Made by a program: the position numbers and the translations under genes. From Mytilus galloprovincialis (Eukaryota; Mollusca; Bivalvia; Mytilida; Mytilidae), in the NCBI RefSeq assembly GCF_965363235.1, contig NC_134843.1:92351795-92415794 (forward strand): a stretch of 64,000 bases of DNA, written 5' to 3'. Below, piece after piece: positions 1 through 64,000 of this stretch. The notes under the pieces were generated by a model. That model was not told the origin of the DNA. It did no database searches and was given only the letters and a program-made list of their open reading frames with translations. Position 1 is the stretch's first letter; every line of letters begins with the position of its first letter.

Positions 1-1767
1 CCCCATTCCCCTTTCCCCCTCCCATTTTGTTAAGGACATTTTGTTAAGTATCCTGTTTGCTGAGATTTTCCAGCATTCAGAGAGAATATTTGTAATTCCT
101 GTATATTTGTTAGGCTAAGTAAAAGCAACAGTAGTATACCGCTGTTCAAAACTCATAAATCCATGGACAAAAATCAAAATCGGGGTAACAAACTAAAACC
201 GAGGGAAACGCATTAAATATAAGAGGAGAACAACGACACAACACTAAAATGTAACACACACAGAAACGGACCAAGCATCAGACAAAATCCCACGAGAATA
301 ACAAATATAACATCAAAACCAAATACATGAATTTGGGATAGACAAGTACCGTGACACGTCTTATCGCAATGTGAAATTACACTCAAAAATAAGAGAAAAC
401 AAACGACGCAACGTTAAAATGTAACACACACAGAAACGAACAATAATATAACAATGGCCATATTCCTGACTTGGTACAGGACATTTTTAAAGGAAAAAAT
501 GGTGGGTTGAACCTGGTTTTGTGGCATGCCAAACCTCGCACTTTAATGGCTATGTTAAATATAACATTGAAATGACAACATCATATTACTGGACTACAAT
601 ACAAATAAATAGGAGAACGTATTAGACAAAGAAACACATGATTAATGGATAACAAAAGACATCAGGTTTAAATTCATTACGCCAAAAACGTGCCTCGTCC
701 ACACAAGACTTACAAGTGACGCCCAGATATAAAAGATCGAAAGTGAAAAAAAGTACAAAGTTGTACACACCGAAGATCAAAAGTTGAAAAAGGTTGTGTC
801 AAATACGGCTATGTTTTTATGCTTGGGATAAGAACATCCTTATTATTTAGAACAATTAATGCTATTGCAAACTAAGAATTGTAAGGAGCTAGAATAATTA
901 AACTTCACTTTTTAAATACTCTCAGTCTCAATGATTGAAGTTTGTCTTCCTGTGCTTACTTCAGAAGGTTAAAGTCTATTAAATAATATAACAAAGTACT
1001 GTTATTTTTAATGCATAATTTATTAGAAGATAATAGTTATATTTAAAATATAGATATTATATACATAAATTATTAGGTAGTTGGTTGAACACTGTGGCAA
1101 AATAACTGGATACATATTTGGAAATATATTCTGAAAAGTTGTAAAACTGTAATTTGTTTCTCTGTGATACTTATATAATTATATAAAATGATTTACGTAT
1201 AATACACAATTATGCTTGTAAATTCCTTGTTTATTTGTCAGTAAACTTACACAATAATAGTCCAGTCTGGTCTCTGGTTGTTGGTGTCATAACACTGTCT
1301 CATGGGAGAATAGATCCTCTTGCTATGCCTAGACAAGAGACTATTTGATCGTCAGATAGATAATATTCATTTGTGGAATAGTCTGATGGTACTGTCCTTA
1401 AAGTTTCCACTTCTTGAGTGTTAGTTTATATTCGATTCCAAGTTAGAGGTGCCGCCTCTATTTTACTGTGTCATGCTGTTCTATAAACTACACGATAGAA
1501 AGTGCGTATAAATACACAGACTATTACGTATTTGAATATTCTTTACCCCTATTGTTCTCCTTATTTGAGTTTCTTGTTAAATATAAAGTGAAGTTAATGT
1601 GTCAGAAGTATTTTAACCCTGTTGGTCTAGTAATATAAAGAACACCCGTATTTAAACCATTCTCTGTTTTAGACTAGCTTATTCTAGTCTATTAAGGTTC
1701 CCTGTGTACCTGTAAACACAGGTGGTGGCAGCAAAGGAACAAGACACCCGTTTGGCCAGTTATTACA
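1..1767 (+). repeat. 5' LTR, partial and interrupted
   Basis: Aligns to 6905-7945 of the 3' LTR and ends in TATTACA at 1767, immediately before the primer binding site. It carries a 752-bp insertion at 120-871 that the 3' LTR lacks. About 877-1365 is nearly identical to its partner, about 1365-1650 is clearly more diverged, and similarity recovers at the end. The U3 part lies outside the window. Confidence 0.9.
120..871. mobile_element. Interspersed element inserted in the 5' LTR, with CTAAG target duplication
   Basis: This block is absent from the 3' LTR and is flanked by the direct repeat CTAAG (115-119 and 872-876), which marks it as a later insertion. It has no coding potential. It contains an imperfect internal repeat: two versions of a stretch built on AAAATGTAACACACACAGAA, near 245 and 416. 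A related, truncated copy sits at about 46310-46500. I do not recognise the class; SINE-like or a non-autonomous DNA element are both possible. Confidence 0.75.
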
Positions 1768-1768
1768 T

Positions 1769-1786
1769 TGGTGGCAGCGGTGGGAT
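1769..1786 (+). promoter_or_regulatory. Primer binding site, tRNA-Leu type
   Basis: TGGTGGCAGCGGTGGGAT begins two bases after the 5' LTR end. It is the complement of the 3' end of animal tRNA-Leu (AAG/UAG family) plus CCA, as I recall those tRNAs, and so should prime minus-strand DNA synthesis. Confidence 0.8.
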
Positions 1787-1854
1787 ACTCCATATCTACA
1801 GAGTATCCAGTGATACGAACCCATACCTAAAAATAGTAATACAAATAAACAGAG

Positions 1855-3283
1855 ATGGTGAAAACAAAATCAACCAGAGACCACAGTGGTGAAGACACCT
1901 ATGACACAGAAATAAATATTGAAAACAGTGAAGATTTTGAGTCATCTGATGAGTGTACAGCAGATACCACAGTTGTTCAAAGACCAACCACGAGCAAGAG
2001 TGTTCCTACACTGAATTTGAGAAAGAAAACGAGAACAGCCAGAAATCTGAGGTGGTAGTCCACAACACTTAGAGAAGCTATGCCATCCTCCCCTACCCTA
2101 CACGGTGTACCAGAGAGCCCAGACAAATCCAAAAGAACTGAAAGTATTGAACTCCTGGAAGGCATGGCCAGCGTCATGAGAGGTATGATGACAGAAAACA
2201 TGCAGGTCATGAGAAACATGACCGAAACATTATTCCCAGTTTGCAGGGCCAAGCAGGATCCCCAGTAGGGCAACTGACGCGGAAGAGCCACAGAGGCAGG
2301 TCCTCTTTCCCATCAGCTATAAAATCCCCAAGAAGAAGTAATCGAAACCGCCATATTAGCTCGTCTAGTAGTAGTTCGAGCGACAGTGACTCTGAGTCCA
2401 GCGGTGATGAAGATAGGAGCCCCAGGGTCTCCAAAAGTAAACAGAATAGTAACAGATTACCCATTTTTACGGGAAAAGAAAAAGTGGAAGGTTTGGTTCA
2501 ACAGGTTTGAAGCTGTTGCCAACCTGTTTAGCTAGTCCAAGAAAGAGAAGTTTATTACCTAGATTGCAAGGGACAGCCGGTGACTTTGTCTACGACCAGT
2601 TGTCTAGCAAAGTTACCCAATCCTACAGAAGACTGGTTAAAGAATTAGAAAATAGATTTGCAGAGATAGATACAACCAAAATTTATATTTCTAGGTTCAA
2701 TGGTAGACGGCAGGATAATGATGAGTCAGTACAGTGTTTTGCTGCTGAATCGAAAATGCTTTACGACAAAGGTTACCCAAACAGAGACCAAAGGACCAGA
2801 CAGGAAGACTTACTAAGGACTTTCCTTTTAGGGCTTCTAGATGAGAGTGTCAGGATACATGTGGAACTGAATAAAGAGCCCAGCTCCATAGAAGAAGCCG
2901 TGTATTTTACTGTACACTACCAAGAAACTTGTCGCTACCCTAACGAAGACTTTAATTTCACCAAAGGTTTCAACCATGTTAACCGAAAGCCCGTTCGTCA
3001 GATCCAGCAGCAAGATTCTATACCGAAACCATTTGATCCCAGACCTCTGAAAGACAAGAGATGTTATAATTGTGATCAAGTTGGTCATTTTGCCAGGCAA
3101 TGTCCCCTGCCCAGGAGATTTAGGAATGCCCCTAACCAAAATGGAAACAACAGACCAGTATCTTCTAACCAGAACTTACCTGCTCCCTTCCAGCCAAGGC
3201 CAAGAAATTATAATTTTGGACCTGATGCCCGTTTGAATCCGAATGCCCCTGATTTTGTGAATGAGCTAGACCCTTTAAACTAA
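1855..3283 (+). pseudogene. Degenerate gag of the LTR element, CCHC zinc knuckle
   Basis: Coding sequence is spread over several frames: 1855-2058, 2080-2268, 2241-2510 and 2507-3283, with frame changes and a stop around 2490-2540. The longest piece (2507-3283, 258 codons) has a capsid-like helical region followed by a CCHC knuckle of pattern CX2CX4HX4C at 3062-3103, then a proline- and asparagine-rich tail. A serine run lies at about 2358-2400. Gag would build the particle and bind RNA; the breaks mean this copy makes no complete Gag. Confidence 0.75.
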
Positions 3284-3297
3284 AGACGGTCAATTCT

Positions 3298-4711
3298 ATG
3301 TGCCGAGAGGAGACACATGATGAACATGAAAATGGCCAGAATATTTATTTTGTTGATGTTAATGAATCAAGTGAGTTTTCTATTGTTGATGAAGGACTCA
3401 AGGAACCCCAAATTAAAATGTATGATGATCATAATGTATTGACGCATCAAGTTGAGAATTGTACGGCAGAGACCCAGCCTAAAAAAGTCCATATTGAAGT
3501 ATTGGATCATATCCCTAGTATTAAAGTTGAGAATTGTATGGCAGAGACCCAGCCTGAAATGGCCCATATTGAAGTATTGGACCATACCCCTAGTACCATA
3601 TCCCATGATTTTGTAGAGGAGAAACAGTTTATTTTAGTGGAGTTAGGTCCACCAATAGAGTTAGAAAGTACAGCTGAGATTGTTACAGCTGAACCAAGTA
3701 TTGTGATCCAGGAGGAGATAATTTGGCCTCAAGACATTGAAGATATTGATATTTTTGAAATTTTTGAAGATTCTGAAATGCAGAGGTTATTCAGAACAGA
3801 AGAACCTATATGTAAACCAGTTTTAAAAATTGAAAAGAAGTCCAGACAGGATGGAATTTATATAGATGGGATAATAAATGATGTACCCACTATTTTTACA
3901 GTGGATATTGGAGCTGCTAGAACCGTTCTATCTGAAGAGTTATATTTAAGAATACCTGAAGAAGTCAGGCCACCTTTAGTGCAGTCACACTCACTTATTG
4001 GAGCTGATGGAAACCCACTCAAGGAGCAATGAGGAGTTGGGAACAGCTGATTTTGGAGTGAGACTTGGAAATTTTAGTTTTAATATGGAGCTAGTGGTAG
4101 CACATATTGCGGACAGCGTTTTGCTAGGATTGGATATCCTTGTGATGGGCAAAAAGGGTCCTGCTGAAATAAGGTTGGCTGATCAAGTTTTATATTGGAA
4201 TGAACAGAATATTCCATTTAAATTTGTTGGTGAATTTAGTAGAGTTAGAAAGGTTGTGGCAGCTGACAGTACAGTTGTACCAGGATACAGTGAGCTTGTC
4301 TTGGAGGCATATATAGAGAAAACAGATTTTGACGGCTGGTTGTCTCATCAAGAATTTTTGATAGAACCTTCTGCTGATTTTATGAAGAAGTCATCTCTAA
4401 TAATTACTACCTGTTTAGTTGATCTTGCCGGTCATATGATGAGTAAAATTACACTCGTGAATCCTTTTATGAATGAGGTGACCATACACCAAAACACGGT
4501 TATTGGTACATCACATTTAATGGAATTTAAAGTTATACATTTGGTGAATGTCAAAGATAACTCTGAGAATGAAACATCCAGATACTTGAGTGTTCAACGA
4601 TTATCACTACAACAGCATAAAGATACTATGTCTGTTTCTAAGATTCCAGCATTTAGTGAAACAGTAACTAGGACGAGGCCTGAGCCTGAACCTCCTCCAT
4701 TAGCAGATTAG
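3298..4711 (+). pseudogene. Retropepsin-like protease and pre-RT linker, frameshifted
   Basis: Two overlapping frames (3298-4032 and 3998-4711) together cover a retropepsin-like fold. The usual D-T/S-G-A active-site motif is replaced by DIGA (about 3904-3915), and a typical LLG-x-D region follows after the frame change, near 4120. Downstream is the segment that in Gypsy pol sits between protease and RT (about 4320-4540). The reading frame then stops and no RT follows. The first part contains a 75-bp tandem duplication (units at 3451 and 3526, 25 residues each). The changed active-site motif plus the frameshift make it inactive by inference. Confidence 0.7.
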
Positions 4712-5239
4712 CCTTTTAGTTTTGCTCTCGTCTTTAACATGACATTATATTTCCACACTTAATATCTTATTTACGACCATTCACCTCTGAAATTGTCTGC
4801 TGTATCTTCTATGTACTACTCGATTTTGTCCTGCCTGCTCTTTCTGATGATGAGAACTTGATTTGATACCTCAATTACTTGGAATTAGTCAGATACTATC
4901 TCCACATAAACATCCTGCCGACCCATTTTTCCAGTCAATAACTATAGACGTCTCTGTTTCCCTCCGAAGAAGAATTTCGTCCCCAGGGGAACGTCCAGGA
5001 GAGCGAAGTCCAGCATACGAAGACCCCTACAGAAGAAGACCAGAAGATGGATTATATTTTTTCAATTGTATTAATTGTTATTTATATATTTATGTATTTT
5101 AAATTTCAATCACTTAAGTAATTGTTTTTGAACTGTTACTGAGATTGTTCAGTATTAATAGTTGCCATTTTTAGTGCTAGCAAAAATCTAACACTAATTA
5201 GCTTGTATTTTAAATATTTAGCTTTTCAAAGTTGTTATG

Positions 5240-5580
5240 GAATATAAGGAATCCTTGACCTTATATTCTAATTCCTGAATGTTAATGTGATTATTAAGGG
5301 TTTTATTGGTTAAATTTTTACAGGATGAGACATTTTGAAAATGTAAGTCCTGCCCCGGGTGGTTTTTAAATATTTAGACATTTGTTTATTTAGTCTGTAA
5401 GTGACAGTCAAAGTGTTGCTTGTTATTTAAGCAATATGTTTATTGCTAATAGTTATGAATCAAATTTTTATGAGGTATAAGGAATCCTTGACCTTATACC
5501 TTCAATCCAGTATTGTAGTCAATAAATTGATGTTTGTTGGTTAATTTTTGTAGGATGAGACATTCTGAAAATGTAAGTCC
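5240..5580 (+). repeat. Two tandem hairpin cassettes with compensatory base changes
   Basis: Each cassette has two hairpins. In the first, 5240-5249 pairs with 5259-5268; in its partner, 5474-5482 pairs with 5492-5500. Both stems enclose the same nine-base loop AATCCTTGA. Two outer A-T pairs in cassette 1 are G-C pairs in cassette 2, so pairing is kept while sequence changes. A second hairpin (AGGA...ACATTTT-G-AAAATGT...TCCT) follows at 5321-5351 and recurs in slightly altered form at 5551-5581. The repeat period is about 230 bp. A role in the retroelement RNA, such as packaging or 3' processing, is a guess. Confidence 0.7.
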
Positions 5581-5905
5581 TCAGATGGGTAGATTTTTTA
5601 ATTGATATTGATCATGTTGATATTGTTAAATAAATGTTGATAGTGACATTAAGGTGTAGCTATATTTTTACAAGTTGTATCTTGTAATTTTCATTGTACT
5701 TTGTCAAAGTACTCTAGAGATTAAATGTAATATCTGTGTGTAAATGCTGTTGCCTACAAGTAACTTGTACATTGTTAAATGGATTCTAGTCAAGGTTATT
5801 AAGTTTTTAAAGTTTAAAGTTTGTTGTTGTTGAAATTATATTTTCTTTATAATATGAGCATAATTATTCATAACAATTGTATTTTTTCGTGAGGACACTG
5901 AAAAC

Positions 5906-5921
5906 TCAAGTGGGGAGCCAA
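5906..5921 (+). promoter_or_regulatory. Polypurine tract
   Basis: A purine-rich stretch (TCAAGTGGGGAGCCAA) lies directly before the 3' LTR start, at the position where plus-strand DNA synthesis is primed in LTR elements. Confidence 0.65.
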
Positions 5922-7945
5922 TGTAATGACTCGGCCAAGCGAAATTCCTTTGAAAACATGTGTTTTTTCTTCCAAGCACCTGTTATCGGCTATGATATGA
6001 TTTTAGGCTATTTTACAGTTTGGTACTTGTTCTCACCTTTTTAATTCAATTCGTTATGCTTTCAGTGTCCTATTCATTCCGTTTTCCCAGTGTTCAATCA
6101 TTTTTATTCAGGTATAATCGAGATAACTTATGTAGTTACTTTCGCTTTTGTGCATCATCCGCTATTTCCGGCACAGTGATATTTGTGTATTGATTATGCA
6201 AATGAGGTTGACTGGTGTAACCTCAGGTGAACTTTATGTACCACTAGCGTAAAACAGTGTATGAATATTAAAGCGGTTGTAGATCGATTATCACAAGATT
6301 ATTGTATAGAAACGATATTAATTATGATTGCAAATTGTACTAAGATGATTTTTATGTTCCGTAAATATACTGTTTACGTTTTAATGTACATAATTCTAGC
6401 AATCGGGGATTCTTTTCGTACTTGACCATATTGACTCAGGCCCGTTCCCAGTTTCCCCGTTCGTTCCCCAGTTAAGAATCGTTCGTTACCCCGATAGCTC
6501 CGTCGGGTATAAAAAGCTTGCACCTGTTTGTCAGGAGCTCTTCCTACCTAGTCAGTCCTTGAGAGACATTGCTTTATTTTCGGTTAGTCATATTTAGCAG
6601 ACGCTGATATTTCATCATGTATTTCATCAGATTTTAAGAAGTTTTACTGCAATTTAAAACATTTGGCTTTTTAAATATACATTTATGTAGCTCTTTCAAT
6701 TGTTAGTGCAGTTGATTTATCTAAATTACTAAATATTTGGACTTGTTCTGTTCATTATAAGTCTTTTTTTTTCTAGGACTTAGATCAGAATCAAAAATGG
6801 ATTTAATATAATTGTACATATAAATAGCAAGTCTATTTATTCAGGCTAGTTTTCATTTGCTAACCTGTTTCTTTGAGGTAAAACGGATTAAAGATACATG
6901 CCTTCCCCATTCCCCTTTTCCCCTCCCATTTTGTTAAGGACATTTTGTTAAGTATCCTGTTTGCTGAGATTTTCCAGCATTCAGAGAGAATATTTGTAAA
7001 TCCTGTATATTTGTTAGGCTAAGAATTGTAAGGAGCTAGAATAATTCTCTTGAGGAATAATTAAACTTCACTTTTTAAATACTCGCAGTCTCAATGATTG
7101 AAGTTTGTCTTCCTGTGCTTACTCCAGGAGATTAAAGTCTATTAAATTATATAACAAAGTACTGTTATGTTTAATGTATAATTTATTAGAAGATAATAGT
7201 TATATTTAAAACATAGATATTATATACATAAATTATTAGGTAGTAGGTTGAACACTGTGGCAAAATAACTGGATACATATTTGGAAATACATTCTGAAAA
7301 GTTGTAAAACTGTAATTTGTTTCTCTGTGATACTTACATAATTATATGAAATGCTTTACGTATAATACACAATTATGCTCGTAAATATCTTGTTTATTTG
7401 TCAGTAAACTTACACAATAATAGTCCAGTCTGGTCTCTGGTTGTTGGTGTCATAACACTGTCTCATGAGAGAATAGATCCTCTTGTTATGCCTAGACAAG
7501 AGACTATTTGATCGTCAGACAGAAATATTCATTTGTGCGATAGTCTGTTTGTACCAGTCCTTCGGTTCCACTTCCTTAGCGATAGTTTATATGTCGACTA
7601 TTTAGAGGTTCTGCCTCTAACTTACAGAGATAATCTGTTCTATAAACTACACGACAGGAGTGTGTTCATTTCCACAGACTAGAGCGTATCTGAATACCCC
7701 TTACAATTTTCATCCCTTCCCCTATTTAAGTATTCACACGTTTGATTCTTGAGATTAAATATACTGAGGCGTTTTGATCCCTTTGACCTAATTAAAACCC
7801 CTCCCCCTTAGATAATAACTTCTAAATATAAAGTACACCCGTGTTTAAACCATTCTTTGTTCTAGTCTATTTAGGTCCTCTGTGTACCTGTAAACACAGG
7901 TGGTGGCAGCAAAGTAACAAGGCACTCGTTAGGCCAGCTATTACA
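5922..7945 (+). repeat. 3' LTR, complete, 2024 bp
   Basis: It begins TGTAATGACT and ends TATTACA, matching the 5' LTR end. It is long for a Gypsy-type element. Host intron sequence resumes at 7946, shown by alignment with the empty paralogous site near 48990. It includes the TATA box at 6508, and near its 3' end a second copy of the first ten bases of the primer binding site (7901-7910). Confidence 0.92.
6508..6516 (+). promoter_or_regulatory. Probable TATA box of the LTR promoter
   Basis: TATAAAAAG lies within the otherwise GC-richer part of the LTR; transcription would start about 25-30 bases downstream, near 6540. That makes U3 about 0.6 kb and R-U5 about 1.4 kb. This rests on motif and position only. 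Confidence 0.5.
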
Positions 7946-9461
7946 ATATCTCCTATTTCTTAAGTTCTCCTTTATCAATTTATTCAGACCACAAGACAAT
8001 AAAATAGAAAAAACATTAATCATGAAAAAAAAGGCTCATCAAAGTGAACAAGAAAATAAAATGTTGATAAAGGAGTAAGGCAAGATTTTGTTCCAAGATA
8101 ATAAAATATTTGACAACCATTTCAAATTTGCACATATTGTTTAGAAAAGCATAGAGTCAGGAAAAAAACCAAACATAAAGAATTTTTATCTGATGACGTC
8201 ACAATTACATCATAATATGTACCTTTTTCTTGAAACGATGAAAATACAGAATTTATGCAGTTTTCCATCTTAATTTCCATTGCGGAAACATCGTGCGCAG
8301 ACAAGAAACAACAAAATAATTTAAGAGAAGCTTTATTATTACTATTGACATAATCTCACCAAATATAAGGTTGTTTCTTGTGTGCGCACATACTTTGCCA
8401 ATCTATAATATACTTAAAATTTGATGAAAAACTAGGAAAATCAAGATATTTTACAAAATATTGTGATGCCTAAAGCACTTCTTCAGTAGTGGGTCCTATA
8501 TGGCACCACAAATAGACAAAAAGACGTCTGCAGAACTCAAACTTTATTGAAAGAACGAACAACAACATAAAAACTTGTTTACAATCCCGAAACCCAATAA
8601 CTGTTACACTATACTAATTTCGTCATGGTTTGTTGCCATGGTAACTCGTTAAACGTGAAATTTGTTTTTATTTTCTGAATACCTGGTACCTTAGTCTAGT
8701 TACGACAAATTTCAGAATATGTATGCTAACTTTTAAATTTGCAGTAATATTTGGGCCAAATAAGGGCCTTATTGCTCCTACTCCTTTGTCTCTACATGAA
8801 TGGCATTATCATGATTTCTCACATCTCCCTGTCATGCCTATTGGGTCTTCATGTCTACCTAAAATTCTGAAGTGGTGTGACCCCTAAATGCCTCTATATG
8901 CTATCAACATATCTGAATTATCAAATTTGGCCAGAGAACACAGTTATTTTGTAGTGCATTTCTTTTAGACAAAAAACGCAAATTAAAAAAATCGCACCTG
9001 CTCTATCCAAAAAAGTTTTTTTATAGTGTAGTGTACCACTTTTGGGACAAACTATGTCAAAATTAAAGAAAATTCTATCGGCTCTAACTCAAAATATGGA
9101 CAATTTTAAGTTAAGGGGGTCTGTAATTCAGTTTGACAGCTTCAGACATACTAATTTTTGACATTTTCAAACTGGACAAAATCACTACTTAACCTAAAAA
9201 TTCATGCCCTAAATTTTGTTTACAAGTAATTTCATTCCCCTTCTAACTATTTTATGCATAATATATAAAGAAACAAATTTGGAAGGTGTACGAAAAAAAT
9301 TTGCATGTTATACACTGTCTACACTAGGGACTCTATTTGTAGACACCGCAAATCAAAGGATAACTGTGTCCACGGCCCATATTAGACAGAATCTTCTGAT
9401 TTGCCTTTAACTACAAAACTTTGTTCGACCCAAAAATATACTAAAATTTCTATACATGTAC
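7946..9461 (-). other. Intron 2 of NUDT19-A (part)
   Basis: No coding sequence seen. Parts align with intron 2 of copy B: about 7960-8060 with 49000-49080, and about 8815-8930 with 49125-49245. The stretch between these and the inverted-repeat element at 8929-9377 are specific to copy A. Short open frames here have no counterpart in copy B and look accidental. Confidence 0.6.
8929..9377. mobile_element. Inverted-repeat MITE in NUDT19-A intron 2
   Basis: The ends are imperfect inverted repeats sharing GGCC and ACACAGTTAT. Copy B has an uninterrupted sequence at the matching place (about 49238-49256), so this 449-bp block was inserted in copy A or excised from B. The target duplication is degenerate (CAAATTT versus CCATATT, compared with CCAATATT in the empty site). 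Confidence 0.65.
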
Positions 9462-11428
9462 CTGGATATAGAATAAACATTCCATCGTCACAGATAGCAG
9501 GTACTGGAAAATTTCTCGTTACTCTTTTGTTGATTCTGGTCAGGCAAAATTCATTCAACTCCTCCATATCTTTAAAGTTCAGAAATCTACATATTTCATA
9601 AATCTGTGGTGGAGCCAGTTTAACTTTAGATTCTAAATGACTTTTTATCAACTCATCTGGTGGAAACCACTGAAGATAAAAAAAAAAAAAAAGGTATACG
9701 AGATTAATGACATTTGTAATTGAAATACATGTATTTTAAGTATGTACAACATGAATTTCCATTGTGTTATATATTCAACCAAGTCATATCAATGTTAATA
9801 AAGTTTGTGATTATAAATTATCCATAGTCATGAACTGTCGTCATCTTCATAAATTAAATAAATAAAATGACATTGCAACATTGAAAAGAATATGAAAAAA
9901 TCAATGTGCAAGTTGCAGAGATATATTTAGCTAATTTAGACCAAACAGTAAACATTACTGAAGTTGATTGTTCATTCACCAAAAAAAAATATAGTCATAA
10001 ATGTACAGTTATATAGTTTCAATTGCAATGTAAAGCAACTGAATATTTCCGTGCTGTGCTTATAGATACTTGGGGACAGGACAATTTTTTTTAGCCCTCC
10101 CCCTTTTTCCAAAATCTGTATTGCAAAAGAGAGCTCTCTATATAATATATCAGTGACCTCCGTGGATAGTAAACTTGGAATTGATAGTAAATAGCAAATA
10201 CACGTTATTTATAGTATATTTATGTTCATAGTCATGATACACAAGAATGTGAAAATAATTGAAATTAATAGAAAACCAAAAAATAACTGATTTTGGAAAA
10301 ATGGGAGAGGGCTGAAAAAAAATGTTCTGTCCCCAAGTACCTATGATTTTAACTAGAACAGAATACCCACTTTTAGTACATAGTACACACCATCTTTGTT
10401 CTCAATCTTTTTTTTTTCAAAAATGTTGTCAAGCAATTATTAATAATTAATGATGTGAAACGTTCACTATGTATAACATAATTTTTAATGTATACAGTTA
10501 GAATTACTGTGATAATAAATCAGCCGGTCAAATGTCCTCACAAAATCATTCAATTTGATTAAAATTTTAATGGTCTTTACCATGTTTAATCAGACTTTGA
10601 AATGCTACAAAACAGACAAATGATGGAATTTTAACATGCTTAACATCAATTCATTTAAGCATAATAGTGTAAAAAGAGTACTAGGTGGATTTTAACCTGT
10701 AAATGTACAGTTTCTTTATCATCATGCATAGCATCTGGTACAGTGTCCAATAAACAAAGAAAGAATGCAGTATCATATCTTCTTTTAGAACCTTTATCAG
10801 TTCCAGATGCTCTTCTATCCTTATTGACCATGTTGACAGGTGTCAACCAGTTTGACCATTCTGTTAATGACCATATGTCAGGAACCATATTAAATTCTTG
10901 ACACATTTTGATGAATTGTGTTGCATCTTTATCTACCTTCTCCCTCCATATCTCAAAATCAGAAATAGTAATATTACCAATTTTGCCATAATTCTTTGCT
11001 ATATTTGTTGCCTCTGTTAGGGTTTTTTTTTTATTGTCATTTGAAGATCTGGTTAGTAATATTCCACATTCTTCAAATGTCTCTCTTATAGCACATATTC
11101 TAAAGGCAACTTCACTTGGGATTTTAGAATAATGTTCATCCCGTTGTCTGCTAAACATTGGAGGACCTTGCCCCACATTTGCAAAATGAGCAAATGTCTT
11201 GGGCCATATATCATTGTCAAGAGAGGAAAAAAGGCCAACCCATTCTGGGGAAAAGTCAGCATCTTCTGCCACGCCCCCAGGAAACACACTCCAGCTTGGC
11301 ATAAATTTGCTTTTTCCACTTCTTTTCAACATCAAAATTTCATAAGAGTATCTGTTTGCAATGTTCTTCGATTTAGCAGCAATAATCAGAGTAGCTGCCT
11401 CCCTCCAATGTTTTAAAATAGTAGCCAT
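9462..11428 (-). CDS. NUDT19: NUDT19-like Nudix hydrolase, copy A (exons 1-2; last exon outside window)
   Basis: Exon 1 is 10697-11428 (244 codons) and exon 2 is 9462-9669 (208 nt); both have GT/AG borders in the expected phase. NUDT19 is a peroxisomal Nudix hydrolase that cleaves CoA and CoA esters. Residues 28-52 carry the CoA-type signature leading into FPGG. The Nudix box is split by a long insert, as in this family: GG at 51-52 and RETFEE at 115-120, followed by CGILL. The start MATILK is chosen because it is shared with copy B; an upstream in-frame ATG at 11464 is not. Both exons are open. The third exon should lie left of the LTR element that fills the last intron, so whether this copy is functional cannot be judged here. 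Confidence 0.88.
10062..10344. mobile_element. MITE with inverted ends of about 55 bp in NUDT19-A intron 1
   Basis: The ends are built on TACTTGGGGACAG and its complement (10067-10079 and 10328-10340), extending inward over a pyrimidine-rich stretch to about 55 bp. The equivalent intron of copy B (49531-50146) lacks it. No coding potential. Confidence 0.75.
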
Positions 11429-11958
11429 GTTAATAAGAATTTGTTTACTCAAGTGAACAATCATTTAATGGTGGCAGCTATTTTTGAATTTATGGGTTAA
11501 GCTATGTTCATGAAATCATTTAATATTTTAATATAAATATTTTAAACTGAATACCGTCATAACTTTTATATATCTTTAATATAAAAAAATTAAAAGAAAT
11601 ACAATATTTTATTTTATATATACATTTATAAGAAAAGGATATCGATAAAAACAAGACAATCAGAAAGATGATTTTTCTTTTAGTCAAATTCCTAGAAAGG
11701 TTTGTAATAATACCAAAAAGTGAATACATGTATATCAAATATACACTGTATAAACAAATAAATAAGTTTTACACTGCATTCATAATTTTTAAGACTTAAG
11801 ATAACCAAATAAGTGTTTTTTAAATGTTATAGGTTCATCTTAAACATAGCATAGGTCAAATGAAAAGATGTGATAAGGAAATGTGTTTGAGTGAAATTTT
11901 TTGTTGGTTTTCAGATGCTTTTAATGCTGTCTTGTAATCATTATCAAGAAAAGTAAAA
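11429..11958. promoter_or_regulatory. Divergent promoter region, copy A
   Basis: The start codons of NUDT19-A (minus) and PEPD-A (plus) are 530 bp apart, and the arrangement is repeated in copy B (540 bp). Blocks near both start codons are conserved between copies while the centre drifts. No clear TATA box or CpG island is visible. Bidirectional promoter function is inferred from the layout. Confidence 0.55.
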
Positions 11959-12140
11959 TGGCAGCTTCTCGAGCTCAGTAAGAAAATAAATTTGATTTTA
12001 CTGAAATAATAATCATTCCTTTAGCGTATTTATCCTAAGAAAAAATTACCCAAGTGTAAATTCTTCACAATAGTCAATACAATTTACTAGGGAATTTTAT
12101 ATATATCATTCATGACCCATGTAACGTGATGGGGTATCAG

Positions 12141-12677
12141 GTCGTTCCGTCCCCAAACCGATCCGGCCCAAAGTCAATCCGTCCCGAGTCGATCCGTTCC
12201 AAGTCGATCCGTCCCACGTCGATCCGGCCCTATAATAAAATGCGGGAAAATAAAAAAAAGTTAGAAAATAAAAAGTTAACGATTTTGATTTTGAGTAGAT
12301 TGGATTTTTTTTTTAATTATTTTTATTGATTTTTGTACTGTTATTGGGGACCTTGTCCCCATATTAACTTTGGAGGATTTGGTGACATATTTTAATCAGT
12401 ATAAATGGAATTTGCAAAAAGTATCGATGATTAAAGAAAATATTCAAATAAATGTCTCATCTTATGAAAATTAAATATTCAAATATTCGTCAAGCGCCAA
12501 CTATTTTACCGCCCACCTTTTATATTATTTTAAAATTCCCAAACAAATTATGAATTACAATTCATATATGTCTTTTTGTTTTTCATTCCTTATAAATATT
12601 TTTTATATTGGGGCCAGATCGATTTAAATATGGGGCCGGATCGATTTGGGACGGAACGACTTGGGACGGATTGACTT
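12141..12677. mobile_element. Foldback element with terminal arrays of a 15-bp repeat
   Basis: The left end (12141-12230) holds six head-to-tail units close to AAGTCGATCCGTCCC. The right end (12610-12677) holds about four units in the opposite orientation. The middle is AT-rich and non-coding. The element lies in intron 1 of PEPD-A; the much shorter intron 1 of copy B has nothing like it. The open frame across the left array is just the repeat read as SIRP-type peptides. Confidence 0.7.
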
Positions 12678-12912
12678 GAAATCATGTGAGGGTACCCAAA
12701 TTGCACCAATTTTGACAGGTTTTCCAACTACGTTTTTTATGATCTAGACAAAAGTGTCAATTCTGTGTTTATTTTGTAGACTTATCCTTATTTACTATAT
12801 AGTTACACCAATATAATTTTGAATCCATGCTAAATCAAAGAAAATGGACTTGAACCGACCTCCAAACGATCCATGATTCTGAAATGAGAAGTACCAAAAT
12901 TACATCCCTATA

Positions 12913-13072
12913 GTAATTTTTGGGGCCCTTTATAGCTTGCTGTTCGGTGTGAGCCAAGGCTCCATGTTGAAGACCGTACCTTGACCTATAATGGTTTACT
13001 TTTACAAATTGTGACTTGAATGGAGAGATGTCTCATTGGCACTCATACCACATCCCACATCTTTTTTTATCT
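12913..13072 (+). repeat. SINE-like interspersed repeat, copy 1
   Basis: It contains the family core TTGCTGTTCGGTGTGAGCCA and ends near TCTCATTGGCACTCATACCA. Four copies in this orientation occur in the window (also 16205, 49893 and 56585). The family is spread widely, but I cannot assign a head or tRNA-derived promoter. Confidence 0.75.
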
Positions 13073-13220
13073 ATTTCCTGCTTGGTTTGTTGCTCGTGCT
13101 GTGTGGATGCAGTAGAATGTGTCCCCGTGTTTGTTATATTTTTCAATTATGGGTTGTTTGCCTTTGAGAAAGCTTTCACATGTTTATTATATCTTTGTTC
13201 TTAATTGTTAATTATATATT

Positions 13221-14820
13221 ATGGTGTTTGGATGTATAAATACTCATCCGCGCCTGCTATTTTTATTATTGCCCCCTGCTATGGTTTTACTAAGATTTCT
13301 TACAATCGTTGTTTTTGCCCTGTGTTTATTATATGTCTGCTTTGTAATACTTAAGTCTTCACGTCGGGCCTTTTATAACAGTTTTTGTTCTTTTACTGCT
13401 TTGCCTCAGTATCATTTCTTATTCCGTAATTGTGATCCTTATTCAATGTTACAACCTCCGGTCTTTTTTATTTTTCCTATACCCCTATATGAATTATCAT
13501 GATTTTACGTAATGAAAAGAAATATAACCAAACTTCTAGGAAATCCACGTGCTTAAACAAACGTATTTGTAATGCCTCTACAGTCAGATTGTTTAACAAA
13601 AATTCACGTGGATATCAACAAATTTTCCCGTGCAATGCCAAGTTTGATATATCAACGTTTAGATAAGCATAATCACAATCTAAAATTTATAAAATTCCAA
13701 CCACTTGAAACCGTTCAGAAACAACCAGGAGAATCACACAAGCAATTTGAAAAATCCCGTGAAGTTCGCGAATTATTTTTGATAAAAAGACTTCAAACAG
13801 CTTATCCTCTCGGTCTCAATGACAAAATATTAGGACAGGGGAACATAACTAAAACTTCTATTGGTGTCATTAATATTGTCGATAAACGACTTAGAAATAA
13901 TAGGTCTCATGGTAAACGCATAAACCGTAATCAACATATTAAACATCGTATAAATTATACACTTGCTGATCTGTTATCTATAATAAAAAATAATGGCAGA
14001 CATCAAGTATTATGCAAACTGGGTCAGATACCAATAAGTAAATTAAATATATGCAATTTTTCTGGAGTGTGATAAAATTTCCTTTTTTAGCCTATTGTAT
14101 GAATACACCCGTATTATTACAGCATTTTGTCATCACAGGCTGTTTCCTAGTATCGATAAACCTGAAAATCATAAACGGCATTTTCTTAAATTAAAATATA
14201 TAAATAGAGGTATTGATTTTATCAACTTATCTAGTATATTCGATGACTCTACCATCCAAAGCCAAATACCTCCATATTTTGATAGAATAGAACCGTCTAT
14301 GATTTCGTATTCTTATATAAAAAAAAACAGCAGAAGTTTGATTTTTAATTATACGTCAGTTACATTAGACGTCAATATAGAAAATAATGTTCCTTCCACT
14401 TGAGACTGTGAAACATCTATTTTTAGATATGTTCCCTATGGTCATGTTATTACAGTAAACCTCAACATGCATCGTCGAAGACCGTGAGGTCAAGACTTTT
14501 CTTAAGAACGGACCTAAATTTCGTCCTCCATCTATAATAGATTGGAAAGAGTGTCGTCAGGTCATTAAAGACGCTCTGTCTGCCTACTGTAAAAATTGGT
14601 GTAAACTTAAAAAATCTCTAGACAGTTATTTCAATAAATTTATGAATACTGTTGATATTCGTATATCTCATTTTGAAAACAATTCTGAAATTAATAATAG
14701 GGTCCATGATATTCCCATTTCTAGAATAAAAAATAAACTCCAAGTTACAAATCAACTCAGAGGAATGCATAAAACTAATAAGTATCATTCATTCGTTAAC
14801 CTCAATAAGACACTTGAGCC
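13221..14820 (+). pseudogene. Broken retroelement-like coding region with an RTAYPLGLND-type motif
   Basis: Frames 13572-14072, 14095-14403 and 14500-14820 read as one protein family in order, broken by stops and frameshifts. The first has RLQTAYPLGLND followed by a basic KRLRNNRSHGKR stretch, which resembles the end of GIY-YIG-type domains in Penelope-like and related elements of molluscs and cnidarians. The next has KRHFLKLKYINRGIDFINL, and the last has GPKFRPPSIIDWKECRQ, which I recall as preceding the RT domain. No RT core (xxDD) is present. A hydrophobic frame at 13221-13502 may be its upstream part. The family assignment is from memory and is only moderately secure. Confidence 0.5.
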
Positions 14821-16204
14821 ATAACAGTGATTTAATAGCAGTGAGTATTGTAGAAGTGTGCCATCTGTTTTCAATTAACCTCAGTCTGGACAGGTCACAG
14901 GAAGAAGCTGCTATCTCCACAAAGATTGAGGACAGAGGCATTAGAACATATTTTTAAATACATATATCTGCAATTACTATCACTTTTATTAAACATTTCA
15001 TAATTAAACAAATTAATAATTTATTTTCCTTTTTTTTTTCAATATATCTCATATTCAAAATTAAGACATATGCAAGAAGTCATAAGAAAAACATTTTAAA
15101 CAACTCCTCAAACAACTTCATATATTGAAATGCAACACAATTTGAATTTGGAATAAACAGGAAGATGTACGTGTCTTCTTTCTTGAACAAAATGAGAATT
15201 TTACATTGGATGTAAAGCAAATGTTTGGAAGTAGTTCTTTTCACTTTAAATAGAGAAGATGGATCCTTCTGACTGGCATCAATGACTATTTAGGAAGATT
15301 GCATGTATTTTGAATTGCATATTCTGGTAAGTACAATAAATTGAATTCCACCATTTTGGTGATATTATCTGATATGCTCTGTTTGTTCAACATATTAATA
15401 AAATAATTATAGTATTATAAGTATCTTAATTTTTATTTTTGAAGAGTAAAAAGAATAAAAAACCTACAATAAATATTTATTCATGCAAACATTTTCATCT
15501 TGTCTGTTTTGTCCTGAGGTTTTGTCACAGTCACTTCCTATTTTGAATTGTTATTCCAAATACAATATTAAGGAATGGTTATTATTTTGAGTTGGTTTGA
15601 TTTTTTTTTTTTTTTTTTATTTCTACAGTGTAAGTGATTTTCCAAGCTATGACTTTATTTTATTCTTATGCTCTTTACAGTTATTTATGCTGAATACAAA
15701 ATTATAATCACACATTTTTAGGAGTAAGCATTTAGCATTTCTTGGTTTTGCCATTAAGACAGTTGAAAAAAGAAAAAGAAATAAGCAGTATATATGCATA
15801 ATGCCATCTTTTTTATTTGTAATTTCAGATTATAACAAGGGATGCATGATGCAAATTAAATCAGAAGAAATTAACCATCTGAAGAAAAGCTGAGAAGTGG
15901 TAGATCCAGATGGAGGGTTGTAGGGGTTGGAACACCCCCCTTTTTTGTGGATCATCTGTTAAAAGACAAAACGGACTTTTCCAAATCCAGCTGGATTTTT
16001 TTTTGTTAAGTCCGGTTGAACTTTATAGAGGCCATATTTTTGCCAGAAATGCCAGCTGGATTTTTTTCAGACATATTTTTATGAAAGTCCACCTGGACTT
16101 ATTGATGTTTTTCCTCATTTTTGTTGAGTCTGCGATTAACAGCAAAAGTAGGCGAGACACTGGGTTCCGTGGAACCCTTACGAATTTTTTATATAGATTA
16201 GACA

Positions 16205-16390
16205 TTTGGTTTTCCCGTTTGAATGGTTTTACACTAGTCATTTTGGGGGCCCTAGATAGCTTGCTGTTCGGTATGAGCCAAGGCTCCGTGTTGAAGACCG
16301 TACTTTGACCTATAATGGTTCACTTTTACAAATTGTGACTTGGATGGAGAGTTGTCTCATTGGCACTCATACCACATCTTCTTATATCCA
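16205..16390 (+). repeat. SINE-like interspersed repeat, copy 2
   Basis: Same family as 12913, but extending further upstream: it starts near TTGGTTTTCCCGTTTGAATG, as does the copy at 56585, which suggests that this is close to the true 5' limit. Confidence 0.75.
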
Positions 16391-16807
16391 TTAAATTCAC
16401 ATCCTCAAAAAAAAACGAATAACAAATGTTTTGTTCTATTTCTTCAAATGTTAAGAACAATTTGACATTAGTCCATGCTTAATATTCATTTTTTTAGAAA
16501 TAGATGCTTGTAACATATTTTATTTGCTCATTTTTAAAAGATGACTTTCTGTGAACGTCGCATGGCGACGTTTCCGTAAATTTTACTTTTTCAGTGAATG
16601 GTTCATCTGTTGATATATACTGTGAACGTTTTGTGTATATTTAAATATATTTACCTATGTTGGAAGATGTGTATAATGTCAAATCATAAAATTACAAAAT
16701 TGTTTAGTCTCAAAGGAAACTTGTAAGATTTCCGCAGCTATTTTTGTTGAATATGTGCAATGTGGGTACTCGGTGCAATTTGGGTACTGTGACGTTATAT
16801 ATGCATG

Positions 16808-16857
16808 TAGTCCAAACAATTATGACGTCTTGCAAGACGTCATAATTATTTGGGCTA
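16808..16857. repeat. 50-bp near-perfect palindrome
   Basis: Two 25-base arms meet without a spacer and differ at two positions. The arms match the ends of the MITE at 29743-29886 (core ATTATGACGTCTTG), so this looks like a collapsed copy holding only the termini. Confidence 0.7.
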
Positions 16858-18025
16858 ATATGCATGATGAAAAGTTAACAAAATATGGAGATGGTTTCCC
16901 TGAGGGGAATCTAAGAAAGGTATGAAAAAATGGGGCTTTGGTCTTTAGTCGGAGGGGGGTAAAATTAAAACGATTGTTTTTACTGTGGATAAAGATTTTT
17001 GTTTTTTGTATGATAAAAAACATAAGAAAAGTTTTGTTCCGGACAAAGTATTTTGTACTTTAAGACTCTAAAACCAAAACCGTGCCTTGAAAAAAAAATG
17101 CTGTTTTTACACCTTAAACATTTCCAACTGGACTGGGTTTTTTTTCTATAGAAAATGAAAGTCTTAAATTATCTATTACCTGAGTCTATAAATACTTTTT
17201 TTCCTGTATATACTTCTCATTTCAGACCAGCATTCTGCAGAGGTCCACATACACTCACTGTTCCAGCAGAGTTATTTCAAGAGAACAGACAAAGGTTGTG
17301 TGAAAGGTTAAAGGGTAAAGTTCAGAGTGGTGCCATTGTATTGTTGCAGGGTGGAGAGTCACAGACTAGATATTGTTCTGACCATGAACCTTTATTTAGA
17401 CAGGTAACAGTATACTGTAACTGAAAATCCCTGTTTACACTAGGATAGGAAGTAAACACACACATGACATACTGTACATCAAGTCATTTTTACGAAAATA
17501 AATGAATCTACAGTAATAGGAATATCATCTTAATAGCATATTCAGTTATGTGCATGAGAAAGTAAGCTTGGAATAAAAAATTCTTAATTGAAATTTGTTA
17601 CTTCATATTAATTTCAGGAGTCACATATGTATTATACTGATTACATGTTCGTATTATTTTAATTATATCTGTGAAAAAAAAAGTATTTAGAGAAATAATA
17701 GTATGTGTTATTTTCTTTAGAAATAACACTTGACATCTTCAACTGTGCCTATTGAAAATGACACACCCATTATGATTAATATTTAAGTGTTACCATGATA
17801 CATAGACTTATAGACTTATAATTTCTTAAAGCAGAAGGTGAAAAATGTCACCTTTTTTTTGTGAGTGGTACAATTATATAAATGTTATATGTTCTAGAAA
17901 TCCTATTTCCAATGGGCTTTTGGAGTGGAATAACCAGATTTTTATGGTGCCATTGAGGTAGATACAGGAAACACAATATTGTTTCCTCCCAAAGTTCCAG
18001 ATGACTATGCTGTCTGGATGGGAAA

Positions 18026-19076
18026 GTAAGATATTTACAAAAGAGAACTTATTGAATAATGTTCTTCAATGAAATGTCAATACCAACTAAGGCTTCATGA
18101 CATTACTTGTGTGTGAAAAAATAAAAAATAGGCTTCTTGTATGAACATTTAACTAAATTTAAAATAGAGCTGATGTGATGCTTAGAATATTTTCTTGCCT
18201 GGAGTAGATTAACATAAAGAAAATCTTCCATGTGAAGATCTTTTTGAACAAAGATCGTTCTATATATACAATTTCTTAGTCATTTTTGTGTCAGCCTAGA
18301 TTTTGCATTATTTCTCCATTTTGCTCAATTTATTTTAACTCTAAAATAGAACATTTAAATCTGCAAATTAGAGGCATCATGAAAAACATTTAAGTTCTTG
18401 TCCAATATAGTCCTGCTTTAGAGGATATACTTTTATAATCCAAATTAAGTCTGTTCAAAGAGTAATCTATGATGACTTTTTTATTGTCCTTTTATGATCT
18501 TTTATAATTTTCTATTTCTTGATGATGAAAAATTTAACCCTTGACCTAACTACATCCATTATCAGTTAGATTGATCAATATATTTTCAAACTTTGGTTTT
18601 ATCTGTTATCTCTTTATCATATAAATGTTTCTGCTCAAGTTTCATAACATTCGATGAAGGTATGACAAAGTTGAGAATAATCAGTAAAAAATAGAAATAA
18701 GAAAGAAAAAAATCCAAGTTTTATCAGTACAGTACGGAAATTTAAGCAAAAAAGTATTTTCAAAATATCGATTTGCACACGGTCTTTTGATTATTTAGAA
18801 ACTTTGATTTAGTTTTGTAAAATCCCATGATTGTTAGTCAAATGTTGATCACTGCTGACGACAGAATGTAGGAACATTTTGTCTGGCTTCCACAACTTTC
18901 AATGTGGGCAAGCCAGAAATCAGACTATGAAAAACATCAGCATGAATTGAAAATGATGACTAACTATTAATGATAATCAGGTTATTTTTGGATGGATGTA
19001 TATAAAAACAAATGAAACAATGTATAAATTAAAGTAGATGTTGTTTGAAGTTTTTAAAGAAAACGAAATAAGTGTA
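18026..19076 (+). other. PEPD-A intron 3, left part
   Basis: No gene. Its ends align with PEPD-B intron 3 (55216-55856), up to about 19070, where the inverted-repeat element starts. The alignment defines the host/insert border. Confidence 0.65.
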
Positions 19077-19311
19077 CACAGGTAAAATAGCTACGGACGT
19101 TTTACGTCCGTAAAAAATCCGTAAAACGTCCGTATTATACGGCACGTCTACGGACGAATAGTACCACGGACGTAAAACGTCCGTTGCTTCCCATCCGTAA
19201 AACGTCCGTAAAACGTCTGTAATACGGATATTTAGTACCACGTCCGTATTACGGACGTTTAGTACCACGGACGTAATACGGATGTTTAATACCACGGACG
19301 TATAACGTCTA
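19077..19311 (+). repeat. Left subterminal array of ACGTCCGTAATACGG motifs
   Basis: It contains about a dozen close variants of CCGTAATACGG or CCGTAAAACGT separated by short spacers such as TTTAGTACCACGG. Each core is itself palindromic. The minus-strand open frame across it is the repeat translated and not a gene. Confidence 0.8.
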
Positions 19312-19325
19312 TAATAATTATGCAT

Positions 19326-21082
19326 TATAATATATATATATTATAGTATATAACACACTTATTGTAGTATATATAACACACTTATTATAATAATAATAGT
19401 GTATAGTATAGTTTGATTTTTATGTAACAGTTGCATTGTATTGCTGAAACTTTTGATGGAACTGTCAATGATAAAATGCTATACTTTTTTTTAAGGTGAT
19501 GATACTTTTTATTTGCATTTCCTTATATCATGTATATAGTCTCCTAGTGTTCTATCTAAAAAAAATATTCTGATGCAATACACATACAAGGATTTTGTCA
19601 AAGAACTTTCTGTCATACAGTGACTTGTTGTTTAACAAGTTGAATATTGATGATATCTTTTTAAACATTTTACATGATATTTCAAGAGTAAATCAACAAT
19701 AATCAGAAGTATTTCAGTGGTGGTCTTTGGTTCATATTTTGCTTTCATGTATTAACTTGATAAAATAAGGCTCTTAGTTTTCTCTATTTGTCATGTCCAA
19801 ACCCTTTCACAACACACTATATAGTTCATTTTTTTCATTGTTGGAGGACATATGGATACCTATAATAGCTCACTATCACATCATGTGAACTCTGGTGGAT
19901 ATTTTTCTCATTGGCAATTCAACCAAATGTCCTTACTTTTATAAGTCCTTTTTATTATATATCAAGAGTAATTGATCTCAAGAGTATAAATTGAGAATAC
20001 TGTAATGTTTCCTTTTTACAGTTTTGAATGTATCCTTTTTCTTCAAACTTTCTTAGAACAAACATAATCTTCAATCTTCTTCAAAGTTCAAAATTTTATT
20101 TCCAAGGATTTATATGCACATTATAATTTCTCTACTTTCCAAGTCTATGAATGTCAAAATAAATGTCTTCTTTGTAAATTTAAACGTTCTATTTTTTGTA
20201 AAATTCCCAAGTTTGTGAGGTAGTCTTCTGTGTCCTGTATTCATGGTATTGGTTATTCTTCACCATGTTCACTGTGATGGTAACTGAAATAAAATATTCA
20301 TAAAGAATATAAATCTAACTTCCATGAATTACATAAGCTAATTGTTATATGTTTGCAAATTCATTCTGTTAATGCAAAATCATTAACTGGTCGTTTTTTT
20401 TTTGCTTATTTGAATGTCCAGTGGCAAATATTTTATGTTTTCTAAATAACAACGTTAACTTATCAAAACATAATATTGGCCAGTCTGACTAGGTAAGTTT
20501 GTAATGTAAATGCTATGATAGTCTGAATTTCTGACATCTCAAGTGTGTGTGTATGGAGCAGAAGGAGGCGAGCAGAGTAAGGCTTAATGCATGCATTGAA
20601 TCAGAAAGTGAGAAAAATAAGCAACACTGTACATGTACAATTAAACTTGAAACAGTTTTAGGTAGATAACATAAAATTATTTAAATTAACTGCAATTCTA
20701 CAGATGAACTTACTTTGATATCAGGTCTGTTTTGCAGGGCATTCACACCTACATGACATACATGTTCACCAGTAATATCAATCCTTGCCAATAATGTCCT
20801 TTCCTTTCATTTGGTAACAAGCTAAAATTGTATATATATATATAAATTAATCAAGAAGTCCAGACAAAAACTATATGTAGTATGAACCGATGCTCACTAA
20901 TTTATACCTTTCCTATATACTTTTACTTTTAAGTAAATTGAAACAAAATGTAAGCTAACAACAGAAAGAAGATCAAGTTTAAGCTTATAAAAAAATCCTA
21001 TATACATGTATGTGCAGATTTTAATAAAAGAACAACCTTTCAATGTACCTTGGCAATTGATAAACTTCAATTGAATCATAAT
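19326..21082. other. Interior of the large element, no gene seen
   Basis: AT-rich. It includes TA-rich tandem stretches near 19330-19410 (two copies of ATAACACACTTATT) and a degenerate SINE-like tail at about 19840-19930. Nothing coding is recognised. Confidence 0.5.
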
Positions 21083-21600
21083 TTCCTGTCAATATGCACA
21101 TCTACATAGTATGTCCTTATTATCATGATTATCTACTAAGTTTCATGAAATTCTGTTGTGTGGTTTCAGAGGAGTTGCAATGACAAACTGTTGAAGTAGT
21201 AATAAAGCAAATAAGTTCAAAGGGGCATAACTCCTAGAAAAAAAATGAATTGTAATTTCCTGTTGATATGCACATCTACATAGTATGTCCTTATTATCTA
21301 CAAAGTTTCACGAAATTCTGTTGTGTGGATTCAGGAGAGTTGCAATAACAAACTGTTGAAGTAGTACATTAAACTTAAAGCAAATATGTTCAAAGGGGCT
21401 TAACTCCTAAAAAAAAAAATTGAATCTTAATTTCCTGTCGATATGCACATCTACATTGTATGTCCTTATTATCTAAAAAGATTTCATGAAATTCTGTTGT
21501 GTGGTTTGAGAACAGTTGTGATGACAAGAAACAGGACTTGACGTCAGACAGACAGGTCAAAAACATTATACCCCCAAAACTTCGTTGAGTGGGACATAAA
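21083..21600 (-). mobile_element. Pearl/Helitron-like element with a core of about 174-bp tandem repeats
   Basis: Three units start at 21083, 21257 and 21432. The block ends with CAGACAGACAGGTCAAAAAC and GGGACATAAAA, which on the minus strand is the usual beginning of this bivalve repeat class (a CATAAT-type head, a GTCTGTCTG run, then a tandem core). Family assignment rests on architecture. Confidence 0.6.
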
Positions 21601-22135
21601 AATGCTGAATATCATGAAACATTGTTAAATTGTTCATATTTTTTTGTTGTAAGCTCCCATTTGATTTTTATAAATTTAAGTTTGTCAGTTTCTGAGTTAT
21701 AAGATTTTCTTCATACATGTCATAAGAAAAGGGGTGACTTTCAAGTTTTTGGAAATACATGTATCCTTAAAATTTCGTTAAACTTTGATGACCGATTTAT
21801 AGCTATTAAGAAAACCTCCTTTTAGTTTTCTTTTTATAAATTTCTGATATACATGTGACATTGAGAAATTATTGTTTGTTTGCTGTCTGACAACAGATTA
21901 ACCAATTATTGCGCAACAGCCCAGTGTATTGCACAACAGCAAGAAATCTTTAATTGAATATACATGTAGATTCAATTCTTGAATTCATATAAACTGCTAC
22001 TTTTGCATAGGTAATGTTTCTGTATTTAAAATCTGTAGTACTGGACATTTACTTTTGATATTTAGTATCATAACTTTCTTTACTTAAAAATTATTGTAAC
22101 ATTTAGGTACGGTACATGTATAAGTCGTTCCCAAA

Positions 22136-22850
22136 CCTAATTACAAACATTAATGTGTAAACTATGTAAAAGTTTCAGTCAATGAACCATGATGAGGGGG
22201 TGGGGCTATATAATCTCCATGGAAACAATACTTGCAAATGCCAATAAATTTGCATACCAAATATTATTGACTAAACATAAGCAGTTTATCTTAAACTGAT
22301 CTAATCACAAACTAATACATGTAAACTAAGATAAGTTTCAAAGTCATTAGACTGTGACTGAGGGGGCGAGGCCAAATATTCTCCATGGAAATGAGATGTG
22401 CCAATGCTTATACAACTGAATACCAATTAACATTGCCCAACCACTAATGGTTCCCCTTGAACTGACCTAATCACAAACTAATACATGATAACTTAGAAAA
22501 AATTTCAAAGTCAATAGACCATGACTAAGGGGGCGGAGCCAAATTATCTCCATGGAAATGAGATATACCAATGCTTATACAACTGCATACCAAATATCAT
22601 TGACTTACCACTTGTGGTTCCCCATAAACTGACCTAATCACAAACTAATACATGTATGAGCAAAAGTTTCGAAGTCAATAGACCATGACTGAGAAGGCAG
22701 GGCCAAATAATCTCCATGGAAATGAGATGTGCCAATGCTTATACAACTGCATACCAAATATGATTATCCTATCACATGTGATTCACCATAAACTAGACCT
22801 AATCACAAACTAATACATTGTTGATGCCGTCGCCTCCGAAGCTACAGTAC
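22136..22850 (-). mobile_element. Second pearl-like element with a core of about 166-bp tandem repeats
   Basis: Unit starts at about 22137, 22300, 22467, 22634 and 22799, each with CTAATCACAAACTAATACAT. The right end, GATGCCGTCGCCTCCGAAGC, is the mirror of the GC-rich head seen in this class. There is no sequence similarity to the units at 21083, so it is a different family with the same build. Confidence 0.6.
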
Positions 22851-23050
22851 TACATATTTTTTGGTTCAGAAATAGTACATAGATGCAAAAGTAGCTGTGT
22901 AACCAATTTCAAGTTCTTTGACTACATTTATTCAGAAACATATAATATGTCAAATATTTATTTACAATCCAAATTAGGACCTGTATCAAGGAGTAAGAAA
23001 CTTGTCAACATTTAAGTGAAGCACTAATTATAAGAATTTTTGCATACATG

Positions 23051-23180
23051 TAGCAATATAATATTTCCTACAGAAAGTAACCAAAAGTTAGTGTGCAATA
23101 AATTCTATTATTGCATAGCAATATAATATTTCCCACAGAAAATAACTAAAAGTTAGCGTGCAATAAATTCTATTATCATA
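23051..23180. repeat. Tandem duplication, 65-bp unit
   Basis: Two adjacent units (23051-23115 and 23116-23180) share TAGCAATATAATATTTCC, then AAAAGTTAG and GTGCAATAAATTCTATTAT. No coding potential. Confidence 0.75.
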
Positions 23181-23489
23181 TACTTAGACTTAATAACATA
23201 TGATTTTTACCGTATGATAATAGCATTAAATTAAAGTATTTTCTATATTTTTCGAATTGGTGCTTAGCGGGCTGATATGAAAAGTTTATCACATGCTTCG
23301 ATTGTTATCACATGCCTTTCCGTAACGTTATCACATGGCATTCTGGTGATACTCAGCAAATTCCGGAAAATACACCTTAATGCTACGTTTTCAGTGAAAA
23401 ACATTACAAAGTAGTGTACAAAACAATTATATGAATACTGGAAAGTATATTGTGTAAAATAATTAAATTAAATTAAAAAAAAATATTAA

Positions 23490-25347
23490 CAGTCAGAGAT
23501 ATAACTCTATAGGGTTATTACAGAAAATAACTTGCGTGTGTTATTACAGATACTTTTCCATAAATTTTCTAAATCTGTAATAACATATGTTTGTTATTTG
23601 TAAAATTCTTTAATCTATAGTGGACTCTAGGGAACTCTTGAGACTTTGCGCAGAAACTAAATGCATAGCCTTGCTAATTAATTTTTAAATGGAATTAATA
23701 CATTTTTGATTAACCATGGTTAATTAATGAGACAAGGCTATTTAGGAATTAACTTAGCTGTGATAACAAGGCTTAGTTATTATAGGAATGTAACTTATTA
23801 TATAAGACACTTGGGAATTACTGAGAAACTTGCACAAAACCTCATTACATGCTCTGGTCATTATTTCTTACAATAAATCAAAATACATTGTAATTAAGCA
23901 TGATTTATGTCTGAGCAAATGCTTTGAAGTGATATACATGTAGAGAAGCTGTGATAACACCCTTTAGTTATTACAGGCATATTTTTTCTGTAATAACATA
24001 TAGGTGTACTATTCAAAATTGGAATACTATGAACTGTTACATCTTTCAATATTTAAGTAAACATAAAGAAAATAGTAATATCAATAGAACTTGTATACAT
24101 TTTAACTAAACTTATGAAGTATATTGTCCCTTTGAAACATGTAACATCAGGGGTGTGGAAATATTTGTTGTGAGCACTTGTCCTTGGGCAAGTAAAACTA
24201 AAAATTTTACTTGTCCGGAAAAAAATTACTTGCCCTGATGATCTCAATAAATATTGAAGTGTTTCTTGTTAGCTAATATATGATTCTTACTTAGCACTGT
24301 TGTGCATCACAAACAAATGAAATCCATTTGTTTATATGTGTAAAAAAATAGAAAAGTAGGAAATGGGTTAACATCAATTGCACACAAACCTAACAAACCA
24401 ACCAATGAAATGACATGTAAAGGACAATTTTGCAGCAGTTTTTGAATAAAAATTGTAGACAGTAGGTACATATATATACTAAATTTGAGGACAGTGATTG
24501 AAGAAATGTAAACTAAATAATAGATAAACTAGCTATTGATGTTGAGTTTCTTTCAACTGACACACTTGTTTTTTCTTGATTATTTATTATTGTCTTGATG
24601 GGCAATGAAAGATATTAAGGTATCCCTTCTATTCACCACTTTGACAACAAATAATGTTGACCTTTCATCTATAAAAAAGACAAAAATATAATTTATTTTT
24701 CGAATTTCCCTAGATAGCCAGGAGCAATCTGATAGCCACGATGTCTAAAATTCTCGCTTTGTGTCCTCCATTTGCATTTAAGGTTTTCTACTCGACTCAT
24801 GACTCTTTTTGTCTTGCTTGTTCAGCTTTTTATTAAGTATTTATCATTCTGAATCTCGATACAAAATTTTAAAATAAATGACACTTTCAGTAAATGATGA
24901 ATAAAACCTAATCGACGATCCCGGGTCAATGGACAAAGCCAATGCAATGTTACGCGACTCGGGTTCGCATGCTTATTTTTATTTATTATGGTAATCAGTC
25001 TATTTCCGGCATCATGTAACATTTATCGTTATGAACATTGATGTTTTTACTTACTGAACATTGGTTTCTTTTACATAAATTAAACATCTTTATACGTTTT
25101 GAAATTAATTTAATGTTTTTGTTGGATTTGAACTTTGTCTTGTATATTTTTTTACTTGTCCACGGGCAACCAAGACAAAAATAATTACTTGTCCGGTTGT
25201 TCAAATGTACGAGTCGGGCGAGTCGGGCATAGCATTTCCACACCCCTGAACATACGTATGTTATCACATTTCTTTGATTTTTTAATCCACAATAACAAAT
25301 GTATGTTATTTTCCTGTAATAACCCTATAGAGTTATATCCCTGACTG
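23490..25347. mobile_element. Inverted-repeat DNA element, 1.86 kb, with ATTAA target duplication
   Basis: The ends are inverted copies of CAGTCAG(A/G)GATATAACTC, continuing through CTATAGGGTTATTACAG. The direct repeat ATTAA flanks it (23485-23489 and 25348-25352). Internal copies of TTATTACAG-like motifs occur near 23940-24000. No transposase is seen. It hosts the element at 24148-25248. Confidence 0.78.
24148..25248. mobile_element. Nested hAT-like element with AACAT target duplication
   Basis: The ends are inverted repeats CAGGGGTGTGGAAAT and ATTTCCACACCCCTG, flanked by AACAT (24143-24147 and 25249-25253). The subterminal parts share ACTTGTCC motifs in both arms. The 1101 bp have no coding potential. 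Five-base target duplications with CAGGG-type ends fit the hAT5 group as I remember it; the assignment is tentative. Confidence 0.75.
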
Positions 25348-25670
25348 ATTAAATAAATGCATTTTTTAAGTTTTTCTGAAACATAATTTAGAAAGTTACT
25401 TTAAAAAAAGTTGACTTTTCCAAACAATTTTCATCATGTATATTGTTGAATTATTTTTTTGTCCATTCGTCCATATTAAAATGTTGGGGTTTTTTTTCTC
25501 TCTGTTGAGGCATATGATAGAAAGTTTTCTTATTGAATGTATCAAATTTTGGGTCCGACGTCCGTGAACTTTTTACTCTTTCAAGATCTTTTCGGGAACC
25601 ACGTAGAAGGATCAATATATGAATCTGTTATTTTTCTCTACTGTTGAAGCATATGATAAAAAGACCATAA

Positions 25671-25768
25671 CATGTCATTTTTCATATCGCATGTATTATC
25701 AGCCATGCGGCTCTTGGGCTGATATTGAACCTAGGGCTGATAATACATGCGATATGAAAAATGCCATG
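25671..25768. repeat. Long hairpin, 34-bp arms
   Basis: The arms at 25671-25704 and 25735-25768 are inverted copies with a single mismatch, around a 30-base spacer. The core is CATATCGCATGTATTATCAG. This could be a MITE or a stem-forming repeat of the host element. Confidence 0.7.
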
Positions 25769-25896
25769 TAATAATCTGATAATATTGCACTACAATGACT
25801 AGTGCAAAAATCTTCAAAAAATCATGACGTTATCAATGACAAACTCTTAGTTTAAACCAATTTTTACTTTCAAATATTATATTGCTATACAATAAA

Positions 25897-26150
25897 AGGG
25901 TTATTGCATGAATATTGGGGTATATTGTCCCTCGTAGAACATATATTGCACTCGCAAGCTTATGCAATATAAAATTCAACTCGGGACAATATTCCCTAAT
26001 ATTCATGCAATAACCCTATAATATTGCACCAGTGCAATACATCTTCAAAATTATTGCATGAATATTGGGAAATATTGTCCCTTGTAGAACAAAAATTGCA
26101 CTCAACGCTCGTGCAATATAAATTTTACTCATGACAATATTCATGCAATA
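25897..26150. repeat. Two tandem hairpin units with TTATTGCATGAATATTGGG arms
   Basis: Unit 1 pairs 25897-25931 with 25983-26017. Unit 2 pairs about 26051-26082 with 26133-26150. Both have the same order: arm, ATTGTCCC, TAGAAC, ATTGCACTC, GTGCAATAT-like, inverted arm. They follow the hairpin at 25671, giving three inverted repeats within 500 bp. Confidence 0.65.
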
Positions 26151-26212
26151 TCCCTATATTATAACTACAATTGCACAATATTAATCACTTTACCATAAGT
26201 TATTATAAAAAA

Positions 26213-26340
26213 GAAGATGTGGTATGATTGCCAATGAGACAACTATCCACAAAAGACCAAAATGACACAGACATTAACAACTATAGGCGACTGTATGGCC
26301 TTCAACAATGAGCAAAGCCCATACCTATTGCTTGGTGTCA
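26213..26340 (-). repeat. SINE-like repeat, minus orientation
   Basis: On the minus strand it reads through GCTCATTGTTGAAGGCCATA and ends in GTCTCATTGGCAATCATACC, a tail shared in part with the family at 12913. More decayed relatives are at about 19840-19930 and 28080-28190. Confidence 0.65.
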
Positions 26341-26344
26341 AGGT

Positions 26345-28660
26345 AATTAAGAATCTCAAATTTGATAAAAATAATTAAGCACGTATTCTTCATTTTGTGG
26401 TTTAAAGTTTCTTTAGACAAGTAAGATGCTGAAAGAATATAATATACAGATATAAACAATACCAAATATTCACATTATTTTTTCAAAATGGTCTCAAAGC
26501 TTCAAATTTGCAATTTCTTTAATGAAAAATGCACCAAAAAAAAATAATACCTGTAACACTTCGGTTTTGTACATTTCATGAGCAGGAGCTTATCATGATT
26601 ATATAATTTAGTCAAATACAAACTTATAACTCCATAAAAGTATCGTGCTTAAGCCTTTACATAAATTTCAAGAAAATCAACCAAAAACTGACCAAAAAAG
26701 GACTCATTTTTGCGGAGTTATCTCCCCTTCCAATGTTAATTTCCAAAGGAAATATAAAATGCCACTTTTGAGTTTTCCTCAAGTTAGATTTTATGGGACT
26801 TTTTTCTGTGTATATAAAGGGCATAACGCTATAGAATAGAACTAAAACATTTTCTGTTTTAATTAGTTTGAGGTTAACCGTTTCCTCCATAATGACGCTT
26901 TTTGACCCCACCCCTTTACTCCATAATGACGCCTTTTGACGCCTGTGTAGTACCTCAGTTGAAACGCATTGACTACAAAATGTCTGCATATTAAAAAAGA
27001 CTTTAAAAAAATTGTATCCAATATGAAAAGGATATTCAGGAGAATATCTGACTTGAATTTCATTGATGAAATGTTCGTTTTTACAATGCATTAATACTTT
27101 AAACCTGATGATTTTTTTTTTATTGAAAAAATCCTATGCAAATCAAGTTTGTAAAAAAAAATTCCATGGAGGAAAGGGTTAAATCTTAGTTAAATTGTTT
27201 ATGGTTTTGTAAAAAAAATAATTTGTCACTTCTAACTGTTAACATGGATAATTTTCAAACTTGCCCACAACAAGAATCAAAACTTGGAACTCTATGACCT
27301 CAAATTTTAAAATAAATCTTGGAAACTACATGTCCATGATTTACCGAGTTTGACAAGAGAGCAAAATTATCAAATAAACTAGGCATCATTTTAATATAAA
27401 CATACCTCTCATCACAAAATTATTCATTGACTACTGCTCCTCTGTGCTCATATGCACATAAATCAATATAATGACAATCTATGAATCCACTATATAATCT
27501 AGACAGCAATGACCCAAATGAATTCTGTTCTGTTGCTTATCTTCTCCTACTTCTCAAAGTACTTGTACTTGTACATTCTTTGAAAATGCTAAAAGAAATA
27601 ATGTTTAATGAAATGAAGTTATAATATCTGCCAAAATTGCATTTAATATTTGATCTTGCAAAATTGGCTTAGTTTTGATCTTTTAAACTAGACCAACAAA
27701 CTTTCCCTGAAAAAAAAGGATAGCTCTTCTTAACCTGGTAAACATTTTAACTCCAGGTCAAATTTGCTCTGAATGCTTTAGTTTCTGCTTTCAGAGATAC
27801 ATGTATAAGCCAAAAACTGCATTTTACCCCTATGTTCTATTTTTAGTCATGTTGGCATGTTAGTTAGCAAGAGGGGTCATCCGACACATATTTCTAACTA
27901 AATAAGTGTAATTTAGTGGTTCAATTTGTCTTATCTTGCTGTTTATCATATTTTTTTTTGTTCTGTTTTTTATATTTTACATTGTATAAATCAGTCTCTT
28001 AGTTTTCTTGTTTGAATTGATTTACAAATTTGTGATTCTCATATACATGATATAGGGTCCTTAAAAACTGAATATGCAGTATTGGCTTTGCTCATAGTCA
28101 TTGTTGAAGGATGTAAAGTGACCTATTGTTGTACATGTTAACAGTTAACTTCGATGTCACTTGATTTCTGGTGGAGAGTTTTCTTTTCTTGTTAAGGGTG
28201 CAATCAAAAGTTGCAGGCTTGACAAAAACCTGAAATCAGGTCATGTGCACACCCCTGAAGACATGATACCTGCACATTTTTCATAATCAAAGTTGTATGA
28301 ATTTCATAGATTTTTACCTGGTCTTTCAAAAAATTCATGCTTCAGGGTACTTTCGCCTGCTCCATAAAGAGCTACAGTGTCTGCAAATAAGTTTTCAATT
28401 TTCACTGTTTACAGTGTTGTCTCCCCTCAAAACATGTATATTTAATCTAATTTTTTTAATTATTTTAATCATTCAACCTGCTTTAATTGAAGTTAATTAA
28501 TATATCTTTACAACCAAATACAAAAAACATGATACTTTTTCACCAATTATGTTGATAAAAAGGGACTTCCCTCCATGTTTATTTTTAGTTGGGGAATAAC
28601 CCCTAGTTTTTATACGAAACTGTTTATAGCAACCTAAACAATATTTTATTTTGAAAATAA
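26345..28660. other. Interior of the large element, no gene recognised
   Basis: It holds a 144-codon minus-strand frame (26657-27091), the longest in this block, with no recognisable motif and near-random composition. It includes a decayed SINE-like tail at 28080-28190. Nothing else is identified. Confidence 0.45.
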
Positions 28661-28964
28661 GGGAGCTACCATTTGATTTTTATGGGGGGGGGGGGGGGGG
28701 GCTAGGATGAAATTTGAAAAAAATAGGCAGGACAGGAGTTTTGAGTGTAAAAAAAGGCAGGATGAGACACTTTGCAAAAAAAATGCAGGATGACAATTTA
28801 GGTAAAAAAAAGTCGGAATAAACTAATAACATGAATAAAAAAAAGGCAGGACCGCATAGAGTGAAAAATAAAAAGGCAGGACAGAAATTACAACTGAAAA
28901 AAAATGCAGGACAAAATTTTTCATCCTAGCCCCCACCCCCCCTAAAAATCAAATGGTAGCTCCC
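28661..28964. mobile_element. PIF/Harbinger-like MITE, copy 1 (TAA target duplication)
   Basis: The inverted ends begin GGGAGCTACCATTTGATTTT and run into a G-homopolymer. The flanks are TAA on both sides (28658-28660 and 28965-28967). The interior is a loose series of GGCAGGA-plus-poly-A units. A GG start with a TAA site is typical of Harbinger-type MITEs; no transposase is nearby. Confidence 0.78.
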
Positions 28965-29524
28965 TAATTATGTAATTTAAACATTATTATCATAATTACA
29001 ATATGACAGATTTATAAGTGGAAAAAAGTGAATTTACACTTTTAAAAATTCCTCTATTTTCTCATTCACTATCACCATGATCACCACATTTTTTGTATTT
29101 TTATATTAACATTACGTACATGTAAAGCAGACCTTTCACCTTCTCAAGGAGTCCACTTCCCATGTACAAGAGGAGGCCCAAACAGCTTGATTCTGAGTAA
29201 GCTAAAAAAAAGTTCAAATAGATTATGATACACTAAATAAATACATAAATTACATGTACATAATAATTTAATAATAAATATGAATCCACAATCATCATGA
29301 TCATGGTTTCAGAAATGACACATCAATTTAAATCAATAGATATCATACATCTGCATTGGCTAGAGGTACATGTATAGGGGGAGGGTTAAGATCTCATAAA
29401 CATGTTTAACCCCGCTTGAATTTTGCGCCTGTCCCAAGTCAGGAGCCTCTGGCCTTTGTTAGTCTTGTACTATTTTTAATTTTAGTTTCTTGTGTACAAT
29501 TTGGAGTTTAGCATGTTTAGTATG

Positions 29525-29697
29525 GCGTTCATTATCACTGAACTAGTATATATATTTGTTTAGGGGCCAGCTGATGGACGCCTCCGGAATTTCTTGCTGC
29601 ATTGAAGACATGTTGGTGACCTTCTGCTGTTGTCTGCTTTATGGTCGGGTTGTTGTCTCTTTGACACATTCCCCATTTCCATTATCAATTTTATGTA
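29525..29697 (+). repeat. Interspersed repeat ending TTTGACACATTCCCCATTTC
   Basis: A full-length version is here, with core GGGGCCAGCTGATGGACGCC. A minus-strand copy is at 47467-47630 and a tail fragment at 49713-49797. It is probably a SINE or the 3' end of a LINE. Confidence 0.65.
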
Positions 29698-29742
29698 TAT
29701 TAAATTTTTATATCAGTGTTTTCTAATTTCTGGGTAGTCTAG

Positions 29743-29886
29743 TAGTCCAAATTATTATGACGTCTTGAAAGGCTATTATAATATTATTTTTTGGACGCTT
29801 TACTCTAATGTACAGTAAGGCGTACAGTAAGGCGTCAAATAAAAAAAATGTAATAGCCTTTCAAGAAGTCATAATTATTTGAACTA
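29743..29886. mobile_element. 144-bp MITE, 36-bp inverted ends
   Basis: The arms at 29743-29778 and 29851-29886 share ATTATGACGTCTTG and GGCTATTA or its inverse. The ends match the palindrome at 16808. TA dinucleotides at both borders suggest a TA target site. Confidence 0.7.
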
Positions 29887-30098
29887 GGTAGTCTAGATAA
29901 GTACAAATTTATGTAAATAAGGGCAAATTTGCAGACTTTTATTTTTTATATAAATTAAATATTAATTATATTCATTTGGATTTTACCCAAGTCATGCAAG
30001 TTGGGCAAGGCCATTCTTTGCAGGAGTATATTTTACAGATTTTAACCATTTTTATATAAAGTAGGGCAATTTTTTTTTAAAGCAGGACGAGTTGGTAA

Positions 30099-30368
30099 GG
30101 AAGCCACCACTTGACTTTTATGGGGTGGGGGCTACGATAAAAATGTTATCCTGCATTTTTTTTTAAAAGTTGACAGAACTCCAGTTCCGCATATTTTTCA
30201 AATAACATCCAAGCACCCCCCACACAGGCACTTGTCTCAGAAAAAAAAATCCTATATATATGTATTAAATATGTATTATATTAAGGTATATAGGGAATTT
30301 TTTTTCTGAGACAAGTGCCTGTGACATGGTGACCCCCCACCTCCAATAAAACTCACATGGTAGCTCCC
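30099..30368. mobile_element. Diverged Harbinger-like MITE, copy 3, carrying a nested hairpin
   Basis: The left end (GGAAGCCACCACTTGACTTT) and right end (CACATGGTAGCTCCC) are diverged forms of the ends at 28661, preceded by TAA at 30096. It is interrupted by the hairpin element at 30223-30323. Confidence 0.6.
30223..30323. mobile_element. Hairpin element of about 101 bp
   Basis: CACAGGCACTTGTCTCAG at 30223-30240 is exactly inverted at 30306-30323, and pairing extends inward over a poly-A/poly-T stretch. It sits inside the MITE at 30099. Confidence 0.7.
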
Positions 30369-30932
30369 TTAACAAGAGTGGGACATTTTTAGAAAGGGAG
30401 ACGTGTTGTTAAAAAAGTAGGCCGTTTTGGCAGTGGGTCGAGTTGACTTGCGTCCGTTCTTGCCTATCTTCTGATCTTTGTCATGTTTGTCAGACTGATT
30501 TTCGGGTTTGCATGCGATGAAATTTATAAATTCAAATGTTTTTTCGTGAAAAGTATACCACTAGCATCTTCTTAAATATTTGCATGATAATATTTACCTT
30601 TCGGTGCGCTTTCCAAGTACAAAATAGCGGGTATGTAAATAATCCATCAAAAAGACACACAACTTTCTTGTTTAAAACCCGGTTTCTTCAAGTTAATCGA
30701 CAAGCAAACCATTTCAATTTATCTGTTTATAATAACTTGTTGATCCAACAGTTTTGAAAAACCAGAGGTCCTCGTATTATCTATCAGACTAGTATACATC
30801 TTTCCATTCTTTTTAACTGTAAAACATGAATTCAGCCAGCAGCCGACGAGCGTCCATGGATGGAGTTGCGTCATAGTGTAAAAAACGGCAACGGTGATTT
30901 TTCCGGGTTTTCGTATTCCATTTGTCAAGCTT
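30369..30932. other. Interior of the large element, slightly GC-richer block
   Basis: It contains more CpG than its surroundings (near 30840-30920) and a minus-strand 69-codon frame, but no splice-consistent or conserved coding signal that I can defend. Confidence 0.35.
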
Positions 30933-30938
30933 TCGAGA

Positions 30939-31166
30939 ACACAGGGACTCGGTTAGCAGATTAAAATTTTGTAAATCAATGTTTTTATTTTAGGTTTTTT
31001 CAGTATAAGGATATGGATAGTAAACTGCACATTGCCAGAAAACAAAGAAATAGTGATGGCAACTTTATATACGTTAATATAGTAATGCAAATAGACAGGA
31101 AATAATAAAAAAATAAATAAAAACAATGATTTACAAAATTTTAATCTGCTAACCGAGTCCCTGTGT
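30939..31166. mobile_element. 228-bp MITE with TCGAGA target duplication
   Basis: The inverted ends of about 45 bp start ACACAGGGACTCGGTTAGCA. The six-base direct repeat TCGAGA flanks it (30933-30938 and 31167-31172). AT-rich middle, no coding potential. Confidence 0.8.
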
Positions 31167-31413
31167 TCGAGAATACACTTTACGATCATTTACGTATATG
31201 ATTGAGAGTTAGTCCGGAACCCGGTCTGGAATCAAGAATGGGGATTTAAGTATTGAAAATAAATACAAAAAAGTTCAGAAGTGGTACACTGAGTATTTTA
31301 AAATAGGCCTCTGTTATAAACAAGGATTTGTCTACAAATCAGTCACAGCCGCTTTATATAAAACTATGAAGAAATGAATCGGAGACATAGGCCTACATGA
31401 CATTATCATACAT

Positions 31414-31560
31414 CAGTGGCGGATCCAGGGGGGTTGGACCCCCCTTTTTGGGACGATCAATGTATTTGCAGGGGGACATAGTTAGAACCCCCCTACCCCC
31501 CTTTTTTGTAGCCGTCCCGCCGGCTAGACCACACGACCACCTGGGCCTCACAATGAATAA
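31414..31560 (+). mobile_element. Partial CAGTGGCGGATCC-ended element
   Basis: The left terminus and G/C-homopolymer region match the family ends at 52607 and 33998. No right terminus was found nearby, so it is a fragment. Confidence 0.55.
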
Positions 31561-32756
31561 AGTTTTCGGTGGCCGTGTGTTACCTTTCCTCGTCAGTTTT
31601 ATATACTTTTAATCTAGCGTCATACTACATTACATGATATATAAGCCATGGAGATGTTATTGTTCAGTACAAATTAATGCAAGATACAGTCACAGAAATT
31701 ATTATACATGTATAAGAACGTCTAAGTTAGATTTATCCATAGGATCACCAGCAATGATGGTGATACATGGCTGTGTATATATATATATATATATATATAG
31801 TACAATCTTTATGAATTTGGTATGATATATATGTCTGTATGTTTGTCATGATGTTTGTGTATAACCAATGTGTATTGTCTTGGTATCAATCCTATGATTT
31901 TGGATTTCAAACCAATAAAAATTACTGACTTACTTACTATACACATCCTAGCTTAAATCAGAGAAGAATTAAAGTCTTGGACACTTATTATGGGCGGGGG
32001 AGGAAGGGGGGGGGGGTCACTTATGTATTCATTTAAGTGCAATCAAAATTTTACCAATCGGACTTCGTGTCAAGCTCTTTTGTAATCATGATTATTAGGA
32101 AACATCTTATAAGTTTTCCTACTGTCTCCTTGATTTACTCGATACAATTAAGATTCTAATAATAGCCAGTGCTACATTATCAGCCTGATAGATCCTTGAA
32201 ATGGCTAAATTTTGGACTTGACAATATATTTTGTTTTATAATTCTCCTCCTATATTCAACGTTAAGCTCACAAGATCTTGTGGACGACATCAAAAGTTCA
32301 ATGTGGAATAAACAAAACTTAATTAACATAGTTTTTTCACTGCCCCCCTCCCCCCCCCCACCTTCTTTACTTAATTTTGGAAAAAAATGATTGAATATAC
32401 ATGTAAAATTGATGTGAGATAAGCAAAACTTGCAGCAATGTTTACCCATCCACCACACCCCTAAACTATTTGATTTAATTTTTTTTATCCTACATTGATC
32501 TTTTAATGTCGTCAGTGTGTCACTTATGTTATCATGTTTGTCAATATGTCGAATCAAGTCAAAATTGTACTTACTAAATTTGCAATTGAGATGTAGCCTA
32601 GGTTGCCAAATTTTGAGAAGCCACGGGAAGTTCCGAACTGTTCGCTAGTACATGGCATGACTAGTGGGGCCTGTTTTTTTAACAGTCAGTGCCCCCCCCC
32701 CCCCCCCCATCCCTTTATACAAATTTCCGGATCAGTCAGTTTATGTTTAATGGTAA

Positions 32757-33042
32757 GGGAGCTACCATTTGATTTTTATGGGGGGGGGCTAGGATGAAAA
32801 ATTTTGTCCTGCATTTTTTTTTAGTTGTAATCTCTGTCCTGCCTTTTTATTTTTCACTCTATTCGGTCCTGCCTTTTTTTTTTATTAGTTTATCCTGACT
32901 TTTTTTTACCTAAATTGTCATCCTGCCTTTTTTTTTTTGCAAAGTGTCTCATCCTGCCTTTTTTTTCACTCAAAACTCCTGTCCTGCCTATTTTTTTCAA
33001 ATTTCATCCTAGCCCCCCCATAAAAATCAAATGGTAGCTCCC
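32757..33042. mobile_element. PIF/Harbinger-like MITE, copy 2 (TAA target duplication), opposite orientation to copy 1
   Basis: The interior is the reverse complement of the copy at 28661 over nearly its whole length, with the same ends and flanking TAA (32754-32756 and 33043-33045). The high similarity suggests recent spread. Confidence 0.8.
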
Positions 33043-33873
33043 TAAGTTTAAAGGGACTTTAAATATTGATATTTTTATCTTTTATTCTCTGTCTTATCTC
33101 GTTTGATTGTATTTTTTGTTATAATTTAATGTAATTGGTATCCTCTTTCCAATTTCATCGTTAACAATAGACCTACAGCAAAAGGCCCTGTACTTTAATT
33201 TTCTGTCTTGCCTAAAAATACTTTAAATAGTACCCCTTTCTTCCCATAGTCCCACAATAAAATAGAAGCTTAGCAGGTAATTTGCTCTTATTCCACACCA
33301 AAGGAGGATAAATGTATGATAACATTTTAATGTTATCGGCAGTATTCTACATACATTGATTCTGAGACTACTTTAACATATACATTCTAAGGGCTTTAAT
33401 ATATTAAAGGGCGGGTACAAAATGTATAAGGGACGAAGGAACACCATGTGACTATTGCATTGGTTGTTGTGATTAAAACATGATAAGAGTGTTTCCTTCC
33501 CCCTGCATCTTATGATCCTCATTGAACAGTAGAAACTACTTCAGACATTAAACAATCTGAAACTTTTCAGGTACTTTCTATATGCTCATGTGCAATTTCT
33601 TGTTAGCATAGTTTTGTACTTGGACAGATAATCAGAATGATCAACAATCAAGTATATTAGACAACAGTCCGGTCTATTGCCATTGGTGAAACCTGGTATG
33701 AGGTAATTTTAATTCAGCCTTGTACAATATATACATAGACTACAGTCATTTTTGCTCAAGCATTGCAAATAAGGTTAAATGTTAGATGTTTTATATTGTT
33801 TTAACTGCTTTTATGGCAATTATTTAACCATCCATCATTAGCATGATTAGTTGGTTGTTTGAAAGACACCCAG

Positions 33874-33998
33874 CAGGGGCAGATCCAGCCATTTTAAAAA
33901 CAGGGGGGGGGGTCCAACTATATGTCCCAATTCATATGCATTGATCGGCCAAAAAAAAGGGGGGGTTCCAACCCCCGGACCCCTTGGATCTGCCACTG
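33874..33998 (-). mobile_element. 125-bp CAGTGGCAGATCC-ended MITE
   Basis: The ends CAGGGGCAGATCCAG and CTTGGATCTGCCACTG are inverted. The interior is two G/C runs around a short unique part with GGCCGATCAATGCAT on the minus strand, related to 31414. Target duplication unclear (CCCAG versus CCAAG). Confidence 0.6.
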
Positions 33999-34550
33999 CC
34001 AAGCACTCTTTGTATTTATAATTCAACTTAATTGTAATTACAACCTTTAGAAAAAAATATAGAAAGATTTTTTTCAATTTCTTTTTTTTGTAATTAGGTC
34101 AAATAAAATAATATCTGTGTTCATGCTATTCAGCTATTACATCTTTGAAAAAATAGGATAGGTAGGAATTTTTTTTTATTTTACATTTTACATATTTTTC
34201 ATTGACTCTTTGGGCTGATGGGAGAGAAATTCTGACATTAACAGTGCTTATTGATAATTGGTACGCTATTTCTAGGCTTAAAATATAGGGTAGTTGCGAA
34301 TGGATGTTCATAATGAACAAAAGTTAATTATTTTAATAATAAAAAATTATATTAGTACATGTACATGTATGTCATGTATGTACTCATATTATGCAAATAT
34401 TTAAAGTTATAGCCTTGAAGCAGAGATTCACTATACATATGTATGTCTGGCATGCAGAATGTTGAAAGCAAGTTAAGAATTTTACTTTATACATGTATAA
34501 GCAGTCGTGCGTATATCATGCATGGTACTTTTACATCTTTGAATATGATA

Positions 34551-34777
34551 CAGCCGTAATACGGATGTTGTAGAAACGTCCGTAATACGTATGTTTACGA
34601 TACGTCCGTGAAACGGACAATCCGTTTTACGTCAGTTTTTACACGTACGTTTTACGGATGTATTTTTACAGACGTTTTACGGACGTAACCGTTTCATCCG
34701 TAATACATCCGTATTACGGATGTTTTACGGACGTTTATTACCACGGCCGTGAAACGTCCGTAGCTATTTTACCTGTG
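34551..34777 (-). repeat. Right subterminal array of ACGTCCGTAATACGG motifs
   Basis: Mirror of the array at 19077, in inverted orientation and similar in length and motif density, with diverged unit order. Confidence 0.8.
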
Positions 34778-34832
34778 TATTGAAGACTTCAAAGAGAGAT
34801 ATGATGTAAATGAAGCCCATTGGTCATCAGAT

Positions 34833-35548
34833 GTACGTTTTTATATAATTGTATTTTATTCTGCAGCTTTTGAGAGGGAATTGTTAATTTGTGTTCTTAC
34901 AACATTGTTTTTTATATGTAGTCTTTAACCTGTACATTACATTTTAAATACCAATATATAAAAGTTACTTGCAAATCATATGACCTCATTTAAAAATGTA
35001 AACTATGAAACATTGATATTTTCTGATTCCGTATAAAGGTAGATATGGTCTTATAATGTGAGTAAAGGCCAAACATGGTGTGACGTCATTCTAACGAGTG
35101 ATATAGAATAGGAAGACATAATGAATTTTGTTTATATTCCAACATTGAAATTTAGCATTAAATATACCAAGAAAATTATGACTTTCTATTGAAATTCCAT
35201 CTCATTGGAACTAAAAAACAAAGTATTCTCTGAAAATATCTAGCATTTATATGCATGTTGAAAAATCACTGCATATGCCCTGAAATCAATGGAAAGTATT
35301 GGCAGGTAGGCAATAAATGGGCAAAATAAACATAAAAGTGATGGGTAACATTTAATTGCAGTTATATGAAAAAGACTATAAATAATCAAAACATGCATGA
35401 TCTCATTTGATACCTATGCAGTTGAAAACATTGTTGTATTATTAATCAAATTTTAAATTTGTAAAAGTGTGTGTTTTACTGTTGGTTAGAATATATTTGA
35501 ACAAATTTAACATGATATAAAATGCATAATATTTTGTATTTAGTTTTC
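34833..35548 (+). other. PEPD-A intron 4 remnant, then unidentified sequence
   Basis: The first 70-100 bp align with PEPD-B intron 4 (from 55921), although the donor reads GTACGT and not GTAAGT. After about 34900 the similarity ends. No further exon is seen. Confidence 0.55.
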
Positions 35549-36479
35549 TATGACGCGGAATTAGGGTCATAAACATCGAATTTAGTATATGCTTAAATCA
35601 TTTTAGCATAAGCTGAATTAATTTTTGCATAAGCTAAAATCAATTTAGCATATGCTGAATTGTTTACCTTATACATAAATGTTGGTGCGGAATCAAGGTC
35701 ATAAATATTAAAATTAAAGTTTATTTTAGCATATACTTAATGAATTTAGCATATCCGTCTCTGCTACCAATTAAGCCGATTTTTTTTATAAAAATGTAGG
35801 TCTCGCATGTTGGAAAATTTATTTCAAATTCTTGACACGTGTTTGTTGTTTAAATAATATTCTATGTGTTATTGTGTATACATTGTATTGGATCTTAACC
35901 CTTAACGGTGCTATAGATATGCAATGTGTACATTTGTTGCCGATTGCATAAATGAAAATTTCACTACTGTGTGGGGTTAAAAGGTCGAATACAATGTAAA
36001 CATTAAAATAGATAACAAGTTGAGATTGGAACAAATAATGTTTTGCAATCTTGTACAATGATTAAGCACTATCAGAAATACAGGTCAATTTTTATTCGCA
36101 GCACAATCCCATGTGGAGTTTTCGAGTAGTTCTGCTTTGATCTTCTTAACTTTTACCAATCCTTTTGTATACCTGTAACAGGAGGGGTCAGTGCCACACC
36201 TCCAGGGACTTCGACCCACCCCACAGGGTTTCGACCATATGTATATTAATTTCAGATTTCAAAGTAACAATGTACCAAAATCAAGTAAAACATAGTGACT
36301 AAAGAAAATCTCCAAAAAAGAACATTATGCAAAATTGAAATTAGACAGCAACCATTTGATTTTTTGAGAGGGAAAGGGGGTGTTGGCTATAGAATTTTTT
36401 TATAAGTTTGATTTCACCCTCAGCTGCCACTGTATGTAATGCTAAAATTGAGAGACACGTAAAACATAAAAATGAAATG

Positions 36480-36813
36480 CCATACATAATTATCTTCCAT
36501 GAGGTACAAAATGGCATACATATAAATCTTCCTTGAGGTACGAAATGGTATTACATATAAATCTTCCATGAGGTACGAAATGGTATTACACATAAATCTT
36601 CCTTGAAGTACGAAATGGTATTACATATAAATCTTCCATGGGGTACGAAATGGCATACATATTAATCTTCCATGAGGTACGAAATTGTATTACATATAAA
36701 TCTTCCATGAGGTACGAAATGGCATGCATATACATGAGGTACGAAATGGCATAGATATAAACCTTCCATGAGGTACGAAATGGCATACATATAAATCTTC
36801 CATAAGGGTACGA
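36480..36813. repeat. Minisatellite of about 35 bp, left part
   Basis: Around ten imperfect units of ATAAATCTTCCATGAGGTAC plus GAAATGG(C/T)AT. The array continues at 41425-41593 beyond the LTR retrotransposon, which split it. Unit length varies from about 25 to 37 bp. Confidence 0.8.
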
Positions 36814-36818
36814 AATGG

Positions 36819-37052
36819 TGTTATAAAGTTCACCTCACTTTATTACCGTATCATCTGTTACAGTAATTATAATTGACAGATCAGCAACTCTCACATGTCT
36901 GCACATTCTTGAATAAACATGTAATTAAATAGATTAATTGAAGTTCTTATACACATGTTGTCATTCTGTAGTCTGACCATCAAACGATGTACTTGTTAAT
37001 AAATTAGTTATAGAAACTGGATTGTATTATTACATAGCAAATATATTACACA
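36819..37052 (+). repeat. 5' LTR of the Gypsy element
   Basis: 234 bp, from TGTTATAAAG to ATTACACA. It contains no strong TATA box; TTATAAAG at the very start is the only candidate. Confidence 0.9.
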
Positions 37053-37110
37053 TTTTGGCGACGAAAAAAAAACTGAATATTAAAATAAATGTGAATTTCT
37101 ACAAGTGACA

Positions 37111-40100
37111 ATGCCGACTTACGGGAAAGTAGACTCTTTTGATGAATCTGAAGATTGGACACAATATGTAGAACGTATGGAACATTATTTTAATGCTAAT
37201 GAGATAGACGAAGAAGACCAGAAAAGGGATATTTTCTTAAGTGTATGTGGGAAGAATACCTACAAATTAATAAGGGATTTATTAGCACCAGCCAAACCAG
37301 GAACGAAATCACTGGCCGATTTAACAAAACTAGTGAAGGACCACCGAGATCCAGTACCATCAGAAATCATTCAGAGATTTAAATTTAACAGTAGGACAAG
37401 ACACAGCGATGAGTCAGTGAGGACATTTATTGCAGCACTAAGAAGTCTGACAGAACACTGTAATTATGGTGACTCGTTAAACGCAATATTACGTGACAGG
37501 TTAGTCGTCGGGATAAAGAGTGACCGCATACAGAGGAGGCTGTTAGCAGAGCCGAATTTAACATTTGAAAAGGCATTGGAAATTGCTACCGCTATGGAGA
37601 CTGCAGAGAAGAATGCACAGGACATACAAGCGAGTGGGACAAATGGAACATTTCAGAAACAAATCAACAAAGTTTCAAAATCATATACAAGAAACAACTC
37701 TGGAAATTTGAAACAAGGAGATTGTTACCGTTGTGGAGGAAATCACTTAGCCGCTGAATGCAGGTTCAAGGATGCAAAATGCCACAGTTGTAAAAAGAAA
37801 GGACATATCGCAAAGAAATGCCGTAACAAATCTGCCAGTGGGAATCTCAGTGAAAATCACAGAGAGTTTAAATTACGTTTTAATCCACGTGCTCATTTCA
37901 GGGAGCAGGATGAAAGTAGTGAAAGTGAAAATGAAGTTTACTCAGTTTTTCATTTTGGAAATAAATCTAATGAGGCATACAAAGTGCAAATCAATGTAAA
38001 TGAATGTGAAATAGCCATGGAAATAGATACCGGAGCGTCAGTTTCTATCATGAGCGAGGATACTTACAAGGAATACAAGTCGAAATTCAGAATCGAACCG
38101 ACAAGTGCTAAACTCCGAACATACATGGGAGAGCAGATTCCTGTAATAGGACGTTCAATCGTCAATGTCAATTACAAAAAGGAACGCGCAAAATTACCAT
38201 TACTGATAGTGAAGCGTAAAGGTCCGAATTTACTTGGCCGAGACTGGTTGAACAAACTCCAACTGGATTGGAAGGATATTTTCTCCGTCGTTGGAAGTGA
38301 TAATCAATTAAGTGATTTGAATGTGATCTTGGAAGCAAATAAGGAGGTTTTCAAAGATGAACTTGGAACTGTAAAAGGCATGAAAGCCAAGATTTATGTT
38401 GATGAGAGTGCCGTACCGAAATATTTCAAGGCTCGCCCTTTGCCGTATGCGTTGATGGATAACGTGGAGATGGAACTTGAACGTCTTGAGAAGGAGGGTC
38501 AGATTCGGCAAGTGGAATTTTCCGACTGGGCCGCTCCGATAGTACCTGTAGTTAAGGAGAACGGATCTATTAGAATTTGTGTTGACTACAAGGTAACCGT
38601 TAATGCCGTTTCAAAGTTGGATAATTATCCTATTCCTAAAACAGAGGATTTATACGCAACGCTTGGAGGAGGACAAGAATATACAAAATTGGATTTAAAC
38701 CAAGCATATCAACAGATTGAACTTGATGAGGCCAGTAAGAGGTATGTGACTATAAACACGCATAAGGGTTTATTCAGATACAATAGACTTCCGTATGGTG
38801 TAGCGTCCAGCCCAGGTATTTTCCAAAGAACACTTAAAAATGTTGTTCAAGGTATAGCCAATGTTTTGGTTCGAGTAGATGATATACTGATAACGGGTAA
38901 AACAAGGGAGGAACATCTTAATACTCTTTCTGAGGTATTGTCTAGATCTAAGAGAATCGGAATTCGGTTAAAGAAACAGAAGTGTGTGTTCATGGCCGAA
39001 GAAGTTGTTTATGTGGGATTTAAAATAAACAAACACGGAATATATCCAGTGGAAAGTAAAGTTGAGGCGATCGATAAAGCACCAAGTCCGACAAACGTGA
39101 CAGAACTGAAAGCTTATCTTGGTATGCTGAACTATTACAATAGATTCTTAGCGAATTTGTCTCACTTGTTAAAGCCGCTACATGTACTTCTACAGAAAGA
39201 CATAAAATGGAGTTGGGAAAAAGAACAGGAAAAAGCGTTCATAGAGTCAAAACAGCTGTTGAAATCCGCATCAGTGCTTGTACATTTCGATCCGAAAAAG
39301 AAATTAATATTAGCATGTGATGCATCACCATATGGATTAGGCGCCGTACTTTCGCATAAAATGGACGACGGCAGCGACAAACCAATAGCTTATACATCTC
39401 GAACACTTACATCAGCAGAGAAGAATTATTCCGTTCTTGAGAAGGAGAGTCTGGCCATAATATTTGGTTCAAGAAATTTCATCAATATTTGTATGGACAC
39501 CCCGTTACAATCATAACCGATCACAAGCCGCTCATAGGTTTATTTCGAGAAGATAAACCTATACCTACAATGGCCGCATCTCAAATTCAAAAGTGGACAC
39601 GCAAGGACACAATACTGTCTATGGTGGTTAGATACATTTTGAATGGATGGCCGTCAAAATGTCCCAGTGAAGACATAAGACCGTATTATAGTAGAAAAAA
39701 TGAACAGTGTAGTCAGGACGGATGCATATTGTGGGGAGGAAGAGTAATTATACCACAACCAGGACGTGAAGCCATGTTAAATGCATTACACCAAGGACAT
39801 CCAGGGATTACTAGAATGAAAAGTCTAGCAAGAAGCTATATATGGTGGCCGGGAATGGACAATGACTTGGAATTAACTGTAGTTAATTGTTACAGTTGTC
39901 AGGAAAACCGCAAGTTACCAGCAGAAGCGCCGTTACATCCGTGGGAATATCCGAGCCATCCGTGGTCAAGAATACACATAGACTTTGCAGGACCTTTCAT
40001 GAACAAATCATTTCTAATTATGGTTGATGCGTATTCAAAATGGATAGACATACACGTCATGAATTCTACAACATCCGAAGCTACGATTGCAAAACTTCAA

Positions 40101-40884
40101 CAAACGTTTGCAACACATGGATTATGTGATCTCATTATTAGTGATAATGGAGCCGCATTTACTAGTAAGGAATTCGCCGATTATGTGAAATCAAATGGAA
40201 TTGAACATCGCACTTCCGCGCCGTGGCATCCAGCTAGTAATGGTTGTGCTGAACGAGCAGTTCAGAGTTTCAAAGAAGGTATGAAGAAAATCAAAGAAGG
40301 AACTATCCAGGAAAAGTTGAACCGTTTTCTTTTCAACTACCGTATTACGCCACAAACAACGACAGGACTAGGTACTGGCACCGTCAGAATTGCTAATGAA
40401 AAGGAAACTCAAGTCACGTCTAGATTTAGTTTTTCCAAATATCGAGAAGCGAGTTCAGGAGAGACAACAAAAACAGAAACATTATCACGATAAGAAATCT
40501 GTGAACAGACAAATTAATGTAGGACAGGGAGTATTTGCCCGAAATTTCGCAATTGGTTCAAAGATTAAATGGATTCCAGGAGAAGTTATAAAACAATCAG
40601 GACCACTTTCATTTCATATTAAATTGCAAGATGGACGTGTCATTCGTAGACATATTGACCACATCAGAGTACGAAACTTCGATTGCACAAACAACGAAAA
40701 TGAAGAAAAATGTGACAATGACAGTGATTTGTTTGAGCCAGAAATAACTATACCGATAAGTACTCCTGAGACCGAACAACCGCAAATCGAGAAACCGTCA
40801 AACATGACTGAACAAATGGAACCACGCTATCCGAAGAGAATAAGAAAAGAACCATCGCATTTAAAGGATTTTGTGTTGAAATAA
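37111..40884 (+). pseudogene. gag-pol of the Gypsy element, frameshifted and internally deleted
   Basis: The start is taken as ATG at 37111 (the open frame reaches 37105 only by a GTG). Gag is followed by two zinc knuckles (CX2CX4HX4C-type at about 37725-37765, then CX2CX4HX4C at 37780-37822). The protease has DTGAS near 38026-38040. RT runs about 38400-38950 with the catalytic motif reading RVDD (about 38872-38883), not the usual YxDD. RNase H starts at 39310. The frame shifts by one near 39475 and continues at 39489-40493, with the integrase HHCC zinc part and the D, D, E triad (in IDFAG, ISDNG and CAERAVQ). A second shift near 40385 leads to 40390-40884 with the basic C-terminal module. 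The end of RNase H and the connector are missing near 39577. This copy cannot make a complete Pol. Confidence 0.9.
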
Positions 40885-41192
40885 ATGGTTGATTTATAAA
40901 GAGGCATAATAATCCTCACAACTGTTTGAAGTGCATTAAGTACTTTGCAGTGCATGTGTGTACATATCAATTAGTGTAAGAAATAACAACAAGACCAGTG
41001 TGAACATTTTTATTTTTATTTTCATAGTAGGACATTATAGTTTCAGTGCAGACAAACTTTAACGAATGAATCTTTGTGATCTGACATTTTTATTTGTTTT
41101 CAAACTGATATGGACTCATCAATCAGTAGCCGTGAAAAGACAATTAATTTTCTGTAATTGAGTTAATTTGTTTTTATCTAAGGCCGGAGAAG
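40885..41192 (+). other. 3' untranslated part of the Gypsy element and purine tract
   Basis: No coding. It ends in AAGGCCGGAGAAG just before the 3' LTR, the likely polypurine tract. Confidence 0.6.
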
Positions 41193-41424
41193 TGTTATAA
41201 AGTTCACCTCACTTTATTACCGTATCATCTGTTACAGTAATTATAATTGACAGATCAGCAACTATCACATGTCTGCACATTCTTAAATAAACATGTAATT
41301 AAATAGATCAATTGAAGTTCTTATACACATGTTGTCATTCTGTAGTCTGACCATCAAACGATGTACTTGTTAATAAATTAGTTATAGAAACTGGATTGTA
41401 TAATTACATAGCAAATATTACACA
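41193..41424 (+). repeat. 3' LTR of the Gypsy element
   Basis: 232 bp, about 98% identical to the 5' LTR, followed by the AATGG target duplication. Confidence 0.92.
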
Positions 41425-41593
41425 AATGGTATTACATATTAATCTTCCATGAGGTACGAAATGGTATAACATGTTAATATTCCATGAGGTACGAAATGGT
41501 CAAGGTACGAAATGGTCAGGGTACGAAATGGTTTTTGCCAGGGTATGAAATGGGGGGGGGGGGGGTATGAAATGGTTAGGGTACGAAATGACT
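41425..41593. repeat. Minisatellite of about 35 bp, right part
   Basis: Continuation of the array at 36480: units with GGTACGAAATGG, becoming shorter and ending in a G-homopolymer (near 41553-41565). Confidence 0.75.
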
Positions 41594-43276
41594 ATAATTC
41601 CGAATTCTTGTATATCTATGGAAGTTAGGGGTTAAAAGATCGAATACAATGTATACACACTTACACATATAATTTTATTTAAACAACAAACACGTGTCAA
41701 GAATTTGAAATAAATTTTCCAACATGCGAGACCTAAATTTTTATACAAAATCGGTTTAATTGGTAGCAGAGACGGATTAAGCGGGATGACAGAGGGCCAT
41801 AGTCCCCCCTTTTATATATTTATTTACATTAATGATTTAGAAAAACATTTATTAATTTGAGAAAAGTGGTTATTTATTTATACCAGAGAAAAGTATAAAT
41901 TTAAAGTAGTTAAGAAAGCGAGATTTTGATTGGATAAAACAATTAATAAAGCATAAGCTGAATTCATTTTAGCATAAGCAAAAATCATTTTAGCATAAAC
42001 CAAAATTATTTTAGCATAAGCTTAAATCATTTTAGCATAAGCTTAAATCATTTTAGCATAAGCTAAATTCATATAAGCATAAGCTAAAATCATTTAAAAA
42101 TCATTTTAGCATATGCTAAATTATAATATAGCATATGCTAAAATGATTTAAGCATATGCTAAATTCGATGTTTATGACCCTAATTCCGCGTCATAGTTTT
42201 CAGTTGTGTAAATTTAAATTTTCATGCACATTGTATAGATATATATATATATATTTATACATATAAAGTGTTATGCAATTATCCATGAATACATATCCAA
42301 ACTTCAAAATGTATTGAATATTGTACATGTAGCCCCCAGCTACACACATCCCTACCATATCATTAAGGGTCCATGACTGGATAAGAAAATCTTGAATATC
42401 CTTTAACCCCCATAATTACTACCAAAATTTTATATCAAACCACTGTCAACCCTTCATATCATATGATGTCAAAGCTCAAAAAGTTTATGTTGAATGGAAC
42501 TGTCATAACTTTTTAACTTTATCCAGGTTTAAGAATTCTGATGTCATGGGTTGCATCTTATTTCCTGTGTGGGAAAGACTAATAAGGTAACCTTTTGTTG
42601 TCAGTCTGGAAAGATAAATGCTTGGAAGATGTTTTACTTCTATCCATCTTCAACTTTCAATAAAAGCAATGAAGAATTTTTTGTCAATGACCAAAATTTA
42701 CAGATATAAATTTTTACAATGGTCAGACATTAAAGGAGTATTTACAGGTAGGAAGAAACTTTTTTTACAAATCATGTCATTTTACTTTTCTAACAAACAA
42801 ATGGATTGACATAGTTGTGTGAACTTGTGTCTACTATATCCTGGCAATAACAATGAAAATAAATCTTATAAAATGCATAGATATCAGTAGGAAACGTAAA
42901 TACTTGCAGCTTTATTCTTTTTAAAGAATTCTTATACAGTATTGAAAGCTTTAATAAACTATGTGATTCTGAAAATATAATTTTCATTTGGTTCTACTAT
43001 TGTAACTGATTCTCAATAGAAAAGACAGCATAAGGGGAGACAAATCACACATCCATTGCAGGTACCAGAATAAAAATGAGCAGCCAAACTAACAGGAAGT
43101 AGTAAAAACAGGATCAAACTCATTTTGTGAAAACTATAAAAAGCTTTATAGACTTTCTGCTTCGACAAACATTTATTGACTTTAAGAACACCCTTTGTTC
43201 ATATTATCATATTTTTTAATGAAAGATTTAATTCATTATGTGATATTGTATCTTAGCATGTGATTTTGTAGTTACT

Positions 43277-43857
43277 TTAAAGTCATAAGAAACGAGTGGC
43301 CGGTGAAAAATAATGTTCTTCCATTTCTTGAACCAATGCATACAAACATCATAAACTTAGTCTTCTGTGCACGAATTTATCATTTTTTTCGTGTAAATTT
43401 CGTATAATCGTCAATTTTTTTTTTCAATCGGTCAGTGTTGTTGTGAAAATATGGCAGGTAATTAAAGTTCGTGTTTTGAAGCCGAAGTTTAACGAGTGTC
43501 ACCTGTTTGTCAACAATCGACAAAAAATCAACAAAAAAGCATGGAAATTGAGCACGTGTTTAACATGTAAATTCAGATAATAGTTTATTTTAAGGACATC
43601 CATGCGTATTGCGATCACCGGATTTTTACGAGATGGGTCACACTGAGGTCACTTTGCATACGGAAAATATGTCGGGGGAATTGCTTCCTGGAAGGAAGCA
43701 ATTAAAATAAAGTAAACTTCTTCTAAATATGAATAAATTAAAGAAGTTTCTTCAGAAAAAAGTATATGTACATAAGTTTTATAATGAAAACTATCAATTG
43801 AGTTATAAAAAAAAATATGCATTATTTTTTTTAATTTGAGGTTTCTTATGACTTTAA
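43277..43857. mobile_element. MITE with TTAAAGTCATAAGAAAC inverted ends
   Basis: The 17-base termini at 43277-43293 and 43841-43857 are exactly inverted. The 581-bp interior has no coding potential. Target site uncertain. Confidence 0.65.
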
Positions 43858-46309
43858 GTAAGGGCAGTTTTTTTATTATTAATTTGGGATTTGTAAGGCA
43901 AATTTACCATAATCATCTGATGCTCTCAAGAGTACAAATGTGTGGAATGATGGCTAGATTTTGTATTTGATCCAATATAATGCATATGGAGGAATTTTTA
44001 AGTATAAATTGTTCATTGTTTGATTTTTTTAGAAATATAAATGCTTACTTACTTTAACACAGGGTTATTGAAAAATAAAGTAAAAAATACCACAGGGTTT
44101 AAGATGTAGATGTATTATTTTTTGTGATGTACCACTTATTTTAGCTTTAATAAATGTACTTGATTATGTCCAGATTAAATGCTTCAGGAAAAACATTCTC
44201 TCTTTTTATCAAAAAAAGGTTACCTTTAGTTATTGAACCCAGTTAATAAAGTGGGATTGTAAAGTGTTTGTTTATTTTTCTGTTGAAACTTTGTATCTAT
44301 AGTTCCTCTTTAACCATTGACTGGATTTTCTTGAAACATTAATGAAATAATCAGTACTGTAAGCAGTAAGGGACTGGAGGTATAATTTGTCAGCTTAGCT
44401 CACAGGTTTTTTTAGTATAATCTTAAGTTGCATATGTTGGGTTTTTTTTACAACCTGTTGAATGCTTGGAAACTGCTCATAAAAGAAGTGTTCCAATATT
44501 AATCAATTTATGCAGATTCTATTAACATTTATATTAGATAACTACAGTTTACAAGTACCTTCAGAATGAGAGGCAGCCTAGTTAGATTAAAAGAGTGAAT
44601 GTTAATATGACAAATATGTTATTTATTATTTTCTGCTTTTTGATATTTTTTTTAGCAATATGATTAATAACCTGTTGATTCCAATCCTTTGTTGTCTTTT
44701 CTATGCATTTTGTATTAACTTTAAAATAAAAAGTTTAAAGTAAATAACTTGCTTTTGTCTTTCCTACTTTGAAGTGTTTCTTGTGTATAAATTAGCATAC
44801 AAGGATTATTTCAAGGTCACAGGAAAGGTCAACACATGAAATATTAAATTGTAGACCACACAATTAGAAGGAAGGCCCAGCATGATAACATACCTGAAAG
44901 GATACCTACACATACAAAGACTATGATTGATGTTTATGCAAACTAAAGGTGGTTTCAAAAGGAAATGTGCTGATAATTTCTAAATCATTTCAATGGATAC
45001 CGGTATTTGCCTTTGGTATGTATGCAGATATTTGACCTGTCAAAAGTGTATGTTCACATTGAGAATTCCTACCGAAGTACCCATTCAAATATCTCTTTAA
45101 TTAAAGGAACAAGTTCTCTCGTATTGGCAATTTGTAAATAAACATGCCTGCAGCTGTCAATAGGTCCATTCATTAAAAAAACACTGTTCACCTGTATTTG
45201 TTGTCAAGAATCATAGTACTCATAATGCACAAATACACTTGACATTAGTCCCTTTATATATGGTTCTTTTGATTTATATATATACACAATTTTCTGATAA
45301 GGTAAGTACATTTATAAGGGGCCATCTCTGCTTTGGAGATCCTGCAGAAATTATAAAAATGAAGAGTATAGGAACAGCAAGTTGACATTTACTTCAATGC
45401 CCTAAATGAGACCCTATATTCAGAAACCAAATACAGGTTGTAAAACTACATGTAAAAGAAGTGTTTGGCTGAAAATATTTTTTTCTTGATTGTCATTAAT
45501 CCTGAACATGAATGAAGTTTGCTACTGGATTTTAAATATGTATTCTTCTGACGTTTCAGTATCGCTGAAATATTGTTCTGGAATTATTTCCAAAACATGT
45601 GATACAAGTAGAAAATATCAATGAATTTAAACAATATTATAATCAAGCTAAACTCTGTGAAAAAATTGTGTATTTATAACAAGAATTTTTTTAGTAGTAC
45701 AATTTTCAAATTTTATTACCAATCAAGTCAGTCTCATTAGCCAAAATGTTGAGAAAATGGGTGAGGTGTACAAGAAATGATTTTACCAGAAACATGTACA
45801 TCCCATTTCAATTTTTTCTTTTCAAATTTCTTGGATATGTATTTTTTTCAATCATTTATGACTAAGAAGTTGAAATAATATGCTTTCTGTCCTAAAAAAA
45901 AAAAAAGAGAAAAATCCTAAATTTACAAAGTTGAGAGCCTGGTAAATTTGACACGAAAAAGCAACAAAATTTTATGAGACTTTCTTATATTAACACCTAC
46001 CTTAAGTCTTTTTAAGTTAAATTTATTCAGATTGGTCCACCTTATCCTTATTGAAAGAATGAAAAAAAGTTTAATTGTGAAACTGATTTTGTTCATGATA
46101 ATAGCCCCAAAATGGGTAAAAATGGATGAAAAATGGGAAAATCATCAGAAATGGCCTTCACAAAAAAAGAAGTGCACCACCATATGATTTTTTCTTCACA
46201 TAAACCAAAAAATCAGGTTAAGAGAAAAAGTTTAATTCTAGGAATTGTTGGCTCCTCAGAGGTGTACATACTTAAAGAGTAAACTTATATATGATTTTTA
46301 CAAAATGGA

Positions 46310-46500
46310 AAGTCCCTTATCAAATGGCAAAATCAAACGCTCAAACACATCAAACGAATGGATAACAACTGTCATATTCATGACTTGGTACAGGCATTTT
46401 CTTCTGTAGAAAATGGTCGATTAAACCTGGTTTTATATCTAGCTAAACCTCTCACTTGTATGACAGTCGCATAAAATTCCATTATATTGACAACAATGTG
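46310..46500 (+). repeat. Truncated relative of the element at 120-871
   Basis: Shares the order ATTCATGACTTGGTACAGGC, AAAATGGT, TTAAACCTGGTTTT, AAACCTC and ATTGACAAC with 450-580, in the same orientation. Confidence 0.65.
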
Positions 46501-47466
46501 TGAACAAAACAAACAGACATAATAGGTAAAAATAGCTTGTAAAAACAATCACTTTTGACCTTTTACCAAAAATGTTTTCTTTTTTGAAACAGGAAAATGT
46601 TTTCATTTCTTTAAAGGTGGATGAATTGATAATCTGTGCTCTGACAGATGTTATTTTTATCAATGTATACCATCTGTAACAGCATTCCTATTTTATTCAG
46701 ATAAGGTCTTTTCCTATGTACCACATAACTGGCCACATAAACTTATTGTTTGCATTCAATATGAAGAATATGATATGTTGACAGTTGCCAAACACTTTGT
46801 GTACTTCCTATTCACTTTCAAATATTATTTTTATACGTATGTGTTATTTGCAGACAGTATTTGTGACTGGTCAATGATATTTGATAATGTTACTGTCATT
46901 GTTAAGAATATGTTAGTCTAGGTGGCCTAGTATAACCTTCTTTCATGCATCATGGTTTGGTTAAAAGTTTTTTGGTTGGTGTGCAACTTTCCAAGTATCT
47001 ACAAAATTTTGTCAACAGGATAAAATACAATGAAAATCAGGATTCATTTTATGAAAAATGCATGTTCATTCAAAAGGTGTCACAGTTGGACCTCAAATTG
47101 CATGCTTAATTATTTTACTCTATAAATCTTTAAGGCAGAAAAAAATTACAAAAGTATCAACTGTTTAATATATTATTTATTAACATAACAATTACAATGC
47201 CATTAATTGTTCTACAAATATTGGAGAGCCAATGATTGTACTTGAGGTATAAATTTATCAAAATCAACATTTCACTGATATAAATGTAGCACAAGATTTT
47301 AAATAAATAAAAAGTCACTACATACACTATCTAAATTACATTATGAACTAGATATGACAAGTACCAAAATTACACATTAATTCAAAATGCTTTGTAAACA
47401 GCAAAAACATGTGTTAATCTTGGGGTGTTTTTCATGAGGAGTAATTCACCTTATAAAATTGAGAAT

Positions 47467-47630
47467 GAAAATGGGGAATATGTCAAAGAGACAACAACCC
47501 GATCAAAGAGCAGAAAACAGCCTAAGGCCACCAATGGGTCTTCAATACAGCGAAAAAATCCTGCACCCTGAGGCGTGCTTCAGCTGGCCCCTAAACAAAA
47601 ATATATACTAGTTCAATGATAATGGACGTC
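47467..47630 (-). repeat. Interspersed repeat, minus-strand copy of 29525
   Basis: Matches the copy at 29525-29697 in reverse over most of its length. Confidence 0.65.
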
Positions 47631-48103
47631 AACAATATACATTTTAGTATTGTTAAAAAAAAAAGATGTCAAATATACCGTTTTTTTTTTTTAAACAAGC
47701 AGAAGATTCTGAACATTTTCCTATTACGTGGGATTCTAAATCAGAATCTGGAGGATAATAAACAAACAAGGTAAATGTTGAACATGATTAGTGAACAGAC
47801 ATGAGAAGCTTTTGTTGAAAAATTACTATTGGCAATACAGAAAAAAAATATAAAAAAATGTGTTTGAAACAGACATAATGTACAATAACAAATCATTTTA
47901 AAACAAGACTGTGTGGACAAATTTTCAAGAAATGGAAATTTTAAGTGAATTCTTGCAACATTCAAAAGCAGTACAAACCTGTTTTAAATTTTTACAAAAT
48001 TTCATTAAAATTCAAAATATCACCCAATAACATATATACTTTCATAACTTATAAATCATGAGTATATTTAAGTTAAATTAACAAAAGTGGTATTAAAACT
48101 ACC

Positions 48104-48106
<3 letters not shown>

Positions 48107-48142
<36 letters not shown>
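48107..48142. repeat. (AT)n microsatellite
   Basis: About 17-18 AT dinucleotides in a row. Confidence 0.9.
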
Positions 48143-48144
<2 letters not shown>

Positions 48145-48318
48145 CTGTAAATCTGACACTAATAATTTCATAGACGTATGAAATATCTCAATGCTGCTTA
48201 ATAATATTCATATAAACACATAAATTTGAATTTTAATATTTATATCTATCACATTTGACTGCTTATTATTCTTATATGGATATAATCTTTAACATTGATT
48301 CCCTTCTTATATTGGTCT

Positions 48319-50869
48319 TTAAAACCTTGCCCTAGGCATTCCAAGGAAAGACAAATCTGTTACAGGAATAACATGTTCATCGCCTTGAGTAACATTACAC
48401 AGGAATTTAACATCATAAATAAAATCTCTGTGACTTTCTTTGTCTTTTAAAACATAACGATTATGATGTGGATATTTCTGATGAATTTCTCTCAAAGTTC
48501 CTGGTATAATGAGTGGTCCCTTAGCACCATAGATATCTGGGTCCTCTGGGTAAAGATCATCCCCTGAAACATAAAAATTAAACCATTAACACAGAATTAA
48601 CGTTATTTCTTTTAACAGGTTTAATTAAATGAAACAGATATTAATAATGTAATAGTCATATTTGTTCTTCATAAATTGTTTAATAAAAAAAGGTCGTTAA
48701 TTTTCTTATTTGCTTGTTTCACATTTTTCATGTTTTGGCCTTTTATCATGTTTATCATGTTTATAGCTGACTGTAATATATGAGTTTTTCTCATTCTTAA
48801 AGGCCATACAGAGACCTATAAATAAAGAATAATGGCAATCTTATTTTTGATGTTGACTTGACAACCAGGGATTTGTTTTGGACCAATTCATTGACAATAT
48901 ATGCACAATTGTTAGCAAAAAGACTTTTGTTTGATTTAGGTTAAAGAATATGCAAAATCAATGCAGTTTGTTTAGATTTATAATTTTCTATTTTTTTAAG
49001 TTCTCCCTTATCAATTTATTCAGACCACAAGCATTGACAAGACAATAAAAAAGAAAACATTTGTCATGAAAAAGACTCTTAAAGTTAAGAAGTAGGTGAA
49101 ATTATTCTAGGAATACATTGTACATCGACACATCTCCCTGTTAGGCATGTTGGATATTCGTGTCTTAAATCTTACAATTCTGAAGTGGGATTCCCCTGAA
49201 CACATCTAGTAGTTTATACTAGCTATCAACATACTGAATTATCCAATATTAGACAGAATCTTGCCTTTAACTACAAAACTTTGTTAAAGCAAAAAACTAT
49301 GTAACATTTTCCATACATGTACCTGGATATAGAATAAAGATTCCATCATCACAGACAGCAGGTACTGGAAAATTTCTCGTTACTCTCTTGTTGATTCTGG
49401 TCAGGCAAAATTCATTCAACTCCTCCATATCTTTAAAGTTCAGAAATCTACATATTTCATAAATCTGTGGTGGAGCAAGTTTAACTTTAGATTCTAAATG
49501 ACTTTTTATCAACTCATCTGGTGGAGACCACTGAAGAGAAAAAAAAAAAAGTATACGAGATTAATGACATGGTTATTGTAATACAAATGTACATGTGCAA
49601 ATGTATTTTGATTATTCTAGTAAGTATTGTGTTAAATATTCAACCAAGTCATTATCATTGATCATGGTCATATCAATGTTAATAAAATTTGTGAAATATA
49701 AATTATGTATCCATAGTTGGCTGTTATCTGCTCTTTGGTTAGGTTGTTGTCTCTTTGACACATTCCCCATTTCCATTCACAATTTTATCATAAACTGTGG
49801 TCATGGTCAAAATTTAAATAAATAAAATAAATTGCAGCATTGAAAAGAATATGACACAAATCAATGTGCAAGCTGTAGATATATATTTAGCTGTAATTTT
49901 TGGGGCCCTTTATAGCTTGCTGTTCGGTGTGAGCCAAGGCTCTGTGTTGAAGGCTGTACCTTGACCTATAATGGTTTACTTTTATAAATTATTACTTGGA
50001 TGGAGAGTTGTCTCATTGGCACTCATACTACAGCTTCCTATATCTATTTGAAATGTTACAAAACTGAAAAATAATGGTAGTTTAACATAAAAACATTAAT
50101 TCATTTGAACATAGTAGTATAAAAGAGAAGAAGCCAGAATTTTAACCTGTAAATGTACTGTTTCTTTGTCATCATGAACAGCATCTGGTATAGTATCCAA
50201 TAAACAAAGAAAGAATGCAGTATCATATCTTCTTTTGGAACCTTCATCGGTTCCAGACGATCTTCTTGCCACAGTGACAGGTGTCAACCAGTTTGACCAT
50301 TCTGTTAATGACCATATGTCAGGAACCATATTAAATTTTTGACACATTTTGATGAATTGTGTTGCATCTTTATCTACCTTCTCCCTCCATGTCTCAAAAT
50401 CAGAAATACCAATATTACCAATTTTTCCGTAGTCCTTTGATACATTTGAATCCTCTGTTAGGAGGTTAATTTTATTGTCATTGGAAGATCTGGTAAGTAA
50501 TATTCCACATTCTTCGAATGTCTCTCTTATAGCACAGATTCTAAAGGCAACTTCACTTGGGATTTTCGAAAAATGTTCATCCCTTTGTCTGCTAAACATT
50601 GGAGGACCTTGTCCCACCTTTGAAAAATGAGCAAATGTTTTGGCCCATATATCATTGTCAAGAGAGGAAAAAACATCCATCCATTCTGGGGAAAAGTCAG
50701 CTTCTTCTGCCACGCCCCCTGGAAACACATTCAAGCTTGGCATAAATGTGCTTTTACCACTTCTTTTCAACATTAAAATTTCATAAGAGTATCTGTTTGC
50801 AATGTTCTTCGATTTGGCAGCAATAATCAGAGTAGCTGCCTCCCTCCAATGTTTTAAAATAGTAGCCAT
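48319..50869 (-). CDS. NUDT19: NUDT19-like Nudix hydrolase, copy B, complete
   Basis: Three exons: 50147-50869, 49323-49530 and 48319-48563, giving 391 codons plus TAA, close to human NUDT19 in length. All borders are GT/AG with matching phase (0, then 1). Predicted to hydrolyse CoA and CoA esters in peroxisomes. FPGG with GG at 51-52 and RETFEE at 115-120 form the split Nudix box. The protein ends in ARF, at best a weak variant of a C-terminal peroxisomal signal, so peroxisome targeting is not shown by the sequence. It is oriented head-to-head with PEPD-B. Its introns are shorter than those of copy A. Intron 1 carries a SINE-like insertion (49893-50047) that copy A lacks. Confidence 0.92.
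49893..50047 (+). repeat. SINE-like interspersed repeat, copy 3
   Basis: Same family as 12913; lies in intron 1 of NUDT19-B on the opposite strand to the gene and is absent from the equivalent intron of copy A. A 29525-type tail fragment lies just upstream (49713-49797). Confidence 0.75.
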
Positions 50870-51409
50870 GTTATAAAGAATATTTGTTTAATCAAGTTGA
50901 CAATCATTCCATGGGGCAGCCATTTTTAAATTTATGGGTTTAGCTATGTTCATGAAATTATTTTAGTGTGTCAATCTTCATAAATTCCTAAATTCTATTT
51001 CAAAAACAAGATTTCAATTTTTTTTTATGTTAAAAAGTAAAAACAAATACAAAATTTTATTTTTATATACACTATTATTGGAAAAAGGTATCGATAATTT
51101 TCACAATCAGAAAAGATAATTTATCTTTTAGACAAATCCGTAGGAAGGTTTGTAATAATACCGAAGAGTAGATAGATGCAATAAACATTGTATACACAAA
51201 TAAATATGTTCCGCCATTGCATTCCTTATTTTTAGAACAACGATTATTAAATTAGTGTGTCTAAAATGTTATAGGTTCATCTTAAACAAATCATATGTCA
51301 AATAAAATTTTGTGACAAGGAAATTGGTTTGAGTGAAATTTTTTGTTGGTTTTCAGATGCTTTTGAAGTTGTCTTGTGATCATCTTTGATATCAAGCAAG
51401 AAGAGTGAA
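50870..51409. promoter_or_regulatory. Divergent promoter region, copy B
   Basis: 540 bp separate the NUDT19-B and PEPD-B start codons. The stretch next to the PEPD start is conserved with copy A (about 51325-51409 against 11885-11958) and contains a short upstream reading frame in both. Bidirectional promoter function is inferred. Confidence 0.55.
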
Positions 51410-54400
51410 ATGGCAGCTTCTAGGGCTCAGTAAGAAATGATTTTACTTAATTGATAATCATTTCCTGAATGAATTCCTTAGGAAAAATAATATACTTTCT
51501 AATTCTGAAAATAATTGTGTTATAAAAACATTTTTTTAGGCTGATATGTCATGATATGGTATCACAAAACACAATTGTTCAAATCAATAAATTATCAAAA
51601 GAAATTCTAAAAATGTGATTGCATAAAACTATTAATGCATAAAGATGCATGTTCAAAAATTTAAAAAATTTAAATATTGAAGAAGGCTTTCCTAAGGGGA
51701 ATCTTTAAACATGTTAAAGGGAAGGTATCAAAAAAGGGGCCTTGCATGTAAGGAGGGTGGTAGAATTGAAAAGATAAGTTAATTAGATTTTTAATTCAAA
51801 CATGTTTATAAATGGAAATACCGTAACGTTTCCGATTTTGGTTCTGTTGTTAGGGATTTAGTTATGACGTTATTTAAGTTATGACGTCAAATTCATTGTA
51901 AACAAAGAAACGCTGTCATCAGGTAATGTTTTTTTTCATATAAAACAATAATTAAAAATGAATTGGTATTGAGTTCCAATCCTATATTTTACTAGACTGA
52001 TAAATATATATTTTATTCAAAGTCTCATGCAAACAAGACCCGAAAGGGAAGTAGATTTCTGCACAAATGCGGGCATTTAAAAAAAGTCTGAAAAAAAAGT
52101 TAACTATTTTGAGTTCATTAGTTTATTGAAAAATTCGGGAAAATTTTCCTGATTTTTTTTTTTTTTTTTTATTGATTTTTCTACCGTAAAAGGGGACTTC
52201 GTCCCCATATAAACCATAACCATGATAACTGTGTCTTGCATGCATTCTATCTGTTTATAAAGCTTTAAAATATCTGAGAGTAAATGTTAACAGTGTTATT
52301 CTTCATCCACTATGTTGCTAATAGTATATGTGTACTTTTCATTTCAGACCAGCATTTTGTAGAGGTCCACATACACTCACTGTTCCAGCAGAATTATTTC
52401 AGGAAAACAGACAAAGGTTATGTGAAAGGTTAAAGGGTAAAGTTCCAACTGGTGCCATTGTATTGTTGCAGGGTGGAGAGTCTCAGACTAGATATTGTTC
52501 TGACCATGAACCTATATTTAGACAGGTAATATTATACTGTAACTCAATTTCCAGGAAAATAAAAGAATCTGCAGTATTAGGAATATCATCTTAATTGCAT
52601 ACATATCAGTGGCGGATCCAGAGGGGGGGGCGTAGAGGGCGTACGCCCCCCCTTTGCTTGGACTTTTTTTTTTTAAATTTGTAAAAATGATTAATCAGAC
52701 TAAGACTTCGTGAAATTTGCCATTTCCCGTGTATTTTGTTTTTATGCGACAATTCTTAACTTATAACGATATTTTTCGCTCGTAGCTACTGTAATATACT
52801 ATTGGTTATGTCAAAGTCATGTGATTCAAAACGGCGGATTTAACCAGTGCGTCGAAAAAAACGTCATTCAGTCATTTTGAAATTCAGATTACAGTAACAC
52901 TTGCTTATGCTGAGGGTGACAAGTATGACACCTTCAAAGCGACAAAGGATTGAGCAAGAACGTACTGACTTCTATTTCATAATTCCACCATACAGAAAGT
53001 AATATTCTATTACACTCTTGTGAAAGTTCCACAGCAATATTATTTATCTACGAAAACATATTTAAGCCCAAACGCCCAGCCTATTGATAACATAGCTGAA
53101 TAATGATCCCCAGTCAGTAAGCTCTAGATATATTTAAAGTCTAAGGTACGGACTATTTGATTTGAGCAGGGAGTCTGAGAAGTTTGAGAGGAAAAAATCT
53201 TACCCAGATTTTTGTCTTAATAAAAAATTCTGGTCGTATATATCTGGATTGTAAACAATAAGTTTGTCCACTCATTTGCTATTAGAAACAAAAATTTCAA
53301 ACATAATTATTTAGGGTAAAATGAACATGATGAATAATAAACGGGTGTTATTTTTTGGTGCCGGGGTTTGCATGTAAATCCCATATCTGACCGGAACATT
53401 TGTTTCGCCGAACTGATGTATTGAATACTTTTTCAAGGCCCGGCTGCAACCTGCCTGCTGGGTGTGACCATTATGTCTCCATTTGTCGACCGTCATTCAT
53501 AAATTCGTAGACTTTGGTTAATTTGGAACCCTAACTTCCCTTGTTGGCTGAAACATTTCACCAAACATTTGGACAACAATGGTTTGTTTGTTTTTAACTC
53601 GTGTTTGTCGTATTGTAAATTTCATCGATAGCCCGGCGTATATCTTGTTTACAACAAAAAAAAAAATTTGAGGTTATACAAATTAAACAAACGAGAATTG
53701 TCCATGTCCATTTTTTACTGACAACTCCCACATCAAATATATTAGTACATAGCTTTCAATCTATCCAATTATTTTATGATAGACATTTAATGGGGAGAAT
53801 ACGGCATCAAAAATGTCCGACCCTTACACTTTACAGCAACTATGAAATATACATGCCCAACTTTAGGAACCGTGTGAAAAGTTTGATTGTACACTTATTT
53901 TATGTTTTTATGCCCCACCTACGATAGTAGAAGGGCATTATGTTTTCTGATCTGTGGCTCAGTTCGTCTGTGCGTCCGTCCATTCAGGTTAAAGTTTTTG
54001 GTCAAGGTAGTTTTTGATGAAGCTGAAGTCCAATCAACTTGAAACTTAGTAGACTTGTTGCTTATGATATGATCTTTCTAATTTTAAAGTCAAATTAGAC
54101 TTTTGACCCCAATTTCAGGGTCCACTAAACATAGAAAATGAAAGTGGGAGTTTCAGGTTAAAGTTTTTGGTCAAGGTAGTTTTTGGTGAAGCTGAAGTCC
54201 AATCAACTTGAAACTTAGTAAACTTGTTGCTTATGATATAATCTTTTTAATTTTGAAGTCAAATTAGACTTTTGACCCCAATTTCACGGTCCACTAAACA
54301 TAGAAAATGAAAGTGGGAGTTTCAGGTTAAAGTTTTTGGTCAAGGTAGTTTTTGATAAAATTGAAGTCCAATCAACTTGAAACTTAGTACATATGTTCCC

Positions 54401-57400
54401 TATAGTATAATCTTTCTAATTTTCATACCAAATTAGATTATTACCCAATTTCACGGTCCATGGAACATGGAAAAGGATAGTGCGAGTGGGGCATCCGTGT
54501 ACTTTGGACACATTCTTGTTTAGCCTAAAAAAGGTCCCAAAAATTTTACGTCTCGCTCCGCTCGTCGAATTTATAATTTACTTCGCCCCCCCCCTTTCCA
54601 AAATCCTAGATCCGCCCTTGCATATGCAGTGGTATACAGGAGAAATTAAGCTGGGAATAAAATTTCTTCACTTGAAATTGTAACTTCATATTACCATGAT
54701 TTCAAATGTATTAATTTCAGGCCTGGAGTCACATATGTATTATACTGATTGCATGAAGTGCCGAATGATTTTAACGATTTCTGTGAAATAAGTACTTAGA
54801 GAAATAACATGAATAATAGAATATGTTATTCATTTTAGAAATATAGCATAATTAAAGCATGATATGTAAAACTGTGCTTTTGTTTGACCTATTGTTATTG
54901 CAATATACAGTTATTCTTCAACAATGCAATCAATTTAAATAAAATAACAAACCCATTGATGCCATTAGGGTTAATATTTAAAGTGTTACCATGATACATG
55001 TATAGACTTATAATTTTCATAACACCAAGTGTGAAAAAAATGTCACTTTCTTTTTTTTGAGTGGTACAATTATGTTCTATTTTCCAGGAATCCTACTTCC
55101 AATGGGCTTTTGGAGTAGAAGAACCTGATTTTTATGGTGCCATTGAGGTAGATTCAGGAAATGCAATATTGTTTCCTCCCAAACTTCCAGATGCTTATGC
55201 TGTCTGGATGGGAAAGTAAGATATTTGCAAAAGAGAACATAGTGTATATTGCTCTTCAGTGAAATGTTAATACCAATTTTAAAAGGCTTGATGACATCAC
55301 TTGTGTGTGACATCAATTAGATTGTAAAATAACAGATGTTTTTCAAATAGAATTTGAAAAAACATCTTGTAGGAAAAAATACTTGAATTTAAAATACTTA
55401 TGTGTTACTTAGAATATTTTCTTGTTGGAGTAGATAAACATCTGTACAGTACAGTGCAGTACCAAAATTTACAGTACTAAAATTACAGTGTAAGAAAAAT
55501 ATGATTTTCAAATATTGAATGTCACGCCATCTTTTCAATTATTTAGAAACTTTGCTTTAATTTTGTAAAATTCAAAGATGGTCAAACTCACTGAACCTCA
55601 AAGTTGAATACACTTAAGCCTTAAAATTGCTGATTGCAGAATGTAGGAATAGTTTTTTTTTCTGGCTTTCACAACCTTCAATGCAGGCATGTCAGAAATC
55701 AAACAAGGAAAAACATGATCATGAATTGATAATGATGACATACTGTTAAAAATCATCTTTTTTTTTATGGATGTATCAAAAAACAACGAAACAATATATT
55801 TTATTAATGTAGATGTTGTTTGAAGTTTTTAAGGAATAAAATAACTATATTTTCAGGTTACTTTCATGTGATGACTTTAAAGAGAGATATGGTGTAAATG
55901 AAGCCCATTGGTCATCAGATGTAAGTTAATATACAATTGTATTTTATTCTGCAACTTATGAGAGGAAATTGTTAATTTGGGCTCTGAAAACATTCAATAG
56001 GGAAGAATAGACTTTTCATGAAATTATGAAATTAATTTAATAAGGAAAAAGTAAACAACAGATAAATTTGAAAGAATATAAATTATTTTCTTAGGATAAA
56101 AAAATCATATAACCATTTTCTTATGAAAATAAAGATTTATTTTTTTTTAACCAAGACCCAAATGTCTGGGTCAATATTTGGCATAACCACAATCATGCAT
56201 CCACCAAAAATACATTTTCCCCTAAATCTACAAAAAATGATACCCACAAAAATAAGTGAATCTACATTATACTGAAATTTTGTCCCTTTGTATCTTCTTT
56301 CCAATAAATTCTTTTTAATAAATTGTTTATTGCTGTTTTATTTCAGATCCCTTCAGTATTGAAAGGAAGAAACCCAGCAGTCCTGTTAACATTGGTAAGT
56401 TAGTGTATAATTTTAACGTTCACTGTTTGATTTTACTCTTTATTGAAAAATCTTATCAAATTGAAAAGTTTAAATCTGGTTAAAACATATAGCTGAATAC
56501 ATTTGAGCTGTGTCAGATAGGAATGAACCTTGTCCAAGTGCAGGATACATGTACATGTACATGTAAATGTAAAAGGCTTAGACTGTTGGTTTTCCCGTTT
56601 GAATGGTTTTACACTAGTAATTTTGGGGCCCTTTATAGGTTGTTGTTCGGTGTGAGCCAAGGCTCCGTGTTGAAGGCTGTACATTGACCTATAAATTATG
56701 GTTCACTTTTTTAAAATTGTTATTTGGATGGAGAGTTGTCTCATTGGCACTCACACTACATCTTCCTATATCTATTTGGTGAATTTTGGAACATTCACAT
56801 ATAAAATAAAAGAGGCATTTTGGTCTGTTTTGTAGGGTTTTTATAACAATTCATTTTCAAACAGTTACAGACTTTTCATAGTGATTTTTATAATATAAAG
56901 TTAACAGATGTATTGATATCCATTTGATAGTGATTTTTATAATATAAAGTTAACAGATGTATTGATATCCATTTGATAGTGATTTTTATAATATAAAGTT
57001 AACAGATGTATTGATATCCATTTGATAGTGATTTTTATAATATAAAGTTAACAGATGTATTGATATCCATTTGATAGTGATTTTTATTATATAAAGTTAA
57101 CAGATGTATTGATATCCATTTGATAGTGATTTTTATAATATAAAGTTAACAGATGTATTGATATTCATTTCATAGTGATTTTTATAATATAAAGTTAACA
57201 GATGTATTGATATCCATTTGATAGTGATTTTTATAATATAAAGTTAACAGATGTATTGATATCCATTTGATAGTGATTTTTATAATATAAAGTTAACAGA
57301 TGTATTGATATCCATTTGATAGTGATTTTTATAATATAAAGTTAACAGATGTATTGATATTCATTTGATAGTGATTTTTATAATATAAAGTTAACAGATG

Positions 57401-60400
57401 TATTGATATTCATTTGATAGTGATTTTTATAATATAAAGTTAACAGATATATTGATATTCATTTCATAGTGATTTTTATAATATGATAGTGATTTTTATA
57501 ATATAAAGTTAACAGATGTATTGATATTCATTTGATAGTGATTTTTATAATATAAAGTTAACAGATGTATTGATATCCATTTCATAGTGATTTTTATAAT
57601 ATAAAGTTAACAGATGTATTGATATCCATTTGATAGTGATTTTTATAATATAAAGTTAACAGATGTATTGATATCCATTTCATAGTGATTTTTATAATAT
57701 AAAGTTAACAGATGTATTGATATTCATTTGATAGTGATTTTTATAATATAAAGTGAACAGATGTATTGATATTCATTTTATAATATAAAGTTAACAGATG
57801 TATTGATATCCATTTCATAGTGATTTTTATAATATAAAGTTAACAGATGTATTGATATCCATTTGATAGTGATTTTTATAATATAAAGTTAACAGATGTA
57901 TTGATATCCATTTCATAGTGATTTTTATAATATAAAGTTAACAGATGTATTGATATTCATTTGATAGTGATTTTTATAATATAAAGTGAACAGATGTATT
58001 GATATTCATTTTATAATATAAAGTTAACAGATGTATTGATATCCATTTGATAGTGATTTTTATAATATAAAGTTAACAGATGTATTGATATCCATTTGCA
58101 TTACGGTTGATTTCTATCTGACCCAGCTTATTTATTTTTTGATGATAAAATAAAAATGATATCTGCATATGATCATGATGATACACTTTACTTAAATGGA
58201 AGCTAAATGTAAAATATTATTTTCCAGAAAGGACTGAACACAGACAGTGGTAACTATAGCAGAGAAGCAGCATTTGATGGAATCAGTCAGTAAGTATAGT
58301 TCAGATTGTTTTGATATACCATTAAAGTCATGATATCTAAATTACAGTTTCTTTTCTTTATTTTCTGTGAAATATTGAAATGTAATTTCAGTAATATTCA
58401 CCTTTGGTTTTGGAAGTTAAAGTTTACTCTTTTATTTCTAAAAGGAAATTAATTTGATTTGAAAGGTTATTTTTAAGCAATCTTTGGAAGTAATACTTAT
58501 TGGAGAAGAAAAAAAACCTTATTAATTTTTTTATGGCAACTTGGTCAAAAGCCAAGGTTACAATATTAGTTACAGCTGATTGCATGGAGTGTGTAGGTAA
58601 AGGTAATATATTTGGTTATCTTGCTTGCTAGCTGAACCATGAAGTCATTATTAGGTTAAGAGTAGACTAATCTATCTGTCTGTAGGATAAGGCTACCACT
58701 AAAGGAGGGTAGTATACCTTACCTACTAATGACTTCACGGTTCAGCTAGCAAGCATGCTAACCAAAGATATTACCTTTACCTACACACTCAATGCAATCT
58801 GCTGTAATACCGTAGGAACTCAAATATAAGTCTGAAGTTTGGGAGTAAAATGACTGACTTAAACACAATTCCAATCACATGACATTAGTTTTCAGCATAC
58901 TATACACAAATCCTTATCAAAACTGCAATGACTCATTTCTTGTCTTCAAATTTTGATAGATTGCAACTTGACATTGTTATTTTGTATTTTTAATGGAAAT
59001 TTTCAAAAGAACATTTTTAATGTTTCAGATTTAAAGTAGATAATACAATTCTTCATCCACAGATCAGCGAATGGTGAGTATATGAAAAAAGATTTTAAAA
59101 CTTGACCTGAACACAAGTTTTTAGAACAGGTTTTTTAGCTATTTATATGAACTTTTACAATATAATATATTCCAGATTCTTAAGTCTTAATTTTTCTTCA
59201 GGTTTTACCTACATTGATCTTTGATGGATAACAGTCTCATTTCAATTCAATTCACATTGTAATCAACATTAATATTGTTATTTTATATTTATCTTTTCAT
59301 TAAAACATTTGAAAAAAACATAAACATTAACTTTTGGCTTATCTAGGTACAAACATTGAAGCCTGATGTCCTTTTAAAGCAAGGGAAGTAAATATGTAGT
59401 TGCTAAATGTATTTGAATTCCATTTTTCAGTAGAGTTTTCAAGTCAGACAAAGAATTAGATGCTTTGAGATATTCCAATAAGATTAGCAGTGATGCTCAT
59501 AAAGAGGTATGCGAATATATACTATTAGATCTGTCAGATTAGCAAAATTCTGGAGCACTTGAGTTCACTCTTTGTTTTTGAGATGAGTTCATATTGTGTC
59601 CTGACTATTGTGTGTGTTTTTTTTGTCATTTTCTTTTGTCCATGCTGTTTTCTGATTTCTTTGACATCTCTCCATCTAATTATTTCTTAGAAGAATCAGT
59701 AGACAAGAAGATTTCCTTCAGTGTCACTAGCTTGTCAACACAATGACACATAAGGTTGTGAGTTTTGAGTACAACAATTTTTAGTAAATTTTTGTAATCT
59801 TTTACAAAAATCTTCCCCTCTGAAACTACTGAGACATAATTTGAATAAACTAGGCCACACACATCATCAGGGTATCTACTATACAAAAATGTGTCAGATG
59901 CCCACCAACATGCTGGACATGGCTAAATAAGAAACATAGAGAGGTAAAATACAGTATTTGGCTAAAAAATCTCTAAAATTAAAGCGAAAGTATAATCGTT
60001 GCATCATTTCATACGTAAATTGTAAACAAAAATATCAGGTGAGCGACACAGGCTCCTTGGCCCTTATTTCAATTTTCATGGCTGTTCCTAAGGAATCATT
60101 TGATGACAATTTTACTTGATTGCTACAATATAACTGTTCTGATGTTTGTAATTCAGAGTTTTATATTAACAGAGTGGCCCATTAACAAAAATGATTGTAA
60201 GATCTCTTGAATAAAAAACATACTCCTTTATACTGTATTTCATTAAACCTGGAAATAAAAACATACTCCTTTATACTGTATTTCATTAAACCTCGAAATA
60301 AAAACATACTCCTTTATACTGTATTTCATTAAACCTTGAAATAAAAACATGTTTGCTGCCTCCTTGATGTCTAACAAATAATATGTTTATAAATTAATGG

Positions 60401-63400
60401 TCTTTTTCTTTATGTTTTCTTACAGATAATGAAATCAATCCGACCAGGAGTGTACGAATACCAGATGGAAAGGTAGGCATAATTATTAAAAATATTAAAT
60501 GATAAAAGTAAGCCTATTGTCTAATACTTGATCTTATATAACTGATGCTTTTTCCTAAAAAAAAATTGACGTCACAAAGCAAATATCTTCACATCACAAT
60601 GTCCCATGGCGTCTTTCCTCGAATGACCTTAAGTCAACTGGGATAGTTCATTCATTGAATCGAAATTGAAAACTTGTCTATTCTGGTATTCTACTAAAAA
60701 AATTGTTCTGAAGAATACTTGTTTGGTTATTGAGCAGCAATCTAAAATGAAATAACATACAATATGCATATAATTTGTATATGTGTCATGTTTTAAAAGG
60801 TAACTCTTTTTAATAAAGGAAAATTAAAATATGCAAAGCAAATTAACTGTTAATGTTGCGGGAATTGTTTTTTAACTTACCTCAACTCAAATTAAGGTTA
60901 AGAATCTGAGCATACCTAGCTGTAGTTGTAGAATCAGAAAAGAGGATATATTTTCTCTATATTTACTGTCATAGAGAAATTCTATCCTTGTTAATGGTAT
61001 TTGAAATTATAACAGATTTTCCAAATGAAAATTATTAAACCAAAATACCTATCATACAAATTTATTTTCTAAGTTGACAGAATGCACTATGTAAAGTTAA
61101 GGGGTTAACTATCTTTATATAAGTGTAGCCTTTCAGTACATGAAAATGTCTTGTCAAACTATGTTGTAAATGCGATATTGAGCGTTTTCAATCCACCTGA
61201 CATTTTTAGTACACAAATAATAGTAGTGAGGTTTGAGTTTTTTTTTGGTCATATCCATGTGATGTCACATGTGAATGTTTGCAAATGTGTGAATTACAAT
61301 TCTTGTCAAGAAATTGTTTACATTACACAAGTTGCAAAAAGTAGTGTGAAGTGTATGAATTGAATGTATACCTAATCCCAAATTATTCACAAGCACTTTG
61401 ATTTTAATTGTCCTTTGTCTTTTATTTTTTTGACTTCTGATTTCAGTTTATTCAAGCATTACTGTTATTTTACGGGTGGAATGAGAGGTGAAGCTTACAC
61501 TTGTATTTGTGGAACGTAAGTATTCATTGTTCACTGTTTTTATTTCAGTCTGTTTAAACATTATTGTTATTTCACTGGTGGAACAAGAAATGGGGCATAT
61601 GCTTGTGTTTGTGGATCGTAAGTACTATACACAATTACATATGCATGAAGATTAAGTTTTCATTTAGAATACATACATACCCAGTAATGATATTATTAGA
61701 GAACTGTGGATTCTTTAATATTCATTTGATACCAACGCTCATGGATTTCATGTGTAAAGGTTAATCACAAAAAAATTCAGCGACATACACATTTTCTATT
61801 GTTACTTATGCATATATATACTTTGGCAAAACCATAAAATATTTTTACGAAAATTGGTATCAACAAAAATAAAAGAATCTACAGTACTTCTTTTGAGTTT
61901 ATATATATTGCCATCTTACAATCTAATCTCTTCCAAAAATAATACTTAATTTTATAGTAATTGGCATTAGACTATAATGTGATTGATCGGGTCTCCTCTA
62001 TACAAAAAGGTAAGTTAATTGGAAAAAATAGAATAATTGCCATCTTCTCAATAAGAGTCCATAGTTGTTAAACATTTTCCCATTAGAAAAAGAATAGTTA
62101 TTTTATCTTGGCCATAAAACCACTCGAATGAAAATGTCATTGGGACACTCAATTGAACAGTCAGAAAGATGCATTTTCCTGTCAACTATAGAAGACTTGA
62201 GAAAAAGTATGAGGCAAGTGTTTCTCTAACAGGCGTCGATAATTGTTCAAGGAACCTTTCTACTATTCTTTCAGTATAATTCTCCTCAGAGAAATAACTG
62301 CATGGTTAGATCATAATGGTATATTTTCATTCTTGTATAATATTTAGTAGTAATTTTTAAGAGGCAACTACTGTACATCTGTGGAAAACCAATAGGCAGT
62401 GTGTCCATTTTAAGTGTATATTTTCAGTGGAGACAATGGTTCTGTACTACATTATGGCCATGCAGGTGCCCCAAACAGTAAACTGGTGCAAGATGGTGAT
62501 ATGTGGTAAGTTGGTAATTAGACACAATTATATCTTGTTGCTACATAGGATTCTTCTAGCACTTAAACCAAAAAAATATGAAGTCATTCTTTTCTGTCAG
62601 TAATTTTTTATGCAAGTGTGATGAAAACTTTTGTCAGAATAATAAATGGACCAATGGCTATACAGACAACATAATTGCAGTATTAACTTTATTAATTGGA
62701 GGCAGCATTCATGAAAATACCTTCTTTCTAATTAATTTTATGAATTAACGTAATTATTTTTATTTCAGTTTATTTGATATGGGCTGTGAGTATTATTGCT
62801 ACACATCAGATATCACATGTTCCTTCCCAGCCAATGGAAAGTTTACAGAGAGACAAAAAGGAATATATGAAGCTGTATATAAATCTAGTAGGGCAGTAAT
62901 GGCAGCTGTTAAACCAGGTACAGTTCTCATCAAGTCCCCAAAGTAACATGGAAAAACATTTCTTCATTATCATTTCTTTTCCTTAAGATAATGAATACTT
63001 GAATTAAGTTTTAAATTTTTATGGCTTGGTGTTAATTAGATTTTATTATTTAAATTTGTTAAAGACTTTTCACTTTTGCAATGTGTCATAAAGATATTAG
63101 AATTAGGTTGCAGCTGGTTTTGATAATGATTTTTTCCCCCTTGTGATTACTTAAGGATTTCTCATGTTTTTAGAATTTGATAGTTGATTAGACATTCAAA
63201 AAATTCAAGAATTGATGTATTGTACAACAATGTGATGCTCTTCCCATTTATTTCATCATTCAAGTTCTTGGATGAGTTATTCCTTTTATTACATTGCCTT
63301 TTAATGCCAATAGGTAAAAAAACAAATAGAAGCACTTACATATTTTTCAACACATTTTTACTTTGTGTAGATGCAACTTCATTGTCAACAACTATTGTTT

Positions 63401-63794
63401 TGTATGACGTCACAGATGTGAAATTACAGAATTTATTTCACATGCAGAATATCAGTTCATTTGACTGGAAAATCACAATCTTTCAATGGAACCAATGTAC
63501 TGTCCTATAACAATGTTATTTGTTTAAAGAGTAAAATAGAGTTCAGACGTATTTATACGTCTTCTTCTGAGACCAATACAGATATCTATAAATTTGCTAT
63601 TGTTTTTAGGTGTTTGTTGGGTTGACATGCACTTGCTGGCAGACAGAACACACCTAGAGGAATTGAAGAGACTTTGTCTGGTTACAGGAGATGTTGATGA
63701 GATGATGAAAGTCAGACTTGGGGCAGTGTTCATGCCACATGGTCTGGGTCATTTTATGGGACTAGATACACATGATGTGGGAGGATACCCAGAG
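51410..63794 (+). CDS. PEPD: PEPD, Xaa-Pro dipeptidase (prolidase), copy B; 3' exons outside window
   Basis: Exons: 51410-51429, 52348-52525, 55088-55215, 55857-55920, 56347-56394, 58228-58289, 59029-59073, 59431-59506, 60426-60472, 61447-61515 or 61549-61617, 62428-62505, 62769-62917, 63610-63794. All have GT/AG borders and consistent phase, giving about 383 of an expected 490 codons with no stop. Prolidase (M24B, Mn-dependent, cytosolic) splits Xaa-Pro dipeptides, for instance from collagen breakdown. The N-terminal domain is followed by the pita-bread fold. Metal ligands are visible as D275 (LFDMG), D286 (TSDIT) and H369 (GLGHF); H254, H365 and H376 also align with human active-site histidines. 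The remaining ligands lie beyond the window. Exon 1 codes for only MAASRA plus two bases. Introns hold several insertions. Confidence 0.93.
52607..54620. mobile_element. CAGTGGCGGATCC-ended element in PEPD-B intron 2, CATAT target duplication
   Basis: The ends CAGTGGCGGATCCAG and CTAGATCCGCCCTTG are inverted and run into C/G homopolymers. The direct repeat CATAT flanks it (52602-52606 and 54621-54625). PEPD-A intron 2 has a single CATAT at the matching spot (near 17539), which confirms an insertion after the duplication. The 2014 bp contain no recognisable transposase, and the pearl-like tandem block at 53920. Confidence 0.85.
53920..54525 (+). mobile_element. Pearl/Helitron-like element with 169-bp tandem core
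   Basis: The head ATGCCCCACCTACGATAGTA is followed by GTCTGTGCGTCCGTCC, then three units starting at 53983, 54152 and 54321 (period 169), then the tail GGGGCATCCGTGTACTTTGG. Nested inside the element at 52607. Confidence 0.7.
56585..56776 (+). repeat. SINE-like interspersed repeat, copy 4
   Basis: Full-length copy of the family at 12913 and 16205, in PEPD-B intron 5; preceded by an (ACATGT) microsatellite at 56547-56570. Confidence 0.75.
56879..58098. repeat. 49-bp minisatellite in PEPD-B intron 5, about 25 units
   Basis: The unit starts TAGTGATTTTTATAATATAA and continues through AGTTAACAGATGTATTGATA. Units are nearly identical and differ mainly at two sites (TCC/TTC and TTTGA/TTTCA). Three units have internal deletions (near 57480, 57770 and 58010). 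The last two deletions sit in the same variant context, which suggests a larger block was copied. Confidence 0.95.
58570..58807. repeat. Long hairpin element in PEPD-B intron 6
   Basis: Arms of about 85 bp (58570-58656 and 58717-58807) are inverted at roughly 90% identity around a spacer of about 60 bases. The core is GCTTGCTAGCTGAACC. Probably a MITE. Confidence 0.75.
60218..60350. repeat. 43-bp tandem repeat, three units, PEPD-B intron 8
   Basis: Units start at 60218, 60261 and 60304 with ACATACTCCTTTATACTGTA, and are almost identical. Confidence 0.9.
61447..61515 (+). CDS. PEPD: PEPD-B alternative exon 10a
   Basis: 69 nt between TTTCAG and GTAAGT, entering after two bases of a serine codon and leaving two bases of a threonine codon. 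It encodes [12 protein letters not shown], then [11 protein letters not shown](T). The tyrosine in EAYTC aligns with human Tyr241 near the active site (numbering from memory). It shares 12 of 12 first residues and 18 of 24 overall with exon 10b. Confidence 0.88.
61549..61617 (+). CDS. PEPD: PEPD-B alternative exon 10b
   Basis: 69 nt between TTTCAG and GTAAGT, same phase as 10a. It encodes [12 protein letters not shown], then [11 protein letters not shown](S). The 33-nt spacer from 10a (61516-61548) has both a donor and an acceptor. Read through unspliced, it gives a stop at once (ACG TAA). Differences in the first half are all silent; amino-acid changes cluster around the conserved tyrosine. 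Confidence 0.88.
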
Positions 63795-63895
63795 GTATGG
63801 ATTCAATTTTAAATGGAAGAATTAATAAATATTTAATCTTTAATGGATGAGATTAGTGAATAAATATAGATTCCACAACTGCAACAAGTGTATTA

Positions 63896-64000
63896 CAATA
63901 TTTCTCCACTCGAGAGAGTTAAATTTTAATATTTAAAGCGCGAGGCTTTCTGAGCTTTTTAAATAATTAAAATTTAACTGTTGAGAGTGAAGAAATATCG
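63896..64000. repeat. Inverted repeat at the window edge, PEPD-B intron 13
   Basis: A left arm of about 35 bp (AATATTTCTCCACTC and AGTTAAATTTTAAT) is inverted at the window end; the element may continue past the edge. Confidence 0.6.

Follow-up and report, generated by a model that had tools for sequence, protein, structure and literature searches.

In the window (the whole 64-kb stretch of DNA that was analysed), a Mytilus galloprovincialis prolidase gene, here called PEPD gene B, carries two side-by-side versions of exon 10, 10a and 10b. The pair is confirmed as real, as first noted. We consider it probable that 10a and 10b are mutually exclusive exons held apart by steric clash, that they stem from an old tandem exon duplication and specify two prolidases differing at six residues, and that 10b was lost in a second copy of the gene (gene A) while gene B kept both exons. 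The coordinates are given in Table 1.

Table 1. Prolidase exons and associated features (positions of the window unless a contig is named)
Feature	Location	Strand	Remarks
PEPD gene A	C6:92315148-92328559		
PEPD gene B, part in the window	52348..63794	+	exons 2 to 13; M24 and AMP_N Pfam domains
Exon 9, gene B	60426..60472	+	common upstream exon; phase 2 end (..GAA AG)
Exon 10a, gene B	61447..61515	+	69 nt; encodes 24-letter peptide
Spacer between 10a and 10b	61516..61548	+	33 nt; donor GTAAGT, acceptor TTTCAG
Exon 10b, gene B	61549..61617	+	69 nt; encodes 24-letter peptide; intact
TGCATG, candidate RBFOX site	61642..61647	+	25 nt after exon 10b; motif match
Exon 11, gene B	62428..62505	+	common downstream exon; carries the His aligned with human His255
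Exons 14-16, gene B	+64407 to +65527	+	beyond the window; stop at +65527

The gene had been named prolidase in the original prediction, and the gene B protein matches human prolidase chains in the PDB (5m4j and others) with E ~1e-212. Two Pfam domains were detected, Peptidase_M24 (PF00557, E 6.7e-53) and AMP_N (PF05195, E 3.7e-27). The alignment to 5m4j extends over 471 residues and spans His255, Asp276, Asp287, His370, His377, Arg398, Glu412, and Glu452, the metal and substrate sites named for human prolidase (PMC8438212); it has no gap at these positions. All 15 modelled introns of gene B have GT and AG ends, with the 33-nt spacer counted as one intron. In a scan of bacterial and archaeal genomes one locus was detected, a bacterial M24 protein that is 28% alike and in which the Tyr and a VLHY-like motif align. 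A scan of viral contigs for relatives found none.

Exons 10a and 10b of gene B are adjacent homologous exons of equal length and phase, as mutually exclusive duplicated exons are, each with its own canonical acceptor and donor. They are alike at 51 of 69 bases and differ at 18. Each links exon 9 to exon 11 in frame: with 10a or with 10b, gene B is open over 488 residues from exon 2 to the stop codon, with no internal stops. If the spacer were kept in the gene B message, the frame would read ACG TAA, an immediate stop. On the exon lengths and phase, the splice sites, the in-frame joining and the stop in the retained spacer, the original prediction was accurate. Of the two exons, 10a is closer to human prolidase at M, T, and I.

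The prediction also described the pair as an old duplication under coding selection, and the divergence of the exons agrees with this. Between 10a and 10b of gene B, dS is 2.03 and dN is 0.145, and from these values coding selection looks to have kept both exons for a long time. Codons 1-12 differ by seven synonymous and no non-synonymous changes, the silent-only pattern noticed earlier; the probability that seven of seven changes are silent without selection is 3.5e-6 to 7.1e-5 for a transition bias of 1 to 4. In codons 13-24, ∼3.5 silent and ∼7.5 amino-acid changes were counted (dN 0.336, dS 0.616), indicating weak constraint in the second half of the exon, much less than in codons 1-12. We also simulated neutral drift, letting 10b drift freely (5000 runs per setting) and scoring the runs that remained this similar and without a stop. 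At 0.2 substitutions per site 9-14% of the runs did so, falling to 0.1-0.5% at 0.35 and to none of 5000 at either 0.5 or 1.0. Both copies thus appear to be kept by selection in gene B; in gene A, 10b is broken.

The amino-acid differences between 10a and 10b lie at exon codons 13, 15, 16, 19, 21, and 24 and cluster, as had been claimed, around the active-site tyrosine at codon 18. In human numbering, taken from the alignment to a human prolidase chain, exon 10 corresponds to residues 224-247 and the six differences to 236, 238, 239, 242, 244, and 247, around Tyr241; 10a agrees with human at 236, 242, and 244, and 10b at 247. Eight residues past exon 10 is His255, which binds the proline carboxylate of the substrate (PMC8438212). 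In OPAA, a related enzyme from bacteria, the small pocket is lined by Tyr212, which also bonds two of the Asp residues that bind metal (PMC7916636). Because the distance from Tyr212 to His226 in OPAA is 14 residues, equal to that from Tyr241 to His255, Tyr241 is taken as the equivalent of OPAA Tyr212, a match made by spacing rather than by structural alignment. No mention of Tyr241 by name was found in the open-licence literature. It is possible that the isoforms differ in substrate or metal handling; as the Tyr, both cysteines and the preceding GG are unchanged between 10a and 10b of gene B, a catalytic change is only a conjecture.

We searched the host genome (1.38 Gb, 331 contigs) for further copies. 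One further match to the exon pair was found, with 92% identity over 171 bases, at C6:92321750-92321920. It belongs to gene A, a complete second PEPD gene 91.5 kb upstream of gene B; gene A sits on the contig of gene B, within a collinear block to which the neighbor of gene B belongs as well. The possibility that A and B are alleles or an assembly duplicate was ruled out by this distance on one contig, by the divergence between them (dS 0.22) and by their own flanks and intron lengths. Over the coding sequence, A and B differ with dS 0.218 and dN 0.034 (dN/dS ∼0.16), and gene A with its own 10a is open over 488 codons; with these values and no stop in either gene when 10a is used, both genes look functional. 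The same figures leave gene A as a plain pseudogene unsupported. Outside exon 10, residues that B shares with human have been lost from gene A, for example by a Pro to Ser change before HGLGHF and an Ala to Glu change in HAGAPN, and given such losses it may be diverging in function. A protein search with exon 10 at E up to 1 gave eight matches. Six of them fall on exons 10a, 10b, and 11 of the two genes (E <=3.1e-5) and one on exon 9 of A (E 0.49); the last, at C6:31630523 (E 0.32), is weak and looks unrelated. Among the best candidates scored in this genome search, neither a third copy of exon 10 nor a processed copy recording a spliced mRNA was seen.

Gene A carries the same exon pair, with a 33-nt spacer of which 27 bases are identical to those of B; that no indel separates the two spacers is weak evidence, the stretch being so short. 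Exon 9 shows no difference in 48 nt, and 10a differs at two of 69 bases, one of which changes an amino acid. Since dS is ∼2.0 between 10a and 10b and 0.22 between A and B, the exon pair predates the gene duplication and by this measure is much older, ∼9-fold on the dS scale, on which a value near 2 is saturated. Exon 10b differs at five of 69 bases between the genes. In gene A its codon 4 is a stop, Cys is replaced by Trp at codon 7 and by Tyr at codon 22, codon 12 has a silent change, and codon 17 encodes Ser where B has Ala. With this stop, 10b does not give an open protein in gene A, and the pair is not preserved wherever it is present. Stops in one exon had been named beforehand as a sign against the prediction. 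That sign is present in the paralog, with the stop and both cysteine replacements, and absent from gene B, in which 10b is intact. The loss of 10b from gene A means that not every copy of the gene has to supply the 10b isoform, and this counts against our main reading.

We infer the splicing pattern, the steric block and the RBFOX control from the sequence. The spacer is 33 nt in both genes, and the other 14 introns range from 255 to 1855 nt in A and from 263 to 2562 nt in B. A donor-to-branch-point distance of ∼50 nt has been given as the limit for splicing (PMC7969005), and any branch point inside the spacer falls below it, which upholds the earlier claim that the spacer is too short to be spliced. 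Branch-point-like motifs (yUnAy), which are motif matches only, have their A at positions +11, +18, and +27 relative to the 10a donor in gene B and at +11 and +18 in gene A. Because 10a and 10b are both multiples of three in length, loss of frame cannot enforce exclusion, and a steric block would have to. In the mechanism that we propose, an old tandem exon duplication made 10a and 10b in PEPD. Any branch site for 10b would lie inside 10a or at most 33 nt past its donor, too near for U1 and U2 snRNPs, so that 10a could not be joined to 10b, and retention of the spacer would bring in the stop. Each gene B mRNA would then take one of the two exons, giving two prolidases six residues apart around Tyr241. 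After the gene duplication, copy A would have lost a working 10b and make the 10a enzyme only, while B kept both. Of 629 human clusters, 57 have been classed as steric (PMC5740500).

Two 69-nt exons included together would preserve the frame and add 23 residues to the protein, but this would require splicing of a 33-nt intron where the next shortest in either gene is 255 nt. Such double inclusion is very improbable, and so is an origin of the pair as an assembly error or an unmerged allele: the exons differ at 18 of 69 bases, and genes A and B, at their distance and divergence and with their own flanks, are neither alleles nor an assembly duplicate.

Gene B 10b agrees with 10a at codons 4, 7, 12, 17, and 22 (in the amino acid, or in the base for codon 12), and because of this agreement the simplest history puts each of the five A/B differences in 10b on the branch of gene A, a placing that depends on 10a as the outgroup at sites that are saturated. 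It is firm for the stop and the two cysteines and less so for codons 12 and 17, the latter because human has Ser there, like gene A 10b. Under neutrality, the synonymous rate would lead one to expect 7.5 changes in gene B 10b since the A/B split, and the intron rate (13% intron divergence) 4.5. The probability of no change on the B branch is then 0.0005 at the synonymous rate and 0.011 at the intron rate; if up to two of the five changes are allowed on B, it is 0.02 and 0.18, respectively. Constraint on gene B 10b has probably continued since the split.

Another explanation holds that 10b is dying in both genes, having once been used and being unused now, broken in A and unbroken in B by luck. 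Gene A 10b with its stop and its C>W, C>Y, and A>S replacements would fit this, and with an A/B split of only dS 0.22 an unused 69-nt exon could survive in B; for at most one non-synonymous change in an unused gene B 10b, the synonymous rate gives a probability of 0.02 and the intron rate one of 0.13. We nevertheless judge this explanation to be decidedly unlikely, because no change has necessarily occurred on the branch of gene B 10b itself, its splice sites are canonical, and the long-term constraint on 10b before the gene duplication is strong.

The choice between 10a and 10b would probably be set in trans, and the best candidate site for this is the UGCAUG after 10b. RBFOX proteins bind UGCAUG, and the motif is enriched 10-80 nt downstream of exons that are included (PMC5840707). 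In genes A and B alike, TGCATG occurs at +25 after 10b, and in each gene 10b is the only one of 15 exons with the motif within 100 nt downstream; with 25 plus-strand occurrences in the 64 kb of the window, the chance is ∼4% per exon. In C. elegans unc-32, the UGCAUG in intron 7b favors exon 7a (PMC3585155), and the 10b site could therefore act in either direction. Downstream of 10b, genes A and B share 47 of the first 50 intron bases, the joint highest value among 15 introns; the long introns were aligned end to end with many gaps, so that low values are partly effects of the alignment. Exceptional conservation of this intron was rejected, as the intron of exon 11 also matches at 47 of 50.

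The same surroundings bear on gene A, in which the stop-bearing 10b could act as a poison exon: mRNA containing it would be degraded, gene A would be off where 10b is chosen, and B alone would make the 10b enzyme. Gene A 10b retains the AG acceptor, the GTAAGT donor, the 33-nt spacer and the TGCATG at +25, and the high match in the following intron would also fit. Recent loss without any new function gives the same pattern in gene A, however, and we think a poison exon unlikely there; it is no rival to our reading of gene B itself, namely mutually exclusive use of 10a and 10b.

The surroundings of gene B contain further repeated pieces. Prolidase and its upstream neighbor form three tandem units, that of gene A upstream of the window, a truncated one within it and that of gene B (regions 9401-19061 and 34781-34906 of the window and C6:92301795-92330000). 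In the truncated unit, exon 2 and an exon 3 with a stop lie at 17227-18026, and a stretch at 34781-34906 resembles the exon 4 region of B. Two duplicated ORFs lie at 10655-11464 (-) and 50096-50887 (-) of the window; the first matches NUDIX (E 3.3e-5) and the second has no match at E 0.001. We take both to be NUDT19-like by their look. Retrotransposon-like ORFs were found at 37084-40884 (+), the first of them with matches to reverse transcriptase, RNase H, and aspartyl protease, and the order of the pieces suggests that it lies inside the surroundings of the truncated prolidase unit. Overlapping long ORFs at 2453-4711 (+) carry a zinc-knuckle-like motif and by eye resemble a gag-like element.

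Duplicated exons that are used one at a time are already known as a kind. Steric exclusion by a branch point too close to the upstream donor, as proposed here for 10a and 10b, operates in the mutually exclusive exons of alpha-tropomyosin. Vertebrate OGDH exons 4a/4b resemble 10a/10b in being an old tandem duplication in a metabolic enzyme with a short intervening intron, and their exclusion comes from branch points that lie too close to the upstream donor, as we read it for prolidase; the OGDH intron measures 118-131 nt in birds and mammals, and its branch points have been mapped at 25-41 nt (PMC7969005), whereas the prolidase spacer is 33 nt with motif matches only. Exons 6a/6e of coq-2, present in nematodes, annelids, and molluscs, are likewise an equal-length pair in a metabolic enzyme, used one at a time and changing residues near the substrate site (PMC7434440). 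They differ from the prolidase pair, which is known from sequence, in that removing an exon was shown to change the product, in their length of 134 nt and in belonging to another enzyme. The unc-32 exons 7a/7b share with 10a/10b a UGCAUG in the intron after the second exon; RBFOX binding has been shown in unc-32, where it favors 7a (PMC3585155), in contrast to the motif match in prolidase.

Within the prolidase family itself, human PEPD has alternative transcripts of the central coding region, but its variants 2 and 3 omit in-frame exons and, unlike for gene B, no duplicated pair is mentioned in the available part of the source (PMC8438212). A study of pig PEPD, in the part available, concerns alternative first exons and not swapped exons (PMC8901773). 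No report of mutually exclusive exons in prolidase/PEPD, or of prolidase alternative splicing in bivalves, was found in the open-licence literature. Where PEPD stands beside "mutually exclusive exon" in the accessible parts of papers, it is, in reference lists, presumably the abbreviation of a pain disorder, and elsewhere the context is an expression change without a splicing change or alternative first exons. With no report found, the prolidase case is apparently new, and its least usual feature is that one of the two tandem genes has lost 10b.

Prolidase carries out the last step of collagen and proline recycling. A wider reading is that one gene makes two prolidases by an active-site exon swap, the two differing in substrate range, metal use or regulation much as in the coq-2 switch, and that gene A 10b has been turned into a stop-bearing off-switch, so that the choice of 10a or 10b in a tissue would also set which gene copy is expressed; we offer this as a speculation and think it unlikely. 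If both isoforms are made, they would constitute a natural pair of metalloenzyme active-site variants at positions chosen by selection. Genes A and B may serve as a natural experiment on the fate of an exon pair after gene duplication, in which one copy lost an exon and the other kept both.
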